Source: a virus. Taken from it: a stretch of DNA of 53,686 bases. Below are positions 1-53,686 of this stretch, piece by piece (positions within the stretch are counted from its first letter, which is position 1; every line of letters begins with the position of its first letter). Made by a program: the position numbers and the translations under genes. The notes beneath the pieces were generated by a model. That model did not search any database and was not told where the DNA came from. It saw only the letters and a list, made by a program, of their open reading frames with translations. Location: positions 1-53,686 of the IMG/VR virus record IMGVR_UViG_3300036822_000287, one strand, 5' to 3'.

Positions 1-1376
1 ATGGTTTACGAAATCTCTGTTTGTTTTAAATCTGTACGCAATACAATGTTGTGTTTAGTTATTCCTCTGTTCATGATCTCCACGGCAAACGCCACGTGCT
101 ATCTTATTAGCTATAATGGTACCAGAGGTGTTAACGATAATACTTATATAGACCCTGCCTATGGCACTAATGCATCCTGGCCGGGATCGAGTGATACCCA
201 AGGAACGGCAGCAAATATGCCGGGAAAATTAACCTGGACAACCTTGCTTTCCAGCCTGAAGGTACTCTGATATGGTCTGGCACGGATACGTTTTATAATA
301 TGGAAACACCTTCTTTCACACCTGAGCAAGTTTTATTTCGCTGCACGCCAGATGAGGAAGGAAAAATATATGAATATTACGCCACTAATGGAGATAGCAC
401 CTATGGTGGTAAATACGAGGATGGTGCAGATATTGGTTTGCCAGACGCCTATGCCACATACTTTAAAGGACTTTTGATCCGCGTAACCAACACTACGACG
501 GGTGAGGCTTATAGCCGTTATTGGAAGGCCAGAGCATTTACGGATCTCGATAAAGATGGTAAAGGATGGCTATTAGTCAAAGCGAAAAACTTCTCTCAAG
601 GTGTGAAAATAGAATTATTTCGTGCAAGTAATAACCAGCATTATGGGAAATCTAATGCAGGAAACTATAGCCATTCACAGCCTGCTGCCTATGTTGCTTT
701 TAAAGGCGGCGGTATTGGTAATAACCTTTCGCCTGGCGCGGATTCAGAAAACCATTATGACGGCTGGTATGGGGATTGGCCGGGTGCTGTTAATCTCTAT
801 AATCATGTTTACATCACCTACAGTGCGACCTGTATGGTGGCGAATGTGACCCCCTATGTCAGATTCCCCACTATTTCACAGGCAGAATTAGCCAGTGGTG
901 CTAAGCCTTCCTCCAACGTACAGGTCAGGTTTAATTGCGAAACAGCAACGCCTGATAGCGGGATTTCAGCATTTAAGAGTGGAACAGATTCCGGGCAGAC
1001 GGCAATGGGTTTGCTGCCTGATGCAGAAAATGTGACGACAGCCATTAACGAAGGTTTTGGTACCTCCAAGGGTGGGGTAAGCTATTTATTGTCAGACGGG
1101 TATGGTACTGACCCAACGATCGCAACAGGTGTCGGTATTCAGATCAGTGATAAAAGTGGCGCCCCTCTCACACTATTGGGTCAACTGGGTAATTTTGGCA
1201 ACGGAGAAACCTCAGGTTGGTATCCTGTCCTGGATAATAGCGATTTACAAGGCTCAGATTCATCGGTGTCCTATTACAGCAAAACACTGACCGCATCCTT
1301 AATGCAGTTGCCGGGGAAAACCGCTACCACAGGCAAGGTTTCTGCTAATCTCAAGGTTATTATTCAGGTTCAGTAA
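1..1376 (+). pseudogene. Fimbrial tip adhesin, frameshifted
   Basis: Two reading frames join into one protein of about 458 residues. The first (1-270) begins with a signal peptide ending near ANA/TC. The second is open through 1376 and, read upstream of its first ATG (300), continues in frame from about 228 (K-I-N-L-D-N-L-A-F-Q). The break is in an A run at 225-228: one extra A would restore G-K-I-N-L-D. The C-terminal half has a pilin-like domain with paired cysteines and ends in an alternating beta-strand (K-V-I-I-Q-V-Q) typical of chaperone-usher subunits; the N-terminal half would be the receptor-binding lectin domain. The chaperone gene follows after 11 bp, which supports a fimbrial role. 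Homology is judged by pattern only, and the fimbrial type cannot be named. The break could be a real null mutation, slippage-driven phase variation or a sequencing error. Confidence 0.75.
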
Positions 1377-1387
1377 AGGGGGGCGGA

Positions 1388-2107
1388 ATGGGAAGCATAC
1401 GATACATATCAGAAAGATTAGGCATGTTGTTACTTTCTCTTATGATAGTTTCTCCTTTCGCTCAATCTGAGATGTATTTTCAATCCTCACGTGTGGTCTT
1501 TGCTGCGGACAGTAAACAAGTTAATTTTCTTATCTCAAATAAATACCCTTATCCGGTAATGATTATGAGTTGGGTTGATGATGGCCAATCACAATCACCG
1601 GTTGATTTTAAAGGTAGCCCGGTCATACCTTATCCAGCAACGCAGAGAATTCTTGGCGGAAGCACTGAATACCTTAAGCTAATGAATACTTATGCTGACC
1701 TGAAAAATAAAAGAACAGAGTCTTTGTTTTGGCTTAATATTCAAACGATAGCACCGAAAGCAAACGCCACGGCCAGCAATGATATGGATGTCTCAATACT
1801 GACAAAATTCAAACTTTTTTATCGACCAGCTTCGCTCAAAGAAAATGTGTCCGAGGTCGTTAATAAAGTGACTTATTCTGTTGCGACTGAAACTCAATCA
1901 GTGACCGTAAATAACCCAACACCCTATTATATCACGTTCAGGAAATTTGCCGTTGATGGGACACCCGCGTTAAGCGGATTTATGGTTGCGCCTGAATCCA
2001 GTAAGAATGTAGAAATGCAAAAAAATATTCTCAGTCATCAGACTGTAAACTATATAATAATAGATGATGATGGACAATTCGTGGCGGGAGAAGGCATTGT
2101 TAAATAA
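1388..2107 (+). CDS. Periplasmic fimbrial chaperone (PapD-like)
   Basis: A 239-residue protein with an N-terminal signal peptide (hydrophobic core about residues 12-24, likely cleavage after A-Q-S). The mature start, with Q-S-S-R-V-V-F and V-N-F-L-I-S-N, is the A1/B1 strand region of PapD-family chaperones and carries the conserved Arg that binds the subunit C-terminus. The segment L-T-K-F-K-L-F-Y-R-P matches the G1/F1 region with the partner Lys. The family folds pilus subunits in the periplasm by donor-strand complementation and delivers them to the usher. It lies 11 bp after the adhesin, starts at an ATG preceded by GGGGGCGGA, and is followed by a strong terminator, so it is the last gene of the operon; the usher and major pilin would lie left of the window. 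It appears intact although the adhesin is broken. Confidence 0.85.
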   Translation: MGSIRYISERLGMLLLSLMIVSPFAQSEMYFQSSRVVFAADSKQVNFLISNKYPYPVMIMSWVDDGQSQSPVDFKGSPVIPYPATQRILGGSTEYLKLMNTYADLKNKRTESLFWLNIQTIAPKANATASNDMDVSILTKFKLFYRPASLKENVSEVVNKVTYSVATETQSVTVNNPTPYYITFRKFAVDGTPALSGFMVAPESSKNVEMQKNILSHQTVNYIIIDDDGQFVAGEGIVK

Positions 2108-2121
2108 AGTTTATTCATAAT

Positions 2122-2157
2122 AAAAGGGCCAGAGTAAATTCTGGCCATTTTATTTTT
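2122..2157 (+). terminator. Rho-independent terminator of the fimbrial operon
   Basis: The stem GGCCAGA (2127-2133) pairs with TCTGGCC (2140-2146) and is flanked by an A run on the left and ATTTTATTTTTT on the right. It sits 15 bp after the chaperone stop, so it should end the fimbrial transcript. The flanking A and T runs could also let it work leftward. Confidence 0.85.
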
Positions 2158-2593
2158 TACCTTAGAAGTTTGTACCCGATGCTTATTTTCTTAACGCATG
2201 GTAGTTTGATGCTCCCACTTGTTCAAAATATTATTTTTCTGGAAAACCATTTGTATAATGGGGTTAGGGCTTTTTACAGAGATTTTGATTTGGTGGGTTA
2301 CTGAACCTGCTTTTGTGTAATTTGTATTGGTGTTTTCTAGAAAACTTCAAGTTTTATCAGATTACCAAAAGAGATGTTCTGTGAAGAGTGATTGTTGCTG
2401 GGTAAGGTCAATTTGGTTGCCTAAACCGACTTGTCTAAGACGCTCGGAGTTATCAAAAATGAAGTGAAAATGCTGTTCTGGTTATCCGGGAGCGGTCTGT
2501 TGTCTCAGGAACTGTAAGTATCCCAGCTTTAGTTTTATGCACTTTTGAGAGTTCCGGCTTTTGACCTTGGTCCGAAATCAAAGCAGTGCTAAA
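2158..2593. other. Intergenic, no gene seen
   Basis: This AT-rich stretch lies between the fimbrial terminator and the IS remnant. I see no ORF with coding character, no recognisable RNA and no clear promoter. It may be eroded flank of the IS insertion. Confidence 0.5.
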
Positions 2594-3040
2594 TTAGAGA
2601 TCTTCGTCCTTTTGCAGGCTCCGGATAAACTCAGCCGGAATCATGTCATTTAATGATGTATGCGTTCTCTCATGATTTTATTTCCTGCGCCAGTTGTCGA
2701 GTTTGTCTTGCGCATCTTCCAGTGGGGGAACCAGTGAAAGTTCTGGCATTCATCCCGCAGACTACCTTTAAATGATTCAATCAACGGGTTATCTGCCGGC
2801 TTTCCGGGGCGAGAGAAGTCCATCGTCATTCCATTTTCATACGCCCATTTATCCAAACTCTTTGAGATAAATTCACTGCCGTTATCTGTCTGAATACGCA
2901 CTGGCTGGCGTTGAATCAGTACCCGTAATTATTCCATCACACCGACTACATCCTCGCCTTTAAGTGATTTTCCGGCGTGCATCGGCAGGCACCCACGACT
3001 AAAATTATCCACTACAGTTGCCTGAACACCGAAAAAGAAG
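2594..3040 (-). pseudogene. IS3-family transposase (OrfB) remnant
   Basis: Read leftward, the pieces spell the C-terminal half of an IS3-family DDE integrase: V-V-D-N-F-S-R, then I-Q-T-D-N-G-S-E-F (second catalytic Asp), then L-I-E-S-F-K-G-S-L-R-D-E-C (catalytic Glu), and at the end A-E-F-I-R-S-L-Q-K-D-E-D-L followed by a stop at 2594-2596. It is disrupted by an in-frame stop at 2929-2931 (V-M-E-stop-L-R) and by frame changes near 2690-2730, where the expected W-F-L-S-L-E-D-A-Q segment is split over frames. OrfA, the N-terminal half of OrfB and terminal inverted repeats are not recognisable. It is an inactive relic, consistent with past insertion between the fimbrial locus and the phage-derived block. 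Confidence 0.85.
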
Positions 3041-3436
3041 TGGCATAGTGTGACTTTTATACAAAAAGCGAAAAATACCGTGAAAAACATCGCCAAACAT
3101 TGGTCAATTTGCATTCCATTTTACAGTCATGTCGACGAGATAACGTGTTAGCTAATATTTCATATTAGCTAACGTTTTATTTATTAAAAAATGCACGAGA
3201 GATTCAGGTTTTTCAGCATCATTGTGACCTGAGCGCTCTTATACTATTGCATTCTAAATATTACATCCAACTTTTACTGATTTATTTTTTTCCGCAGAAT
3301 TCGTCAGGGTTTATAATTAAAATGCTTTCTATTGGTTTCTGTTTTTTTCATTGTTTATCACATTGTAACTTTATTTTTACTTATTATGACTCAACGAATC
3401 GATAATTAACGCTCGTAAAATAGAGAGGATTGAGAA
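3041..3436. other. AT-rich intergenic region upstream of the first fibre gene
   Basis: No gene is visible. The stretch is very AT-rich. A TATAAT at 3312-3317 could be a -10 box for the fibre gene at 3437, but the -35 position (3289-3294, TTTCCG) is poor, so a promoter here is only possible. Confidence 0.3.
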
Positions 3437-4363
3437 ATGACTGATGGTATTCGCCCTGATGGCGCAATATTTGCTTCTAAGGCCCCTGTAGGCGAAATAG
3501 AGGATTTTCCCTCTATAAACCGTGGCTGGGGCGTCACTTTTGATGGGAATGATGAAAATGGAGACACTGTCGCCAGTGCGACCAACGGGATCCCGCCGAT
3601 GGAGTGGGATAACGGGCAGCGTAATAAGGTGGACAATAATATCTGGTGGCTTATGCAGCATGCAATTCCTGACTGGTCTGAAGGTACATGGGCCGCAGGT
3701 GCATTTGTTCGATATAACAGTTGGGTCTATTTTAATTCAGCAGATATATCAACCTCGGATAGTCCTGATGAAGGGGGGTGGAGCCCTGTCTTGCCACTAA
3801 ACGGTACCGACGGTTACCTCCAAATCAAAAGCAACCTGTCTGAAATTGCTAATGCCGGAGCCGAAGCACAATCAGCTGCACGTCTCAATCTTGGCATTGA
3901 TACGTTGACTATTATGCAAATGATATATCCGATTGGGGCTGTTATACATAACACTGGAAAGAATCCTTCAGAATATCTTGGGTTTGGAGACTGGACTCAG
4001 CGTGCGGGGAGTATTTATGGTTCAGGTAATGTTACAGACTCTAATGGCGTAGTTCAGGCGCTTGAAGGAGGGGCGATTGCTGGCAACTGGCGCATTCTTC
4101 ACTCTCAAATACAAACTCAAGCTTATAGCTTTACAACTTCGGATGATGCACATAGCCATACTTATAACCAATTTTTAATTGATGGGCATAATGGCACTGA
4201 CAGTAACGATAACAATTATCAAAATGTTCTGAATCCCAGAACGTCAAGTACCGTAACATCATCAGATACTCACAATCATACCGGGAGCATCAGTGTTGGT
4301 GGAAATTTGTCCAACTATTACCAGCCAGGTTATGTTTTCGCCGTATGGGAGCGAATTGCTTGA
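3437..4363 (+). CDS. Tail fibre / collar-domain protein, copy 1
   Basis: A 308-residue protein closely related to the fibre at 14616-15584. Both begin T-x-G-I-R-P-D-G and share G-I-P-P-M-E-W-D-N-G-Q-R-N-K-V-D-N-N-I-W-W-L-M-Q-H-A-I-P. Both have an N-L-S-E-I-A linker (about residue 135), a Y-P-I/V-G-A-V-I collar motif (about 160) and a His-rich C-terminal part ending Y-x-F-x-V-W-E-R. The collar form (T4 gp12-like receptor binding) is known from tail fibres. The histidine pairs (H-S-H-T and H-N-H-T) resemble metal-binding sites that hold trimeric fibre tips together. The start ATG has AGAGAGGATTGAGAA upstream. The C-terminal thirds of the two copies differ strongly, as expected for alternative receptor-binding tips. 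It is the only fibre gene in front of the tail operon and is separated from it by 575 bp. Confidence 0.75.
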   Translation: MTDGIRPDGAIFASKAPVGEIEDFPSINRGWGVTFDGNDENGDTVASATNGIPPMEWDNGQRNKVDNNIWWLMQHAIPDWSEGTWAAGAFVRYNSWVYFNSADISTSDSPDEGGWSPVLPLNGTDGYLQIKSNLSEIANAGAEAQSAARLNLGIDTLTIMQMIYPIGAVIHNTGKNPSEYLGFGDWTQRAGSIYGSGNVTDSNGVVQALEGGAIAGNWRILHSQIQTQAYSFTTSDDAHSHTYNQFLIDGHNGTDSNDNNYQNVLNPRTSSTVTSSDTHNHTGSISVGGNLSNYYQPGYVFAVWERIA

Positions 4364-4938
4364 GTTATGTTATTAATTGGCTTGTTTAATTTCGCGGTTT
4401 CTTGAAAGGTGCTTTTGAAACTCCAGACTGGAGTATTGTGCATAGATAGGTATTACAGTCCTCACTACCAGGCCTTTTCGAAGGCCCCCGGAGTGACGCC
4501 ACAAATATTCTCGTGGCGAGCGATATCCCAGAGCACTGTGCGGATGTCATTCGTTGTAGTGCTCGAACGCCGCCGAAAGGTTCTTTCCCGCTGTTACGCG
4601 GTACTGACAGGCAACCATTGGGTGTCATTTCTGTTTCGAATCGGAGATATTAACTATGCTAAATGCAGTTTACTTCCTGATTTAATGCAAACTGTAAACC
4701 TGCGGGATTATTACAGTGATTGACATTAACGAGGGGTAATACTAAGTGTCAACTTAAATGCACTGGAAAATAGTATGATTTAATTTTAAATAAACAATCG
4801 ATTGATCGGGAAATTCCAAAGGCGTAATTTAAATTGCATTGTAAAGACTAATATTTTTACTAGTACACATCATGAAGTTTTTTAAATGGATAATCATTCC
4901 CTTAGTTGTCCTGAAACTGGTGGCGGTATGAGGTATAT
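4364..4938. other. Intergenic between fibre copy 1 and the tail operon
   Basis: No supported gene. A 104-codon plus-strand frame at 4409-4723 and an overlapping minus-strand frame have no recognisable domain or ribosome site. The right half (4730-4930) is AT-rich and must contain the tail-operon promoter if one exists, but I cannot pick a convincing -35/-10 pair. A 19-codon hydrophobic peptide frame at 4872-4931 lacks a ribosome site. Confidence 0.4.
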
Positions 4939-5325
4939 ATGAGTGACATTACTATTGAGAACTTTCGAGTTCGTTTTCCAGAGTTCGATGATATTTCTGA
5001 TGAGCGTATTCAACTCGCGCTTGATGATACCCTCCCCTATGTTCCAGAAACCCAATTTGGCGACTTCTACGAGCAGGCTTACTACCACCTCACAGCTGTA
5101 TTTCTGACTGGAATGATTACAACCTCTGGACGTGATGGTACCGGGACGGGGTGCACGGCAGGTGCGTTACCGGTGATATCTCAGCAGGCCGGGAGTGTAA
5201 CACTTCAAACATCTGAACCTTTCTCTGTAAATGATTCCTGTTTTGATACCTGGCTTTCGCTTACTGTTTATGGTCAGAGATTTCTTGCTGCACGTGAACA
5301 GGCATTGGCAGTTAACGGCTCATAA
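4939..5325 (+). CDS. DUF4054 head-tail connector protein
   Basis: A 128-residue protein starting I-E-N-F-R-V-R-F-P-E-F-D-D, followed by an acidic helix (D-E-R-I-Q-L-A-L-D-D-T) and G-D-F-Y-E-Q-A-Y-Y-H-L-T-A. This is the DUF4054 pattern, a family found between capsid and tail genes and thought to act in head-tail joining. A ribosome site (GAGG) lies 7 nt before the ATG. It opens the operon, which is odd because the portal and capsid genes that normally precede it are absent. In a headless particle it would either be vestigial or cap the tail. Family assignment is by pattern. Confidence 0.75.
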   Translation: MSDITIENFRVRFPEFDDISDERIQLALDDTLPYVPETQFGDFYEQAYYHLTAVFLTGMITTSGRDGTGTGCTAGALPVISQQAGSVTLQTSEPFSVNDSCFDTWLSLTVYGQRFLAAREQALAVNGS

Positions 5326-5376
5326 TTAACATCTGGCTTTGCTGAATTTTTATTTTTCAGAAATACAGGCGGCACC

Positions 5377-5730
5377 ATGATTATTAATCTAAATCCTGTT
5401 GTGAGTGGTTTATTAAGCCAGCCTTTTACGGTTTCGCATCCCGTTGAAAATGACTGGTCTGAATCAAGAGATGAAATAGCCTGTGTTGGTATTATTTCTA
5501 CTGGTCAACCTGACAATGCGCAATTTCTACCAGAAGGTACTCGTCTCCACAATTCCATCGAAATATATTCAGCGTCTGCTGTGAATTTTGGTGATGTGGT
5601 CAATTACCGCAATCAGTCCTTTAAAACCGTTCACTGTCAGGATCACACCGATTATGGCTATCACTACGCTCTCGCGGTTCTCATTAACGAGCCTGCAAAC
5701 CCTGCTGGAACAGGCTTTATCGACGTCTGA
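5377..5730 (+). CDS. Neck / head-closure-like phage protein
   Basis: A 117-residue protein with no signal or membrane segment. The C-terminal part (V-V-N-Y-R-N-Q-S-F-K-T-V-H-C-Q-D-H-T-D-Y) has the alternating pattern of small beta-barrel head-closure proteins, and its place between the connector and the tail terminator fits that role. I do not recognise a named family, so the role is inferred from position. Its 3' end overlaps the next gene by 77 bp in another frame, which suggests translational coupling. Confidence 0.55.
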   Translation: MIINLNPVVSGLLSQPFTVSHPVENDWSESRDEIACVGIISTGQPDNAQFLPEGTRLHNSIEIYSASAVNFGDVVNYRNQSFKTVHCQDHTDYGYHYALAVLINEPANPAGTGFIDV

Positions 5731-6187
5731 GCAATCGATTGTATTTCATCTGGCAGAGGCCGGAGATGCAGTGACGGCGGGACCATTTATGACCCTGTCA
5801 CTGAATAATGTAAAAAACCCGGGGATTTCGCAGCGTATTCAGGTGGATGACCTCAGTGAGGAAATTCATCAGCCCTGCCTCGGACAGTGCGTTATTCAGG
5901 CTTTTGGCAGCGGCGCATTTGCCCAACTCTCACGGTTAAGTGCCTGGACTGCATCAAGTGCAGGTGGTGAGGCGTTACGAAGCATCGGTGTTACCTGTCT
6001 CCTGGTCAGTGATATTGCGAACACCTCTGCTCCTGTTGCCAGTGGGTATGAAGAGCGCGCCACGATAAGTCTGGCACTGGCCTGGACCGATATTTATCAG
6101 ATTGAACAAACAACTATCAGTGAAGTGCCAATCACCGTACTGGCTGATAACCCTGCAGTACAAATCGATATCGTTGTTACCAAATAA
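5654..6187 (+). CDS. Tail neck-terminator-like protein
   Basis: A 177-residue protein. I chose the ATG at 5654 (CAGGATCAC upstream) because from there the sequence reads S-L-T-S-L-Q-T-L-L-E-Q-A-L, a normal amphipathic helix; the longer frame from 5588 has shadow-like composition. Its position just before the sheath gene matches the tail/neck terminator that caps the tube in DUF3383-type contractile phages. The later part has beta-rich segments and ends V-Q-I-D-I-V-V-T-K. Only 10 bp separate it from the sheath start. The role is inferred from position and general resemblance. Confidence 0.6.
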   Translation: MAITTLSRFSLTSLQTLLEQALSTSEQSIVFHLAEAGDAVTAGPFMTLSLNNVKNPGISQRIQVDDLSEEIHQPCLGQCVIQAFGSGAFAQLSRLSAWTASSAGGEALRSIGVTCLLVSDIANTSAPVASGYEERATISLALAWTDIYQIEQTTISEVPITVLADNPAVQIDIVVTK

Positions 6188-6197
6188 GAGGATTACT

Positions 6198-7331
6198 ATG
6201 AGTCTGTCACTGGACAATGTCATCAGTGTGACGGTGAACCCACCGGCTGATGTCGTCTCTACCGCTGATTTTGGCACTGTCGTTATTTTTTCACCGGATA
6301 TTTTTATTGCAGCCCTGGATACCCAGGCGTACCTCCAGTATTCGAGCCTGGTTGCCTTCCAGCAGGACTTTCCCCAGGACTCTACACCGGACAGCCTGAC
6401 GCAGACGGTTGAGTATTTCTTCTCACAACCTAAGCGTCCGTCGAAGCTCTATCTTGCACCATGGAATGTTGAGGACAACCAGACACTGGCGGATGCCTAC
6501 GCCACGCTCTCCTCCAGTTGGGATGGCTGGTATTGCGCCGTTCCGGTAGGACATGTCGCCGAGCCTGAAGAACTGCTGGAGGCCGCACAATGGATCCAGG
6601 CAGCATCCAAAATCCAGGCAATCAGCGATGGTGCGGCGAGTGACACGACCCCGTCGACCAGTACTCTAAAACCGCTTATTGATGCCGAATTGTACCGTTC
6701 TCTCGTGCTGTGGTCTTCGGCGTTAACGGATGCAGGCTCTTCCCCGGTAATTTCCGCTGCTGCGTTACTGTGCTCTATCAATTTTAATGCACCAAACAGT
6801 ATGCTGACCCTGAAGTTTAAAGATTTGCCCGGCGTGACGACAGATGACGCTATTACTGACACCATCGCTGATTCGTTAACTCAACAGGGAGTTAACTATT
6901 TCACCACGTTTGGCACTAAGCGCATGCTGGCAGAAGGCTGGATGCTTGGGGCAACAATGTGGGCCGATGAGGTGATTGGCCTTGACTGGCTGCGCAGCGA
7001 ACTGCAGACCAGTGTGTTTAACGGACTTTCAACCCTGGACCGCATCCCACTCAGCGATCAGGGCGTGGCGACAGTGATGAACTATGTCGATACCGCAATG
7101 CGAAAAGCCTTACGCAATGGCCTGATTGGTCCGGGAGTATGGGAAGGAAATGCGGTGGGTGCGCTGAATACTGGCGATTATCTGGAGAACGGCTATTACA
7201 TCTACGCCGACTCAGTCTCCACGCTTTCTGAAGACGATCGCAAGAACCGTAAATGCCCACCAATTACTGTCTGCGCACATATCGCTGGCGCTATACACAG
7301 CGTAGTCATCAACGTTAACACGTCTCGCTAA
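6198..7331 (+). CDS. Tail sheath-like protein (DUF3383)
   Basis: A 377-residue protein beginning M-S-L-S-L-D-N-V-I-S-V-T-V-N. The layout matches the DUF3383 family, which takes the sheath role in one group of contractile tails: the F-G-T-V-V-I-F segment, T-Q-T-V-E-Y-F-F-S-Q (repeated load-bearing helix), L-Y-L-A-P-W, G-V-N-Y-F-T-T-F-G and a C-terminal N-G-Y-Y-I-Y-A-D. The start at 6198 is preferred over an upstream in-frame ATG because AGAGGATT lies just before it. The sheath surrounds the tube and contracts on binding. It is unrelated in sequence to the second sheath in this window (34710-36557), so the region encodes two independent contractile systems. Confidence 0.85.
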   Translation: MSLSLDNVISVTVNPPADVVSTADFGTVVIFSPDIFIAALDTQAYLQYSSLVAFQQDFPQDSTPDSLTQTVEYFFSQPKRPSKLYLAPWNVEDNQTLADAYATLSSSWDGWYCAVPVGHVAEPEELLEAAQWIQAASKIQAISDGAASDTTPSTSTLKPLIDAELYRSLVLWSSALTDAGSSPVISAAALLCSINFNAPNSMLTLKFKDLPGVTTDDAITDTIADSLTQQGVNYFTTFGTKRMLAEGWMLGATMWADEVIGLDWLRSELQTSVFNGLSTLDRIPLSDQGVATVMNYVDTAMRKALRNGLIGPGVWEGNAVGALNTGDYLENGYYIYADSVSTLSEDDRKNRKCPPITVCAHIAGAIHSVVINVNTSR

Positions 7332-7341
7332 GGGGAATTCC

Positions 7342-7776
7342 GTGGCTTATTTCGATATCAAACAGGTCAACCTCAGCCTGAACACGCGCGCTATTACCGG
7401 CCTTACCACCGACAACGATGCCATCTCATTAAAATCCACGAAAGATGCTGGCGCATGGACGCTGGGTGCAAGTGGAAGTGGGGTATGGACTGCAAATTCG
7501 GATACCTCAGGCACACTGACGCTAAAACTGGTGCAAAACCACCCGGATAATGCCTGGCTTAGCCAGCAATTCGCCCTGCAGCGCAATGACCTGCGGGCAT
7601 TCACGCCGTTTGCGCTCGTGATCCGTGATTTGCTAAACAACGATTTGGTGATGGCCAGTAACGGCATGTTCTCTACACCGTTGACCTTTACCCGCGGAGC
7701 ACAGCCGAACGTCAGCCTCTGGACCATCGCTTTCGAATCCGTCCAGTTGACGCTGGCACCAGGCTACGGGAACTGA
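7342..7776 (+). CDS. Tail tube-like protein (DUF3277)
   Basis: A 144-residue protein that starts at a GTG with AAGGGGAATTC upstream. The pattern A-Y-F-D-I-K-Q-V-N-L-S-L-N, then L-T-L-K-L-V-Q-N-H-P-D-N-A-W-L-S, then D-L-L-N-N-D-L-V-M-A-S and W-T-I-A-F-E-S is that of the DUF3277 structural family, which forms the inner tube in phages with DUF3383 sheaths. The gene directly follows the sheath with a 10-bp gap, the usual order. It is uninterrupted. Confidence 0.8.
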   Translation: MAYFDIKQVNLSLNTRAITGLTTDNDAISLKSTKDAGAWTLGASGSGVWTANSDTSGTLTLKLVQNHPDNAWLSQQFALQRNDLRAFTPFALVIRDLLNNDLVMASNGMFSTPLTFTRGAQPNVSLWTIAFESVQLTLAPGYGN

Positions 7777-7782
7777 TAACCG

Positions 7783-8268
7783 ATGGAAGCGCAGAAAACT
7801 CTGATTCTCGACGGCGTAAGCTACATCATGAGCCCGGCCAATGCGTTCAGTGCGTGGGAAAACCTGCAGAAGCTGCTGGGAGCGATTGGTCGTTCGAAGA
7901 TGGATCACCCGGGGGATGGTTCAATGGCAAGTGCTATTGGCCTTGCATTCTCTGTGATGGATACGCACGAGCTAACGAACATTCAGCGAATGGTGTTCGA
8001 CTACACCGTTGTGAAACCTGTCGAGGGCAATCCTTTCAAACTCAGCGATGGCGCCGAGACGCATTTTAATCAGTATCGCGCTCATCTGCCGACGCTGTTA
8101 GTGGAGGGGGTTATCTACCAGTTCGAGGATTTTTTTACTGGTATCCGCGACGTACTGACCGGTTTGTTTCCGGGCATGACGGAGATGCTGCGCTTCCTGG
8201 AGCAGGCCCGGAAAATGGTCACGACGCCATTATCACCCACAGCTCCGGGAGTGGAGACGACGGCGTAG
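7783..8268 (+). CDS. Tail assembly chaperone (short form)
   Basis: A 161-residue protein placed between tube and tape measure, where long-tailed phages carry the G/GT-type assembly chaperone. It is helix-rich (A-N-A-F-S-A-W-E-N-L-Q-K-L-L near residue 20) and has no signal or membrane segment. Near codon 118 the message holds seven T (8130-8136) that sit in frame as T TTT TTT, an ideal -1 slip site. The -1 frame is then open to 8420 and ends in a normal-looking protein segment, so a longer fusion product is expected (next entry). The family coats the tape measure and recruits tube protein. Confidence 0.7.
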   Translation: MEAQKTLILDGVSYIMSPANAFSAWENLQKLLGAIGRSKMDHPGDGSMASAIGLAFSVMDTHELTNIQRMVFDYTVVKPVEGNPFKLSDGAETHFNQYRAHLPTLLVEGVIYQFEDFFTGIRDVLTGLFPGMTEMLRFLEQARKMVTTPLSPTAPGVETTA

Positions 8269-8420
8269 ACTGGTTTATCTGGACGCCGGTTACCCGGCGT
8301 TTTTGTACGCTGCATGAGCTGCGTACTGTCTACAGTCTTGCCGATCTGATGGCCATGCATGATGCAATCCATGCAATGAATCAGCATGCTCTTGCCAGCC
8401 AGACTGGTGAGAAAGGCTGA
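8136..8420 (+). CDS. -1 frameshift extension of the tail assembly chaperone
   Basis: After a -1 slip in the T run at 8130-8136 the reading frame stays open to a TGA at 8418-8420. From about 8265 it reads V-D-W-F-I-W-T-P-V-T-R-R-F-C-T-L-H-E-L, then L-A-D-L-M-A-M-H-D-A-I. This resembles the small DUF6889-type proteins found after tail chaperone genes. There is no ATG, GTG or TTG in this frame that would give a separate gene, which favours frameshifting over an independent start. Between the slip site and 8260 the overlapping part looks low in information, as expected where two frames share DNA. Programmed frameshifting at this position is conserved among tailed phages. Confidence 0.6.
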   Translation, partial: YWYPRRTDRFVSGHDGDAALPGAGPENGHDAIITHSSGSGDDGVDWFIWTPVTRRFCTLHELRTVYSLADLMAMHDAIHAMNQHALASQTGEKG

Positions 8421-8450
8421 GAATGTGTTGTTACGCATTCAGGGGAAAGA

Positions 8451-9752
8451 ATGGTTATTGATGAATTTCTTCAGGCTCTTGGCGTGGAAAGTCTGCCTAC
8501 AGATTTTCAGTCATTAGATGCTTCTGTTGTGCAAAACAGTACAGCCCTGCTGGATGTAGCCAGTCTGTGTGCCGGGCTGTCAGATGCGCTGAATCAGGCT
8601 CAACAGAGTGTCAGTTTCTTCGGCACACAAACCGTTACGCTGGCAACGTTAATGCAGCAAGCGGCTGAGAGCGGAATATCAACGCTGCAAAATGAGCCGA
8701 TACAGACGGTTCTCGCTCAGGTTCAGCCTGGGGCTTCCGGCACATCAACCCTGGCAGCAACTCCTGCTTCGCCATCCCTGTTCACATCAGCCTCCGCGGC
8801 GTTTGGTGATCTGGATGACCAGTCGGTACGTCTGGCTCAAAGCTGGCAGGCATTTTTGCAGAACCAGGACGTCGGGGCTTTTGCACAGTCGCTGAGCGAT
8901 ATCGGCAGCGCGGTAGCAGGCGATGCCGATCAACTGACAAGTGCGAAACAGGAAGTCATGGACTTCTTTAACAGCATCAATGACGGAATTGCGTTTTTCG
9001 AAGAGTTACAGACTGTCATTACTGCTGTGGGTGAGGCCGAAGGTTTTGCCGCCACGATGGGAGAGTTGATGGCGTTGCCCTTCACCGCAATTGCAGCCGC
9101 TATTGTGGCCGTCGGTGCCGCGCTGGTTTATGCCTATCAGCAATACCAGGCGTTCAAACAGGGGGCCACTGATGGCCTGTTATACGACGTTTTCACCGGG
9201 TTCAGTGAATTACTGGTTAGTATTAGTGGCCTCTGGCGCTATGTGATGGACGAAGCCATTGAGAGTCTGCTCAAAATCAAATCAAATCTGCCAGGCTTTG
9301 CAGGCGGCGGTCTGAGTGATGAAGAGCAGGTGAGACTGACCCAATTGCAAAAACAGACCGCAAAAGGGTTGTCAGGTTATCAGAATACGGCTGTCACTCA
9401 GTATAAAAATGAGCGCCATGCCATTGAGGCCAAAGCCCGTGAGCAGAAAGCCAAAACACCCGCACCGCAACCTGCTCCTGCGCTTTCAGCGCTGCTCCCT
9501 TCACCCAATGCACTTTCTAACATTCCCGCGCACGGTGCGCTGACGCATCGCTCCCCAATGGCGGCAGCTTCGGTGGGACCATCAGGCGTGGAGCCTTCCG
9601 GCAGCACTCAGTTCTATATCGACACCCTCAATGTGACGGCAGATTCACCAGCTGAACTGGCCAGCAGCGTCGCACAGGAAGCCGATGTCGTTCATTCCCG
9701 GCATGTCTCTACCATGCTGAATTATTCCCGTGGGAAAGGAGTCAGACCATGA
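8451..9752 (+). CDS. Tape measure protein (short)
   Basis: A 433-residue protein, rich in Ala, Gln and Ser. It has a long helical N-terminal half, a hydrophobic segment at about 206-226 (L-P-F-T-A-I-A-A-A-I-V-A-V-G) and a Pro/Ala-rich linker near 340-380. Its position after the chaperone and before the Dit-like gene identifies it as the tape measure. Tail length scales with tape-measure length, so this would be a short tail; the Mu-like prophage tape measure (44930-47221) is 763 residues. The start is an ATG with GGGGAAAGA upstream. It overlaps the next gene by 4 bp (ATGA). Confidence 0.75.
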   Translation: MVIDEFLQALGVESLPTDFQSLDASVVQNSTALLDVASLCAGLSDALNQAQQSVSFFGTQTVTLATLMQQAAESGISTLQNEPIQTVLAQVQPGASGTSTLAATPASPSLFTSASAAFGDLDDQSVRLAQSWQAFLQNQDVGAFAQSLSDIGSAVAGDADQLTSAKQEVMDFFNSINDGIAFFEELQTVITAVGEAEGFAATMGELMALPFTAIAAAIVAVGAALVYAYQQYQAFKQGATDGLLYDVFTGFSELLVSISGLWRYVMDEAIESLLKIKSNLPGFAGGGLSDEEQVRLTQLQKQTAKGLSGYQNTAVTQYKNERHAIEAKAREQKAKTPAPQPAPALSALLPSPNALSNIPAHGALTHRSPMAAASVGPSGVEPSGSTQFYIDTLNVTADSPAELASSVAQEADVVHSRHVSTMLNYSRGKGVRP

Positions 9753-10543
9753 CTGAACAGGCCTTCATCTGGACGGAGACTGGCAGCACGTTTGCGCTGG
9801 ATGCCACGACCACAGAAAATCATGCCCGAACCTCACAAACGACGAGTAACCCCGTAGAGAGTGGCGCGGTGATTTCCGACCACACGATTATTGCACCCGC
9901 AACACTGACGCTGACTGGCGTGATGGTTGACGTCAATTCTGCGAAACCGCCACTGGAGAAACTGACGGGCGTGCTTCAGGCATTCATCGATAATCCGAAT
10001 TTCATTGATGATATCTCCATCCCCGGGACTCTGAAAAACATCACCGACCAGACCGTGGAATTCGTCGATCGCTCCATTGACCTGATTGCGACGACCATCT
10101 CCAGTCTTGTTGATGGCGTGAGCAGTGAGCAACGGGCCCTGGCGCCCTGGATCCCCACACTGTTCCCCTCCGATGCAGTCGATTTCAGTGACGGAAAGCT
10201 GCGGATTGCGCAGGCCTATGATCAGCTGTTTGCGATTCAGAAGTCAGGGTTGCCTGTCTCGGTGGTGACCTCTACGGCGCTTTACAGCAACATGATCATT
10301 ACCAGCGTCAAGGTCGATATTGATGCCTCTAAAGGGAATTTCGCCGTGTTTACCCTGGCGTTTCAGGAAGTTTTGATCGTAGATACGCAAAACACGAGTA
10401 TGACCAACACTCAGCATTCACAGCTCATTGGTACCTGTAGCGGCAGAACGGCTGCACAGACGGCAGCGCCACGCAATGCCGGGGAAGTAACGCCAACCAC
10501 CGTCAGTGAGTCTGATGCTGCTAAGTGGGGAGAAGTGTTATGA
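9749..10543 (+). CDS. Dit-like baseplate/hub protein
   Basis: A 264-residue protein that starts F-I-W-T-E-T-G-S-T-F-A-L-D. The N-terminal domain reads as a Dit-like domain (S-N-P-V-E-S-G-A-V-I-S-D-H, then T-L-T-L-T-G-V-M-V-D-V). It is followed by a helical stretch around residues 95-125 and a beta-rich part (I-I-T-S-V-K-V-D-I-D and F-T-L-A-F-Q-E-V). This kind of protein sits after the tape measure and links the tube end to the baseplate hub. Its start overlaps the tape-measure stop and its stop overlaps the next ATG, so translation is tightly coupled. Confidence 0.65.
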   Translation: MTEQAFIWTETGSTFALDATTTENHARTSQTTSNPVESGAVISDHTIIAPATLTLTGVMVDVNSAKPPLEKLTGVLQAFIDNPNFIDDISIPGTLKNITDQTVEFVDRSIDLIATTISSLVDGVSSEQRALAPWIPTLFPSDAVDFSDGKLRIAQAYDQLFAIQKSGLPVSVVTSTALYSNMIITSVKVDIDASKGNFAVFTLAFQEVLIVDTQNTSMTNTQHSQLIGTCSGRTAAQTAAPRNAGEVTPTTVSESDAAKWGEVL

Positions 10544-10854
10544 ACATCTGGAAAATTCCGGTAAACAGTTCCCCCCGCCAGAGCATGCGCTTTCAGGTCG
10601 GCGACCTGCACGTAGGGCTTACGCTGTACTACAACCCGGTACCGGACGGTGGCACATGGGTGATGGATTTAATCGATGCCGACAGCAATGACGTTCTGGT
10701 GAGTGGATATAGTCTGGTCTGTGGTGTCCCTATTCTTAAACGCACCACGCTGCCGTTCTGGTTTCGTCTTGTAGATATCAGCGGACTGCATCTGAACCCC
10801 TATAACGGCAATGATCTGGGCACCCGCTGTCTGCTCTATGTCGTGGAGAAATAA
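10540..10854 (+). CDS. Baseplate plug-like protein
   Basis: A 104-residue protein. The ATG at 10540 overlaps the upstream TGA, and I prefer it to an in-frame ATG at 10525. The sequence (I-P-V-N-S-S-P-R-Q-S-M-R-F, then L-T-L-Y-Y-N, W-V-M-D-L-I-D-A-D, and near the end N-D-L-G-T-R-C-L-L-Y-V-V) fits the small beta-barrel plug family (Pam3 gp18-like) that closes the hub beneath the tape measure. Its position between the Dit-like and hub genes agrees. It ends 1 bp before the next start. Confidence 0.6.
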   Translation: MNIWKIPVNSSPRQSMRFQVGDLHVGLTLYYNPVPDGGTWVMDLIDADSNDVLVSGYSLVCGVPILKRTTLPFWFRLVDISGLHLNPYNGNDLGTRCLLYVVEK

Positions 10855-10855
10855 G

Positions 10856-11803
10856 ATGCGGGAATATGGACGTCAGTATGTACTGCAGATTGGTGAAGAT
10901 GGTGATGCCTTGATCATCAATAATCTGCGCATCAACTTTTCCTTCAGCCACACACACGACAAGACGGCGAATACCGGCACCATTAAGGTGTACAACCTCA
11001 GTCGGGATACCATAAATCAGATCCAGACAGGCAAAGCTGACCGCTACCACCAGGTCACATTGTCGGTGGGTTACGGCGATCTGAACGATGTGCGAACGCT
11101 GTTTACCGGACAGCTGAGCAATGCAGTGGTCAACAAGGGAGGCTCCGCTACACAGACATCTACTCCTGCGACCGGACAAACGACCAAAGCCGGCGCAAGC
11201 ACGTCAGGCGCTGAAGTGGATTCCATACTGGAATTGACCTGCGACGACGGCGGTGTGGCATCGCGTAACGCCATGATGAACACCTCCTTTGCTGCAGGCA
11301 GTTCTCATGCTGAGCTGGTGAAAGCCTGCGCATCAACAATGACGGGTGTGATCCCCGGACTGGTGGGAATTGCCAGCAATCTGGTGCTGACCCGGGGTCG
11401 CGTCTGCTATGGCATGACGCGCCATATCCTGACGCAAATTGCCAGTCATCATGACGCAGACTGGTCCATTCAGCATGGCTATCTGATGATTATGGCATCT
11501 GATTATGTTCGCCCGGAGTCGGCCGTGGTGCTGAGCCAGCAAACGGGCATGATTGGCGCGCCCAAAAAATCGGGAGACAAGGTGACGGTGACCTGCCTGT
11601 TACGCCCGGAGATTCTGATTCACTCGAAAGTCCGGATAGATTCCATCAATGACAGCTTTGATGGGGAGTACAAAGTAGTGGATATAAAATCAGAAGGCGA
11701 TACGCACGCTAATTCCTGGAAAAGCACGCTGGAGCTGAAACTCCCTGAAAGTGGTGCGTTTAAATCCGCTACCAAGGCCAATTCCGCCGGAGGAAAAGCA
11801 TGA
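10856..11803 (+). CDS. Baseplate hub protein (gp27-like)
   Basis: A 315-residue protein. I chose the ATG at 10856, 1 bp after the upstream stop (GAGAAATAAG before it), over an in-frame ATG at 10811. It starts E-Y-G-R-Q-Y-V-L-Q-I-G, contains N-T-G-T-I-K-V-Y-N-L-S (about 42-52) and F-T-G-Q-L (about 83-87), and has a Ser/Thr/Ala linker (about 95-118) before two more domains. This is the general pattern of hub proteins in the gp27/D class that form the cup under the tube and hold the spike. The spike gene follows with a 4-bp overlap. Confidence 0.65.
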   Translation: MREYGRQYVLQIGEDGDALIINNLRINFSFSHTHDKTANTGTIKVYNLSRDTINQIQTGKADRYHQVTLSVGYGDLNDVRTLFTGQLSNAVVNKGGSATQTSTPATGQTTKAGASTSGAEVDSILELTCDDGGVASRNAMMNTSFAAGSSHAELVKACASTMTGVIPGLVGIASNLVLTRGRVCYGMTRHILTQIASHHDADWSIQHGYLMIMASDYVRPESAVVLSQQTGMIGAPKKSGDKVTVTCLLRPEILIHSKVRIDSINDSFDGEYKVVDIKSEGDTHANSWKSTLELKLPESGAFKSATKANSAGGKA

Positions 11804-12540
11804 TCTACCCACGAGAAAATACCTCCCTGGAAGGCATCATTAATAACGCGCTCGCCGATCACGCAACCCATTTTCGCGTGGCAGTACCTGGCATTATTGA
11901 CAGTTTTGATGCTGTTAAACAAACAGCCACCGTAATTGTGGCGTGCTCCGGCAGTGACAGCGATGGCAGTGAAATGCGCCTGCCGCCGTTGCTCGACGTA
12001 CCAGTAAGCTTCCCTCGTGGTGGTGGATTTGCCGTCACTTTTCCGGTTGTACCGGGTGATGAAGGCCTGCTTGTCTTTTCCGATCGCTGCATTGATGGCT
12101 GGCATCAAAACGGCAAGCCGGGTATTCCGCCGGACTATCGTCTGCATGATTTGAGTGATGCCAGTTTTATTCCGGGTATAAGTTCGCTGGGACGCGTCAT
12201 TTCTGAACACCGCACTGACGCGATTATGTTGCGCCAGCTCGACGGGAACGGCTATGTGTCCATTGACACTGACGGCAATGTCGATATCGATGGGGCAATA
12301 CTGCGGGTGCATTGTCCGGTTGAATTTATGCAATCCGTCACGATGGATGACACGCTGAATGTCGCTAAAACCCTGACTTACCAGGGGGGTATGAGCGGCA
12401 GCGGTGGTGATGGTGTTGTGGCTTCCTTCAATGGTGCTATCACCGTGAACGGGGATGCCATTATCAGCAATATCAGCTACGGCGGCCACACCCATCAGGA
12501 ACATGGGGATGGCGGCGGGATCACAGGAGGACCGCAATGA
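11800..12540 (+). CDS. Membrane-puncturing spike (gp138 family)
   Basis: A 246-residue protein. The N-terminal OB-like domain (residues about 15-110: F-R-V-A-V-P-G-I-I-D-S-F-D, then L-P-P-L-L-D-V-P-V-S-F-P-R-G-G-G, then G-D-E-G-L-L-V-F-S-D-R) is the gp138 N-terminal domain. It is followed by a beta-helical part with repeated D-G-N-G, D-G-N-V and D-G-A motifs and a tip region G-G-H-T-H-Q-E-H with histidines in HxH spacing, which bind a metal ion in such spikes. It is the tail tip that pierces the outer membrane. It overlaps both neighbours by 4 bp. Confidence 0.8.
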   Translation: MIYPRENTSLEGIINNALADHATHFRVAVPGIIDSFDAVKQTATVIVACSGSDSDGSEMRLPPLLDVPVSFPRGGGFAVTFPVVPGDEGLLVFSDRCIDGWHQNGKPGIPPDYRLHDLSDASFIPGISSLGRVISEHRTDAIMLRQLDGNGYVSIDTDGNVDIDGAILRVHCPVEFMQSVTMDDTLNVAKTLTYQGGMSGSGGDGVVASFNGAITVNGDAIISNISYGGHTHQEHGDGGGITGGPQ

Positions 12541-12884
12541 GAACCCGGAGAATCAATGACAATAATGACTGGCTTTTCGGCGCCGGTCGCCAGAGTTATC
12601 TCTCTGGCTCTGACGCGGTGGCACAGAAGGTGTTAACCCGACTTCAGTCATTTAAAGGAAACTGGTTTTTAAATCTCGACGCCGGTATCAACTGGGTTGC
12701 TGAGATGGAACAACGCGGTCAGCAACCTTTACTGGAAGCCAGTGTAAAAACAACCATTCTGAATACCCGGGGCGTGGTATCGCTTAATACCTTCAGTCCG
12801 TCATGGGACGCCCGCAACCGGAAATTAACCATCACTGCCAGCTACACCGATATCTACGGTGTTACAAATGAGGTCACGGTGTAA
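12537..12884 (+). CDS. Baseplate wedge protein (gp25/W-like)
   Basis: A 115-residue protein with D-A-V-A-Q-K-V-L-T-R-L-Q, then W-F-L-N-L-D-A-G-I-N-W, and a C-terminal R-K-L-T-I-T-A-S-Y-T-D-I-Y-G. This is the gp25 fold found at the centre of all contractile baseplates, where it contacts the first sheath ring. The start overlaps the spike stop and its last base is the first base of the J gene (GTAATGG), the usual W-J coupling. Confidence 0.75.
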   Translation: MRTRRINDNNDWLFGAGRQSYLSGSDAVAQKVLTRLQSFKGNWFLNLDAGINWVAEMEQRGQQPLLEASVKTTILNTRGVVSLNTFSPSWDARNRKLTITASYTDIYGVTNEVTV

Positions 12885-14035
12885 TGGGACAGTTAACCCC
12901 TCAGGGCTATGTAGCCGATACGTTTAATGACATCTTCAACCAGTTTATTACCGGCCTGAAAGGTATCTATGGCGATGATATCCTGGTCGATCCGGACGAC
13001 CCGGATGGACAACTTGCCGGTATCCTGGCACAAATGCGTGCCGATATCGAAGGCACAATTCTGGCAATTTATCAGGCAAACGATCCGGATAATGCTACGG
13101 GAGCGTGGCTTGAGCAGAAAGTCGCTTATGCCGGGCTTGAACGCCGTGCCGCTCAGTATTCCTACCTTCGCGATGTTGCGTTGACCGGATCGGCCGGGGT
13201 GCTGATTAAATCGGGCGCTATTGTCCGTGATGACAGCGGTGTCCAGTGGATAAGTCAGACCGATGTGACGCTTGATGATGACGGAAATGGCGTTCAGGAT
13301 TTTCGCTCGCAGTCACTCGGGCAATATCAGGTGGCCGCCCATATTTCACTGACTATCATGACGGTAGTCGCGGGCTGGCAGACAGCGGCCACACAATACT
13401 CGTCAGAGACCGGGCTCGAAGAGGAAACTGACCCCCAGCTTCTGGCTCGCTTTTACCGTTCGCGCAGCAAACCCGCTGTGAACTGTGTGGATGGTACGGT
13501 GGCGGATATTTATGCTCTGCCAGATGTCAGTGAAGTGGTGTCCCTCGAAAACAGCAGCGACGAAGTCGATGGCAATGGCGTGAATGCACATACGGTCAAT
13601 TATGTTGTTGATGGCGGCGATAATTCTCAGATTGCGAAAGCCATATACCGCAACTGGCCGGGAACAGGCCTGCAGGGCGATATTTCTGTGCCGGTGACTC
13701 GCTACAGTGGCAATACCGTCGATATTCAGTTTGACCGGCCCACCCCCGTGGATGTGTCCACGGAGATAACTGTTGGCCGACGTAAGAATTTCACGTATGT
13801 CGACACCACCCAGATAATCGCTCAGGTGATGAGTATGCAGTTCTCTATTGGTGAATCCGTTTATCAGGCGGATATTTCAGATGTCGTGAATCAGACCTCC
13901 GGTGTGTATGTGAAATCGATTTTACTGGGGCGTGACGGTGATGAGCTGGCTGACATCGACGTACTGAAGATGACTGCCCGCGAAAAGGCCCGTTTCCTTA
14001 GTGGCAATGTCACTGTGACCGTGGTGGACGAATGA
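12884..14035 (+). CDS. Baseplate protein J
   Basis: A 383-residue protein of the J/gp47 family. It begins L-T-P-Q-G-Y-V-A-D-T-F-N and has the usual D-P-D-D-P-D-G-Q-L-A-G-I-L, A-Y-A-G-L-E-R-R, E-T-G-L-E-E-E-T-D-P-Q-L-L-A-R-F-Y-R and a V-S-L-E-N-S-S-D motif. The protein forms the baseplate wedge arms with the gp25-like protein and the following DUF2612 protein. Length and order are normal. It ends 1 bp before the next start. Confidence 0.85.
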   Translation: MGQLTPQGYVADTFNDIFNQFITGLKGIYGDDILVDPDDPDGQLAGILAQMRADIEGTILAIYQANDPDNATGAWLEQKVAYAGLERRAAQYSYLRDVALTGSAGVLIKSGAIVRDDSGVQWISQTDVTLDDDGNGVQDFRSQSLGQYQVAAHISLTIMTVVAGWQTAATQYSSETGLEEETDPQLLARFYRSRSKPAVNCVDGTVADIYALPDVSEVVSLENSSDEVDGNGVNAHTVNYVVDGGDNSQIAKAIYRNWPGTGLQGDISVPVTRYSGNTVDIQFDRPTPVDVSTEITVGRRKNFTYVDTTQIIAQVMSMQFSIGESVYQADISDVVNQTSGVYVKSILLGRDGDELADIDVLKMTAREKARFLSGNVTVTVVDE

Positions 14036-14036
14036 T

Positions 14037-14612
14037 ATGGCTGAATATGCAGACCTTCTGATCGTCCAGTATGCCGGTAAGCCGAATGCTACCGCGACCA
14101 TCCGGTTGTTGAGCGAGCAGTGGACGCAGTCATTTGAGGGGGCCACCAGTATTCCGGAAATGCTCAATATCGATACTGCGGCAGGCGTGAACCTGAATAT
14201 CGTGGGGAAAATCGTAGGACAGGACCGCACGTTGCCCGCGGCTGTTCCCCGGGAGTTTTTTGCTTTTGAAGGCAACCTCACAACCAAAGGGTACCAGGCA
14301 AACGGACAAGGAGGGTCACCCTGGTACCGGAAAGGAGATGCCCTTGAAAGTTCTGGTGAACTCTCCGATTCGGAAATGCGCATTCTAATCAAAGCGCGAA
14401 CCATCAAAAACTTCAGCCGCTGCAGCATGGATGATGTCGAGCGTGCCTGTGAAGTGCTGTTTGGCAAGAATGGGTATCAGATAACGGTAACAGCCCCCTG
14501 CGTCTGGACCATTACCACACAGCGTGCAGACCCATTTGTGCTGTACGCCGCTCAGGAACTGGACGTTCTGCCCAGAGCTGCGGGCGTTCGCTATGAATTT
14601 ACAGAGGAGTAA
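14037..14612 (+). CDS. Baseplate protein, DUF2612 (P2 I-like)
   Basis: A 191-residue protein with Y-A-D-L-L-I-V-Q-Y-x-G-K-P-N-A, then N-I-V-G-K-I-V-G-Q-D-R, and S-D-S-E-M-R-I-L-I-K-A-R. This is the DUF2612 pattern; the family takes the place of P2 gpI, joining the J wedge to the tail fibre. The order J, DUF2612, fibre supports this. The start is 1 bp after the J stop, and the fibre gene begins 3 bp after its stop. Confidence 0.8.
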   Translation: MAEYADLLIVQYAGKPNATATIRLLSEQWTQSFEGATSIPEMLNIDTAAGVNLNIVGKIVGQDRTLPAAVPREFFAFEGNLTTKGYQANGQGGSPWYRKGDALESSGELSDSEMRILIKARTIKNFSRCSMDDVERACEVLFGKNGYQITVTAPCVWTITTQRADPFVLYAAQELDVLPRAAGVRYEFTEE

Positions 14613-14615
14613 ACC

Positions 14616-15584
14616 ATGACTCAAGGTATCCGCCCGGACGGGCAAATTTTTGCTTCTGACGCCAGTGACGGTGAGCTGGAAGCCTTCCCGGCAACTGCTC
14701 GTGGCTGGGGTGTGACCGTCGATGGGAAAGATGAAGCTGGTAATAGTGTTGTTGAAGCCACCAATGGCATCCCACCGATGGAGTGGGATAACGGGCAACG
14801 TAATAAAGTGGACAATAATATCTGGTGGTTGATGCAGCATGCCATTCCGGAGTGGCAGGCTGGTAACTGGGATGCCGGTGCGTTTGTACGGTATAACTCT
14901 GTGGTGTATTACAACGCAACGGATGCGGAAATCTCAGGTGAGCCAGGGGACAGTGCTGACTGGACATCGATACTTCCATTGAATGGGGCTGATGGTCGTT
15001 ATTTGCAGGTGAATAACAACTTGTCGGAGATTGCGGCGAAGGGGGCTGATGCGCAAACTCAGGCCCGTATAAATCTTGGTTTGAATGATACAGATGCAAT
15101 CACAAAATTAATTTACCCTGTTGGTGCCGTAATAATGAATAAAGGGACTAATCCTGCAACATATTTAGGGTTTGGGACATGGACACAAAGGAGTGGCGCT
15201 ATTTATGGTGGCGGGAGCGTAACTGATTCCGATAGCAATATACAGACGTTTGCTACAGGGAGTGTCTCTGGTTATTTTAGAGCTCATCGCTCTCATTTAT
15301 ATAGCGACTCGATATCGGTGAGTGTTAGCGGTACCACTAATAGTACAGGGGGCCACTTACATGCTGCGCCAGTTGAGAAAGGAAATGGTCCAACTGCCTC
15401 TCAATCAATTGCAGGTAGTGCCTGGGGAGGATCGCGAGAAAATACGACAACTAATGCAGGGACATCCACTGATGGAGCGCATACACATACTGTTACAAGC
15501 TCCGGGTCTTTTTCCCTAGGCGCAAATACCAATAACTTTGTAACACCTGGTTATGCATTTTCTGTATGGGAACGGACGGCATAA
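14616..15584 (+). CDS. Tail fibre / collar-domain protein, copy 2
   Basis: A 322-residue paralogue of the fibre at 3437-4363 and the one that belongs to this operon by position. The N-terminal 150 residues of the two align along their length (Q-G-I-R-P-D-G-Q-I-F-A, G-I-P-P-M-E-W-D-N-G-Q, N-L-S-E-I-A). The collar motif Y-P-V-G-A-V-I-M-N-K-G is near residue 168, and the C-terminus is Gly/Thr/His-rich (G-G-H-L-H-A-A, D-G-A-H-T-H-T-V) and ends F-S-V-W-E-R-T-A. The C-terminal halves of the copies differ. The start has ACAGAGGAGT upstream. Each paired-histidine site may bind metal in the trimer tip. No fibre chaperone gene follows. Confidence 0.8.
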   Translation: MTQGIRPDGQIFASDASDGELEAFPATARGWGVTVDGKDEAGNSVVEATNGIPPMEWDNGQRNKVDNNIWWLMQHAIPEWQAGNWDAGAFVRYNSVVYYNATDAEISGEPGDSADWTSILPLNGADGRYLQVNNNLSEIAAKGADAQTQARINLGLNDTDAITKLIYPVGAVIMNKGTNPATYLGFGTWTQRSGAIYGGGSVTDSDSNIQTFATGSVSGYFRAHRSHLYSDSISVSVSGTTNSTGGHLHAAPVEKGNGPTASQSIAGSAWGGSRENTTTNAGTSTDGAHTHTVTSSGSFSLGANTNNFVTPGYAFSVWERTA

Positions 15585-15778
15585 TAAAATTCATATCATC
15601 CAAATTGCTTGGAATGCTGTTAAACAACACATGAAGTTAAACATCATTCCACATAGGATACCCTCCCTCAGAACTGAACTCATCATAGCTGAACACTTTT
15701 AGATTTCTTAAAAGTGTTCAATAACACTGTATAAAAATCATAATAAATGCCATAGTAGTATTAAATTTCTCTAATCAA

Positions 15779-16686
15779 ATGAAAAACATGTTAATCTCTA
15801 AATTTCTGCATTGGGAAGAGTGTTCGTTAAAAAGTTATGGAACTGTTTGCCAGCTTTAAGGTTTTAATTGCGAATCATCTCCCGAATTCTTATCGTTTAT
15901 GATGCGCCATAATTCTCCTTTACGTTTTTTTGAATATAAAAGAAAAGGAAATATCCTTGGTGGGGTTTGCGTTGACCAAGGGTGGCTTGCAAATGATATA
16001 AAGAATAAAAATAGGTCTTTGCAGTCATTACCAATCCCAACAGCTTCAATCTACCTTCCTTTCGACATGAACTCGCCAGGGGAATCAATAATCCCATTTA
16101 AATCTAAATGCTTGCACCCACTTCAAAAAGACTTATTTGTAAACACTTCTTATAATTTATTTAGTAAGCGAAAAATTGGTTTGGTAAAATCTTTTCCTTC
16201 GGGCTTCTCCAAGAAAACAATATCTACTCGCGAAAGAGAAATTAGAAAGTTCCTTGCTGTTGGTGGAGCATTTGTTCCCATCAGTGATTTGGATAGTAAT
16301 TATTTCTTCGATATATATCGAGAGTTGTTTTTCGCTCGACGTAAACGAGAGATCATTGAACAAGATTTAAATAGGATTTTTTCAATGAGTTTCATCATTG
16401 TTTTAAAGGTGATGTTATTTTTTTAAATAATGAATCTATAGCGATCCAATTACTTCTTTCTGTATCTAGTCAAGCAGGTTACTTTGTGGATTTCATTAAT
16501 ATAGGCTACACACAAGAAAGCCCGCTAAATTCGTTGGGTACTATACTCATGTGGCGAAATCTAACTTCGCTGACAGCTGAAGCCGCTGAAAAAAATCAGA
16601 ATCTGTTCTACTCTTATGGATTTATGTCTGGGGAGTACAAAACTAGATGGTGTAACTCTTTATCTGTAGGGCGTGCTATATGTTGA
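15779..16686 (+). pseudogene. Mig-14-family protein, broken
   Basis: Translating through the breaks gives about 302 residues, the length of the Mig-14 family (FemX/GNAT-like acyltransferase fold; known in Salmonella for resistance to antimicrobial peptides). From the ATG at 15779 the frame reads L-H-W-E-E-C-S-L-K-S-Y-G, then a TAA at 15857-15859, then resumes with S-P-E-F-L-S-F-M-M. It runs to about 16376, where a T run needs one more T (I-F-F-N-E-F-H-H-C-F-K-G-D-V-I-F-L-N-N). The last part (A-I-Q-L-L, F-V-D-F-I-N-I-G-Y, M-S-G-E-Y-K-T-R-W-C) matches conserved Mig-14 features as I recall them. It is AT-richer than the tail genes. It has two lesions, so it is a relic. It sits exactly between the two phage-derived blocks. 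Confidence 0.75.
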
Positions 16687-17230
16687 TTACTCAATGTTAG
16701 GATAGTGCACTTGAGGTTGAGGCTGTATCCGTTGTACAACTTTGTTACACGTTTAAAACGCAGCGGCAGTCCTTACTTACCTTGGAGGTCGTAAATACGT
16801 ATATGGCTATAATGCGAGCTTTCTAACATAAGTGACTTCTTTTTCTAAATTCAATATGCTGTGATTCGAGTAATAAAAATCCTCTCTGAGAGGTATTCTT
16901 GAATAAATCATATTTGCAAAAAATTCTCGAAACAAGTTGGTACCAGTCGGGCGGTACGCATATTTTCAGACATATCAGTCTTCGTCATTTTATTCAGCGC
17001 AATCACCATGAGTCATAGCCTCCGCAACACGCAGTATCAATGAACATCCGAGTAACTGTTTTACCCGCACATCGCCGTTTCCACTATCGAGCCTGTCTAT
17101 TTCCACCACGCTTATTCCCGCTCAGCCGCTGATTAGCAACAGCACGGTTACGATCTATGTACCCACCCAGCCAGTACTCTGCCCCCTTTGGGCAGGTATG
17201 AGAGCACTGATTTACTTACTATTGAGATGT
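16687..17230. other. Intergenic between the mig-14 relic and the Mu-like left end
   Basis: No gene is supported on either strand; all frames have stops at short intervals. A hairpin CTGCCC-N5-GGGCAG (17179-17195) has no T run. The base composition becomes more even from about 16980, which may mark other eroded DNA, but I recognise nothing in it. The junction between host DNA and the Mu-like element should be near the right end of this stretch. Confidence 0.45.
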
Positions 17231-17236
17231 GCGATC

Positions 17237-17371
17237 TTCTGCATGATGGGTTTTTTAGGAGGGATGTACTTAACGTAGTGATTTTTAAGGATATGCTTTA
17301 GTTTTGTTGCTTCTTTTCTTCTGCATGAAAATCACGTGATTTAATTCTTATTTGCACATTCTTTTGCATTG
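17237..17371. repeat. Candidate transposase end-binding sites (left end)
   Basis: TTCTGCATGA occurs at 17237-17246 and again at 17319-17328, and a related TTTTGCATTG lies at 17362-17371. All three have the same orientation and are spaced 82 and 43 bp apart. They lie between the likely prophage end and the repressor gene, where Mu has its three A-protein sites (L1-L3). The match in number and placement is suggestive; binding is inferred. A mirror set should exist at the right end beyond this window. Confidence 0.45.
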
Positions 17372-17416
17372 CCCGGAGGTGTCAGCCAAAGAAATTACAG
17401 ATACAAGGGTACCACT

Positions 17417-17447
17417 ATGCTCTACGGGAAGTTAGAGCATTTTTTTT
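17417..17447 (+). terminator. Terminator facing into the prophage
   Basis: ATGCTCTA (17417-17424) pairs with TAGAGCAT (17433-17440) and is followed by seven T. The T run is on the right, so it stops rightward transcripts entering from the host side; the right arm overlaps the repressor stop codon. In the leftward direction it has no T run. Confidence 0.7.
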
Positions 17448-18055
17448 ACTGACTGATCGGTCAGAGGCACCGCACATTTGTCCCCTCTAAAGCTCTCACA
17501 AATCTCTCTCGTGCGTTGCGAGGGAAGTGATTTAAGTATAAGCGCTAACTCTTTGATTTCATGATTTAAGTTAAGTAATTCAATATTTTCTTCATCAGTA
17601 AGCTGCAATAACGTCTCAACCCCTTTTCTAATTAGGACATCGGCAACCGCTTCTTGATCGGATAAAGATAACCTCTGCAATAGCATCATTAGCATCTGAG
17701 ATGTGTTATTAGCTTCAATTGGTGCAGAGACCTTCTGTTCTACATCAGACGCCTCGATCTTTTGGTCGACATCTTTGTTCGATTCATCACTATCACCCGT
17801 CAGTAGCCATGTCATGGATACATTACAGGCATCTGCAACAGCTGCAAGATTGTCTATCCCTGGGTAGATTTTACCACTCAGATATTTACGAATAGTTGTC
17901 TCGGACAGGCCACTTCTTCGTGCAAGCTCAACATTACTCATCCCATTCATAGCGTCCTTTAGGCGCTCGCCAAAACGGATTATTGTGTCTCGTCCATTAA
18001 TCCGCTCCCCATCGCTTTTACTATCTTCGGATTTTTCCCCGTAACCATATGACAT
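17432..18055 (-). CDS. Prophage repressor, XRE-type HTH
   Basis: A 207-residue protein if the ATG at 18055 is used; it has GGAAC upstream on its strand, while the frame can be extended to 18154 only through sequence that overlaps the operators. Residues about 30-90 hold a Cro/C1-type HTH (E-L-A-R-R-S-G-L-S-E-T-T-I-R-K-Y-L-S-G) followed by I-D-N-L-A-A-V-A-D-A-C-N-V-S. The C-terminal half is helical (L-M-M-L-L-Q-R-L-S-L-S-D-Q-E) and has no peptidase motif, so induction by RecA-stimulated self-cleavage is not indicated. It is divergent to ner with palindromes between, as for the Mu lysogeny repressor, though the fold differs from Mu c. Confidence 0.8.
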   Translation of the reverse strand: MSYGYGEKSEDSKSDGERINGRDTIIRFGERLKDAMNGMSNVELARRSGLSETTIRKYLSGKIYPGIDNLAAVADACNVSMTWLLTGDSDESNKDVDQKIEASDVEQKVSAPIEANNTSQMLMMLLQRLSLSDQEAVADVLIRKGVETLLQLTDEENIELLNLNHEIKELALILKSLPSQRTREICESFRGDKCAVPLTDQSVKKML

Positions 18056-18099
18056 AAAAAGAGTTCCATTGGGATTCACACAAAACAAAAGGTCGAGCA

Positions 18100-18189
18100 A
18101 ATAATCCGATTTAAAAATTGACATCGGATTATTGTTCGAATAAGCTTTTATCAAGTTCGATAAGCGAATGCGATTATCGAATTCGATAA
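18100..18189. promoter_or_regulatory. Repressor/Ner operator region with divergent promoters
   Basis: Three symmetric elements lie between the repressor and ner. Arms AATAATCCGAT (18100-18110) and ATCGGATTATT (18123-18133) form a perfect 11-bp inverted repeat with a 12-bp spacer. TTATCGAATTCGATAA (18174-18189) is a perfect 16-bp palindrome, and TTATCAAGTTCGATAA (18148-18163) is an imperfect copy centred 26 bp away. A rightward promoter can be read as TTGACA (18118-18123), 17 bp, TAAGCT (18141-18146); both boxes touch operator DNA, so binding would block it. A leftward promoter (TTGATA in the 18150-18155 region) is weaker. Which protein uses which element is not known from sequence. Confidence 0.7.
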
Positions 18190-18207
18190 ACGATAAAGGA
18201 TCACATA

Positions 18208-18480
18208 ATGCAGATGACTACACAAGATCTAGCTGCGTTCTTCATTACTGAGGGCGAGGACTGGGAAGCTGGAGTTATTCATGCAGCCCTGAAACGTAAA
18301 GGCTGTACGATTTCCAGCCTTGAGCGTGAGCGTGGCCTGAAGCCCGGCGCTATGCGTAACGTCTTATATCGTCCTTGCGATGCGTACGAGAATGCAATTG
18401 CAGCCGTCATTGGTGTCGACCCGGCAGTTATCTGGCCAAGTCGATATCAGGATAAAAATACTCAGGTAGTGGCGGCTTAA
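18208..18480 (+). CDS. ner: Ner-like early regulator
   Basis: A 90-residue protein. Its core (D-W-E-A-G-V-I-H-A-A-L-K-R-K-G-C-T-I-S-S-L-E-R-E-R-G-L, broken here only for length, then R-N-V-L-Y-R-P and A-A-V-I-G-V-D-P-A-V-I-W-P-S-R-Y) is the Ner/Nlp domain, a lambda-repressor-like HTH. Mu Ner binds the early operator and turns down both the repressor and early promoters. It is the first gene of the rightward early operon, with AAAGGA upstream of the start; an ATG two codons later is also possible. The transposase starts 1 bp after its stop. Confidence 0.85.
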   Translation: MQMTTQDLAAFFITEGEDWEAGVIHAALKRKGCTISSLERERGLKPGAMRNVLYRPCDAYENAIAAVIGVDPAVIWPSRYQDKNTQVVAA

Positions 18481-18481
18481 G

Positions 18482-20476
18482 GTGAGCAGTGTGTGGGTAA
18501 CAGCCAAAGAATGTGTTGACCTTCCGGGATTTGCCAGCCGGGCGCATAACGTCAGGATCAAGCTGGATAAACTGATTCAGTCAAATGCTGAAATGCGCCG
18601 TAAAAAAGAAGGCAGCAAGGAGTTCGAATATCTCGTTACCTGCCTTCCTAAACCTGCGCAGGATGCCCTTTTCAAGCGCCAGATGCTTGAGAAAGTCAGC
18701 AAGGCACCGGCTTTGGCGAAAACTGAACTGGTCATCACTGATTTAACTAAAGCCCAGCGCATTTGTGCTGACGCCCGTGCGGCGCTTTGTAAGGCTGTTG
18801 TCGACCTTGAGATAGAAACCTGTGCAGCGAGAACGAAAGTTATCGCCCATGTGGTCAGCGATATCTCACTCGGTATCGCGTCACCTGAACTGCTGGAACT
18901 GGCGCAAAAAGCCAATGCCCGCCCGACAGGTAAAGTGAAACTGGGAGCCAGAACGCTTAACGGCTGGCTGCTGGAATACTGCAAGGCATCAGGCCCATCA
19001 GAAGTGCTGACCCGACTGGCCCCTCGCCCGTCCCGCAGTAAGGTCAAACCAATACAGGTGCCATGGTTTACCCGTTTTATGGCGTTTTATCGTGACCCAC
19101 GCGGCCTGCCTGCCACTGAAGTCTACGAAGAATTTAAGGAGGACTGGATGAAGTATTACAACGACCAGCCATTGCTACTCTCCGCAGTACCCAGCTATGA
19201 CGCGGTTTTACGTATGCTGCGCAAGCTGCCAAAAGTCGAATCACTACGTGGACGTGTGACTGGCAGCGCCTGGCGAGCACTACAGCCTTATGTGCGCCGC
19301 GACTGGTCTGTACTCAAAACCAACGACGTCTGGATCGGTGATGGTCATGGCATGAAGATGACCGTGCGTCACCCTGAACACGGTCAACGTTTCAAGCCTG
19401 AGCTGACGTTGATTATCGACGGCGTAACCCGCTATATCGTTGGCTGGAGTATTTCTTACTCCGAGAATGTGATCGCGGTATCGGATGCGATGCGTCACGC
19501 CATCGAACAAAACGGTGTGCCGCTGTTCTATTACTCAGATAACGGTGCAGGCCAGACCGCTAAGCCTCTGGACGCGGAGGTTACAGGTATGCTTCCCCGT
19601 CTCGGTATTGGTCATGAAACCGGTATTCCAGGTAATCCACAGGGTCGCGGCATTATCGAGCGCGTCCACAAAACAATCCTTATCCGTGTGGCGCGTAAGT
19701 TCCAGACCTTCAATGGCGGCAGTGCAGATCGCGAATGGGTTCGCGCCACCAGCGTAGCCATTGATTCAGCGTTAAATGCTGAGAAGAACGGTAAAGAACT
19801 GACCATCAAACAGTCCAATGACCTTAAGAAGTTACCGTCATGGCAGCAGCTGATTGACGCCGTAGAAGAAGGCATTGAGTGGTACAACACCCGACACGAG
19901 CATTCAGAGCTTCCGAAGCGTGCTAACGGCAAGCACTACACCCCGGCACAGTATCGTGCCGAACAGCTGCAGATGGTTGAATTGCACTATCTGACTGATG
20001 CAGAGAAGCGCGATATGTTCCGCCCTTCCTTTGAGGTATCTACCCGCAATGGTGAAGTCCGGCACCTCAACAATATTTATTTCTCTGATGCGCTGGCTTC
20101 ATATCATGGCGAGAAAGTACATATATTCGTCGATATCCACGACGCAAATAGCGTAACAGTGCGCACGCTTGACGGCGTATTCATTTGCGAAGCGGCCTGG
20201 AATGGTAATAAGAAAGCGGCATTCCCGGTCACTATGGTTGAGAACAAACGCGAAGAACGCGCCATTGGTATCAAGAAACGTGCAGAGAAAGTTATTGAGA
20301 AAGCAGAAGCTGAGCTTTATCCGAATCGTACTATCGAACACGCCCCTGATTTCAGCCAACTAGCCGGACCGGTGCCAGTACCTGCATTTGAAGCCGTCGA
20401 GGAAGAACCAGAATTTTTCTTCCCTTCTGAAAGGGCCAAATGGGAAGAAGAACAGCGGAAAAAGAAAGCGGGCTGA
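18482..20476 (+). CDS. A: Mu A-like DDE transposase
   Basis: A 664-residue protein (Mu A has 663), starting at GTG. The N-terminus V-W-V-T-A-K-E-C-V-D-L-P-G-F matches the Mu A end/enhancer-binding domain. The catalytic core has D287 (W-I-G-D-G-H-G), D353 (Y-S-D-N-G) and E393 (P-Q-G-R-G-I-I-E-R-V-H-K). The C-terminal part has a beta-barrel region and a basic, Glu/Lys-rich tail like the B/ClpX-interacting end of Mu A. It cuts and joins prophage ends during replicative transposition with the B protein. The D353-E393 spacing is 40 residues; I recall 56 in Mu, so this belongs to another branch. It is intact. Confidence 0.95.
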   Translation: MSSVWVTAKECVDLPGFASRAHNVRIKLDKLIQSNAEMRRKKEGSKEFEYLVTCLPKPAQDALFKRQMLEKVSKAPALAKTELVITDLTKAQRICADARAALCKAVVDLEIETCAARTKVIAHVVSDISLGIASPELLELAQKANARPTGKVKLGARTLNGWLLEYCKASGPSEVLTRLAPRPSRSKVKPIQVPWFTRFMAFYRDPRGLPATEVYEEFKEDWMKYYNDQPLLLSAVPSYDAVLRMLRKLPKVESLRGRVTGSAWRALQPYVRRDWSVLKTNDVWIGDGHGMKMTVRHPEHGQRFKPELTLIIDGVTRYIVGWSISYSENVIAVSDAMRHAIEQNGVPLFYYSDNGAGQTAKPLDAEVTGMLPRLGIGHETGIPGNPQGRGIIERVHKTILIRVARKFQTFNGGSADREWVRATSVAIDSALNAEKNGKELTIKQSNDLKKLPSWQQLIDAVEEGIEWYNTRHEHSELPKRANGKHYTPAQYRAEQLQMVELHYLTDAEKRDMFRPSFEVSTRNGEVRHLNNIYFSDALASYHGEKVHIFVDIHDANSVTVRTLDGVFICEAAWNGNKKAAFPVTMVENKREERAIGIKKRAEKVIEKAEAELYPNRTIEHAPDFSQLAGPVPVPAFEAVEEEPEFFFPSERAKWEEEQRKKKAG

Positions 20477-20510
20477 CACTTTTTAAACGTATTTATAAGA
20501 GGTTTTAAAA

Positions 20511-21404
20511 ATGAGCAATTATGCAGAACAATTGGCATCGCTGATGTCCCGCCGCGAGTGGAGTCAGGGCGATGTGGCGAAAAAAATCGGTATGAGTCAC
20601 GGGGCCGTGAGTACCTTTTTGAGCGGCAACTACAAAGGCAATCTTGCCAGTATTACTGAAAAAGTTGGCAGCCTTATTCGTAAAGAGAATAAAAAAGACG
20701 GCCTGACCAGCGTTCAGACTGGCTTTGTCATGACTGAAACAGCGGTACAAATGGAGTTTGTTGCAGATTCTGCCCGAGATGATGGTGAAATTGTTGTCAT
20801 CCATGGCGGCGCAGGTCTCGGTAAAACCAGCTTTTTGATGCACTACGCCAACAAGCACCCCGATACCATCCTGATTGAAACGGATCCCAGTTTTACAGCT
20901 CGTGGAATGCTGGAAGAACTTTGCAAAAAACTGGATGTAAAAAAGCGGGGAAACATGCATACCCTGACCAATGAGATTATCGAAAAGCTGAAAGGTTCAG
21001 GGCATGTTCTGTTAGTGGATGAAGCAGAACTCCTGCCGTATCGGGCACTGGAAGTGGTCCGCCGTATCCATGATAAAACGGGCGTTGGGGTGGTGCTGGT
21101 TGGCCTTAATCGTCTTCTTGTCAATCTTAAAGGACGTCGGGGTGAATTTCTTCAGTTATACAGCCGCGTCGGTTGTTGTCTGGATATAGGCAATGAGCTG
21201 CCAGTGGACGACATTCACGCCATTACACGTCAGGTGATTTCATATTGTGATGAATCACTTCTTTCAAAATTTTATGAGCAATCAGGGGGTAACGCCCGAC
21301 GTCTTGCCAAACTGATTAGCGGTTCCGTTCGCATGGCTGAGCGCAATAAAGGTCGCGTCGGTCTTAAAACGGTAGATAAATTTGCTGAAATGTTAATCAA
21401 GTAA
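20511..21404 (+). CDS. B: Mu B-like target-DNA activator ATPase
   Basis: A 297-residue AAA+ protein. An N-terminal HTH (residues about 8-40: Q-G-D-V-A-K-K-I-G-M-S-H-G-A-V-S) precedes a Walker A motif (G-G-A-G-L-G-K-T at about 99-106) and Walker B (H-V-L-L-V-D-E-A-E near 164-172); the C-terminal helical domain ends near K-F-A-E-M-L-I-K. It binds target DNA as an ATP-dependent filament, chooses insertion sites and activates A. Its place 34 bp after A is standard. Confidence 0.95.
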   Translation: MSNYAEQLASLMSRREWSQGDVAKKIGMSHGAVSTFLSGNYKGNLASITEKVGSLIRKENKKDGLTSVQTGFVMTETAVQMEFVADSARDDGEIVVIHGGAGLGKTSFLMHYANKHPDTILIETDPSFTARGMLEELCKKLDVKKRGNMHTLTNEIIEKLKGSGHVLLVDEAELLPYRALEVVRRIHDKTGVGVVLVGLNRLLVNLKGRRGEFLQLYSRVGCCLDIGNELPVDDIHAITRQVISYCDESLLSKFYEQSGGNARRLAKLISGSVRMAERNKGRVGLKTVDKFAEMLIK

Positions 21405-21415
21405 GGGCCTTCATT

Positions 21416-21658
21416 ATGATGACCGATACGAAATTATCCTCCCTCGTAGGGGCTGGCCTGAGAGTTCGGCACCTGTTACGTAAAAAGGGATGCCATGAAG
21501 TGAAGACCTATTTCTTTAATCGCCGCCCAATGATTGAGGTAACTTGCCCACCAGCAGAGTTACTGGCACATGCAGAGCGGAATACTGAGAGCCATAACGG
21601 TATCACCCGTAGCGTATGGATGGCATCTTATTGCGGCTGCTTTATTATCTGGCGCTAA
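21416..21658 (+). CDS. Early hypothetical protein (80 aa)
   Basis: A basic N-terminal half (L-R-V-R-H-L-L-R-K-K-G-C-H-E-V-K) is followed by R-R-P-M-I-E-V-T-C-P-P-A and four more cysteines or aromatic residues near the end (M-A-S-Y-C-G-C-F-I-I-W-R). I do not recognise a family. It follows B by 11 bp and is co-transcribed. The coding look and ribosome site (AAGGGCC) support a real gene. A role in early replication control is only a guess. Confidence 0.6.
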   Translation: MMTDTKLSSLVGAGLRVRHLLRKKGCHEVKTYFFNRRPMIEVTCPPAELLAHAERNTESHNGITRSVWMASYCGCFIIWR

Positions 21659-21734
21659 TAAAATTGATATTTAACTGCTTATTTAAAGCATATTTAACAA
21701 CGTAATATTTAATCAACAAAGAAGGTAATTAATT

Positions 21735-22430
21735 ATGACTCACGACACTGTCGCGGCATCCCCACGCCAGAATGGCAACAATAGCGCTATTTCTCAGCAG
21801 GAGAATAAACAGTACACCAATATCGCATCACCGGATGGTTACTGGACTGATGCGCGTGGCGTGCTTACGCCTGAGCGTCTCATCAAACCAGTGGACAAGT
21901 TGCGTGACCAGCTCGTTGGCGAGATTGTGGAACGCGCTCTGGCCCTGAATAAGGCGCTGACAGACTTCAAAATTAACGGCTTTGCTGATATCGCGGCCTT
22001 TATTGACCTGTCCTCAAGTGAATACGGTGTCAATCTCGGTGGCAAAAAAGGCAATGTCACGCTGTATACCTTTGATGGTCGTTACAAGATCCAGCGAGCT
22101 ATGCAGGAGCGTATCGCCTTTGATGAGCGTATCCAGGCAGCTAAAGCGTTGATTGACCAGTGTCTGGCTGGCTGGACTGAGAAAGCTGGCCCTGAGATTA
22201 AAATCATCGCCAGTGAAGCGTTTGCCACTGATAAGGAAGGTAACATCAATACCTCCCGTATTCTCGGTCTGCGCCGCTATGACATTAAGGATGAGCGCTG
22301 GCTCCAGGCAATGACGGCAATTAGTGAGGCTGTTCAGGTTATCGGCAGCAAAAGCTATATCCGTGTCTATGAGCGTGTTGGCGATTCTGACGAGTATCGT
22401 TCTGTTTCACTGGATATCGCGGGGGTGTAA
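21735..22430 (+). CDS. DUF3164 family protein
   Basis: A 231-residue protein. The sequence Y-W-T-D-A-R-G-V-L-T-P-E-R-L-I-K-P, then D-F-K-I-N-G-F-A-D-I-A-A-F-I-D, then N-V-T-L-Y-T-F-D-G-R-Y-K-I-Q-R-A and D-K-E-G-N-I-N-T-S-R-I-L-G-L-R-R identifies the DUF3164 family, which is conserved in the early region of Mu-like phages. The function is unknown in the family. It has AGAAGGTAATTAATT upstream. Its stop codon overlaps the next start. Confidence 0.85.
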   Translation: MTHDTVAASPRQNGNNSAISQQENKQYTNIASPDGYWTDARGVLTPERLIKPVDKLRDQLVGEIVERALALNKALTDFKINGFADIAAFIDLSSSEYGVNLGGKKGNVTLYTFDGRYKIQRAMQERIAFDERIQAAKALIDQCLAGWTEKAGPEIKIIASEAFATDKEGNINTSRILGLRRYDIKDERWLQAMTAISEAVQVIGSKSYIRVYERVGDSDEYRSVSLDIAGV

Positions 22431-22633
22431 TGAACGCCACGCAATTTAATCAGTGTTACCCGGTGGGTAAGGTGATTTTTATTCATCAGCCCCATAGCGA
22501 TGTGACCTATGGGCGTGAAGTGAAAACAGTCGCAATTGCCCGTGACTTTCCATGCGGGACCATTGTTGAAATTAATGTTGAGCCGTATTTCGCCAAAGTT
22601 GAAACGTTAATTCCGGCAAATCGTTTCGGGTAG
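22430..22633 (+). CDS. Small early protein, single copy of a repeated domain
   Basis: A 67-residue protein. The pattern Q-F-N-Q-C-Y-P-V-G-K-V-I-F, then E-V-K-T-V-A-I-A-R, then V-E-T-L-I-P matches both halves of the protein at 22920-23357 (D-F-N-A-I-Y-P-V-G-T-T-F; R-L-E-A-V-L). I know no function. It is a compact beta-rich domain of about 60 residues. The gene starts at the last base of the DUF3164 gene, so it is translationally coupled. Confidence 0.6.
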   Translation: MNATQFNQCYPVGKVIFIHQPHSDVTYGREVKTVAIARDFPCGTIVEINVEPYFAKVETLIPANRFG

Positions 22634-22652
22634 CGCACTCAGCTATTACCAC

Positions 22653-22674
22653 CAGCGCAGGACTGCCTGCGCTG
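22653..22674. other. Strong intra-operon stem-loop
   Basis: CAGCGCAGG (22653-22661) pairs perfectly with CCTGCGCTG (22666-22674) around the loop ACTG. It has no T run, so it is not a typical terminator. It sits 19 bp after one gene and 15 bp before the next ATG, partly next to the ribosome site (CCGGAG). It could protect mRNA ends or limit read-through. Confidence 0.6.
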
Positions 22675-22689
22675 CTTACCGGAGTCAGT

Positions 22690-22923
22690 ATGGGTAAGCA
22701 TCGTTATTTAAATTGTCGCGGGCGCATTCCGAACCGGATACGCAGACTCGCTATGCATCGACTCAGTGATTATCGCCAGCAGTTTATTGGGCATCGCGTC
22801 ACGCGCAATAAAGGTCACTGGGTCATTAACGTAACACGTAATTATCGGCTGCTGTCCCGTAATCAGGGGCGATGGTGGTTTTTAATGCCGCACAGTCTTT
22901 ATGACATTGAGGTGGATTTATGA
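22690..22923 (+). CDS. Small basic early protein (77 aa)
   Basis: A very basic protein (many Arg and His: R-I-P-N-R-I-R-R-L-A-M-H-R) with Trp-rich parts near the end (G-R-W-W-F-L-M-P-H). I do not recognise it. Basic charge and early-operon position suggest nucleic-acid contact, but that is inference. It overlaps the next gene by 4 bp (ATGA) and has a CCGGAG ribosome site. Confidence 0.55.
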   Translation: MGKHRYLNCRGRIPNRIRRLAMHRLSDYRQQFIGHRVTRNKGHWVINVTRNYRLLSRNQGRWWFLMPHSLYDIEVDL

Positions 22924-23357
22924 AATATGATACCGCGAAGGAATTTAATGAAAATATACCAATTCACAGCGCTGTTATTTACACCTCGCTACGAGGTGAT
23001 AAACGCCAGACCACGCTTAAGGGCTGCGCCCGTGTGATGACCGGCGGTGCCATCGTGGCGCAGGTTACAGGTGTCTTTGGTGAAGTTGATATCGCACGCA
23101 TTGAACTGCTGACTCTGGTCAATGTAAAGCAATACGGTGTTGTCAGAACGGCAGATGATTTTAATGCCATCTATCCCGTTGGCACCACGTTCAATTACTA
23201 CCCGTTCACAGACAGCGAAGAATATCGCGTTGTCACCACTGTTTCGACGGCGTGGTTGATAGGTCGTGAGCCTGTGGTCTCTGTGTCAGGTATGAGTGGC
23301 GGCGTGAGCATTCACCGTCTTGAAGCGGTTTTAAATGCTCAGGAGAGGCTCGCGTAA
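22920..23357 (+). CDS. Early protein with two copies of a repeated domain
   Basis: A 145-residue protein made of two related halves. Residues about 8-66 begin E-F-N-E-N-I-P-I-H-S-A-V and end A-R-I-E-L-L; residues about 78-138 begin D-F-N-A-I-Y-P-V-G-T-T-F and end H-R-L-E-A-V. The same unit forms the whole of the 67-residue protein at 22430. The function is not recognised. Tandem domain duplication inside one operon suggests an oligomeric beta-domain. It shares its last base with the next start. Confidence 0.65.
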   Translation: MKYDTAKEFNENIPIHSAVIYTSLRGDKRQTTLKGCARVMTGGAIVAQVTGVFGEVDIARIELLTLVNVKQYGVVRTADDFNAIYPVGTTFNYYPFTDSEEYRVVTTVSTAWLIGREPVVSVSGMSGGVSIHRLEAVLNAQERLA

Positions 23358-23647
23358 TGGCAAAAGTCTACATCGCAGGTCCGATGACGGGCCTGCCTGA
23401 TTACAACCGCCCGGCGTTCTTCACTGCCGAAACGGTGTTGCAGGAATACGGCCATACCGTCCTCAACCCGGCAGTGCTGCCCGATGGCCTGGAGTATTGC
23501 GAATACATGCGAATTAGTAAGGCCATGTTGATGTGCGCCGACAGTATTTATTTGCTGGAAGGCTGGGAAAACTCTAAAGGCGCTATTACCGAGAAGATGC
23601 TGGTGATGGCATTAAATCTGGCAATTGAATATCAGGCAGGTAATTGA
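23357..23647 (+). CDS. DUF4406 protein (nucleoside deoxyribosyltransferase-like)
   Basis: A 96-residue protein: K-V-Y-I-A-G-P-M-T-G-L-P-D-Y-N-R-P-A-F at the start, T-V-L-N-P-A-V-L-P in the middle, and D-S-I-Y-L-L-E-G-W-E-N-S-K-G-A near residue 70. This is the DUF4406 pattern, a short member of the nucleoside 2-deoxyribosyltransferase fold common in phages. The GPMTG motif and acidic residues suggest nucleotide or sugar-nucleotide binding. Substrate and role are unknown. It overlaps its upstream neighbour by 1 bp. Confidence 0.85.
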   Translation: MAKVYIAGPMTGLPDYNRPAFFTAETVLQEYGHTVLNPAVLPDGLEYCEYMRISKAMLMCADSIYLLEGWENSKGAITEKMLVMALNLAIEYQAGN

Positions 23648-23965
23648 ATGACCGATAACAAGCTAACAGATAGGCGCTTAGAGCAATTTACGAAAAAGCA
23701 ATTTACACCAGATGGCGTGGAGCCATTCATACCTATGGGGAGTGAGGTCGTGTTGATGGCTTGCGAGCTTCAACAGTACCGCAAATCCTCCGCGCCAGAA
23801 CTGAAAATGGCAAACCTCATCAACAAGTTCTACAAGCGCTATCCGTTTGAGACATTCAAAAGCGATAGCGAACGCTCTGAGGCTCTTGGTTATTTCATTG
23901 CTGGCGCGGAATTACAGTGTTTTGGCGGATTTGTTAAATACGAGGATCTGTACGGTGATGAATAA
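23648..23965 (+). CDS. Early phage protein (105 aa), unknown
   Basis: It starts directly at the base after the upstream stop (TGAATG). It contains C-E-L-Q-Q-Y-R-K-S-S-A-P-E-L, a tract that recurs in the next gene (Y-E-L-Q-Q-Y-R-K-A-A-G-E-P). The tract is a shuffled module seen in many enterobacterial phage accessory proteins. The rest is mixed helical sequence with E-A-L-G-Y-F-I-A-G-A-E. No function can be assigned. Confidence 0.6.
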   Translation: MTDNKLTDRRLEQFTKKQFTPDGVEPFIPMGSEVVLMACELQQYRKSSAPELKMANLINKFYKRYPFETFKSDSERSEALGYFIAGAELQCFGGFVKYEDLYGDE

Positions 23966-24899
23966 TAACCTACCGGGCGAACTTATTGGCGAGCTAATCG
24001 CTCAATATGAAAACGACGGATTCAACGACATATCAGATAGCGAAATGATGCGAGCGTTATACGAGCTTCAGCAATACCGTAAAGCGGCAGGTGAGCCAGT
24101 CGTCAGCGTAATTTTCAAGGGTGGGTGGCCTGAACCTAACTCAGCAGCTCCTATCGCTGGCTCTCAAGCTTTGCTTGATGGGGTTCATGAATTCTACCTC
24201 GGTTCACAACCTGCGCCGGTATTTCCGAATGAAGCACAGTTACGCGATTTATTCGAGGCTTGGTTCGCATCAGATTGTTCGTTTGATCGTTCGCCTGAAG
24301 CAACGGACGATGATAACTATGCCTGGAAAGAATCACTTTGGCATACATGGCAGCAATGTCGGGCCGCCATGCTCAACCATTCCGGTGATGCCAGCGAAAA
24401 GGTCGATGCATCCCTCATCAGTGAGGGTAACAACCAGGCAGGTAACTCGTCGGTAAGCATCAGGGCTGAATTTCAAACGATGATGGAGTCAGCACCGCAG
24501 CAATCATTGTTGCCCCATCACATCCGAGAACTGGTTAATGAGCTGCGCGATGTTGCAATCGAATGTCATGGTAAGCAGCAGCTGCGTGAGAGAATTGCTC
24601 GCATTGTAAACAAATACGTGGCGATTGGTGCAAAAACTGAAATTCGTCAACCAGAAATTGGTGCGGAAACGCGAATTTGTCAACCAACGCAGGGTGAATG
24701 GATTAAGTGCAGCGAGAGGATGCCGGAAGAGCATGAGCCTGTGCTGGTGCATCAGGAAGGTGGTGTGATTTTCTGCGCAGAGCATGAAGATGGTGAGTTC
24801 TATCCCGACGAATTCCCGAACGTGCCAAAGCAAGGATGTGAAATCACCCACTGGATGCCACTGCCAATCGCACCGACGCAAGATAGCCGGAGGCGATAA
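23958..24899 (+). CDS. Mosaic early protein with C-terminal DUF551 domain
   Basis: A 313-residue protein. I chose the ATG at 23958, which overlaps the upstream gene by 8 bp, because the longer frame from 23847 runs inside that gene. The parts are recognisable as modules: E-L-Q-Q-Y-R-K-A-A-G-E-P-V (about 35), a W-x-x-W-Q-Q-C-R-A-A-M-L tract (about 135), a helical middle, a short internal repeat (T-E-I-R-Q-P-E-I-G-A then T-R-I-C-Q-P), and a terminal DUF551 domain (W-I-K-C-S-E-R-M-P-E, then I-T-H-W-M-P-L-P). DUF551 is common in phage accessory proteins and its role is unknown. Confidence 0.75.
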   Translation: MNNNLPGELIGELIAQYENDGFNDISDSEMMRALYELQQYRKAAGEPVVSVIFKGGWPEPNSAAPIAGSQALLDGVHEFYLGSQPAPVFPNEAQLRDLFEAWFASDCSFDRSPEATDDDNYAWKESLWHTWQQCRAAMLNHSGDASEKVDASLISEGNNQAGNSSVSIRAEFQTMMESAPQQSLLPHHIRELVNELRDVAIECHGKQQLRERIARIVNKYVAIGAKTEIRQPEIGAETRICQPTQGEWIKCSERMPEEHEPVLVHQEGGVIFCAEHEDGEFYPDEFPNVPKQGCEITHWMPLPIAPTQDSRRR

Positions 24900-25363
24900 T
24901 GCAGCTTAAAAACCGCAACGCGTACTACGGGCTAATCCACAAAGGCCACGCCCTCCGTGCGGAGGCCGTGGCCGGTCAAAATCTTCTTCCTGGTGCAATG
25001 GATAATGCTTATCGTGCATGGCTGGCAGAGCGTACTGGCCAGCGCAGCTGCAAGGGGCTGACATTTGCCCAGTTGCAGGCACTACTGGATGAACTTATTG
25101 CTGGTGGCTGGCTCAAAGACCTCAGCAAAAATCGTCCCGGCGGCAAAATGTCAGACCGTCCTACCGACCAGCAGTGGCGCAAACTGGCAGCACTGACAAA
25201 GGTCATGGAATGGAAAGGTGGACTAAATGCGCATGAGTTGCGCACCTTCGTACAGCGCACGGCGAAGGTCTCAGGCACACGTTTTTTAACAAAAGTATCA
25301 ATCAGCCAGGTGATTACCGGGCTTGAGAACTGGATTGAAGGTGGTGGTCATGGGCAAAGGTAA
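24899..25363 (+). CDS. gemA: GemA / Mu gp16-like regulatory protein
   Basis: A 154-residue protein with Y-Y-G-L-I-H-K-G, then W-R-K-L-A-A-L-T-K-V-M-E-W, and a C-terminal T-R-F-L-T-K-V-S-I-S-Q-V-I-T-G-L-E. These match the DUF1018/GemA family, known in Mu to affect host gene expression and DNA topology during early growth. It overlaps both neighbours in the order typical for Mu-like phages. The start shares the last base of the upstream stop. Confidence 0.85.
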   Translation: MQLKNRNAYYGLIHKGHALRAEAVAGQNLLPGAMDNAYRAWLAERTGQRSCKGLTFAQLQALLDELIAGGWLKDLSKNRPGGKMSDRPTDQQWRKLAALTKVMEWKGGLNAHELRTFVQRTAKVSGTRFLTKVSISQVITGLENWIEGGGHGQR

Positions 25364-25964
25364 AGTATGGTCGGGTGCTGAAATTACCTTTTTGCGCAGA
25401 CATTACAGCGATATGCATGCACGGGATATTGCTACTGCGCTGGACCGATCTGAAAAATCAGTAAGGTCGAAGGCTGCCATGCTGGGTCTCAAGGCAAAAT
25501 CCCGCACCCACTCCCCGATAGCGAAAGTCCAGCAACTCAAGGCTGATGGGCTGACCATCGCTGAGATTGCCGAGCGCCTGCAACTGACCATTGGTCGTAT
25601 CTATTATTGTCTTTATAAGTGTGATCGTGCCAGTTCGCTGTACACCCCGCGCAGTATCACTATATGGACTGAAGAACGAGCCGAGAAACTGATTTGCCTC
25701 GCGAGAAAGAAAACGCCTACCAACATTATCGCGGAAAAACTGGGTGTCACAGTCTCCGCAGTTCACCATAAGGCCCATCAACTCAAAATTCATCTTCACG
25801 GAAACAGGCGCTATTCTCAGCGAGATATCGACCAGGTTCACCAGATGTGGAGCGCGGGTTGTTCGGTCCGGGAAATAGCCCGGAAGCTGGGTGGCCAGCC
25901 AACACTGATCAGCATGGTGCGCAGAATTCTTTCGAATGAGTCACCCTCATGGGAGGGAACATGA
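25350..25964 (+). CDS. DNA-binding protein with several HTH units
   Basis: A 204-residue protein starting at the ATG at 25350 (GAAGGTGGTGGTC upstream); the frame could start at 25323 but then lies further inside gemA. Three HTH-like units are visible. The first is W-S-G-A-E-I-T-F-L-R-R-H-Y, a SANT/GcrA-type start. The second is T-I-A-E-I-A-E-R-L-Q-L-T-I-G-R-I-Y. The third is T-N-I-I-A-E-K-L-G-V-T-V-S-A-V-H-H-K, followed by C-S-V-R-E-I-A-R-K-L-G-G. In Mu this place, at the end of the early operon, is held by Mor, activator of later genes. I see no Mor domain here, so this is a candidate replacement regulator. Confidence 0.7.
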   Translation: MGKGKVWSGAEITFLRRHYSDMHARDIATALDRSEKSVRSKAAMLGLKAKSRTHSPIAKVQQLKADGLTIAEIAERLQLTIGRIYYCLYKCDRASSLYTPRSITIWTEERAEKLICLARKKTPTNIIAEKLGVTVSAVHHKAHQLKIHLHGNRRYSQRDIDQVHQMWSAGCSVREIARKLGGQPTLISMVRRILSNESPSWEGT

Positions 25965-26221
25965 ATGTAAACCCCGACCACGTACTTTCAGTTATTACGT
26001 TCGAATCAGAGCAGGAGTTGGAAACGTTGCTTAATATGCGGTGGCCTGACCACCGCATCCCGGCGGTAGAGTTTCAGCAATTGACTGAAGGTATTCCAAA
26101 AATAAATAATCACGTCTGGCATCACCATACAGGTCTTGGTCGCAAGTGGTATAATACCCATGAAGTGGCTGAGCTTTTATGGAGACTGGCAGATGAAAAT
26201 ACGCGTGACCCCGATGAGTGA
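25961..26221 (+). CDS. Small early protein (86 aa), unknown
   Basis: The ATG at 25961 overlaps the upstream TGA and has GGGAGGGAAC just before it. The sequence F-E-S-E-Q-E-L-E-T-L-L-N-M-R-W-P is followed by W-H-H-H-T-G and H-E-V-A-E-L-L-W-R-L-A-D-E. It is acidic and helical at both ends. No family is recognised. It overlaps the next gene by 29 bp. Confidence 0.6.
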   Translation: MNVNPDHVLSVITFESEQELETLLNMRWPDHRIPAVEFQQLTEGIPKINNHVWHHHTGLGRKWYNTHEVAELLWRLADENTRDPDE

Positions 26222-26420
26222 GCTGGATATGACGCTGGTCAATCCGGCGTCACTTCGACTGGTGGAGTGTTGCAAAGTGATTGGTGAGAGCCAGCGCAAT
26301 ATGTACCGCCGCATCAAGCGCAGAGAGTTCTTCGCCACTCGCCTTCAATCATGGCTGGTCTTTGTGATCGTCGATGAAGAGAAGGCGAAGCAGTCGCGAC
26401 CACAACTTGAATTGTTTTGA
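26193..26420 (+). CDS. Small HTH protein at the end of the early operon
   Basis: A 75-residue protein starting at the ATG at 26193, with GGAGACTGGCAG upstream; a later ATG at 26214 is possible. Residues about 24-45 (V-E-C-C-K-V-I-G-E-S-Q-R-N-M-Y-R-R-I-K-R) read like the HTH of small excisionase/AlpA-type regulators, followed by F-F-A-T-R-L-Q-S-W-L-V-F-V-I-V, which could be a wing. It is the last gene before a strong terminator. With the gene at 25350 it is a candidate for the late-gene activator that this prophage should encode. Confidence 0.6.
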   Translation: MKIRVTPMSELDMTLVNPASLRLVECCKVIGESQRNMYRRIKRREFFATRLQSWLVFVIVDEEKAKQSRPQLELF

Positions 26421-26450
26421 CCTGTTAGTTGCTTGTTTATTTTTGAATTA

Positions 26451-26479
26451 AGCAGCACTTTGAAAGTGCTGCTTTTTTA
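26451..26479 (+). terminator. Terminator of the early operon
   Basis: AGCAGCACTT (26451-26460) pairs with AAGTGCTGCT around a TGA loop, followed by six T. It is 30 bp after the last early gene. Confidence 0.9.
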
Positions 26480-26520
26480 TTATCCAATATCGGTTAGTTT
26501 TAAATTTGACAGGTAATAAA

Positions 26521-27087
26521 ATGAGTAATGAAAAATCGAACCCCAGCACCTTGCTTTGGGCCGCGATTGGAGCAGCAATGTCCATATATTTCTTTCATGG
26601 GTATGGTCATGCAAAGCAAGTCAATGCCTACCAAAATATCGTACTTGGAAAGTCATGGCAGGAGATGAAGGCAGCGCATGTTTGCAGTTTTTCACCACCA
26701 ATAGGGATGAGTGACATGAACTCAAATGTAAACAAGGTGAAATACACCTCCTGCCCTGATTTCAATGCGTTTGGAAAACAAAGGACTGTAATGTTTGAAT
26801 TCATCGGTAATAAGCTAACAAAGGCAGTCATATTCATGGACTGGGGGGAGTGGAGACGCGTTTTCCCCGCACTAGAAAAGCAGTTTGGTTCTGCCGATAA
26901 AAAACTTACCAGCGAAGAAGTCGAGGCTCAGTCTGAAGATGCAGAGGGAACTTATCTACAAGTTAATTTTGGGCGAACAAAAAATATCTTTTACCATTTT
27001 GGTAATAATTTCACCTCGCAATTTGAAACGTTAGTTTTACAGACCACATCTCGAGAGTCAGATTTCAAGTCTGCTGCCCTTGAATAG
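26521..27087 (+). CDS. Membrane-anchored moron-like protein
   Basis: A 188-residue protein with a single N-terminal hydrophobic segment at about 11-27 (L-L-W-A-A-I-G-A-A-M-S-I-Y-F-F) that reads as a signal anchor. The rest is soluble, with two or three cysteines (H-V-C-S-F, S-C-P-D-F) and aromatic stretches. No family is recognised. It stands alone between two terminators, between the early operon and the convergent baseplate operon, and is AT-richer than its neighbours: the marks of a moron that can be expressed from the prophage. A 10-nt spacing from AGGTAATAAA supports the ATG at 26521. A lysogenic-conversion or exclusion role at the inner membrane is inference. Confidence 0.7.
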   Translation: MSNEKSNPSTLLWAAIGAAMSIYFFHGYGHAKQVNAYQNIVLGKSWQEMKAAHVCSFSPPIGMSDMNSNVNKVKYTSCPDFNAFGKQRTVMFEFIGNKLTKAVIFMDWGEWRRVFPALEKQFGSADKKLTSEEVEAQSEDAEGTYLQVNFGRTKNIFYHFGNNFTSQFETLVLQTTSRESDFKSAALE

Positions 27088-27091
27088 CATC

Positions 27092-27114
27092 AAGCCCCGA
27101 TCGGGGCTTTTTTT
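27092..27114 (+). terminator. Terminator of the moron-like gene
   Basis: AAGCCCCGATCGGGGCTT forms a perfect hairpin followed by more T, 4 bp after the stop of the gene at 26521. Its T run overlaps the stop codon of the convergent J gene. Confidence 0.9.
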
Positions 27115-28243
27115 ATAGTTCCGTCTCATCCACCACAGTCACATTGATCTGCCCAATGCTCACATCCGGGAACTGATCCTGCCCCAGTTGCTGATATTCC
27201 ACCGTGGTCTGAGCACGGTATACACCACCAATTGCCTGTACAACCGCCTCCAGTGCTTCCGGCACAATATCCCGCCCCAGCTTACCCCTCCAGCGGTTGG
27301 TTATCAGGGTCATGCGCTCTGCTGCGGTCTCCTGGATTTTGTCCGCAAGTGCTGCCGCCCCGCTGTAAATCTGAATGTTCATATCCCCGGTGGCGCTGAC
27401 CGGCTGGGATGTGACAACGCTGACCCGGTCGCCCAGTGGGCGTACGGTCTTGTCTGAGCACTTATCAAGGATGGCTTGCTGCAGTGCATCATCGGGCACC
27501 ACTCCGCCCTCCAGTACCGCACAGATGGAGATATCGTTCGGGTATGGACTCCAGACTGATACATCAGAGATGGCAGCGCTGGCGCTGCGGGTGAAGTACT
27601 CATAGGCATCATACGGACCGGCCACACTGAACTTGCTGGGAGCCAGCCAGATGCGGCGGGCGTAGCGGTCATCATCTTCGGTATCCGCGCCGCCCTGTGC
27701 TCTGGTGGTGTTGGTGACCGTGATGACGTACGGGTTCTGCGTCAGAGGTGTGGAGATTTCACCGGGCAAAAACTTATTGCCATCTTCGCCGGGCGTGGTG
27801 GCCGTGAGCATGGTGTCAACACTGACGGCGCCTGCCGGAACGTCGATATCATCCGTGGTCGCAAAGACCGTCACGCCGTCATCGGCCTGCACTTCGAAAC
27901 CCGCCGCAATGGTAGTGTCCGGGTGGTCATCCGTCAGCGTGATGGTGGCACTGGTGGTGGCGGGTGCGGCAGGCAGGCGCGGGGTTTCAGTCAGTGCGCC
28001 GAGGTTGTCCAGGTTGTCGCCAGTGGCATACCCGAGCAGGTTCTGCTGCGCGGTCTCGTTGATATCATCTACCACCAGCTCGCGTTCGTGAGCGAGCTCT
28101 TCCAGCAGGAACGTCTCCGGGTCGTTAGTATCCGGGTAGTGACCGGTCAGCGCTTTATATTCAGTTTTAACCCGCTTTAACGTGCCGTCGTAATCCGGTT
28201 CAATGATGACCGGGGGCGGTATTTGGGGAAAACGGTCACTCAT
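27113..28243 (-). CDS. Baseplate protein J (Mu-like prophage)
   Basis: A 376-residue J/gp47 protein: L-L-E-E-L-A-H-E-R-E-L-V-V-D-D-I-N-E-T-A near the start, then G-Y-A-T-G-D-N-L-D-N-L-G-A, then D-D-R-Y-A-R-R-I-W-L-A-P. It is unlike the J protein at 12884 in sequence but takes the same role. It is the last gene of the leftward baseplate operon, separated from its usual W partner (34248, opposite strand) by 6 kb, which is unusual. Confidence 0.85.
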   Translation of the reverse strand: MSDRFPQIPPPVIIEPDYDGTLKRVKTEYKALTGHYPDTNDPETFLLEELAHERELVVDDINETAQQNLLGYATGDNLDNLGALTETPRLPAAPATTSATITLTDDHPDTTIAAGFEVQADDGVTVFATTDDIDVPAGAVSVDTMLTATTPGEDGNKFLPGEISTPLTQNPYVITVTNTTRAQGGADTEDDDRYARRIWLAPSKFSVAGPYDAYEYFTRSASAAISDVSVWSPYPNDISICAVLEGGVVPDDALQQAILDKCSDKTVRPLGDRVSVVTSQPVSATGDMNIQIYSGAAALADKIQETAAERMTLITNRWRGKLGRDIVPEALEAVVQAIGGVYRAQTTVEYQQLGQDQFPDVSIGQINVTVVDETEL

Positions 28244-28247
28244 ATGA

Positions 28248-29258
28248 TTACCCTTTTTTCGTCATTTTGATGGTGGTCTTCCAGGTGCTGTTCGTCACGC
28301 TGGTGGTCTGCTGGGCAATAGTCCAGTCCGCTGGCAGTTTGCCTGCATCTGTCAGGTGGACCGGCTGCCCGACCGCTGCCGGGGTGTTAATCAGCTCAAG
28401 GCGAGATTCAGCCTGGTGTTTTCCGCCGCCTGCCGCAGCCTTTGACTGTGCGTAGCGTTTCGCCTCTGCCAGATTGCTGACCTGAACGTTGTATTCCTGC
28501 AGGGTGTGCTTGTCGTCGGTGACCTTGCCGGTGGAGTACGTGCCGGACTCTTTGGTCTCATCGTTGTAGTAATGCACCACCACGCTGTGGGCAGTGTTGC
28601 GGGGGGATGAGCTGACAATATCGGCGCTTTTTAGCACGCTGCGGTTCTTCATGCTGACGGTGAGCGTGCCGAGCTTAGGGCTACCGACGTAGACCGTTGC
28701 ATCCTTGAGTGAGACCGGGAGGTTGTACTGTTCTGCCAGACGCGTGAGCAATTCCCGGCTGGATTCGTTGCGTTGCTGTACGTGGTCGATAATGGTGTCA
28801 TCCCCCGTAAAGCTGCATTCCATTCCGGCTTCTGCTGCAAGCGTGGTACACAGCAGGCGCAGGCTGATGTTGTCCCAGTTGCGGTTGTTGTTCTGCTCCA
28901 GTTTATCCGCTGCCTTGCCGCTGGCCAGCGCCCCGATGGTCACCTCATCCGGCCCAAAGCGAAAGCGCACATCGTCAATCGTGAAGCGGCCCCAGCGCCA
29001 TGTGCTGAGCTTGCCGGTAATGAGGTCGAGCCAGCTCACGCCGGGCTGAAGCACGTCGCCGCTTTGCGGGTACCAGTCGCTGGTGAATATGCCGGTGCTG
29101 TTATCCAGCGTCAGCTGCACGCGGTCACGCCCGGCGCTCTTTTTACGCTTGCTCTCGGTGTAGGTGATGCTTTTCACGTAGCCGCTCAAATCCTGCGTGA
29201 CGTGTCGCCCGGCCCAGTTCAGCACGATGATGGGTTTAATGGGATCTAACGTTGCCAC
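28248..29258 (-). CDS. Tail hub protein D (P2 D-like)
   Basis: A 336-residue protein, GTG start. It contains D-L-S-G-Y-V-K-S-I-T-Y-T-E, then D-R-V-Q-L-T-L-D-N-S-T-G, then L-L-T-R-L-A-E-Q-Y-N-L-P-V-S, and ends W-K-T-T-I-K-M. This is the late-control D/gp27 family that forms the baseplate hub beneath the tube. It lies between the X and J genes and overlaps X by 11 bp. Confidence 0.85.
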   Translation of the reverse strand: MATLDPIKPIIVLNWAGRHVTQDLSGYVKSITYTESKRKKSAGRDRVQLTLDNSTGIFTSDWYPQSGDVLQPGVSWLDLITGKLSTWRWGRFTIDDVRFRFGPDEVTIGALASGKAADKLEQNNNRNWDNISLRLLCTTLAAEAGMECSFTGDDTIIDHVQQRNESSRELLTRLAEQYNLPVSLKDATVYVGSPKLGTLTVSMKNRSVLKSADIVSSSPRNTAHSVVVHYYNDETKESGTYSTGKVTDDKHTLQEYNVQVSNLAEAKRYAQSKAAAGGGKHQAESRLELINTPAAVGQPVHLTDAGKLPADWTIAQQTTSVTNSTWKTTIKMTKKG

Positions 29259-29476
29259 GGTGCCACCTCCACGGTCTGCGCTTCCTGCAGGTTTTCCAGG
29301 GTGATTACCGGAACGGTGATAAGTGCGCCTGCGGGGAGTGTGAACTGGCGCAACCCCTGCACCAGTGAGCGGTTGGCGTGACGCAGCGCCAGCACGGCCT
29401 GTTCCGTCGCCACACCATAAACCCGCATAGCGAGCTGGTCCCAGCGTTCCCCCTCAATACTATGCACGGTCCGCAC
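29246..29476 (-). CDS. Tail protein X (P2 X-like)
   Basis: A 76-residue protein with a GTG start. The sequence E-G-E-R-W-D-Q-L-A-M-R-V-Y-G, then R-H-A-N-R-S-L, then L-P-A-G-A-L-I-T-V-P-V is the LysM-like tail X family, a small baseplate/hub part. It overlaps U upstream and D downstream, as in P2. Confidence 0.9.
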   Translation of the reverse strand: MRTVHSIEGERWDQLAMRVYGVATEQAVLALRHANRSLVQGLRQFTLPAGALITVPVITLENLQEAQTVEVAPWQR

Positions 29477-29897
29477 CGCGTACCTCCGTCAGTTGCAGGT
29501 CGTAGCGTACCGCCACGGTCACGCCTTCCGGGCTGGTGTCAGTCAGTGTTTCGCGAATGCTCTTTACCACGAACATGCCTTTGGACTGACTGCCAATGAC
29601 CAGCGCACGCGGGACCTGATTCTGCGCCATCGACAATAATCGCTGATACATATCAGCGATATTGGCAAAGCGATTGTGCAGCGTGATATCGAGCTGGATG
29701 GTGCGCTCAGCCTCGCCCCCGGCCTGATGCGCGGGATAACCGTTAATCAGTTTCTGCTGCTGCCAGCTCCACTGCCGGTTATCGCTGACGCGGCCCGGCG
29801 AGTTGTGGGACTGAAACACGACATCCCCCAGCGCCCCCCACTGGGCGTGCTTCGGTCGGTTCTGGTCATCGTGATACGCGTTGTTGAGAATGGCCAT
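29460..29897 (-). CDS. Tail protein U (P2 U-like)
   Basis: A protein of 145 residues from the ATG at 29897; a TTG at 29903 is also in frame. GGAGAGGAG lies 10 nt upstream of the ATG. The pattern W-G-A-L-G-D-V-V-F-Q, then W-S-W-Q-Q-Q-K-L-I-N-G-Y-P, then A-L-V-I-G-S-Q-S-K-G and T-V-A-V-R-Y-D-L-Q-L-T-E is that of the P2 U family (tail length/terminator region). It overlaps the next gene, X, by 17 bp. Confidence 0.9.
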   Translation of the reverse strand: MAILNNAYHDDQNRPKHAQWGALGDVVFQSHNSPGRVSDNRQWSWQQQKLINGYPAHQAGGEAERTIQLDITLHNRFANIADMYQRLLSMAQNQVPRALVIGSQSKGMFVVKSIRETLTDTSPEGVTVAVRYDLQLTEVRGADRA

Positions 29898-30537
29898 CGA
29901 CAATAAACTCCTCTCCGGTCGGGTCCCGGTGGTACACGACCTGTTTCAGTTTCGGGTTGTTGAAGTAGCGGTGAACGGTCATGACCATCTCCACCACCCA
30001 CGTTTCGCTCCAGATGTAAGGCTTGTTGCTGTGCTGGTCAGATTCAGCGTCCACCTCGATACCTGATGAGATACGCCGGGCACTCACCATCTCAGCATCA
30101 CCCACAATGCGGGTGAAGAGATAACGCCCTGGCTGGTCACGGTCGAGCAGATGTATCTGCTGCCCCACGTCTTCGAGCACCATCAGGTCATCGGTAAACA
30201 GGCACTGTAGGGCGATGCCGGTCTGTATCATCTGGCTGGTGAGGTAATCACCGGCATTGCCACCGGAAAGCCTGACGGTAATCTGTACATCCTGCAGCAA
30301 TTCCAGCGGGGTATAATCCTGCTGAATTTTGAACGGCAACGGCGACAGCTTGCGGCCCAGAGCAGCAATGCGCACCGAGCGGCGGCTCAGGGCATTGTTG
30401 GGAGCCATGATGGCGGTCATATTGAGTTCGGTTTCCAGCCATACGCGCAGCTTGTCCACAAACTTCAGACCGCCATCACGCAGCCCCGAGCGGTCGCTCT
30501 CTTCAGGCTGTTCAATGTTTTCATGTTCGTCACTCAT
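29866..30537 (-). CDS. Tail-module protein, unknown (223 aa)
   Basis: The ATG at 30537 overlaps the stop of the G-like gene. The N-terminus is acidic (S-D-E-H-E-N-I-E-Q-P-E-E-S-D), followed by L-K-F-V-D-K-L-R-V-W-L-E-T-E-L-N, and there is a beta-rich core (D-V-Q-I-T-V-R-L-S-G-G). By order between G-like and U-like genes it may be a tail completion or terminator protein. I cannot match it to a known family; DUF1834 and P2 R were considered and do not fit by eye. Confidence 0.6.
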   Translation of the reverse strand: MSDEHENIEQPEESDRSGLRDGGLKFVDKLRVWLETELNMTAIMAPNNALSRRSVRIAALGRKLSPLPFKIQQDYTPLELLQDVQITVRLSGGNAGDYLTSQMIQTGIALQCLFTDDLMVLEDVGQQIHLLDRDQPGRYLFTRIVGDAEMVSARRISSGIEVDAESDQHSNKPYIWSETWVVEMVMTVHRYFNNPKLKQVVYHRDPTGEEFIVDGHSQQRVSR

Positions 30538-31196
30538 TTGGTTCCCTTCATCAGGTACTGTTTCCCGATATCGTTCAGCAACTTCACCTGGTCAGGCTTG
30601 AGCACCATAAACTCACGCTTTGGTACGGTGATGCTCTTCTTGCGGTAGAAAATCAGGTAGTAGCTGAAGCGCTTACTGGTGCGCTTATTCTTGCGTCGGG
30701 CCTTACCTTTGGTCATGGCAATCTGCACCCCGAAACCCTTACGCCCCTCCGGGCATTTGCCAATCAACGCCCCCGGTCGCCAGATGAGGTCCCAGCCTGA
30801 TGACTCCAGCCAGTCCAGTGTCTGCTTCACGCCCCAACTGTCTACCCGTGCCTTAACGTCCTTGCTCGCAGGCAGGATGAGCTTCTGCGCTTTCTTCGCC
30901 GTCACTGTGCCGCCGTAGTTAATCAGCGGCGCGTGTTTTTTGTTGGTGCCGACGGTAAAGCCGCTCTCGGTCAGTACGTACGTGATACTGGCGCGGGTCT
31001 CACCGGTGTTAATCAATGCCCGTGAGCCGCCGTTTTTCAGCGCCTGCGTCAGCGGGGCGTTGGGTGTCCACGGGCCTTTGGTCATATTGGCCTGCACCAT
31101 GCCCACCGCTACCGGGGCCATCACCGTATTGACCGTATCAATGCGCTTTGTCATCGCCGTCAGCTGTTTTTTAAAGCCGTCCAGTGTTCCCGCCAT
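30534..31196 (-). CDS. Virion morphogenesis protein (Mu G-like)
   Basis: A 220-residue protein. The motif T-L-D-G-F-K-K-Q-L-T-A-M-T-K, then G-G-S-R-A-L-I-N-T-G-E-T-R-A-S-I-T-Y, then H-A-P-L-I-N-Y-G-G-T-V matches the phage virion morphogenesis (PF05069) family, which acts in tail completion/head-tail joining. It is the first gene of the leftward operon and starts 24 bp after the predicted transcription start from the palindrome-linked promoter at 31226-31231. Confidence 0.85.
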   Translation of the reverse strand: MAGTLDGFKKQLTAMTKRIDTVNTVMAPVAVGMVQANMTKGPWTPNAPLTQALKNGGSRALINTGETRASITYVLTESGFTVGTNKKHAPLINYGGTVTAKKAQKLILPASKDVKARVDSWGVKQTLDWLESSGWDLIWRPGALIGKCPEGRKGFGVQIAMTKGKARRKNKRTSKRFSYYLIFYRKKSITVPKREFMVLKPDQVKLLNDIGKQYLMKGTK

Positions 31197-31225
31197 GCCG
31201 CCTCCGGGTGTTACGTCTTGTAGTC

Positions 31226-31291
31226 AGTCTATCGGGATTAGCCGGGTCAGATGGCAGTACTGCCACACGCGCGCGGTAAATGGCGTAGCCT
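31226..31291. promoter_or_regulatory. Divergent late promoters around a 14-bp palindrome
   Basis: The perfect palindrome TGGCAGTACTGCCA spans 31252-31265. Exactly 20 nt to its right is TAGCCT (31286-31291), and exactly 20 nt to its left, on the minus strand, TAGACT (31231-31226). The G-like gene starts leftward at 31196 and the small terminase gene rightward at 31321, so each would have a leader of about 20-25 nt. No -35 box is seen; the palindrome is centred near -39.5, where an activator would sit. The same element occurs at 34639 and 48163. Confidence 0.75.
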
Positions 31292-31320
31292 TTGGGCATG
31301 TTTTAGGGAGAGAGAAAATT

Positions 31321-31884
31321 ATGGGCCGACGATCCAAATGCGACGCGGACGGACTGGTCGAACACGTCATCGGCCTTTACCAGCGCGATAAAAAGACTAT
31401 GAAGCAGATAACAGAGATATTGCAGGCTGAGGGCTACACCATCTCAAAGTCTTCCGTACACCGTGTGATCAAGGGCAATAAAGAGACAGTGCTGGAGCTA
31501 CGCAAAGCCAAGCAGGATGCGGAGATTTTGCTGGCAGAGGTGCGCGACAATCCCGGTACCGACCTTATTGAAGTCGGTCAGCAGCTGCTAGCCAATCGCA
31601 TTGTGAACCACATCAAGGAGCTGGAGCTTGATGATATTGAGTTCAAAGACACGGGCGATCTGATCCGCGCCCTGACCAACATCAGTTACGCCCAGGCCAA
31701 TACCGGTCGTCTGCGCCTGGAATTTACCGCCGGGGTGGCTGCGGCGAAAACCGCCATTGAGGGGAAACTCACCGAGTTACTGAACGACGGTTATCCCGAC
31801 CTGCTGCGCCAGCTGCTGGATGCGCTCGATGCCATTGAAATCACCAAACAGGATCTGAACCGTGCCAAAAAGTCTCTTCAGTGA
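31321..31884 (+). CDS. Terminase small subunit-like protein (DUF3486, Mu gp27-like)
   Basis: A 187-residue protein. I chose the ATG at 31321 (AGGGAGAGAG upstream); the open frame reaches back to 30940 but crosses the promoter and the divergent gene. It starts G-R-R-S-K-C-D-A-D-G-L-V, with an HTH (M-K-Q-I-T-E-I-L-Q-A-E-G-Y-T-I-S-K-S-S-V-H-R, shown here as two parts of one helix pair), which is the DUF3486 pattern of Mu-like small terminases that recognise the phage end. It overlaps the large subunit by 23 bp. Confidence 0.85.
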   Translation: MGRRSKCDADGLVEHVIGLYQRDKKTMKQITEILQAEGYTISKSSVHRVIKGNKETVLELRKAKQDAEILLAEVRDNPGTDLIEVGQQLLANRIVNHIKELELDDIEFKDTGDLIRALTNISYAQANTGRLRLEFTAGVAAAKTAIEGKLTELLNDGYPDLLRQLLDALDAIEITKQDLNRAKKSLQ

Positions 31885-33487
31885 CCCGGTAGCCCGTGAA
31901 AACCTGCGCCATGGCCTTGACCAGCGGGCGCGGGAGGCGGCTGTCCGTGAGGGTATGAGCGAGGAGGAAGAGTTGCGCCTTGCCGAACGGGCTGAGCGCA
32001 TGGTTACGGCCCGCACGGATATGGCGTACTTCTGTAAGGAATACTTGCCCCAGGCGTTTCCGCTGCCGTTTGCTGACTACCAGCTGGCGCTGGCCCGTAC
32101 TGTCTCTCAGCGCACGCTGAGCCGTGCCGACGAACGCCTGTTTAAATCCCTGACGCTTCCGGCAGACCACGCTTACATCCTCGGTGAGCAATCGCAGTAC
32201 GAAGGCATACTTGATCTTGAACCGCGTGACCACGGTAAGACAACCCGTAACACCCAGGCGATGCCGCTGTGGCTGGCACTGAACTATCCCGGCTCGTTCA
32301 TTGTCATCTGCGCCGCCAGCTCAAAGTCTGCTGAGGACATGATGAATGCCATCAAAACCAGCCTCGAAGATGACGAGGTGATCATTGATGACTACGGTGA
32401 GCAAAAGGTGCGGGGCAATAAGTGGTCCGCCCGTAAAATTCAGCTGGCGAACGGCAGCGCCATTGCCGCCGTCGGGGCCGGTCAGTCCCTGCGTGGTATC
32501 AAAAACAAATATCAGCGCCCGACCCATATTATCTGTGATGACCTGCTCGACGATGCGGACGTTGAGTCCGTCATCATGCGTAAGAAGATGTACCTCTGGT
32601 TTAAGCGGGTGATCCTGAGCCTCGGCAAAGGTGCTCTCACCATCATCGCCAATACCATCATGCACCCGGAAGACCTGCCCAGCACGCTGCTGAAAGAGAT
32701 AGCCGAAGGCAAGCTGGAAGACTGGCTGGGGCTGCGCTTCGGGGCCATTACCCCGAATGGTGATGCGCTGTGGCCGGAGCGCTGGCCATTATCAGTGCTG
32801 GAGAAAAAGAAGAAACAACTCGGCGACCTCTTTGATACCGAGTGGATGAACCAGCCGGTGGCGGAAAGCGAGAAAGCGTTTCGCGACGAAGATATCAGCT
32901 ACTGGCAACCGCGTGATTTCAGTCTGGCTGACTGCGATATCGTGATGGGTGTGGACCCGGCAACTGGCCAGAAGAAAGGCGACTACTCTGCCATCTCCGT
33001 CACTGCTAAACACCGTGCCACCGGCATTGTCCGGGTGTTGTTCAGCAAGGGCTGGCGAGAATCCGATCTGGCCTTTGCCCGTCGTATCTGTGATGTGTTC
33101 AAGCTCTTTCGCCCGACGAAGGTTTTATTCGAGTCAGTCGCCTTTCAGGCTATCTATAAGCGTGAAGTCATGCGTGAAGCCAGTCGTCAGGGCCTGCGTA
33201 TTCCCATGCAGCCCTTTAAAGGCGGTAATAAAGAAATTCGTATCCGTTCGCTGGCCCCACTGGTTGAAAATGGGATCGTCCAGCTCGCAGAGCGTGGGCA
33301 GGAGATGCTCGTCGAGCAGCTGTTGGCGTTCCCGCGTGGTCACGATGACTGCCCGGATTCTCTGGAGATGTGCGTCAGTGCGCATGAGAGCAGCTTTATT
33401 GGTGGTATGCCGGTCAAAACGCAGAAGGTGTCCAGCGGTGTACGCCGTATGGCTAATTTTGTGCAGCGCTTTGGTCGCAGGAGGTAG
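31862..33487 (+). CDS. Terminase large subunit (Mu gp28-like)
   Basis: A 541-residue ATPase-nuclease starting at GTG. A Walker A-like motif R-D-H-G-K-T-T is at residues 122-128, the Walker B region I-I-C-D-D-L-L-D-D-A near 221-230, and the RNase H-like nuclease begins M-G-V-D-P-A-T-G-Q-K-K-G-D-Y-S-A near 361, with a late acidic residue in H-D-D-C-P-D-S-L-E. It packages DNA into the head by a headful mechanism in Mu relatives. It is intact and of normal length. Confidence 0.92.
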   Translation: MPKSLFSDPVARENLRHGLDQRAREAAVREGMSEEEELRLAERAERMVTARTDMAYFCKEYLPQAFPLPFADYQLALARTVSQRTLSRADERLFKSLTLPADHAYILGEQSQYEGILDLEPRDHGKTTRNTQAMPLWLALNYPGSFIVICAASSKSAEDMMNAIKTSLEDDEVIIDDYGEQKVRGNKWSARKIQLANGSAIAAVGAGQSLRGIKNKYQRPTHIICDDLLDDADVESVIMRKKMYLWFKRVILSLGKGALTIIANTIMHPEDLPSTLLKEIAEGKLEDWLGLRFGAITPNGDALWPERWPLSVLEKKKKQLGDLFDTEWMNQPVAESEKAFRDEDISYWQPRDFSLADCDIVMGVDPATGQKKGDYSAISVTAKHRATGIVRVLFSKGWRESDLAFARRICDVFKLFRPTKVLFESVAFQAIYKREVMREASRQGLRIPMQPFKGGNKEIRIRSLAPLVENGIVQLAERGQEMLVEQLLAFPRGHDDCPDSLEMCVSAHESSFIGGMPVKTQKVSSGVRRMANFVQRFGRRR

Positions 33488-33490
33488 CAT

Positions 33491-34135
33491 ATGCTGCAGG
33501 ATATCAACGAACAAAACTGGGATATCAAAGATATCGCCGCCCGCCTTGAGCGCATGGTGCAGTACGGTGAAGTCGCTGAGATGAGCACCGACGGCACCAA
33601 AGCCCGTGTGCTCTTTCCGGCGCTGGGGGGCAATAGCCTGTGGCTAAAAGTGGGTGTGCGGCGGGCGCTTGGTGCCAGTCAGGCCACGCGGTATCAGCCC
33701 GGCGAGCAGGTCACCTGCCTGATGGTGCCAGTGGGTGATGTGTCACGCGGCACCATCCTTTGCGCAAATCATAACGCCAGTGACCTGCCCTGGACGGACA
33801 GCCCGGATATCGAGGGCATCAAATATGCCGACGGGACTGAGTTCAGTTATGACATGGAGAATGGCAAAGCCACACTGAGCCTGCTCGATGGCAGTGTAGC
33901 AATGGTGGCCACGAAGGAAGGCTGGGTCTTTAAGGGGAAAGTGACGTTCGAAGATGAGGCGCATTTCAACGAGGCGGTAAACTGTGACAAAACGCTGGAT
34001 GCAAAAGACAGCATCAGCAGCCAGGCTGAACTTTCCGACAGTAAGGGCGCGTTGTCACAGGTGCGTGAGCAGTATAACGACCACGACCATGAATATGACG
34101 ACGGCACGACGGGCAAACCAAATCAAAAAATGTGA
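33491..34135 (+). CDS. Baseplate spike protein V
   Basis: A 214-residue protein. The N-terminal OB domain is visible in G-E-V-A-E-M-S-T-D-G-T-K-A-R-V and P-G-E-Q-V-T-C-L-M-V-P-V-G-D-V. It is followed by a beta-helix with D-G-T, D-G-S and E-D-E-A-H-F turns and the tip Y-N-D-H-D-H-E-Y-D-D, an HxH site for metal at the spike point. This is the P2 V family. It follows terminase by 3 bp, an order unlike Mu or P2, where V is with W and J far from terminase. Confidence 0.85.
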   Translation: MLQDINEQNWDIKDIAARLERMVQYGEVAEMSTDGTKARVLFPALGGNSLWLKVGVRRALGASQATRYQPGEQVTCLMVPVGDVSRGTILCANHNASDLPWTDSPDIEGIKYADGTEFSYDMENGKATLSLLDGSVAMVATKEGWVFKGKVTFEDEAHFNEAVNCDKTLDAKDSISSQAELSDSKGALSQVREQYNDHDHEYDDGTTGKPNQKM

Positions 34136-34210
34136 ACGCCTCAGACGCGCTGTAAGCGATTTTTATACCTGACTGGCGTAATGTCATAGGTGGCAGTGGT
34201 TAAATTAAAA

Positions 34211-34236
34211 TTTAAAGCGTTTAAAAGGGTCTTTAA
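34211..34236 (+). repeat. TTTAA leader repeat, site 1
   Basis: TTTAA occurs at 34211, 34220 and 34232 in the 112-bp gap between V and W, ending 11 bp before the W start. Related arrays lie before three other genes of this prophage. The nearby GGGG could serve as ribosome site. Confidence 0.55.
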
Positions 34237-34247
34237 AGGGGTTACAC

Positions 34248-34631
34248 ATGAGCTTTGGTATCAGTCTTTCACATGACGGGCGTAACGCAACTTTGCAGGA
34301 TGATATCGACCAGGCAATTTCGATCATCCTCTTTACGATGCCGGGTGAGCGTATCTATGACCCGGAATACGGGTGTGAACTGCGAAATGCACTGGATAAA
34401 CCGCCGTATGTACTGCAGCAGGCCAGCGTGTCCGTGGTGGAAGCCATCAACAAATACGAGCGTCGGGTCGAGGTACTCAGCGTCAGCATCGATACGCCCA
34501 GTACAGCGGCCCTTGCCCAGGGGATATTGCGCGTGAGCCTCATCTACAAAATCTCAGTGACCGGCCTGATTGTCTCACGGGCCTATCAGAGCGACGGTAG
34601 CATCCTGCGCCTGACACTTTCCTCCCGGTAG
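34248..34631 (+). CDS. Baseplate wedge protein W (gp25-like)
   Basis: A 127-residue protein: L-Q-D-D-I-D-Q-A-I-S-I-I-L-F-T-M-P-G-E-R, then D-P-E-Y-G-C-E-L-R-N-A-L-D, then R-V-E-V-L-S-V-S-I. This is the gp25/W family. Its J partner is on the other strand at 27113. It ends just before the second palindrome. Confidence 0.85.
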   Translation: MSFGISLSHDGRNATLQDDIDQAISIILFTMPGERIYDPEYGCELRNALDKPPYVLQQASVSVVEAINKYERRVEVLSVSIDTPSTAALAQGILRVSLIYKISVTGLIVSRAYQSDGSILRLTLSSR

Positions 34632-34638
34632 CCCTGTT

Positions 34639-34678
34639 TGGCAGTACTGCCACCTGCATTTTTTAGCTGGTCAATAAT
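34639..34678 (+). promoter_or_regulatory. Late promoter of the sheath operon with 14-bp palindrome
   Basis: TGGCAGTACTGCCA spans 34639-34652. AATAAT lies at 34673-34678, exactly 20 nt to the right, and the sheath ATG is at 34710, about 25 nt after the predicted start. To the left, the same distance gives AGTGTC on the minus strand, not a -10 box, and no leftward gene exists here. So this copy appears to be one-directional. Confidence 0.75.
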
Positions 34679-34709
34679 AGCCCTGTAAATTCATTACGGG
34701 GTTCAGACT

Positions 34710-36557
34710 ATGATCGTGACTTCCGGCCAGCGCACGCAAGGCAAGGCCAAACTCAAGACAAAGCAAAAACCCATCACGCAGTACATGCGCCTATCCAGTT
34801 CGTCCGGCACATTCCTGCACGGTGTGGAGACGGTCGAAGTCACGACCGGCGCATCAACCATCAGTGAGGTGGCGAGTTGTGTTATCGGTATCGTCGGTAC
34901 GGCAGAAATTGCCCCTGCCGGTGAGCTGGTTGTGGTGCGTAACGCTGATGATGTGGCAAGTAAGCTCGGCGCAGGTACCATCGCCACCGCCTTAAACCGC
35001 ATCTATAAAAACTACCTCGCCAGCAATACCGCCATTTGTCTGCCATTGGGTAAGGACAGTGACTTCAGTGGGAATGCCGTTCCGGCTCCGTCCGGGGTCA
35101 GCGGCACCACGGCGGATGTGATGCTCTACAGCGACAGCGCAATCACATCCCCGCAGTGGCTTATCAACAACCCGAACGACCTGCCGGTGACGTTTGCCGC
35201 TGACGATGAGACGGTCTTTACCGTGGACAGCGACGGCAATCTCACGCCGGTTGCCACAGGCAGCGGCACGCTGACCATCACCGTCGATGGCGGTGATAGC
35301 TATACCTCAGACGTGCTGACCGTGAATGTCACTGTTGCAGATGATGCTGATATTCCGGCTGACCTGATGCCTTCCGGGGCGTACTTCAGCGCCGGGGCAA
35401 CATCCATGCTGGTTGCACAGCCGGGTTCCCCGGTCGTACTGACGAACCCGGACGATCAGACCGTTGCCTGGTCCGTGGATGATGCAAGCATTGCCACCGT
35501 GGATACGCTCACCGGCGAAATCACCCCGCTAGGGGCCGGGTCAACCACGCTAACGGCAAGCCTTGCGGCAACCGATACAGTGATGGCGGTGGACGTGACC
35601 TGCACCCTGACCGTGGCGGCATCGCCAGCCAATCCGCTACTGGCGGCATTTATCTCTGGTCTTTCCACATTCCGCAAAGCGCGTCAGCTGTTTGGGGCAA
35701 GCCCTAAAATCATGCTGGCTCCGGGCATCATGAGTCTGGAAGGGGCGCAGGGACCGGCGAACTCACTCGGCAATCAAATCCGCGCAGTCTGGTTTGGAGA
35801 CCTGCCACAAGGCATTGAAAGTGTGGAAGAGGCCTATGCGTGGAAGAACAGCAACTGCGTCTATTCCCGTATCTTTGTGGACTGGCCGCGCGTGGCGGTG
35901 ATTACCGAAGACGGCTCCACTGCTTACGACGAGGTCGCCCCGTCGATGATTGGCCTGTGCTGTCAGCTGGATAAAAACCTGACCGGCCTTGGGTATGAGA
36001 CCGGCTACTGGTTCAGCCCGTCCAATATCGTGCTCCCGGATGTGGTGGGCGTGGAAAAGGTGCTGGACTATCTGCCGAATGACCCGGACAGCGAGGTTAA
36101 TTATCTCAACAGTCAGGGGATTGCGACGGTCATCAACCAACTGGGCGGCTGGCGTGCTTTCGGTAACCGTTCGACGGTCTTTCCCGGCACCAATGATCCG
36201 ACCAGCATGATTATGTGGCGGCGCGTGTGCGACATCATCGAAGACTCCGTCGAGTACTACACCCTGCAGTACCTCGACCGTCCGATGTTCACTCGTCCGA
36301 CCGATATCTCATCGAGCCTTATCGGGATTATCCAGGATGCGGTCAACACGTTCCTGCGCAGCAAAATCGGCACCGCGCTGGTGTACGGCGAGTGTTTCAT
36401 CTACAGCGATGAAAACACCGCTGAGACGCTGCAGGCCGGGACCATCAAGTACCACTATAAAATCACGCCGCCAATCCCTGCCGAGCACATTTCCTATACC
36501 AGTGAAGTGTATATCGCCGGTCTGGAAGACGCGTTTCGTAAGTTAACCGGGAGCTAA
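34710..36557 (+). CDS. Tail sheath protein with two inserted Ig-like domains
   Basis: A 615-residue protein. The N-terminal part (H-G-V-E-T-V-E-V-T-T-G, then V-A-S-C-V-I-G-I-V-G-T-A, then L-G-A-G-T-I-A-T-A-L) and the C-terminal part (A-P-G-I-M-S-L-E-G-A, S-R-I-F-V-D-W-P-R-V, Q-G-I-A-T-V-I-N-Q, M-F-T-R-P-T-D) are P2 FI-like sheath. Between about residues 130 and 310 lie two BIG2-type Ig-like units: one with E-T-V-F-T-V-D-S-D-G-N-L-T-P-V-A-T-G, one with A-S-I-A-T-V-D-T-L-T-G-E-I-T-P-L-G-A-G. Such domains on phage surfaces often bind glycans weakly. Removing them leaves a sheath of about normal P2 length. Confidence 0.9.
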   Translation: MIVTSGQRTQGKAKLKTKQKPITQYMRLSSSSGTFLHGVETVEVTTGASTISEVASCVIGIVGTAEIAPAGELVVVRNADDVASKLGAGTIATALNRIYKNYLASNTAICLPLGKDSDFSGNAVPAPSGVSGTTADVMLYSDSAITSPQWLINNPNDLPVTFAADDETVFTVDSDGNLTPVATGSGTLTITVDGGDSYTSDVLTVNVTVADDADIPADLMPSGAYFSAGATSMLVAQPGSPVVLTNPDDQTVAWSVDDASIATVDTLTGEITPLGAGSTTLTASLAATDTVMAVDVTCTLTVAASPANPLLAAFISGLSTFRKARQLFGASPKIMLAPGIMSLEGAQGPANSLGNQIRAVWFGDLPQGIESVEEAYAWKNSNCVYSRIFVDWPRVAVITEDGSTAYDEVAPSMIGLCCQLDKNLTGLGYETGYWFSPSNIVLPDVVGVEKVLDYLPNDPDSEVNYLNSQGIATVINQLGGWRAFGNRSTVFPGTNDPTSMIMWRRVCDIIEDSVEYYTLQYLDRPMFTRPTDISSSLIGIIQDAVNTFLRSKIGTALVYGECFIYSDENTAETLQAGTIKYHYKITPPIPAEHISYTSEVYIAGLEDAFRKLTGS

Positions 36558-36559
36558 CC

Positions 36560-37069
36560 ATGGCAGAGAAGAACGTCGTCTGGCGTAACCAGACGGTGAT
36601 GCTCAACGACAACATCTACGTGGGGCGCATCAGTAAAGCGGGCATGACGCTTGAGCGTAAAACCACCACGCTCTCATCGCTGGGCGGCATCGGCGACGTC
36701 GCTGTGCCGACGGGCAAGCTGAATGCGTCCACTGCCACACTGGAGTTCAGCAACTTATCGACCTCCGATACGGCGCAGTTGGTCGGCAATGACGGCTGGA
36801 CCCGTCTGCGCCTGACCGGAGAGTGCCGCGTCACCGACAGCGCCACCGGTACGCGGGTTATCAGCCGGGCTACCACGCTGATTAACGGCTGGATAACCAA
36901 TCCACCGGTGAACATGTTCAACAACGATGAGCCGTATACCGCCAACATGAGTGTGCTGTACATGTGCGTGACCGACGAGTCCGGGAAAATCCTCGAAGTG
37001 GACTGGGATAACGGCACCATCTTCCCGGATGACAACGCGCAATCCGAAGGCTACACCATCACCGTTTAA
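36560..37069 (+). CDS. Tail tube protein (FII-like)
   Basis: A 169-residue protein: V-W-R-N-Q-T-V-M-L-N-D-N, then G-M-T-L-E-R-K-T-T-T-L-S-S-L-G-G, then T-L-I-N-G-W-I-T-N-P-P. This is the P2 FII-type major tail tube family. It follows the sheath with a 2-bp gap. Confidence 0.85.
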   Translation: MAEKNVVWRNQTVMLNDNIYVGRISKAGMTLERKTTTLSSLGGIGDVAVPTGKLNASTATLEFSNLSTSDTAQLVGNDGWTRLRLTGECRVTDSATGTRVISRATTLINGWITNPPVNMFNNDEPYTANMSVLYMCVTDESGKILEVDWDNGTIFPDDNAQSEGYTITV

Positions 37070-37078
37070 GGAGGCTGT

Positions 37079-38014
37079 ATGGCACGTCGCCGCACGCTCA
37101 GCCTGATTACCGCAGGCGTTCAGAAAAACGGTAAGCCGGTGGACCTCGATATCCTCCGGCAGGTGGTGAAAAACCACAGCGAACAGTCCCGTGCGCCCAT
37201 CAGTCTGGGGCACCCGGACAAGGGCGCTGACAAAGTCGCTGCGCTGGGCCGCATCAGCTACCCCCGTGTGGAAGGGAATGAACTGGTGGTCGAGCTGGTA
37301 TATACGCCTGAGCTGGAGCAGCTCGAAGACGAAGGCAAGTTCGAAGGCTTCAGCGCCGGTATCTATCCCCGCCCGGATGACGGGGAGTACTACCTGCATC
37401 ATGTTGCTGCACTGGGGCAATTGCCTCCGGCAGCCGATATCAAAACCCGCGATGTGGTGAATCTCTCAGTGGATGCTCCTGAAGAGATGATCACCCTGTC
37501 AGCAAACATCAAAACGGAGCTGTATATGTCCATGACCAAAGAAGATAAAGACGCGCTGCTTGGCGAGTTCGGCACGCTGATGGATACCAAACTGAAAGAG
37601 TTTCAGGCCACTACTGGTGATGACAAGTCAGGCACCAAAGCGCCAAAAACAGGCGATGACAAAACCAACGACCCGAAGCTGACGGAAATGGAGACCCAAC
37701 TGGCTTCCATGCAGGAAAGTACCAAGGCGGACCGCATCGGCACCATCACCGAGCTTGCGGATGCAAAGGGGCTTACCGATGCAGAGAAAACGCCACTCAT
37801 CGCCATGCTGAAATCCCGTAGTGCAATTGAACTGTGCGACAACAGCGAAGGCGGCATCTTCGCCACCACCAAAGCCATGCTGGGTGCCCGCGAGGACAAG
37901 GCAGAAAGCAAAGGTAAAAATCCGCTGCTTGACCCGTTGGAGTTTTCCGACGCCAAAGGCAACAAGGTGACCGTGGAAGATGTGTCCACACTTGCCGTGA
38001 AAACTGGTTTTTAA
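37079..38014 (+). CDS. Head maturation protease with scaffold
   Basis: A 311-residue protein. Residues 1-about 140 resemble the Mu I-type protease: T-L-S-L-I-T-A-G-V-Q at the start, then S-L-G-H-P-D-K (His near 44, possible catalytic), then A-A-L-G-R-I-S-Y, and S-A-G-I-Y near 98 (possible catalytic Ser). The C-terminal half is charged and helical with a Lys/Asp-rich linker, as in scaffolds. An in-frame ATG at 37526 may start the scaffold alone. An AAGGAGG ribosome site precedes the start. It stands before the decoration and capsid genes as expected. Confidence 0.75.
   Translation: MARRRTLSLITAGVQKNGKPVDLDILRQVVKNHSEQSRAPISLGHPDKGADKVAALGRISYPRVEGNELVVELVYTPELEQLEDEGKFEGFSAGIYPRPDDGEYYLHHVAALGQLPPAADIKTRDVVNLSVDAPEEMITLSANIKTELYMSMTKEDKDALLGEFGTLMDTKLKEFQATTGDDKSGTKAPKTGDDKTNDPKLTEMETQLASMQESTKADRIGTITELADAKGLTDAEKTPLIAMLKSRSAIELCDNSEGGIFATTKAMLGAREDKAESKGKNPLLDPLEFSDAKGNKVTVEDVSTLAVKTGF
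37526..38014 (+). CDS. Nested scaffold protein (in-frame internal start)
   Basis: The ATG at 37526 is in frame with the protease and has GGAG 6 nt before it (GGAGCTGTAT). The product would have 162 residues, be charged and coiled (T-K-E-D-K-D-A-L-L-G-E-F-G, then T-E-M-E-T-Q-L-A-S-M-Q) and equal the scaffold part. Nested protease/scaffold genes are known in Mu (I/Z) and lambda (C/Nu3). That it is used here is inference. Confidence 0.55.
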   Translation: MSMTKEDKDALLGEFGTLMDTKLKEFQATTGDDKSGTKAPKTGDDKTNDPKLTEMETQLASMQESTKADRIGTITELADAKGLTDAEKTPLIAMLKSRSAIELCDNSEGGIFATTKAMLGAREDKAESKGKNPLLDPLEFSDAKGNKVTVEDVSTLAVKTGF

Positions 38015-38030
38015 GTGCGGATTAACCCTC

Positions 38031-38057
38031 TTTAATCCCTGTTTAAACATGCTTTAA
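38031..38057 (+). repeat. TTTAA leader repeat, site 2
   Basis: TTTAA occurs at 38031, 38042 and 38053, exactly 11 bp apart, in the gap before the decoration gene. The last copy is followed by GGAA, the likely ribosome site, 12 bp before the ATG. Confidence 0.6.
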
Positions 38058-38068
38058 GGAACCAAATT

Positions 38069-38614
38069 ATGTCTCTTTTTTCGAACAAGATTAAGGATAT
38101 CAACGGTAGCGGCGTCATTGCCAGTGGCCACCCTCCGGTGATCCACAACTGGCCGTTGCCTGACGGGGTGACCGTGACTGCAGGCCAGGTGCTGATGAAA
38201 CCGTTTGGCGGTGACCTGGCAGTTTGGGATGGCACCAGCGACAGCGTCAGTGCCTCGGCCCTCACCGCTACCAGTACCGCAACCAGTACCGCCACCAGTA
38301 CGGCTGTGAACACCGTTACCCAGGACGATACGACCAAGGATGTGTCGGCGGTGGACAGTGATATCGACACCGAAGTAACAACGACGGTTGATACCGTTAT
38401 CAGTGGTGATACCGGCGGAGGCGGCGGTGCGGTCTTTGCGATTGCGGTTAATGACCCGCTTGAGGGCGATACCGGCGTGATCGTGCTGATTCATGGCTGC
38501 TATGTATACAGCCGCGTCACTGTAGCTGATGCACCACTGACCGTCGCACAGTGCGATCAACTGATGGTTGCAGGTCTGTTTGCTGAAAACGCCTGGGCAC
38601 GTCAGGAAGCATAA
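38069..38614 (+). CDS. Head decoration protein-like
   Basis: A 181-residue protein located just before an E-like capsid gene, where lambda-type phages carry D. The N-terminal part (V-I-A-S-G-H-P-P-V-I, then V-T-V-T-A-G-Q-V-L-M-K) and the C-terminal V-Y-S-R-V-T-V-A-D fit a decoration protein. In between lies a low-complexity linker of about 50 residues made of T-A-T-S repeats (coded by near-identical 12-bp units at about 38267-38306), then Asp/Thr-rich and a G-G-G-G-G tract. The linker is unusual for the family and would make a surface-exposed flexible loop. Confidence 0.65.
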   Translation: MSLFSNKIKDINGSGVIASGHPPVIHNWPLPDGVTVTAGQVLMKPFGGDLAVWDGTSDSVSASALTATSTATSTATSTAVNTVTQDDTTKDVSAVDSDIDTEVTTTVDTVISGDTGGGGGAVFAIAVNDPLEGDTGVIVLIHGCYVYSRVTVADAPLTVAQCDQLMVAGLFAENAWARQEA

Positions 38615-38648
38615 CCGCCACATTCTCACTTTATAAGAGATTAAGAAC

Positions 38649-39824
38649 ATGGAACTTATTGATTTACTACGCAAGTGCTTTGGAATGCAGGCTGTCGCGA
38701 TGCTGCTCGGCAGTCGTCAGAACTTGCCCGCACCTATCCGTAAGCAGTTTTTTGCCGACGGTGGCCAGTGGCCGCTGGCGAGCATCAGCATGGCAGAACT
38801 ACGCGGCCTGATTACCAACGTCCCGGTTGTACGTCGCGGGACTACTGCCTGGGCATTAGATCGCGGTAAAGACAGTCTGATGAGCATCGAACCGCAGGGG
38901 ATTGACTTGTCAGACGTCATCACGGCTGCGGCGATGAACAACCTGAAAGGGCTGGGCGTCAGCGGCGTGCAGGCATACGCCAATCAGATCATGAACCGCA
39001 TGATGAACACCGCTCAGGTCACCACTGAAGCAATGTGTGCCCAGGCGCTGACCGGGGTCATTGCCTACCCGATGAAAGCCGAAGGTGGCGTACTTGACGT
39101 CTATGGCGTGGACTATGGCACCCCGACCGCGCTACCTGATGCAGACCTGAGTGTCGCCAGCACCAGCATCATGGATGTGTACACGCTGCTCGATAACCTG
39201 CATACCGCGTTGCAGATGCAGGGTTACGGCGCAAGCATGAGTATTGCTGCCGGTAGTCAGGCATTCTCGGTCATCCTGAAACTGGCTGATAACTCAAAGT
39301 CCAACATCCTGCAGGTGAATGTCTCCGTGCCGGGTGAAGTCAATATCGGGGGGTATACCGTCAAACTGCAGTCAGGGATGCACCGCGACTTTGACGGTAC
39401 CATGGTGCCTAACATCCCGCCGAACGCTCTGGTGGCGGTCGATACGTCAGCGGGCCATTGCGTCAAATATCTGGCGCTGGATGATATTGAGAATGGCCTG
39501 CAGCCGATGCCGTTTGCTACCTCAACCGAAGTGAAGATCAACCCGTCAGTGATGGAAATCGTCGGACGCAGTAAGCCGCTTCCGATTGTGGCTGTGGGCG
39601 CGATTGTGTGGGCGAAAGTGCTGCCAGATACCGTTGTCGCCAAAGTTAAAGGTAAACCCACGCTGGTTCGCGCTGAAAAACAAACACCGATGAAGACGGT
39701 CATTCAGTCCCGTCACGATAAGGTGATGAGCGAAGCCAAAAACGCGACGGAAGACATGGAACAGTTCAATGTCAGTTTCGACTCGTCAAAAATCAACGCC
39801 GAACCAGACGGGGACGATAAGTAA
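38649..39824 (+). CDS. Major capsid protein (lambda E-like)
   Basis: A 391-residue protein with V-P-V-V-R-R-G-T-T-A-W-A-L near residue 58, then A-A-A-M-N-N-L-K-G-L, Q-I-M-N-R-M-M-N-T-A, and A-G-H-C-V-K-Y-L-A-L-D-D near 273. It fits the major capsid protein E family rather than the Mu T family. The neighbouring protease and decoration genes agree. The start is ATG with AAGAGATTAAGAAC upstream. Confidence 0.85.
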   Translation: MELIDLLRKCFGMQAVAMLLGSRQNLPAPIRKQFFADGGQWPLASISMAELRGLITNVPVVRRGTTAWALDRGKDSLMSIEPQGIDLSDVITAAAMNNLKGLGVSGVQAYANQIMNRMMNTAQVTTEAMCAQALTGVIAYPMKAEGGVLDVYGVDYGTPTALPDADLSVASTSIMDVYTLLDNLHTALQMQGYGASMSIAAGSQAFSVILKLADNSKSNILQVNVSVPGEVNIGGYTVKLQSGMHRDFDGTMVPNIPPNALVAVDTSAGHCVKYLALDDIENGLQPMPFATSTEVKINPSVMEIVGRSKPLPIVAVGAIVWAKVLPDTVVAKVKGKPTLVRAEKQTPMKTVIQSRHDKVMSEAKNATEDMEQFNVSFDSSKINAEPDGDDK

Positions 39825-39828
39825 GCCT

Positions 39829-40149
39829 ATGAATCTGATTGACCTGAAAGCGATGGTTAATCCGAAGGATATCAAGGCCGCAATGGATGCGGCTGAGTAT
39901 TCCTTCCGGGTTGAGGATGATAACCAGCAACACGCTGTTGAGGCTGCTGCCTGTTGGGGCTATGCCTGCCTGCAGGCGCACCGTATCGTGGCCGACCTCA
40001 CAGGGGATACGATGGCCGTGATACGTGTGGCGCTGATTAAGCGCACCGTGTATGAGCTGGGCCTGAGCTGTGGTGAGTTTTTTGAGACGTACGGGCATCA
40101 GAAAGACGATGCTGATGTGCTGATGGATGCTGTCCTGAACGGAGTGTGA
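39829..40149 (+). CDS. Connector-like protein, paralogue 1
   Basis: A 106-residue protein beginning M-N-L-I-D-L-K-A-M-V-N-P-K-D. It contains A-V-E-A-A-A-C-W-G-Y-A, then V-A-L-I-K-R-T-V-Y-E-L-G-L, then D-D-A-D-V-L-M-D-A-V-L-N-G. It aligns along its whole length with the next gene. Its position after the capsid suggests a head-tail connector, like other small helical proteins there. I do not recognise a named family. The start at 39829 is 5 bp after the capsid stop. Confidence 0.65.
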   Translation: MNLIDLKAMVNPKDIKAAMDAAEYSFRVEDDNQQHAVEAAACWGYACLQAHRIVADLTGDTMAVIRVALIKRTVYELGLSCGEFFETYGHQKDDADVLMDAVLNGV

Positions 40150-40152
40150 CCG

Positions 40153-40626
40153 ATGACCCTCGCCGAACTGAAAGCCCTGATAACGCCTGCGGAAGTGGAA
40201 GCCGCACTGGACCAGCAGCTGTATGATTCGCTGACGTTTAACCGTGAAAACCGGAGTCTGCGGGCGAATGTGCAGTATGCCGTGGCGGCTTCAGCCCGGT
40301 GGGGGTACTCCCGCCTGATGGGCGGGCACGCCGAACGTAAAACATTCAGCGCGGATGAAAGGGAAGTTATCCGCGAAGCCCTGATTAAACGTGCTGTTTA
40401 CGAGCTGGGCCGCACCTCGGAGTTCAAAGAGAACTTCGATATGGACCGCGATGATGCCGATACGATGTTTGATGCGGTACTCGGTCGCGGGGATGGCAGC
40501 AGTGACAGCGGAAGTGATAACGGAGAAGCCACCGCCATGGTCGGTGCAGCAGGTACCCAGTATGACCAAGTCCACAAACCGTGCCGCCAGGCTCTCTACC
40601 CTTTTACCTCTCGCCGACGCGGGTAA
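40153..40626 (+). CDS. Connector-like protein, paralogue 2
   Basis: A 157-residue protein, the tandem paralogue of the gene before it: L-A-E-L-K-A-L-I-T-P-A-E, A-V-A-A-S-A-R-W-G-Y-S, E-A-L-I-K-R-A-V-Y-E-L-G-R and D-D-A-D-T-M-F-D-A-V-L-G. It has an insert of about 10 residues and a C-terminal extension rich in Ser, Gly and Asp. The last 65 bp overlap the portal gene in another frame. The role is inferred from place, as for its partner. Confidence 0.65.
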   Translation: MTLAELKALITPAEVEAALDQQLYDSLTFNRENRSLRANVQYAVAASARWGYSRLMGGHAERKTFSADEREVIREALIKRAVYELGRTSEFKENFDMDRDDADTMFDAVLGRGDGSSDSGSDNGEATAMVGAAGTQYDQVHKPCRQALYPFTSRRRG

Positions 40627-41701
40627 CGCGTTCGCCGATCATTACCCTGTGCCGATCAGCCTCGGGGCTGCCGGTAATCAGGTCACTGACTACTACTGGA
40701 TGTGCATCGATGCCATGCTGCAGGATGAGGAGATCGCTGCCGATTTTGAGCTGCGTCACGCCACCAGCATCATGACCCCGTACACCGTGGAAGGCTCAGC
40801 CAGTGACATTGCATTCGTCAACGACATGCTGGCTGAACTTGAGCTGGATGTGCTGATGGAGCACTGCCTTTATCATGCCGATTATGGCTTTAACCCGGTC
40901 GAACTGGACTGGGTGGAAGATGGCGGTCTGATCCGTCCGGTTCTCTCTGAGCGTCGCCACCCACGTTCCTTCCGCTGGGGCAAAGATGGCAAGCTGCTGT
41001 ATTCCGCCAGCGGTGGTACTGGCTTTGACTTTAAAGCGGTCCCGGAAGGTAAAGTGATCCCCGTGGTGCGTAATGGCTCCCGCGAAAAGCCCTACGGTGA
41101 ATCCGTGCTGGAGCCTGCCTGGCCTGTCTGGCAGACCAAGTGGGCACACGTCGAACAGCTGGAGCGTCTCGCACAAAAGTACAGTGTGCCGACCTCTATC
41201 GCCCTGGTCGACAGCACCAACGCCACCGAAGCGAGCCTTGCTAATATCTCCGCCAACATGGCTGCTATTGATGGCGGCGGCAGCGTAGCGCTGTCTGGCG
41301 TGAAGGAGGTGGTGCAGCTGACTGCCAGCGGCAAAGCGACCGAACTGATGAACGTCATCAAGGACTATAACAACAGCCTCGCCAAACTCATCACCGGGCA
41401 GACGCTCACTAACGGTACGCAAAAATACGGCTCGCGCTCACTCGGCGAAGTGCAGGAGCGTGCCGCGCTGCGCATCATGGTTAATGATGCCCGGACAGTG
41501 TATGCCGCCCTCAATCGCACCCTTCTGAAATGGGTGTTTGCGCTCAATAACCGCCCCGGCAGCGTGCAGCTAAAATTCGATAAAAAGCGTTTCAATGCTG
41601 AGCTGGCTGTTCTGCAGGGCAATGGCGGTGCTGCACTGCTGAACTTTGCTGACGACCGCGATGATAAGCCGCTGTCGCGTGCGCGGAGGCTGTGCTTTTG
41701 A
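40562..41701 (+). CDS. Portal protein (DUF935, Mu gp29-like)
   Basis: A 379-residue protein from the ATG at 40562; the longer frame from 40391 runs inside the paralogue gene. It has D-A-M-L-Q-D-E-E-I-A-A-D-F-E-L-R, then N-P-V-E-L-D-W, then R-H-P-R-S-F-R-W-G, and T-G-Q-T-L-T-N-G-T-Q near 280. This is the DUF935 portal family of Mu relatives. It is shorter than Mu gp29. In this prophage the portal comes after the capsid gene, not before it as in Mu. Confidence 0.85.
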   Translation: MTKSTNRAARLSTLLPLADAGNAFADHYPVPISLGAAGNQVTDYYWMCIDAMLQDEEIAADFELRHATSIMTPYTVEGSASDIAFVNDMLAELELDVLMEHCLYHADYGFNPVELDWVEDGGLIRPVLSERRHPRSFRWGKDGKLLYSASGGTGFDFKAVPEGKVIPVVRNGSREKPYGESVLEPAWPVWQTKWAHVEQLERLAQKYSVPTSIALVDSTNATEASLANISANMAAIDGGGSVALSGVKEVVQLTASGKATELMNVIKDYNNSLAKLITGQTLTNGTQKYGSRSLGEVQERAALRIMVNDARTVYAALNRTLLKWVFALNNRPGSVQLKFDKKRFNAELAVLQGNGGAALLNFADDRDDKPLSRARRLCF

Positions 41702-43038
41702 GTGAGCTCCTTCTGCAAATCCAGCGCACCGAGTACCGCAACCTGCTTCAGCTCGATGCCGCTGAACGTCTCGGCCTGACCGTCACCGCGCAAGCGCTGA
41801 GCGACGAACTGGCGGCCCACTTTGATGGCGCTGTAATGGTGAACGAAGATGACATCGGCCAGTACGCCACGCTCTACACCGACTCGATGATACTGTCCTG
41901 GTTGCTGGGGCAGTATCACATCCTGCAGATGGTGGCGCAGCCGGTGATGCTGGCAAGCGATGACGAGGCCATCAAAGACGCGGACCTGACCTTTAACGAG
42001 GCGATAGGCTTTCTGCGCTCTCAGGTGCCGGTGGACGGCACGACCTACCGCGATATGGAGGCTAATCTCAAGCTGCGCGGGTTTACCGTTGCCGCCGTCT
42101 CATCCGTTCACTCAGCCCATGATGTACAGCGTCTGTACGAGACAGCGCTTAAAACCGGGCAGACCTCAGCAGAAGCAAAGCAGAACGTTAACGCGTATCT
42201 GAACGCGGCAGGCGTGTCACCCACTAACCCGTACTATCTGGAGCTGCACTACCGCAACAACATGATGACCAGTTACAACGCCGGACGCTGGACGCAGGTC
42301 GTGGATAATGACGCAGTGCTGTATCTGGTTTACGTGGCCGTGCTCGATGATGGCACCACCGAGCTGTGTCGCCACCTGGACAATATAGTCAAAGCGAAAA
42401 CGGATGAGTTCTGGATAAAGTACTACCCGCCGAACCACCACAAATGCCGCTCGACCGTCAGCCCATTGGCGCAGGCCCAGCACGGTATGCTGAGTGATGA
42501 CGAGCAACAGGAATCTGGTGCAGTGACCGACCACAGCATCCAGCAAAACAGCATAATGGCGGCTGAACATCAGTTCAAAAGCTCACCGGTTAATGCGATG
42601 GCCACACTGCCGAAGTCACTTATGGATCAGGCTGAACAGTTCGGTCTGACCAGCAATATCCTGAAGTACACGCAGAGCGTCAGCGGGGATGTGCTGGCCT
42701 CACGCAATGCGGCCCTGACCACACAACAGGTCAGCCGCAGCGTTATCAACAAAGCGGTGGATGCGGACCCGGAGCTGAACCCATTTGCGGAGATGGTTGC
42801 CAGTGTGCCGCAGAACGCGGACGAGGCAAGGCTGGGCTTTGAGACTCTTTATGGAGAAGATCCGACGCTGACGATCCAGTACCTGCAGCAGGCTGATGAA
42901 AATACCTGGTTGATGGCATCAGCGCCTGCCTATACTGAAGATGGTGTTCTCAATGCGACGGCTTTGTCTGCTGAAGAGCGCAGGCAGGTATTGAATGACA
43001 CCATCCCTCTGGATGTTAAGAAAGTCATTCTGCAATAA
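41692..43038 (+). CDS. Minor head protein (Mu F-like)
   Basis: A 448-residue protein that overlaps the portal stop; the start is GTG 41692 or TTG 41698. It has the Mu F domain: L-E-L-H-Y-R-N-N-M-M-T-S-Y-N-A-G-R, then C-R-H-L-D-N-I-V, then Y-Y-P-P-N-H-H-K-C-R-S-T. The Cys/His pairs are the usual metal site of the domain. It acts in head assembly and DNA injection. It ends the rightward head operon at a bidirectional terminator. Confidence 0.85.
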   Translation: MLLSELLLQIQRTEYRNLLQLDAAERLGLTVTAQALSDELAAHFDGAVMVNEDDIGQYATLYTDSMILSWLLGQYHILQMVAQPVMLASDDEAIKDADLTFNEAIGFLRSQVPVDGTTYRDMEANLKLRGFTVAAVSSVHSAHDVQRLYETALKTGQTSAEAKQNVNAYLNAAGVSPTNPYYLELHYRNNMMTSYNAGRWTQVVDNDAVLYLVYVAVLDDGTTELCRHLDNIVKAKTDEFWIKYYPPNHHKCRSTVSPLAQAQHGMLSDDEQQESGAVTDHSIQQNSIMAAEHQFKSSPVNAMATLPKSLMDQAEQFGLTSNILKYTQSVSGDVLASRNAALTTQQVSRSVINKAVDADPELNPFAEMVASVPQNADEARLGFETLYGEDPTLTIQYLQQADENTWLMASAPAYTEDGVLNATALSAEERRQVLNDTIPLDVKKVILQ

Positions 43039-43040
43039 GC

Positions 43041-43068
43041 AAAAAGCCCACATGATGTGGGCTTTTTT
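43041..43068. terminator. Bidirectional terminator between head operon and ImmA cassette
   Basis: AAAAAGCCCACATGATGTGGGCTTTTTT folds into a hairpin with an A run on the left and a T run on the right, so it can end transcripts from both sides. It separates the rightward F gene from the leftward cassette. Confidence 0.9.
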
Positions 43069-43082
43069 ATGTTGAAGATGAT

Positions 43083-43475
43083 TTAGCGATGGCGGAAGAG
43101 ATACTTGGTGACAACGAAGACAAGACCAAAAACCTCCGTCAACGTTCCCCCCATATACAGCTGTAGCGTCAAATCCTTAAAGTCGAGCCACTTCAGGCCA
43201 TCACAGATGAACACCCCGTTCATCACCAGTAGCTGCGCTGCCAGGATGATAAGAAACCATTTTCCGTATGTTTTCTTAAGTGCGATCTCCGCTTCGAAAT
43301 CCTTGTTGTTTAGCTTTGTCCGCTCCGGGTCCAGCGTGTTGAGCTGTCGGGCATCAGATGCGCTTCGATTCCCCGCCACAACATTCGGTTGATTATTTTC
43401 AGGCTCCAGATGCCGACGCTGATCCAGTGTCTCTTTGAGCTGGCGGAGCACCTTATCTCTGATTTCGTCAGCCAT
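43083..43475 (-). CDS. Two-span membrane protein of the ImmA cassette
   Basis: A protein of 130 residues from the ATG at 43475; a GTG two codons earlier is possible. The N-terminal half is charged (R-D-K-V-L-R-Q-L-K-E-T-L-D-Q-R-R-H). The C-terminal half has two hydrophobic segments, about W-F-L-I-I-L-A-A-Q-L-L-V-M-N and L-T-E-V-F-G-L-V-F-V-V, with a short loop between. It begins 7 bp after the ImmA-like gene and shares its transcript. No family is recognised. A membrane partner or target of the peptidase is the simplest reading. Confidence 0.75.
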   Translation of the reverse strand: MADEIRDKVLRQLKETLDQRRHLEPENNQPNVVAGNRSASDARQLNTLDPERTKLNNKDFEAEIALKKTYGKWFLIILAAQLLVMNGVFICDGLKWLDFKDLTLQLYMGGTLTEVFGLVFVVTKYLFRHR

Positions 43476-43482
43476 TCTCACG

Positions 43483-43971
43483 TTACCCCAGATTGAGATT
43501 CATCAGGCGATAACGCATTGCATCATCTGAAACGCCAAAGTAATGCGCCATGATGTAAGAAGGTTGACCTTGCTCATACAAACGCTTCACGGCATCAACC
43601 GGCATCAACAGTTCTGCAGCAAACTTATTGGCAAAGATTTCTTCCGGGTCTGTGCCGTTCTGAGCTTGCTCACCTCTCAGGTCTACATACTCATACACAT
43701 CACTGTCGTCAGCCTGACGCGCGATGTAATGACCCAGTTCATGACCGCATGAAAAGCGCTGTCGCACTTTATTGTCATCGGCATTAAGGAAAATAGCGGG
43801 GTCCTGGTCTTTTTGCTTAATGAGCGCTCCTGATACTTTCCCCGGCAAATCAACAACCAGAACATCAAGGCCCATATCATTGGCAATTTTTACCGGATCA
43901 ACAGGAAAATCACGCCCACACCAGAAGGTATCCAGCACACGTTTTGCATGTCCACGTGGATTTATCGCCAT
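43483..43971 (-). CDS. ImmA/IrrE-family metallopeptidase
   Basis: A 162-residue protein. It has the zinc motif H77-E-L-G-H81 and the downstream E-E-I-F-A-N-K-F-A-A-E-L-L-M-P that supplies the third ligand. The start has GAGGAGGCACTT upstream. ImmA relatives cleave a partner repressor or act as toxins or defence parts. Here no XRE repressor is next to it, which is unusual; the partner gene is a membrane protein. It is a two-gene insert in a late region, on the strand opposite to the head operon, with its own TATAAC-like -10 (44005-44000). Confidence 0.9.
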   Translation of the reverse strand: MAINPRGHAKRVLDTFWCGRDFPVDPVKIANDMGLDVLVVDLPGKVSGALIKQKDQDPAIFLNADDNKVRQRFSCGHELGHYIARQADDSDVYEYVDLRGEQAQNGTDPEEIFANKFAAELLMPVDAVKRLYEQGQPSYIMAHYFGVSDDAMRYRLMNLNLG

Positions 43972-44052
43972 AAGTGCCTCCTCTGCGTATATGACTATTG
44001 TTATATAAAATAACGTAGCACGAGAAAATACGGAACAGCGGCGGAGAAATAA

Positions 44053-44068
44053 TTATCCGCGCGGATAA
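44053..44068. promoter_or_regulatory. Operator-like palindrome upstream of the ImmA cassette
   Basis: TTATCCGCGCGGATAA is a perfect 16-bp palindrome. It has the same outer arms and spacing (TTATC-N6-GATAA) as the early operator at 18174-18189. It lies 82 bp before the ImmA-like start, upstream of a TATAAC box. It may tie the cassette to the prophage repressor. This is inferred from shared form. Confidence 0.5.
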
Positions 44069-44167
44069 GAAATAGCTGAGATTAGATGAGTAAATGACCG
44101 CTATTTTCCTCTAAAAATGGCGAAATTTGCTATCGCCATTTCAGAAGGAAAGCTGGCTGGTATGGAG

Positions 44168-44884
44168 TCAATCAAGTTTGCTGAGGCGTTCGCACGCCAC
44201 GTCAAACACCCGCAGATCCATTTCAATGCCCGTGAAGTGCCCGCCCCGGCGCAGCACTGGAATAGCGGTCGACGCAGACCCCATAAATGGATCAAGCACA
44301 CGCGGCTCTGCCAGTGGCTGGATGAGTGCGTCCATCAGTTGCACCGGCTTACCGGTCATATGCAGTTTTTCGGCAGGAATAACGCGCTGGGTCAACAGTC
44401 CCGGCCACGGCCCCCCGTGAGTACATTTGGCGATAGGGCCAATGCTGCCCCATACGATGTACTCGCACTGATGGCGGAAATAGCCCTTGTGCGGCGCACG
44501 GCTGGAGAGTGTCTTATCCCATGGCACAATACCGCGCCAGATAACGCCCCCGCCCTGAATCACGTCGGTTGTCGCCGGTAATTGCCGCCAGTCGGTAAAC
44601 AACATCACATAACCACCAGGCTCTACCAGACGTGCCGCCTGTCCCAGCCAGACCATTGACCAATGAGACCATGACCGCGCATCGCGATTATCGCCGGAGA
44701 AGTTCAGGTGACCGGGGATACCGTATTTTCCATCCGGCGGAGCCTGACGACCGCTGGCGAATATCCCGCCGCTGCTGTAGGGCGGGTCAGTGATAAGGCC
44801 GTTAAATCCCGGTTCGAGTTGCGGCAGAATATCAAGTGCATCTCCGCAGTACAGCGTGGCGTTCCCGATGATTTCTTTTTGCAT
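44168..44884 (-). CDS. DNA methyltransferase (adenine-N6 or cytosine-N4 type)
   Basis: A 238-residue protein with the catalytic D-P-P-Y at 33-36 and the AdoMet-binding L-D-P-F-M-G-S-A-S near 196-204, followed by G-G-H-F-T-G-I-E-M-D. D-P-P-Y before F-x-G gives the beta-class order. It has an ACGGAG ribosome site and the TTTAA leader repeat upstream. No restriction gene lies beside it, so it most likely protects phage DNA from host restriction, a job done in Mu by the unrelated Mom. The exact recognition site cannot be read from sequence. Confidence 0.9.
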   Translation of the reverse strand: MQKEIIGNATLYCGDALDILPQLEPGFNGLITDPPYSSGGIFASGRQAPPDGKYGIPGHLNFSGDNRDARSWSHWSMVWLGQAARLVEPGGYVMLFTDWRQLPATTDVIQGGGVIWRGIVPWDKTLSSRAPHKGYFRHQCEYIVWGSIGPIAKCTHGGPWPGLLTQRVIPAEKLHMTGKPVQLMDALIQPLAEPRVLDPFMGSASTAIPVLRRGGHFTGIEMDLRVFDVACERLSKLD

Positions 44885-44896
44885 AACAACTCCGTT

Positions 44897-44923
44897 TTAA
44901 ACAGGGTTTAAAGAGACGTTAAA
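44897..44923 (-). repeat. TTTAA leader repeat, site 3
   Basis: On the minus strand TTTAA occurs three times exactly 11 bp apart (TTAAA on the plus strand at 44897, 44908, 44919), in the gap between tape measure and methyltransferase, just before the ribosome site of the latter. Confidence 0.6.
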
Positions 44924-44929
44924 GCCAGT

Positions 44930-47221
44930 TTAATTACTGGGGCGCTGGTGGTCGTTATTCAGCATGAGCTGAGCGAGAGTGTCCTCCAGTTGTTGCATCA
45001 TCTCCGGCGTAGATTGTCGCAATGCCTCTGCCAGCGCTTTGCTGATATCGTCCGGGTTGGCTGTCATGGCATCAATTTTGATAGCAGGGTTAAAACTGAG
45101 CTGCACATTGGGCACATAGCCACCATCGGTGCTGGTGGTCAGGTCCTGATTAGATGGCAGATTATTGACCATCGTCTGCATCTGCTGCTGGCTGTTATCG
45201 TGTTTGTCGTCGTCACCCTTGATCCAGTCGTAGAGAGATTCTCCCAGCTTGTCGCCGCCCCAATAGCCCAAGGCACCGCCAACGACACCACCTATAGCGG
45301 TGCCAATGACAGGCACGACTGAACCGACTGCCGCTCCTGCTGCGGCACCAGCCCCCATACCACCGAGGGTGCCGCCTACATCGCCTGCCGCACTGCGCAT
45401 ATCACCTTTTTGATAGTCGTCATAAGCACTAAGGCCGCCAATGGCAATATCGCCAACCGGACCTAGCCAGCGCCCCCCAAGGCGGGCAGCTTTGCCGAGA
45501 TAGCCCAGACCACCGGACACCCCCCGCCCAAGCAGACCCGCACCTTTTTCTGCGATATTCAGCGTGCCAGAAAGCGCGCTGCCGAGTTTTGTGTCAGCAA
45601 GCATCATTCCGCCACCCAGCAACAAGCTACGACCGCCTCGCGCTAGCCCGCCGCCCAGGCGGCTTATGCCAAACAAACTACCCGCACCGCGCATCATTCG
45701 TCCTGCACCTAAAACTTTCCCCGCGAGTAATGTTCCACCAAATAATCCAGCTGCAATTTCACCAGCCATCGGATGATCGCTTGAAAGTGAGGTCAGTTTT
45801 GTGGTGGCTGTCGTCAGTGCATCCGTAAACCCTTGAAGATGCTTTGTCGCATCGGCAGAAGCATTACTAAGTGATTCGGTAATTGCCGCCTTATTGGCCT
45901 CAGCTTGCTCGGCTTGAGTAAGAAGTTGCTGATGGCTATCAAAATTAGCCTGCGCATCCCCCACGGATCCATTCGGGTTTGACAGCGCTTTATTGAGCGC
46001 AGCGGCTGCATCGGTAGCAGAGTCTTCGGTCAGCATCGTGCCGCCGATGGTCTCAGAGATGTTGCGTAGGGCTGCGGGATCAACTTTGCCTACTTTCGCC
46101 AGCTGACCGTAAATGTTGGCTACATCACCCACGGTGTTTTTATTTTCAGAGAGGTCTTTCTGAAATTTCAGGATAGCAGCACGGAGATCGTACTTTGGTT
46201 TACCATCTTTCATCTGGTCGATGACCCCGGCCTTTTTACCACCGCCCAGCAGTCCAGCCATTACGGTCGGGTCGGTTAATCTGGCGGCAAATGTTTCTTT
46301 CAGGCTGTCACCAATTTTGTCATAACTGAACACCTTCCCTTCGGTGGTGCCCTGAATCATGGCTGCAAAAAATTGTTCAGCGCTCACGCCGCGACTGTGA
46401 AGGTTGGTGTAGTACTCCTGGACTGCATCCATCAGGTCACCGGCATCACCGCGCCCCTTCAGGAAGGTGTTATAAAGCAGCGAGGCCGCTTTCTCTGGTT
46501 TCGTGCCACCGGCGATCAACTGTGTCATGGCGCGGTTAATTTCTTCCTGTCCAACCTGACCCTGCATCAGATTACCCAGATGAAGTGATGCGGCAGTGGC
46601 GGCTTCGTTCTGTTTGCCGTTGAGCTGGTTCTGGCGATTGAACCATGTTTGAGTGCCCGCGCTCTCTCCGGCATGAACGCCGTATTTTTGCGTCATCGCA
46701 GTGCGGAATTTTCTGCCCTGGTCACCACCGATTTCTGCTTCACTCAGGTTCGACTGGTTGCGCATCAGCAACTGTATCTTTGCCATCTGGTCACCGGCTG
46801 CCATAAAAGCTTTCAGAAGACCGTGAGAGGCGACAGCAGTGATGCCGCCGGTAATGAGGTCTTTAAACCCGGAGCGCTTCTTCAGCTCGGTGTTGGTCTC
46901 CTTCATCTGTCGGGTCAGGCGCTGTTCTTCGCGGGTGATGTTGCTGACATCCACGCCTGCTTTCTTCAGGCTTTTCGCCAGGTCGTCCACCACCTTTTCC
47001 TGCTGCTTCATATCGGCAGCGCTGGTGTCGCTGGCTTCACCCATTTTTTTCATTGCTTCGGTGGCCTTGTTGTAGGCCGCCACGTCGTCGCAGGTCTTCT
47101 GCAGCGCCGTGGTGTCTTTGTCCAGCTTGTTCACTTCGGCGTCGATTTGTTTCGCCTTTTGCGTGAACATATCCTTGATGCCGACGACCAGCTCAAGAGC
47201 AAAATCATTACCTTCCGCCAC
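44930..47221 (-). CDS. Tape measure protein (Mu-like prophage)
   Basis: A 763-residue protein, GTG start at 47221 with GGAGG upstream. The first 130 residues are coiled coil (F-T-Q-K-A-K-Q-I-D-A-E-V-N-K-L-D). A tail-length protein of P2 T type follows, and near 640-690 there is a Gly/Ala-rich hydrophobic stretch (G-G-M-G-A-G-A-A-A-G-A-A-V-G-S-V-V). It sets tail length and is ejected with DNA. It is 1.8 times the length of the tape measure of the other tail (8451). It overlaps the frameshift extension of the chaperone. Confidence 0.9.
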   Translation of the reverse strand: MAEGNDFALELVVGIKDMFTQKAKQIDAEVNKLDKDTTALQKTCDDVAAYNKATEAMKKMGEASDTSAADMKQQEKVVDDLAKSLKKAGVDVSNITREEQRLTRQMKETNTELKKRSGFKDLITGGITAVASHGLLKAFMAAGDQMAKIQLLMRNQSNLSEAEIGGDQGRKFRTAMTQKYGVHAGESAGTQTWFNRQNQLNGKQNEAATAASLHLGNLMQGQVGQEEINRAMTQLIAGGTKPEKAASLLYNTFLKGRGDAGDLMDAVQEYYTNLHSRGVSAEQFFAAMIQGTTEGKVFSYDKIGDSLKETFAARLTDPTVMAGLLGGGKKAGVIDQMKDGKPKYDLRAAILKFQKDLSENKNTVGDVANIYGQLAKVGKVDPAALRNISETIGGTMLTEDSATDAAAALNKALSNPNGSVGDAQANFDSHQQLLTQAEQAEANKAAITESLSNASADATKHLQGFTDALTTATTKLTSLSSDHPMAGEIAAGLFGGTLLAGKVLGAGRMMRGAGSLFGISRLGGGLARGGRSLLLGGGMMLADTKLGSALSGTLNIAEKGAGLLGRGVSGGLGYLGKAARLGGRWLGPVGDIAIGGLSAYDDYQKGDMRSAAGDVGGTLGGMGAGAAAGAAVGSVVPVIGTAIGGVVGGALGYWGGDKLGESLYDWIKGDDDKHDNSQQQMQTMVNNLPSNQDLTTSTDGGYVPNVQLSFNPAIKIDAMTANPDDISKALAEALRQSTPEMMQQLEDTLAQLMLNNDHQRPSN

Positions 47222-47329
47222 TGGCGACCTCCGTTGCGAATATCAGTTCCTGCCATGTCATACCCATCACCTCTGTAATGCTGGCCCGCTGCAATTTGGG
47301 ATGGGTCAGGAAATCAACGACTTTAATCA
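47208..47329 (-). CDS. -1 frameshift extension of tail chaperone (E' -like)
   Basis: At the end of the chaperone gene the -1 frame reads E-T-L-I-K-V-V-D-F-L-T-H-P-K-L-Q-R, then M-T-W-Q-E-L-I-F-A, to a stop at 47208-47210, overlapping the tape-measure start. This is the P2 E+E' arrangement. The slip must occur within the last 25 codons of the chaperone, because the -1 frame is closed before that. A GGGGCGAAA run just before the stop is the best local candidate, but it is not a perfect heptamer. Confidence 0.6.
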
Positions 47330-48106
47330 GGGTTTCGCCCCGGACACGGACGAGGCCTGCGTCTTTACCAGCAGGTTGTTCAATAGCATCAGGTCAGGGA
47401 ACAGAAAATGCTCCACCATAAACGGCAGCTCGATACTGGTCTGGTTTATCAGGTGCGGTGTGCCGCCGTCGGTACTGAGGGTGCCGAACTTCATTGTGCT
47501 GGCAGCAGTACCTGCCATGACCACGTCGGTGAAGTGGTAGCCCCATTTCTCCATGGAGAAGCTGCGGGCTGTGATGTGGTCGCGTACCACCGGGCGACGG
47601 GTGCGCATTGCGGCGTTTATGGTGCAGCCATTAACCGTATAAGGCTGGTGGAGCGGCACAATACCGTTTTCATCAATCAGGTTACGTATCTGCTCCTGAG
47701 TCATCGGGTGCTTTGTGCCTTTGCCCATCAGGGCGTTAACCCGCAGCAGGTCGTCGTAGTCGAAATTATCAATAATCATATCTACCGGCAGGACAATGTC
47801 TTCCACCAGACCCGGCGTGCTTCCCTCGTCGGTATGTTTGCCGAAGCGCAATACCAGCGAGGCGATATAGCTCACCACCACGTCCATGCTCTCAGCGCCG
47901 AACTCTTCCATGCTGTAGCGGCAGGCGCTGACCCGGTCTTTTATGGTCGGAATGCGAATGCGGCGGGCGGCATCAATCCGTTTTTTGTCCGGCAGATTAA
48001 GGTCGTATTGCAGTAGCAGGCGCGTCAGTTCCTGCGACTCGCTGACCTCTGGCTTGTTTTCTTTTTCTGGCTCTTTGGCGGCGGTCTTATTTGTGGCTTT
48101 GGTCAT
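47327..48106 (-). CDS. Tail assembly chaperone (P2 E-like position)
   Basis: A 259-residue protein, first gene of the leftward operon. It is charged at the N-terminus (K-E-P-E-K-E-N-K-P-E-V-S-E) and contains two related segments: I-R-I-P-T-I-K-D-R-V-S-A-C-R-Y-S-M-E-E-F-G, and R-P-V-V-R-D-H-I-T-A-R-S-F-S-M-E-K-W-G, suggesting an internal duplication. The place before the tape measure and the -1 extension support the chaperone role. It starts 24 bp after the predicted transcription start of the palindrome promoter. Confidence 0.75.
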   Translation of the reverse strand: MTKATNKTAAKEPEKENKPEVSESQELTRLLLQYDLNLPDKKRIDAARRIRIPTIKDRVSACRYSMEEFGAESMDVVVSYIASLVLRFGKHTDEGSTPGLVEDIVLPVDMIIDNFDYDDLLRVNALMGKGTKHPMTQEQIRNLIDENGIVPLHQPYTVNGCTINAAMRTRRPVVRDHITARSFSMEKWGYHFTDVVMAGTAASTMKFGTLSTDGGTPHLINQTSIELPFMVEHFLFPDLMLLNNLLVKTQASSVSGAKP

Positions 48107-48136
48107 GACTTATTTCCGAAGGGGTTATTTGACTCC

Positions 48137-48202
48137 AGTGTAATGCAGCTTATTTAGCAAGCTGGCAGTACTGCCACATCGCTATTTGCCCGGTGCTACC
48201 AT
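48137..48202. promoter_or_regulatory. Divergent late promoters around a 14-bp palindrome
   Basis: TGGCAGTACTGCCA spans 48163-48176. TACCAT (48197-48202) is exactly 20 nt to the right, and TACACT (48142-48137, minus strand) exactly 20 nt to the left. Rightward, tail protein I starts at 48228; leftward, the tail chaperone starts at 48106. The geometry is the same as at 31252. Confidence 0.75.
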
Positions 48203-48227
48203 CACTTCATCATTTAAAGAGGTGCTT

Positions 48228-48782
48228 ATGATTCCGGGAATTATTAGCGGGAATAAAAACCTGAAAGCAGTGAGTGACATCAGTCGCAAAGAGATGGCGT
48301 CCCTGATGCCGCTTATTCGCAAGCTGGTCATTCTTGATATCGACAACGTGGAGCCGCAATTCCTGCCGTATCTGGCGGCATGGTTTCGGGTGGAGTACTG
48401 GGATACCACCTGGACGGTGGAGCAGCAGCGCGAGAAGGTCAAAGGTGCGCTGGCGGTGTTTCGCAAGCTGGGCACTCCTGCTGCCGTGGAAGAGACGCTG
48501 ACCTTCCTGACCGAAGTCTACGGCTATCCGTTATCGCTCACCGAGTGGTTCGATATGCAGCCCGAAGGCACGCGTGGCACTTTTATGATTAATACCGACA
48601 CAGGGCAAGATGGCTTTGTCATGGATGACGCTTTCTACGAAAAGCTGTTTGCCGGTGTCGAGCGGAATAAGCGCGGTTCACAGCACTGGGGCTTTCGCAT
48701 CCAGGGCAATGTCACCGGAGAATGTTATGCAGGCAGTTATTTATATTCGTCTGAATTTTGCAGGGTAATCAGCAATGAGTGA
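48228..48782 (+). CDS. Tail protein I (P2 I-like)
   Basis: A 184-residue protein; the ATG at 48228 has AAAGAGGTG upstream and the longer frame crosses the promoter. It has L-D-I-D-N-V-E-P-Q-F-L-P-Y-L-A-A-W-F, then W-T-V-E-Q-Q-R-E-K-V-K-G-A-L, then K-L-G-T-P-A-A-V-E. This is the tail protein I family, linking the baseplate to the fibre. It overlaps the fibre gene by 8 bp. Confidence 0.88.
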   Translation: MIPGIISGNKNLKAVSDISRKEMASLMPLIRKLVILDIDNVEPQFLPYLAAWFRVEYWDTTWTVEQQREKVKGALAVFRKLGTPAAVEETLTFLTEVYGYPLSLTEWFDMQPEGTRGTFMINTDTGQDGFVMDDAFYEKLFAGVERNKRGSQHWGFRIQGNVTGECYAGSYLYSSEFCRVISNE

Positions 48783-50217
48783 TGAAAAGTATTACGCCAT
48801 TCTGACCGACCTCGGTCAGCAACTCATTACCGCCGCCTATCAGGCGGGAGAAGTGGTCACCATCACGCAGATGGCTTTTGGTGATGCAGGTCAGGTCTAT
48901 GTAGCACCGGACCCGGCAATGACAGCGCTGGTGAGTCAGACAGACATTTTGCCACTGGTTCGAGGACCGCAGGCAGAAGACATTATCGGTGGCGGGATTG
49001 ATATTTTATCGGATGATTACCCTGACTCATGGATATATGAGGTGGGTTTATTTGACGCTGATGGCAATTTAATTATTTATGCCAGCTATCCACCGACATT
49101 AATACCACCCTCCACTGACAGCGTTAAAAAAGGCGTGTCGCTGGATATCGGGATGGTTATGTCGGCCACTGACAATATCACTGTCTATGTCGATCCAAAG
49201 ATTGAAGCTCTGACACGGGAAGTTGCAGACACGTTGTATCTGCAAATCACTAACAATCTGTCAGAAATTGCCGACCAGGGCGCGGACGCTCAGGGCGAAG
49301 CGCGAGAGAGCATCGGCTGCGGTACGGCGGCAACTCACGATGTGACCGAGTCGTACCGAGACTCTACGCCTGGTCGGGTTATGCTGAACGGTGATCATGG
49401 GCTGGGTGGGCCTGAGGTTAATGTTGCTGATGGTTCCGATATTTATAACTTTTTCGCAACGGCAGTATCTGGGAATTATGGTGGCGGTAGTGATTTAATT
49501 AATGTCGTGACATCTGGCTATCGTTGCTTTAAATGGCAGCAACACGGCGGTGGCAATCTGTACGGGATATTGATTGAGACAGGTAGTACTTCGGGTCAAA
49601 TGGCGATCCATGTTTATAACAATCCCACTGGGGATATGGCAACACCTGAAAAATACTGGACAAACACAGGGATTTTCTATTCGCCGAAAAATAAGCCGAC
49701 TGCTGTTGATGTTAACGCCCTTCCGCTTAGTAAATCAGGACTCGCAATTGATTTAAATACGCTTGGGGCGAACTCCAGCGCGGGTATTTATTATCAACCA
49801 GCAAGTGCTAACGCAACTACTGCCAACAATTATCCCATTCAGGAAGCAGGAACGCTGCTTGTTACGCCAAGCGCCTATGGCTCACAGCAGGAATACACGG
49901 CATTTGGGACCGGTCGGAAATTCTTCCGTGGACTGACTGGTAATTTCAGCACGAACGGGCCATGGCATGACTGGATTGAATACATAACCGACGCAACCTC
50001 AAATTCTAAATTTGTGCAGGGCGTGCAGTTGGGGGCGGAGTCGTCAATGGCAGCCAGCGGCGGTTCCGGAGATTCTCAAACTGCAAAAGTCCCGGCAGGC
50101 AATGCGGTGACCGGGACGCACTCAAACTACAACGACAGCAACTGGGAGCTGGATACCCTTTATTTTAAGCCGATTCAGGAGGACGTGAATGGCACGTGGA
50201 AAACAATTGAAGGCTGA
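48775..50217 (+). CDS. Tail fibre protein (P2 H-like N-terminus)
   Basis: A 480-residue protein. The N-terminal 150 residues (Y-Y-A-I-L-T-D-L-G-Q-Q-L-I, then A-F-G-D-A-G, then W-I-Y-E-V-G-L-F-D-A-D-G-N) are the phage tail-collar fibre domain that attaches to the baseplate. An N-L-S-E-I-A-D-Q-G-A-D-A-Q linker follows near 162; the same linker (N-L-S-E-I-A) is in both fibres of the other tail. The C-terminal part is Gly/Ser/Asn-rich receptor-binding sequence. It overlaps the Tfa gene by 29 bp. Confidence 0.85.
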   Translation: MSDEKYYAILTDLGQQLITAAYQAGEVVTITQMAFGDAGQVYVAPDPAMTALVSQTDILPLVRGPQAEDIIGGGIDILSDDYPDSWIYEVGLFDADGNLIIYASYPPTLIPPSTDSVKKGVSLDIGMVMSATDNITVYVDPKIEALTREVADTLYLQITNNLSEIADQGADAQGEARESIGCGTAATHDVTESYRDSTPGRVMLNGDHGLGGPEVNVADGSDIYNFFATAVSGNYGGGSDLINVVTSGYRCFKWQQHGGGNLYGILIETGSTSGQMAIHVYNNPTGDMATPEKYWTNTGIFYSPKNKPTAVDVNALPLSKSGLAIDLNTLGANSSAGIYYQPASANATTANNYPIQEAGTLLVTPSAYGSQQEYTAFGTGRKFFRGLTGNFSTNGPWHDWIEYITDATSNSKFVQGVQLGAESSMAASGGSGDSQTAKVPAGNAVTGTHSNYNDSNWELDTLYFKPIQEDVNGTWKTIEG

Positions 50218-50803
50218 GTCGTTGCGGAATATCAAAAACTTTACGGTGTACGAACCCAACCCGGAACAACGTGCAGCTGACCTTGCGACTACAGGCAAGC
50301 GCTACCGCTATCTGGTCTCAGAGGATGGTCTGGACTGGTATGACTGCCAGCAGCTCTTCAGTGACCAGACGGTGAAGGTGATGTACGACGCAAATAATGT
50401 GGTTCGTGCAGTTGTGGCAGAACCAGTTCCGCAGCGCGGGAATGTGTACGCCGTCTCGATGTTCTTCCCGCTGAACATGAGCGTGGCAGAGATTGGCGGC
50501 ACTATCCCTGAAGGTTTTGAGCTGAATACCGGCTCCTGGCTATTTGACGGTCAGGTGGTCTATCAGGATGCAGCACTGCTGGCGACATACACTCTGTGGC
50601 AGAACCAGAAAGGGCTGTCAGCCCGCCTGTCGAAAGCTGCTGGCTTTGCGTTTGCTATTCAGTCCAGTGCGGCTGTCGGCAATCCTCGCGATGGTGACAG
50701 CAATCACCTGCTGAAACTCCAGGAGTACGCTGATGAATTACGCGACGTTGACCTGACCGCCACTGAGCCAGTGTGGCCTGCGATACCTTCTTTTATTCAG
50801 TAA
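50189..50803 (+). CDS. tfa: Tail fibre assembly chaperone
   Basis: A 204-residue protein with N-F-T-V-Y-E-P-N-P, then Y-R-Y-L-V-S-E-D-G-L-D-W-Y-D-C-Q, and near the end L-K-L-Q-E-Y-A-D-E-L-R-D-V-D-L. This is the Tfa family that helps fold the matching fibre tip. CAGGAGG lies before the ATG, which is inside the 3' end of the fibre gene. Confidence 0.9.
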   Translation: MARGKQLKAESLRNIKNFTVYEPNPEQRAADLATTGKRYRYLVSEDGLDWYDCQQLFSDQTVKVMYDANNVVRAVVAEPVPQRGNVYAVSMFFPLNMSVAEIGGTIPEGFELNTGSWLFDGQVVYQDAALLATYTLWQNQKGLSARLSKAAGFAFAIQSSAAVGNPRDGDSNHLLKLQEYADELRDVDLTATEPVWPAIPSFIQ

Positions 50804-50809
50804 AGGGCG

Positions 50810-50825
50810 TTTAAACGCTGTTTAA
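50810..50825 (+). repeat. TTTAA leader repeat, site 4
   Basis: TTTAA occurs at 50810 and 50821, 11 bp apart, in the short gap between Tfa and endolysin, directly before AGGTAATGAA. Confidence 0.5.
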
Positions 50826-50835
50826 AGGTAATGAA

Positions 50836-51762
50836 ATGAATGACTCAAACAATCACGAACCCTGCATTGCCAGTTGCGTACGGCGACTTCTGACGAAGCG
50901 CCCGGAGCCTCACTTCTTCACGCCACATCCGGCTCATGCTGCACCGGCGTTGAAGGGGTTCTCTATGGAGGCTTTCCTGACACGCCTGAACGCGGTGTGG
51001 TTTGACGGCAGCATGAACGATATACAGCGCCAGTGCCTGACGGTCTTTGCCTCTGCGTATCTGCTTTATACCCGCGTGCTGGGGCGGGATGTTCCGGTGA
51101 GCTGGCTGGCCTACGGTCTGGCCACGGCGTATCACGAAACCGCTTTCACCATGAAGCCCATTGCTGAATATGGCAAAGGTGCTGGCTATCCGTATGGCGA
51201 GCCTGACCCGACAACCGGGCAGGTTTACTACGGTCGTGGGCTGGTGCAGTTGACCTGGCTCGCCAATTACCAGAAAGCACAACTGGCGGTTATCAACCCG
51301 GCCACGATGCAGCTGGATGTTCCTCTGGTGAACAACCCGGACCTTGCTCTCAATCCGTTTTATGCCGCTCAAATTCTGATTAGCGGTATGTCGGAAGGCT
51401 GGTTTACGGGCAGGAAGTTCAGCGATTACCTAACTGATACCAAAACGGACTACGTCGGTGCCCGCTACATCATCAACGGGCAGGATAAAGCACAACCCAT
51501 TGCGGCCTACGCAACTGAAGGCGAGGACGCTGTCCAGCTTGCTTTAGGTATGGGCATCACCCGCAGTACCATTCAGAACGGCAGCAAAGGCACTGATGCC
51601 TGTGAGCTGCAACTGATGCTGGGCTGTGACCCGGACGGTATTGCCGGGAACAATACCATCAGCGCCTTGATGGACTTCCAGCGCAACAACAATCTGGATC
51701 CAGACGGTATTTGCGGCACGCAAAGCTGGGCCGCGCTTGATAAGGAGATTAACCACGTATGA
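50836..51762 (+). CDS. Endolysin, GH19-like with peptidoglycan-binding domain
   Basis: A 308-residue protein. The catalytic part has A-Y-H-E101-T-A-F and Y-Y-G-R-G-L-V-Q-L-T at 131-140, as in glycoside hydrolase 19/lysozyme-like enzymes. Residues about 240-305 (A-C-E-L-Q-L-M-L-G, then D-G-I-A-G-N-N-T-I-S-A-L-M-D-F-Q, then D-G-I-C-G) are a PG_binding_1 domain. There is no signal peptide or SAR anchor, so a holin is expected, but I see none in the window. The first 40 residues look unstructured; a later ATG near 50965 is possible. Confidence 0.85.
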   Translation: MNDSNNHEPCIASCVRRLLTKRPEPHFFTPHPAHAAPALKGFSMEAFLTRLNAVWFDGSMNDIQRQCLTVFASAYLLYTRVLGRDVPVSWLAYGLATAYHETAFTMKPIAEYGKGAGYPYGEPDPTTGQVYYGRGLVQLTWLANYQKAQLAVINPATMQLDVPLVNNPDLALNPFYAAQILISGMSEGWFTGRKFSDYLTDTKTDYVGARYIINGQDKAQPIAAYATEGEDAVQLALGMGITRSTIQNGSKGTDACELQLMLGCDPDGIAGNNTISALMDFQRNNNLDPDGICGTQSWAALDKEINHV

Positions 51763-51935
51763 AACGACTGGTTGCAGCGTTGCTGACCCTGCTGCTCGGT
51801 GGCTGTTCTGCCACCATGGTCAGCTACTCATCCGGCACCGGGCAAACGGATTGCCCGCCGGTCGTTAGTGTGCACAGCATTGGCGGCAGCGTAACAGTGA
51901 CAGACGGCGCAGAATGTAAGGCAGGCCATAAATGA
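51759..51935 (+). CDS. Small lipoprotein 1 (58 aa)
   Basis: The ATG at 51759 overlaps the endolysin stop. The N-terminus M-K-R-L-V-A-A-L-L-T-L-L-L-G-G-C is a lipoprotein signal with lipobox L-G-G-C (Cys 16). The mature part is short, with two more cysteines (T-D-C-P-P and A-E-C-K). It is in the place of a spanin, but there is no clear inner-membrane partner. It could be an outer-membrane spanin subunit or an exclusion lipoprotein. Confidence 0.75.
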   Translation: MKRLVAALLTLLLGGCSATMVSYSSGTGQTDCPPVVSVHSIGGSVTVTDGAECKAGHK

Positions 51936-52117
51936 AGAAAATGATTTTATCCCTTGCGGTTGCTACGGCGGCCTGCACGTTGATTGCCTGCTCTAACATC
52001 ATCACCTATTACCGGCATGATGAATCGAAGGGAAATGTGCAGTGCAGCAGCGACAAGGCATTGAAGCGCGACAGCGTATGCAATGCTCATGCAGGTACTG
52101 AGCAACAGAAACAGTAA
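51932..52117 (+). CDS. Small lipoprotein 2 (61 aa)
   Basis: The ATG at 51932 overlaps the stop of lipoprotein 1. Its signal reads M-K-K-M-I-L-S-L-A-V-A-T-A-A-C-T-L-I-A-C, with lipobox L-I-A-C. The mature part has two cysteines (V-Q-C-S-S and S-V-C-N) and is charged. The two lipoproteins are tightly coupled to each other and to the endolysin, which suggests a shared role in lysis. Family not recognised. Confidence 0.75.
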   Translation: MKKMILSLAVATAACTLIACSNIITYYRHDESKGNVQCSSDKALKRDSVCNAHAGTEQQKQ

Positions 52118-52153
52118 ACACTCCGCAAGCCAGAAGCTCACAGAAGAGGCAAC

Positions 52154-52405
52154 ATGAAAACACAAACGCTTGATATCGACAAGAGTTGGGTGGCAGTACT
52201 GACCGGCCCAACAGACAAGGCGGTCACGATGACCACGGCACAGACTGATATCTGGCTGGCGGTGGACAGCGAGACACCGGTTGATGAAACCGGTCATCTG
52301 CTGGTGCGGGGATTGTCTGTTCTGGTCAGTCTGGATGAGGGAGAAGTGCTGTATGCCCGCGCGGCTTCAGCTTTCGCTCACAGCCTTCTGGCATTCACGT
52401 CCTGA
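52154..52405 (+). CDS. Small protein before the distal fibre (83 aa)
   Basis: A soluble, Thr/Ala/Asp-rich protein (T-D-I-W-L-A-V-D-S-E-T-P-V-D, then L-S-V-L-V-S-L-D-E-G-E-V-L-Y-A-R) with beta-strand pattern and no membrane segment, so not a holin. AGAAGAGGC precedes the ATG. It is 12 bp before the last fibre gene. It may be a small fibre- or baseplate-associated protein. Family not recognised. Confidence 0.6.
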   Translation: MKTQTLDIDKSWVAVLTGPTDKAVTMTTAQTDIWLAVDSETPVDETGHLLVRGLSVLVSLDEGEVLYARAASAFAHSLLAFTS

Positions 52406-52417
52406 GCAGGTGGCACA

Positions 52418-53686
52418 ATGGCAACGTTAATTTTTCAGGGGGCAATGGCGCTCCGCAGCAAAGCCGGCTCACCAGTCGGCTCGGGCCTTCAGACCGTGGA
52501 TGGTATCGGTGGGGATGAAAACGGTAACGCTCAGCTCAATGCCGACAGCTACTGCGGTACATGGCAAAGCGGCACAACCTACCGGCTCAATAACATCGTC
52601 TCAGAAACAGTGAATGGCATACCTGGCCTGTTTGTGTGCCTTGTTGCTTCCTCATCAGCTGAACCATCAGGTAGTAGTGACTGGCGACGTATAGCAGGCT
52701 CAGCCAGCGCGATTGACGGCGTTTCTGCGGGCAGTGATGGCATCATCCTGTATAACCGCACTCAGGATGTAACGGCGGAAACCGTCACGCCATCGTTCAA
52801 TGGCGAGCTGTCGCAAACGCTGAACATTACGTCCAGTACTGAAGTTAACGTCAGCGGCCTGGCTAATACGTTATTCAATACGAACCCGGCGGCAGCATTG
52901 CATCTGGTTATCAGCGCAACAGATGCACTGAGCGTGACTTTTACGGGCAGCGATAACTACTGGCTCCCTGACGGCACCTACAGCACCGAACCACCGACCT
53001 TTGATCTGGATGGTACTGTTTCGCTGACATTGCTTGAGGTATCCCTCGTCACGAACTCCACCGCCCCCGGTGTGTTGATTCGACAGGCTTACCCCATTAT
53101 TGCGTCTGGTGGCGAGGGTGGTGGTATCACCTCTGTCGATGGACATTATCCTGATGCATCAGGTGCCGTAGAAACGGGGGCGTATTCTCCCGATAATCCT
53201 CCACCTCTCACGCTGCCGGTGTTCGGTATGCCCGGAGCCTCTGGGTTTTTCATCTGCTCAGACACTGCCGCCCTGACGCCGTCTGATACCACATCGGGAA
53301 GCAAGCTAAGGTATGCGGGAATTAATGACGGGGAAACCCCGCTGGTGCCGTACGCTAACAATACCCCACCGGGAACATGGCAGATGAGAGGGTATGTGTC
53401 CTCCTCGGTTGATTCGACTCGGGAAGCGACCATGTTTATACGCATTGATGGCACGAACCTGGTATCGGCGAAGCAACTCCTACAGGCTGTCAGTATCAAT
53501 GAGCGCGTCCGGGATTGTCGTTACAGCTCAGCTGATGAAAGTACCATTGATTGTGAGGTGCTGGTTAACGGAACCTGGTATCCATTCACAGCAGCGGCAG
53601 ATGATTTGACGCATTACGGACCGTTGATTTATGAAAGTGCAGTGAGTGGAAACTATGGAGAGGTTGCTGCCTATTCGGAAGGATGA
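52418..53686 (+). CDS. Distal tail fibre-like protein
   Basis: A 422-residue protein ending exactly at the window edge with TGA. The N-terminal part has S-Y-C-G-T-W-Q-S-G-T-T-Y-R-L-N-N-I-V, a carbohydrate-binding-like W-x-x-G-x-x-Y motif also seen as W-A-A-G-A-F-V-R-Y in the fibres of the other tail. Many beta-rich Ser/Thr/Gly stretches follow, then V-D-G-H-Y-P-D-A-S-G-A-V near 243. It lies outside the I-fibre-Tfa set, after the lysis genes, so it may be a second adhesion protein or head/tail decoration. No chaperone follows inside the window. Confidence 0.65.
   Translation: MATLIFQGAMALRSKAGSPVGSGLQTVDGIGGDENGNAQLNADSYCGTWQSGTTYRLNNIVSETVNGIPGLFVCLVASSSAEPSGSSDWRRIAGSASAIDGVSAGSDGIILYNRTQDVTAETVTPSFNGELSQTLNITSSTEVNVSGLANTLFNTNPAAALHLVISATDALSVTFTGSDNYWLPDGTYSTEPPTFDLDGTVSLTLLEVSLVTNSTAPGVLIRQAYPIIASGGEGGGITSVDGHYPDASGAVETGAYSPDNPPPLTLPVFGMPGASGFFICSDTAALTPSDTTSGSKLRYAGINDGETPLVPYANNTPPGTWQMRGYVSSSVDSTREATMFIRIDGTNLVSAKQLLQAVSINERVRDCRYSSADESTIDCEVLVNGTWYPFTAAADDLTHYGPLIYESAVSGNYGEVAAYSEG

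What the first reader, a model, noticed from the sequence alone, without database searches (positions are those of the whole stretch)
3437..15584. Headless contractile-tail locus with intact genes between broken ones
All tail genes from connector to fibre are open and coupled, but head, packaging, lysogeny and lysis genes are missing, and the neighbours on both sides (adhesin, IS, mig-14-like) are broken. This contrast suggests selection to keep the tail, as in R-type tailocins, from a DUF3383/DUF3277 lineage distinct from P2-type pyocins.
Basis: partly seen in the sequence, partly recalled or inferred. Interest (0 to 1): 0.75.

Follow-up and report, generated by a model that had tools for sequence, protein, structure and literature searches.

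The report
Headless phage tail kept by bacteria
A bacterium carries a complete set of genes for a phage's contractile tail but none for its head, and a second strain carries the same headless set, kept intact by selection, so it probably makes a tail-shaped weapon (a tailocin) from a phage lineage for which I found no tailocin described.

Summary
Window 4939-15584 encodes a full simple-myophage (Pam3/E217-type, DUF3383 sheath) tail from head-tail adaptor to fibre, with every frame open. No head, packaging, integrase, repressor or lysis gene of that lineage was found in the 53.7-kb window. A second contig (L002) carries the same gene set with the same missing neck gene and the same mig-14-like neighbour. 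Between the two copies no tail gene is broken, and dN/dS is 0.088 (95% CI 0.067-0.113) over the seven slowly diverged genes; neutral drift would have produced dozens of stop codons. Sister phages with 55-65% identical sheaths carry heads and a tape measure of about 600 aa; the headless pair share a distinct one of about 435 aa. Best reading: a domesticated R-type tailocin from a DUF3383 lineage, a new variant of a known kind. Linked lysis and regulatory genes are absent; particles and killing are untested. The mig-14-like gene beside the fibre (broken in the window, intact in L002) belongs to a GNAT-like family also found beside a fibre in another prophage and in a Xenorhabdus tailocin locus; it may be a fibre-linked surface-modifying immunity gene. 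The host is unidentified, and only two copies are known.

The parts
3437..4363 (+). fibA: second tail-fibre gene (308 aa, Gp10_C domain), paralogue of fibB in its first ~150 aa; intact here, cut by an IS in L002
   Evidence: Pfam PF21939 E=1.2e-7; 79% DNA identity to fibB over 198 bp; L002 keeps only its 3' end next to an IS
4364..4938 (.). 575-bp mostly non-coding stretch between fibA and the operon, 81-93% conserved in L002; likely carries the promoter (inferred)
4939..5325 (+). DUF4054 head-tail adaptor (Ad1-like), 128 aa
   Evidence: PF13262 E=1.4e-15; phrog_302; dN/dS 0.063, CI 0.018-0.135
5377..5730 (+). head-tail adaptor / tail completion protein (phrog_939)
   Evidence: the neck1 gene that sits between it and Ad1 in sister phages is absent here and in L002
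5654..6187 (+). tail terminator
   Evidence: PF23961 E=4.7e-12
6198..7331 (+). tail sheath (DUF3383), 377 aa
   Evidence: PF11863 E=2.4e-59; Pam3 sheath in PDB E=1.4e-25 with the profile
7342..7776 (+). tail tube (KPP10_Orf10 family)
   Evidence: PF11681 E=6.4e-11
7783..8268 (+). tail assembly chaperone, zero-frame product
   Evidence: PF10876 E=5.2e-18
8240..8420 (+). -1 frame extension of the tail chaperone (WFIWTPV...), start approximate
   Evidence: same extension in L002 and in the complete phage L003; slippery site not identified
8451..9752 (+). tape measure protein, 433 aa (592-606 aa in sister phages)
   Evidence: phrog_1272 E=2e-5; lengths
9749..10543 (+). Dit-like tube initiator
   Evidence: PF21821 E=1.8e-28
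10525..10854 (+). baseplate plug (Pam3 gp18 family)
   Evidence: PF22479 E=9e-15
10856..11803 (+). baseplate hub (E217 gp41 family)
   Evidence: PF22759 E=1.5e-14; phrog_196 E=6e-63
11800..12540 (+). membrane-puncturing spike (xxxxx family)
   Evidence: PF18352 E=5.3e-34
12537..12884 (+). baseplate wedge 1 (W/gp25-like)
   Evidence: phrog_120 E=9.8e-28
12884..14035 (+). baseplate wedge 2 (J-like)
   Evidence: PF04865 E=2.4e-13; PDB baseplate wedge matches
14037..14612 (+). baseplate wedge 3 (DUF2612)
   Evidence: PF11041 E=9.5e-35
14616..15584 (+). fibB: tail fibre, 322 aa, Gp10_C domain; no fibre-assembly chaperone follows
   Evidence: PF21939 E=2.2e-8
15779..16687 (+). mig-14-like gene (GNAT-like family), broken here by a stop and a frameshift; intact 302 aa in L002

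Best explanation
The locus is a domesticated, headless contractile tail that works like an R-type tailocin. A prophage of the DUF3383 simple-myophage lineage lost its head, packaging, neck, lysogeny and lysis genes before the two known copies separated. What remains builds a short tail: tube and sheath assembled around a ~435-residue tape measure, a Pam3/E217-type baseplate and fibres ending in Gp10_C tips. Released by lysis, the fibres would bind a surface sugar of a competing strain, the sheath contract, and the spike-tipped empty tube puncture and depolarise the membrane. Shown: gene content, absence of head and lysis genes of this lineage from the window, shared structure of both copies, intact frames, purifying selection. 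Inferred: particle assembly, release (lysis genes must act in trans, for example from another prophage), killing, and target. Inferred more weakly: the adjacent mig-14-like gene modifies the producer's own surface and protects it.
For: Complete tail gene set with no relic of the lineage's head genes. Second copy L002 with the same order, the same loss of neck1 with the same 51-bp junction, and the same fibA remnant and mig-14-like neighbour. No lesion in 15 genes of either copy against about 33-98 nonsense mutations expected at 10-30% neutral divergence. dN/dS 0.088 (0.067-0.113) in the slowly diverged genes, 0.037 in the sheath, 0.18 in the fast central block, while mig-14 and the adhesin nearby have decayed in the window. 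Sheath tree: the two headless copies form one clade (support 100/100) among phages that carry heads. The two short tape measures resemble each other (62-63%) and no known phage closely (about 22%).
Against: No lysis, holin, spanin or regulator gene is linked, unlike described tailocin clusters (PMC10870725). Head-tail adaptors are kept under selection (Ad1 dN/dS 0.063) although a free tail should not need a portal-binding adaptor. Only two copies are known, both IMG/VR contigs from unidentified hosts. No LexA-like site or strong promoter stood out above chance. Part of the dN/dS signal, in the fast central block above all, could date from before the head was lost.
Confidence: 0.66

Rival explanations
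1. Tail supplier: the kept tail and its two head-tail adaptors are used by a capsid made elsewhere (a split prophage or a capsid-forming satellite), so the product is a phage-like particle, not a bacteriocin.
For: Both adaptors, Ad1 and phrog_939, are retained and Ad1 is under clear purifying selection; the rest of the genome cannot be searched because G000 is only the 53.7-kb record.
Against: The neck1 gene that lies between the two adaptors in the sister phages is missing in both copies; Ad1 is only about 29% identical to its sister-phage homologue while most other tail genes are 42-66%, as if released from fitting a portal; the nearby Mu-like prophage has its own tail sheath, baseplate and tape measure.
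Confidence: 0.13
2. Ordinary prophage remnant that has lost its head genes recently and has not yet had time to decay.
For: IS elements and broken genes flank the locus; fibA is cut by an IS in L002.
Against: Head loss precedes the split of the two copies, which have since diverged by dS about 0.27 in the slow genes without one lesion and with dN/dS 0.088.
Confidence: 0.09
3. A contractile injection device with another role, for example carrying an effector to other cells or acting inside the producer, rather than killing by puncture.
For: No lysis genes are linked, as in some contractile injection systems that are not tied to a phage lysis cassette (own knowledge).
Against: No effector-like gene, AAA ATPase or other hallmark of such systems was recognised in the locus; baseplate and fibre are plain phage type.
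Confidence: 0.08

Closest known systems
R-type pyocins and other P2-derived tailocins (BceTMilo, xenorhabdicin, pantailocin)
   Same: Headless contractile tail from sheath to fibre on the chromosome, kept intact, derived from a myophage.
   Different: Different tail lineage: DUF3383 sheath and Pam3/E217-type baseplate with no significant match to P2 tail proteins except spike; no linked lysis or regulatory genes, which those clusters have (PMC5411513, PMC10870725, PMC13280938).
Simple myophages: Pam3, E217, ZCSE2 (Loughboroughvirus), SEN34 (Brunovirus), Klebsiella phage Mulock
   Same: Same tail gene order and families; sheath about 30% identical to SEN34, ZCSE2 and Mulock; Pam3 sheath is the nearest solved sheath and its wedge is among the solved relatives.
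   Different: Those are complete phages with terminase or capsid, neck1 and lysis genes; these are absent here.
Sister prophages L003, L005 (IMG/VR), L008 (Pantoea stewartii), L009 (Pseudocitrobacter MAG)
   Same: 55-65% identical sheath, same tail order including the chaperone -1 frame extension (checked in L003).
   Different: Head-side genes wherever the contig covers them (portal, capsid, neck1 or Ad1); tape measure 592-606 aa; in L005 and L008 a fibre chaperone follows the fibre.
Mig-14 family (PF07395)
   Same: P0005 passes the Pfam cut-off (117 bits against 22); weak GNAT/FemX-like resemblance.
   Different: Far below the cut-off for Salmonella Mig-14 proper (114 against 515 bits); placed next to a tail fibre.

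Membership tests
R-type tailocin | Complete contractile tail: tube, sheath, tape measure, baseplate, spike, fibre | tested here: met
R-type tailocin | No capsid, portal or packaging genes with the tail | tested here: met
   for the window; the rest of the genome is not held
R-type tailocin | Maintained by selection and fixed at a locus in several strains | tested here: inconclusive
   two copies with the same neighbour and dN/dS 0.088; no more strains found
R-type tailocin | Linked lysis and regulatory genes | tested here: not met
   none in 3437-17400 or of this lineage in the window; could act in trans
R-type tailocin | Headless particles that kill related bacteria | not testable with these tools
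   needs the bench
P2-type pyocin lineage | Tail proteins homologous to P2 FI, FII, D, J, W, V | tested here: not met
   only spike against gpV at E=6.6e-4
DUF3383 simple-myophage tail lineage | DUF3383 sheath, KPP10_Orf10 tube, Dit-like initiator, Pam3 plug, E217 hub, DUF2612 wedge | tested here: met
   sheath tree
Extracellular contractile injection system (Afp/PVC/AlgoCIS type) | AAA ATPase, cargo or effector genes | tested here: not met
   no such gene recognised among the main ORFs of 3437-16700
Mig-14 family | PF07395 match above the curated cut-off | tested here: met
   117 against 22 bits; not the Mig-14 equivalog

The most novel reading that the evidence does not exclude
The mig-14-like gene is a fibre-linked immunity gene: a GNAT/FemX-like enzyme that alters the producer's own surface sugar or lipid so that the adjacent fibre no longer binds. 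The same fibre-adjacent slot holds an O-acetyltransferase in phage SEN34, an acyltransferase in a Pantoea agglomerans prophage, a second Mig-14 paralogue next to a Gp10_C fibre in another prophage, and glycosyltransferases or a Mig-14 gene in the killing-spectrum modules of Xenorhabdus bovienii tailocins (PMC13280938). Loss of the gene in the window strain would then have to be offset by some other receptor change.
Probability: 0.25. Interest if true: 0.72.

Novelty: new variant of a known kind. Interest (0 to 1): 0.55.

Why it matters
Tailocins are known to have arisen several times, with origins from P2-like, Mu-like and lambda-like tails described (PMC12090994). A selected headless locus from the DUF3383 simple-myophage lineage would add an independent origin whose parts match tails with solved structures (Pam3, E217). 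The literature states that no immunity gene for tailocins is known (PMC8319346); the recurrent pairing of fibre and Mig-14-like or other surface-modifying gene gives a directly testable candidate.

Tried and rejected
P2-type origin: rejected. Supply of tails to the Mu-like prophage in the same window: unlikely, it encodes its own sheath, baseplate and tape measure. SOS control by a LexA box: 27 near-matches against 19 expected by chance, the only exact one inside the tape measure gene. Promoter and terminator scans were no clear help. More copies were sought in E. coli genomes, phages, plasmids, about 390 Enterobacteriaceae and 395 Enterobacterales genomes and IMG/VR; only L002 was found. One genome-contig scan with the sheath found only two sister phages. 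A hit to a 2.7-kb Pantoea alfalfae 'plasmid' is a bare tail fragment, probably an assembly artefact. A DUF535 gene beside the phage in L055 is probably host flank. The Mig-14 structure model has low confidence (pLDDT 45), so its GNAT/FemX matches are only a hint. The sequence profile of the family had no significant PDB match. The host could not be identified. The frameshift slippery site was not located.

Full report
What is there. Window 4939-15584 carries, all on the + strand, a DUF4054 head-tail adaptor, a second adaptor (phrog_939), tail terminator, DUF3383 sheath, tube, tail chaperone, tape measure, Dit-like tube initiator, Pam3-gp18-type plug, E217-gp41-type hub, spike, three wedge proteins and a fibre with a Gp10_C tip; a second fibre gene lies upstream at 3437-4363. 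Structures of relatives exist: the sheath profile matches the Pam3 sheath at E=1.4e-25 and the J-like wedge matches several solved wedges. The 182-bp gap before the tape measure is not empty: its -1 frame encodes an extension of the tail chaperone (WFIWTPV...) that is also present in L002 and in the phage L003, as expected for the frameshifted chaperone of long-tailed phages (compare the annotated frameshift in Mulock).

What is missing. tblastn with terminase, portal, capsid, decoration, neck1, integrase, recombination, antitermination, holin, endolysin and spanin proteins of phages SEN34, Mulock and ZCSE2 and of sister prophages found none in the 53.7-kb window. In the sister phages whose contigs reach that far a neck1 gene lies between Ad1 and the phrog_939 adaptor; here it is gone, leaving 51 bp.

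The neighbours. The fimbrial adhesin (1-1376) has a frameshift, an IS3-type remnant lies at about 2513-3019, and the mig-14-like gene (15779-16687) has an internal stop and a frameshift. From about 17.4 kb to the window's end lies a separate Mu-like transposable prophage; its repressor-like and Mu-transposase-like ORFs I read from the translations, and terminase, capsid, sheath and tape measure are family matches. G000 is an IMG/VR virus record, so no more of the genome can be searched.

A second copy. IMG/VR contig L002 (13 kb) has the same genes in the same order, 60-98% identical, with the same neck1 loss and junction, the same remnant of fibA upstream (cut by an IS) and the same mig-14-like gene downstream, there intact at 302 aa. 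Identity is mosaic: about 0.9-0.99 from Ad1 to sheath and over the chaperone, 0.73 in the tube, 0.56-0.78 from tape measure to hub, 0.76-0.94 from spike to wedges, and 0.83-0.95 at the fibre and mig-14. In every gene compared with the sister phages the two headless copies are nearer to each other than to those phages, most clearly in the tape measure (62-63% against about 22%), so exchange seems to have happened among headless loci.

Selection. All 15 tail genes are intact in both copies. Nei-Gojobori dN/dS is 0.088 (bootstrap 95% CI 0.067-0.113) over 1,473 codons of the seven slowly diverged genes (dS 0.27, close to 0.20 in the mig-14 flank), 0.037 for the sheath, 0.063 for Ad1 and 0.18 for the fast central block. 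A neutral locus of this length would have gathered about 33-98 nonsense changes at 10-30% divergence. Since both copies share the same deletions, the head was most likely lost before they split, so the constraint acted on a headless tail. The caveat is that the central block's divergence may partly predate the loss.

Ancestry. In a maximum-likelihood tree of 32 sheaths the two copies form one clade (100/100) inside a group with prophages that carry head genes, found in Pantoea stewartii, a Pseudocitrobacter MAG and IMG/VR contigs. These have a tape measure of 592-606 aa where it is covered; here it is 433-441, which predicts a shorter tail (inference). Named phages with this tail type are about 30% identical in the sheath. 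P2 tail proteins do not match, apart from the spike at E=6.6e-4. I found no paper in the held library that names DUF3383 together with tailocins; the library lacks most subscription journals, so this is weak evidence of novelty.

How it probably works. As a tailocin: bind, contract, puncture (inferred from established tailocin biology). Release is the gap: described clusters carry lysis and regulatory genes (PMC10870725), this one does not. A lysis cassette shared between two tailocins is known in Pseudomonas chlororaphis (reviewed in PMC12090994), so lysis in trans is plausible. The retained adaptor Ad1 is unexplained; it may have become a tail cap, or the tail may serve a capsid encoded elsewhere.

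The mig-14-like gene. It belongs to PF07395, below the cut-off for Salmonella Mig-14 itself. Family members are rare: 10 of 395 Enterobacterales genomes. One of those genomes has a paralogue immediately beside a Gp10_C fibre at the end of another prophage tail operon. In Xenorhabdus bovienii, a fibre gene and a Mig-14 gene in the tailocin locus were associated with killing spectrum, and another module there carries glycosyltransferases (PMC13280938). A pseudomonad tailocin-sensitivity screen uses the label Mig-14-like for a gene in its heatmap of LPS and other sensitivity loci and states that no tailocin immunity gene is known (PMC8319346). SEN34 and a Pantoea agglomerans prophage have acyltransferases in the same fibre-adjacent slot. 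A weak GNAT hit, a plasmid homologue annotated as GNAT and a low-confidence model matching GNAT, FemX and MprF-type enzymes point to an envelope-modifying enzyme. That it is an immunity gene is a hypothesis, and its loss in the window strain counts somewhat against it.

Verdict. The finding is real and better supported than from one sequence alone: a selected, headless DUF3383 tail. I file it as works like an R-type tailocin, new variant; full membership is not claimed because linked lysis and regulation are absent and killing is untested.

Noticed in passing
window 17432-53686: A Mu-like transposable prophage (repressor-like, Ner-like and MuA-like ORFs, terminase, capsid, own sheath at 34710-36557) with an unusual layout: baseplate J- and D-like genes and the tape measure on the minus strand on either side of plus-strand head genes, and the sheath lying between terminase and capsid. 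No near relative of 17400-42000 among 50,697 phage records.
   Followed up: partly
window 8240-8420: Conserved -1 frame extension of the tail chaperone, kept in both headless copies; no classic slippery heptamer found.
   Followed up: partly
window 7342-14178 compared with L002: Strong mosaic divergence (dS 0.02 to 1.8 between genes) between two otherwise co-linear headless loci, with the tape-measure-to-hub block as an exchange unit.
   Followed up: partly
L102:8789-12493: Two Mig-14 paralogues 1.8 kb apart, one beside host genes (crcB-like) and one at the end of a prophage tail operon with an antirepressor-like gene between them; looks like capture of a host gene by the phage or the reverse.
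   Followed up: partly
window 4409-4723: Conserved but broken sequence between fibA and the tail operon, probably a gene relic of unknown origin.
   Followed up: no
genomes with 364-368 aa sheath frames at about 25% identity: Several Enterobacteriaceae genomes hold a distinct, shorter DUF3383-like sheath family; whether these loci have heads was not checked.
   Followed up: no
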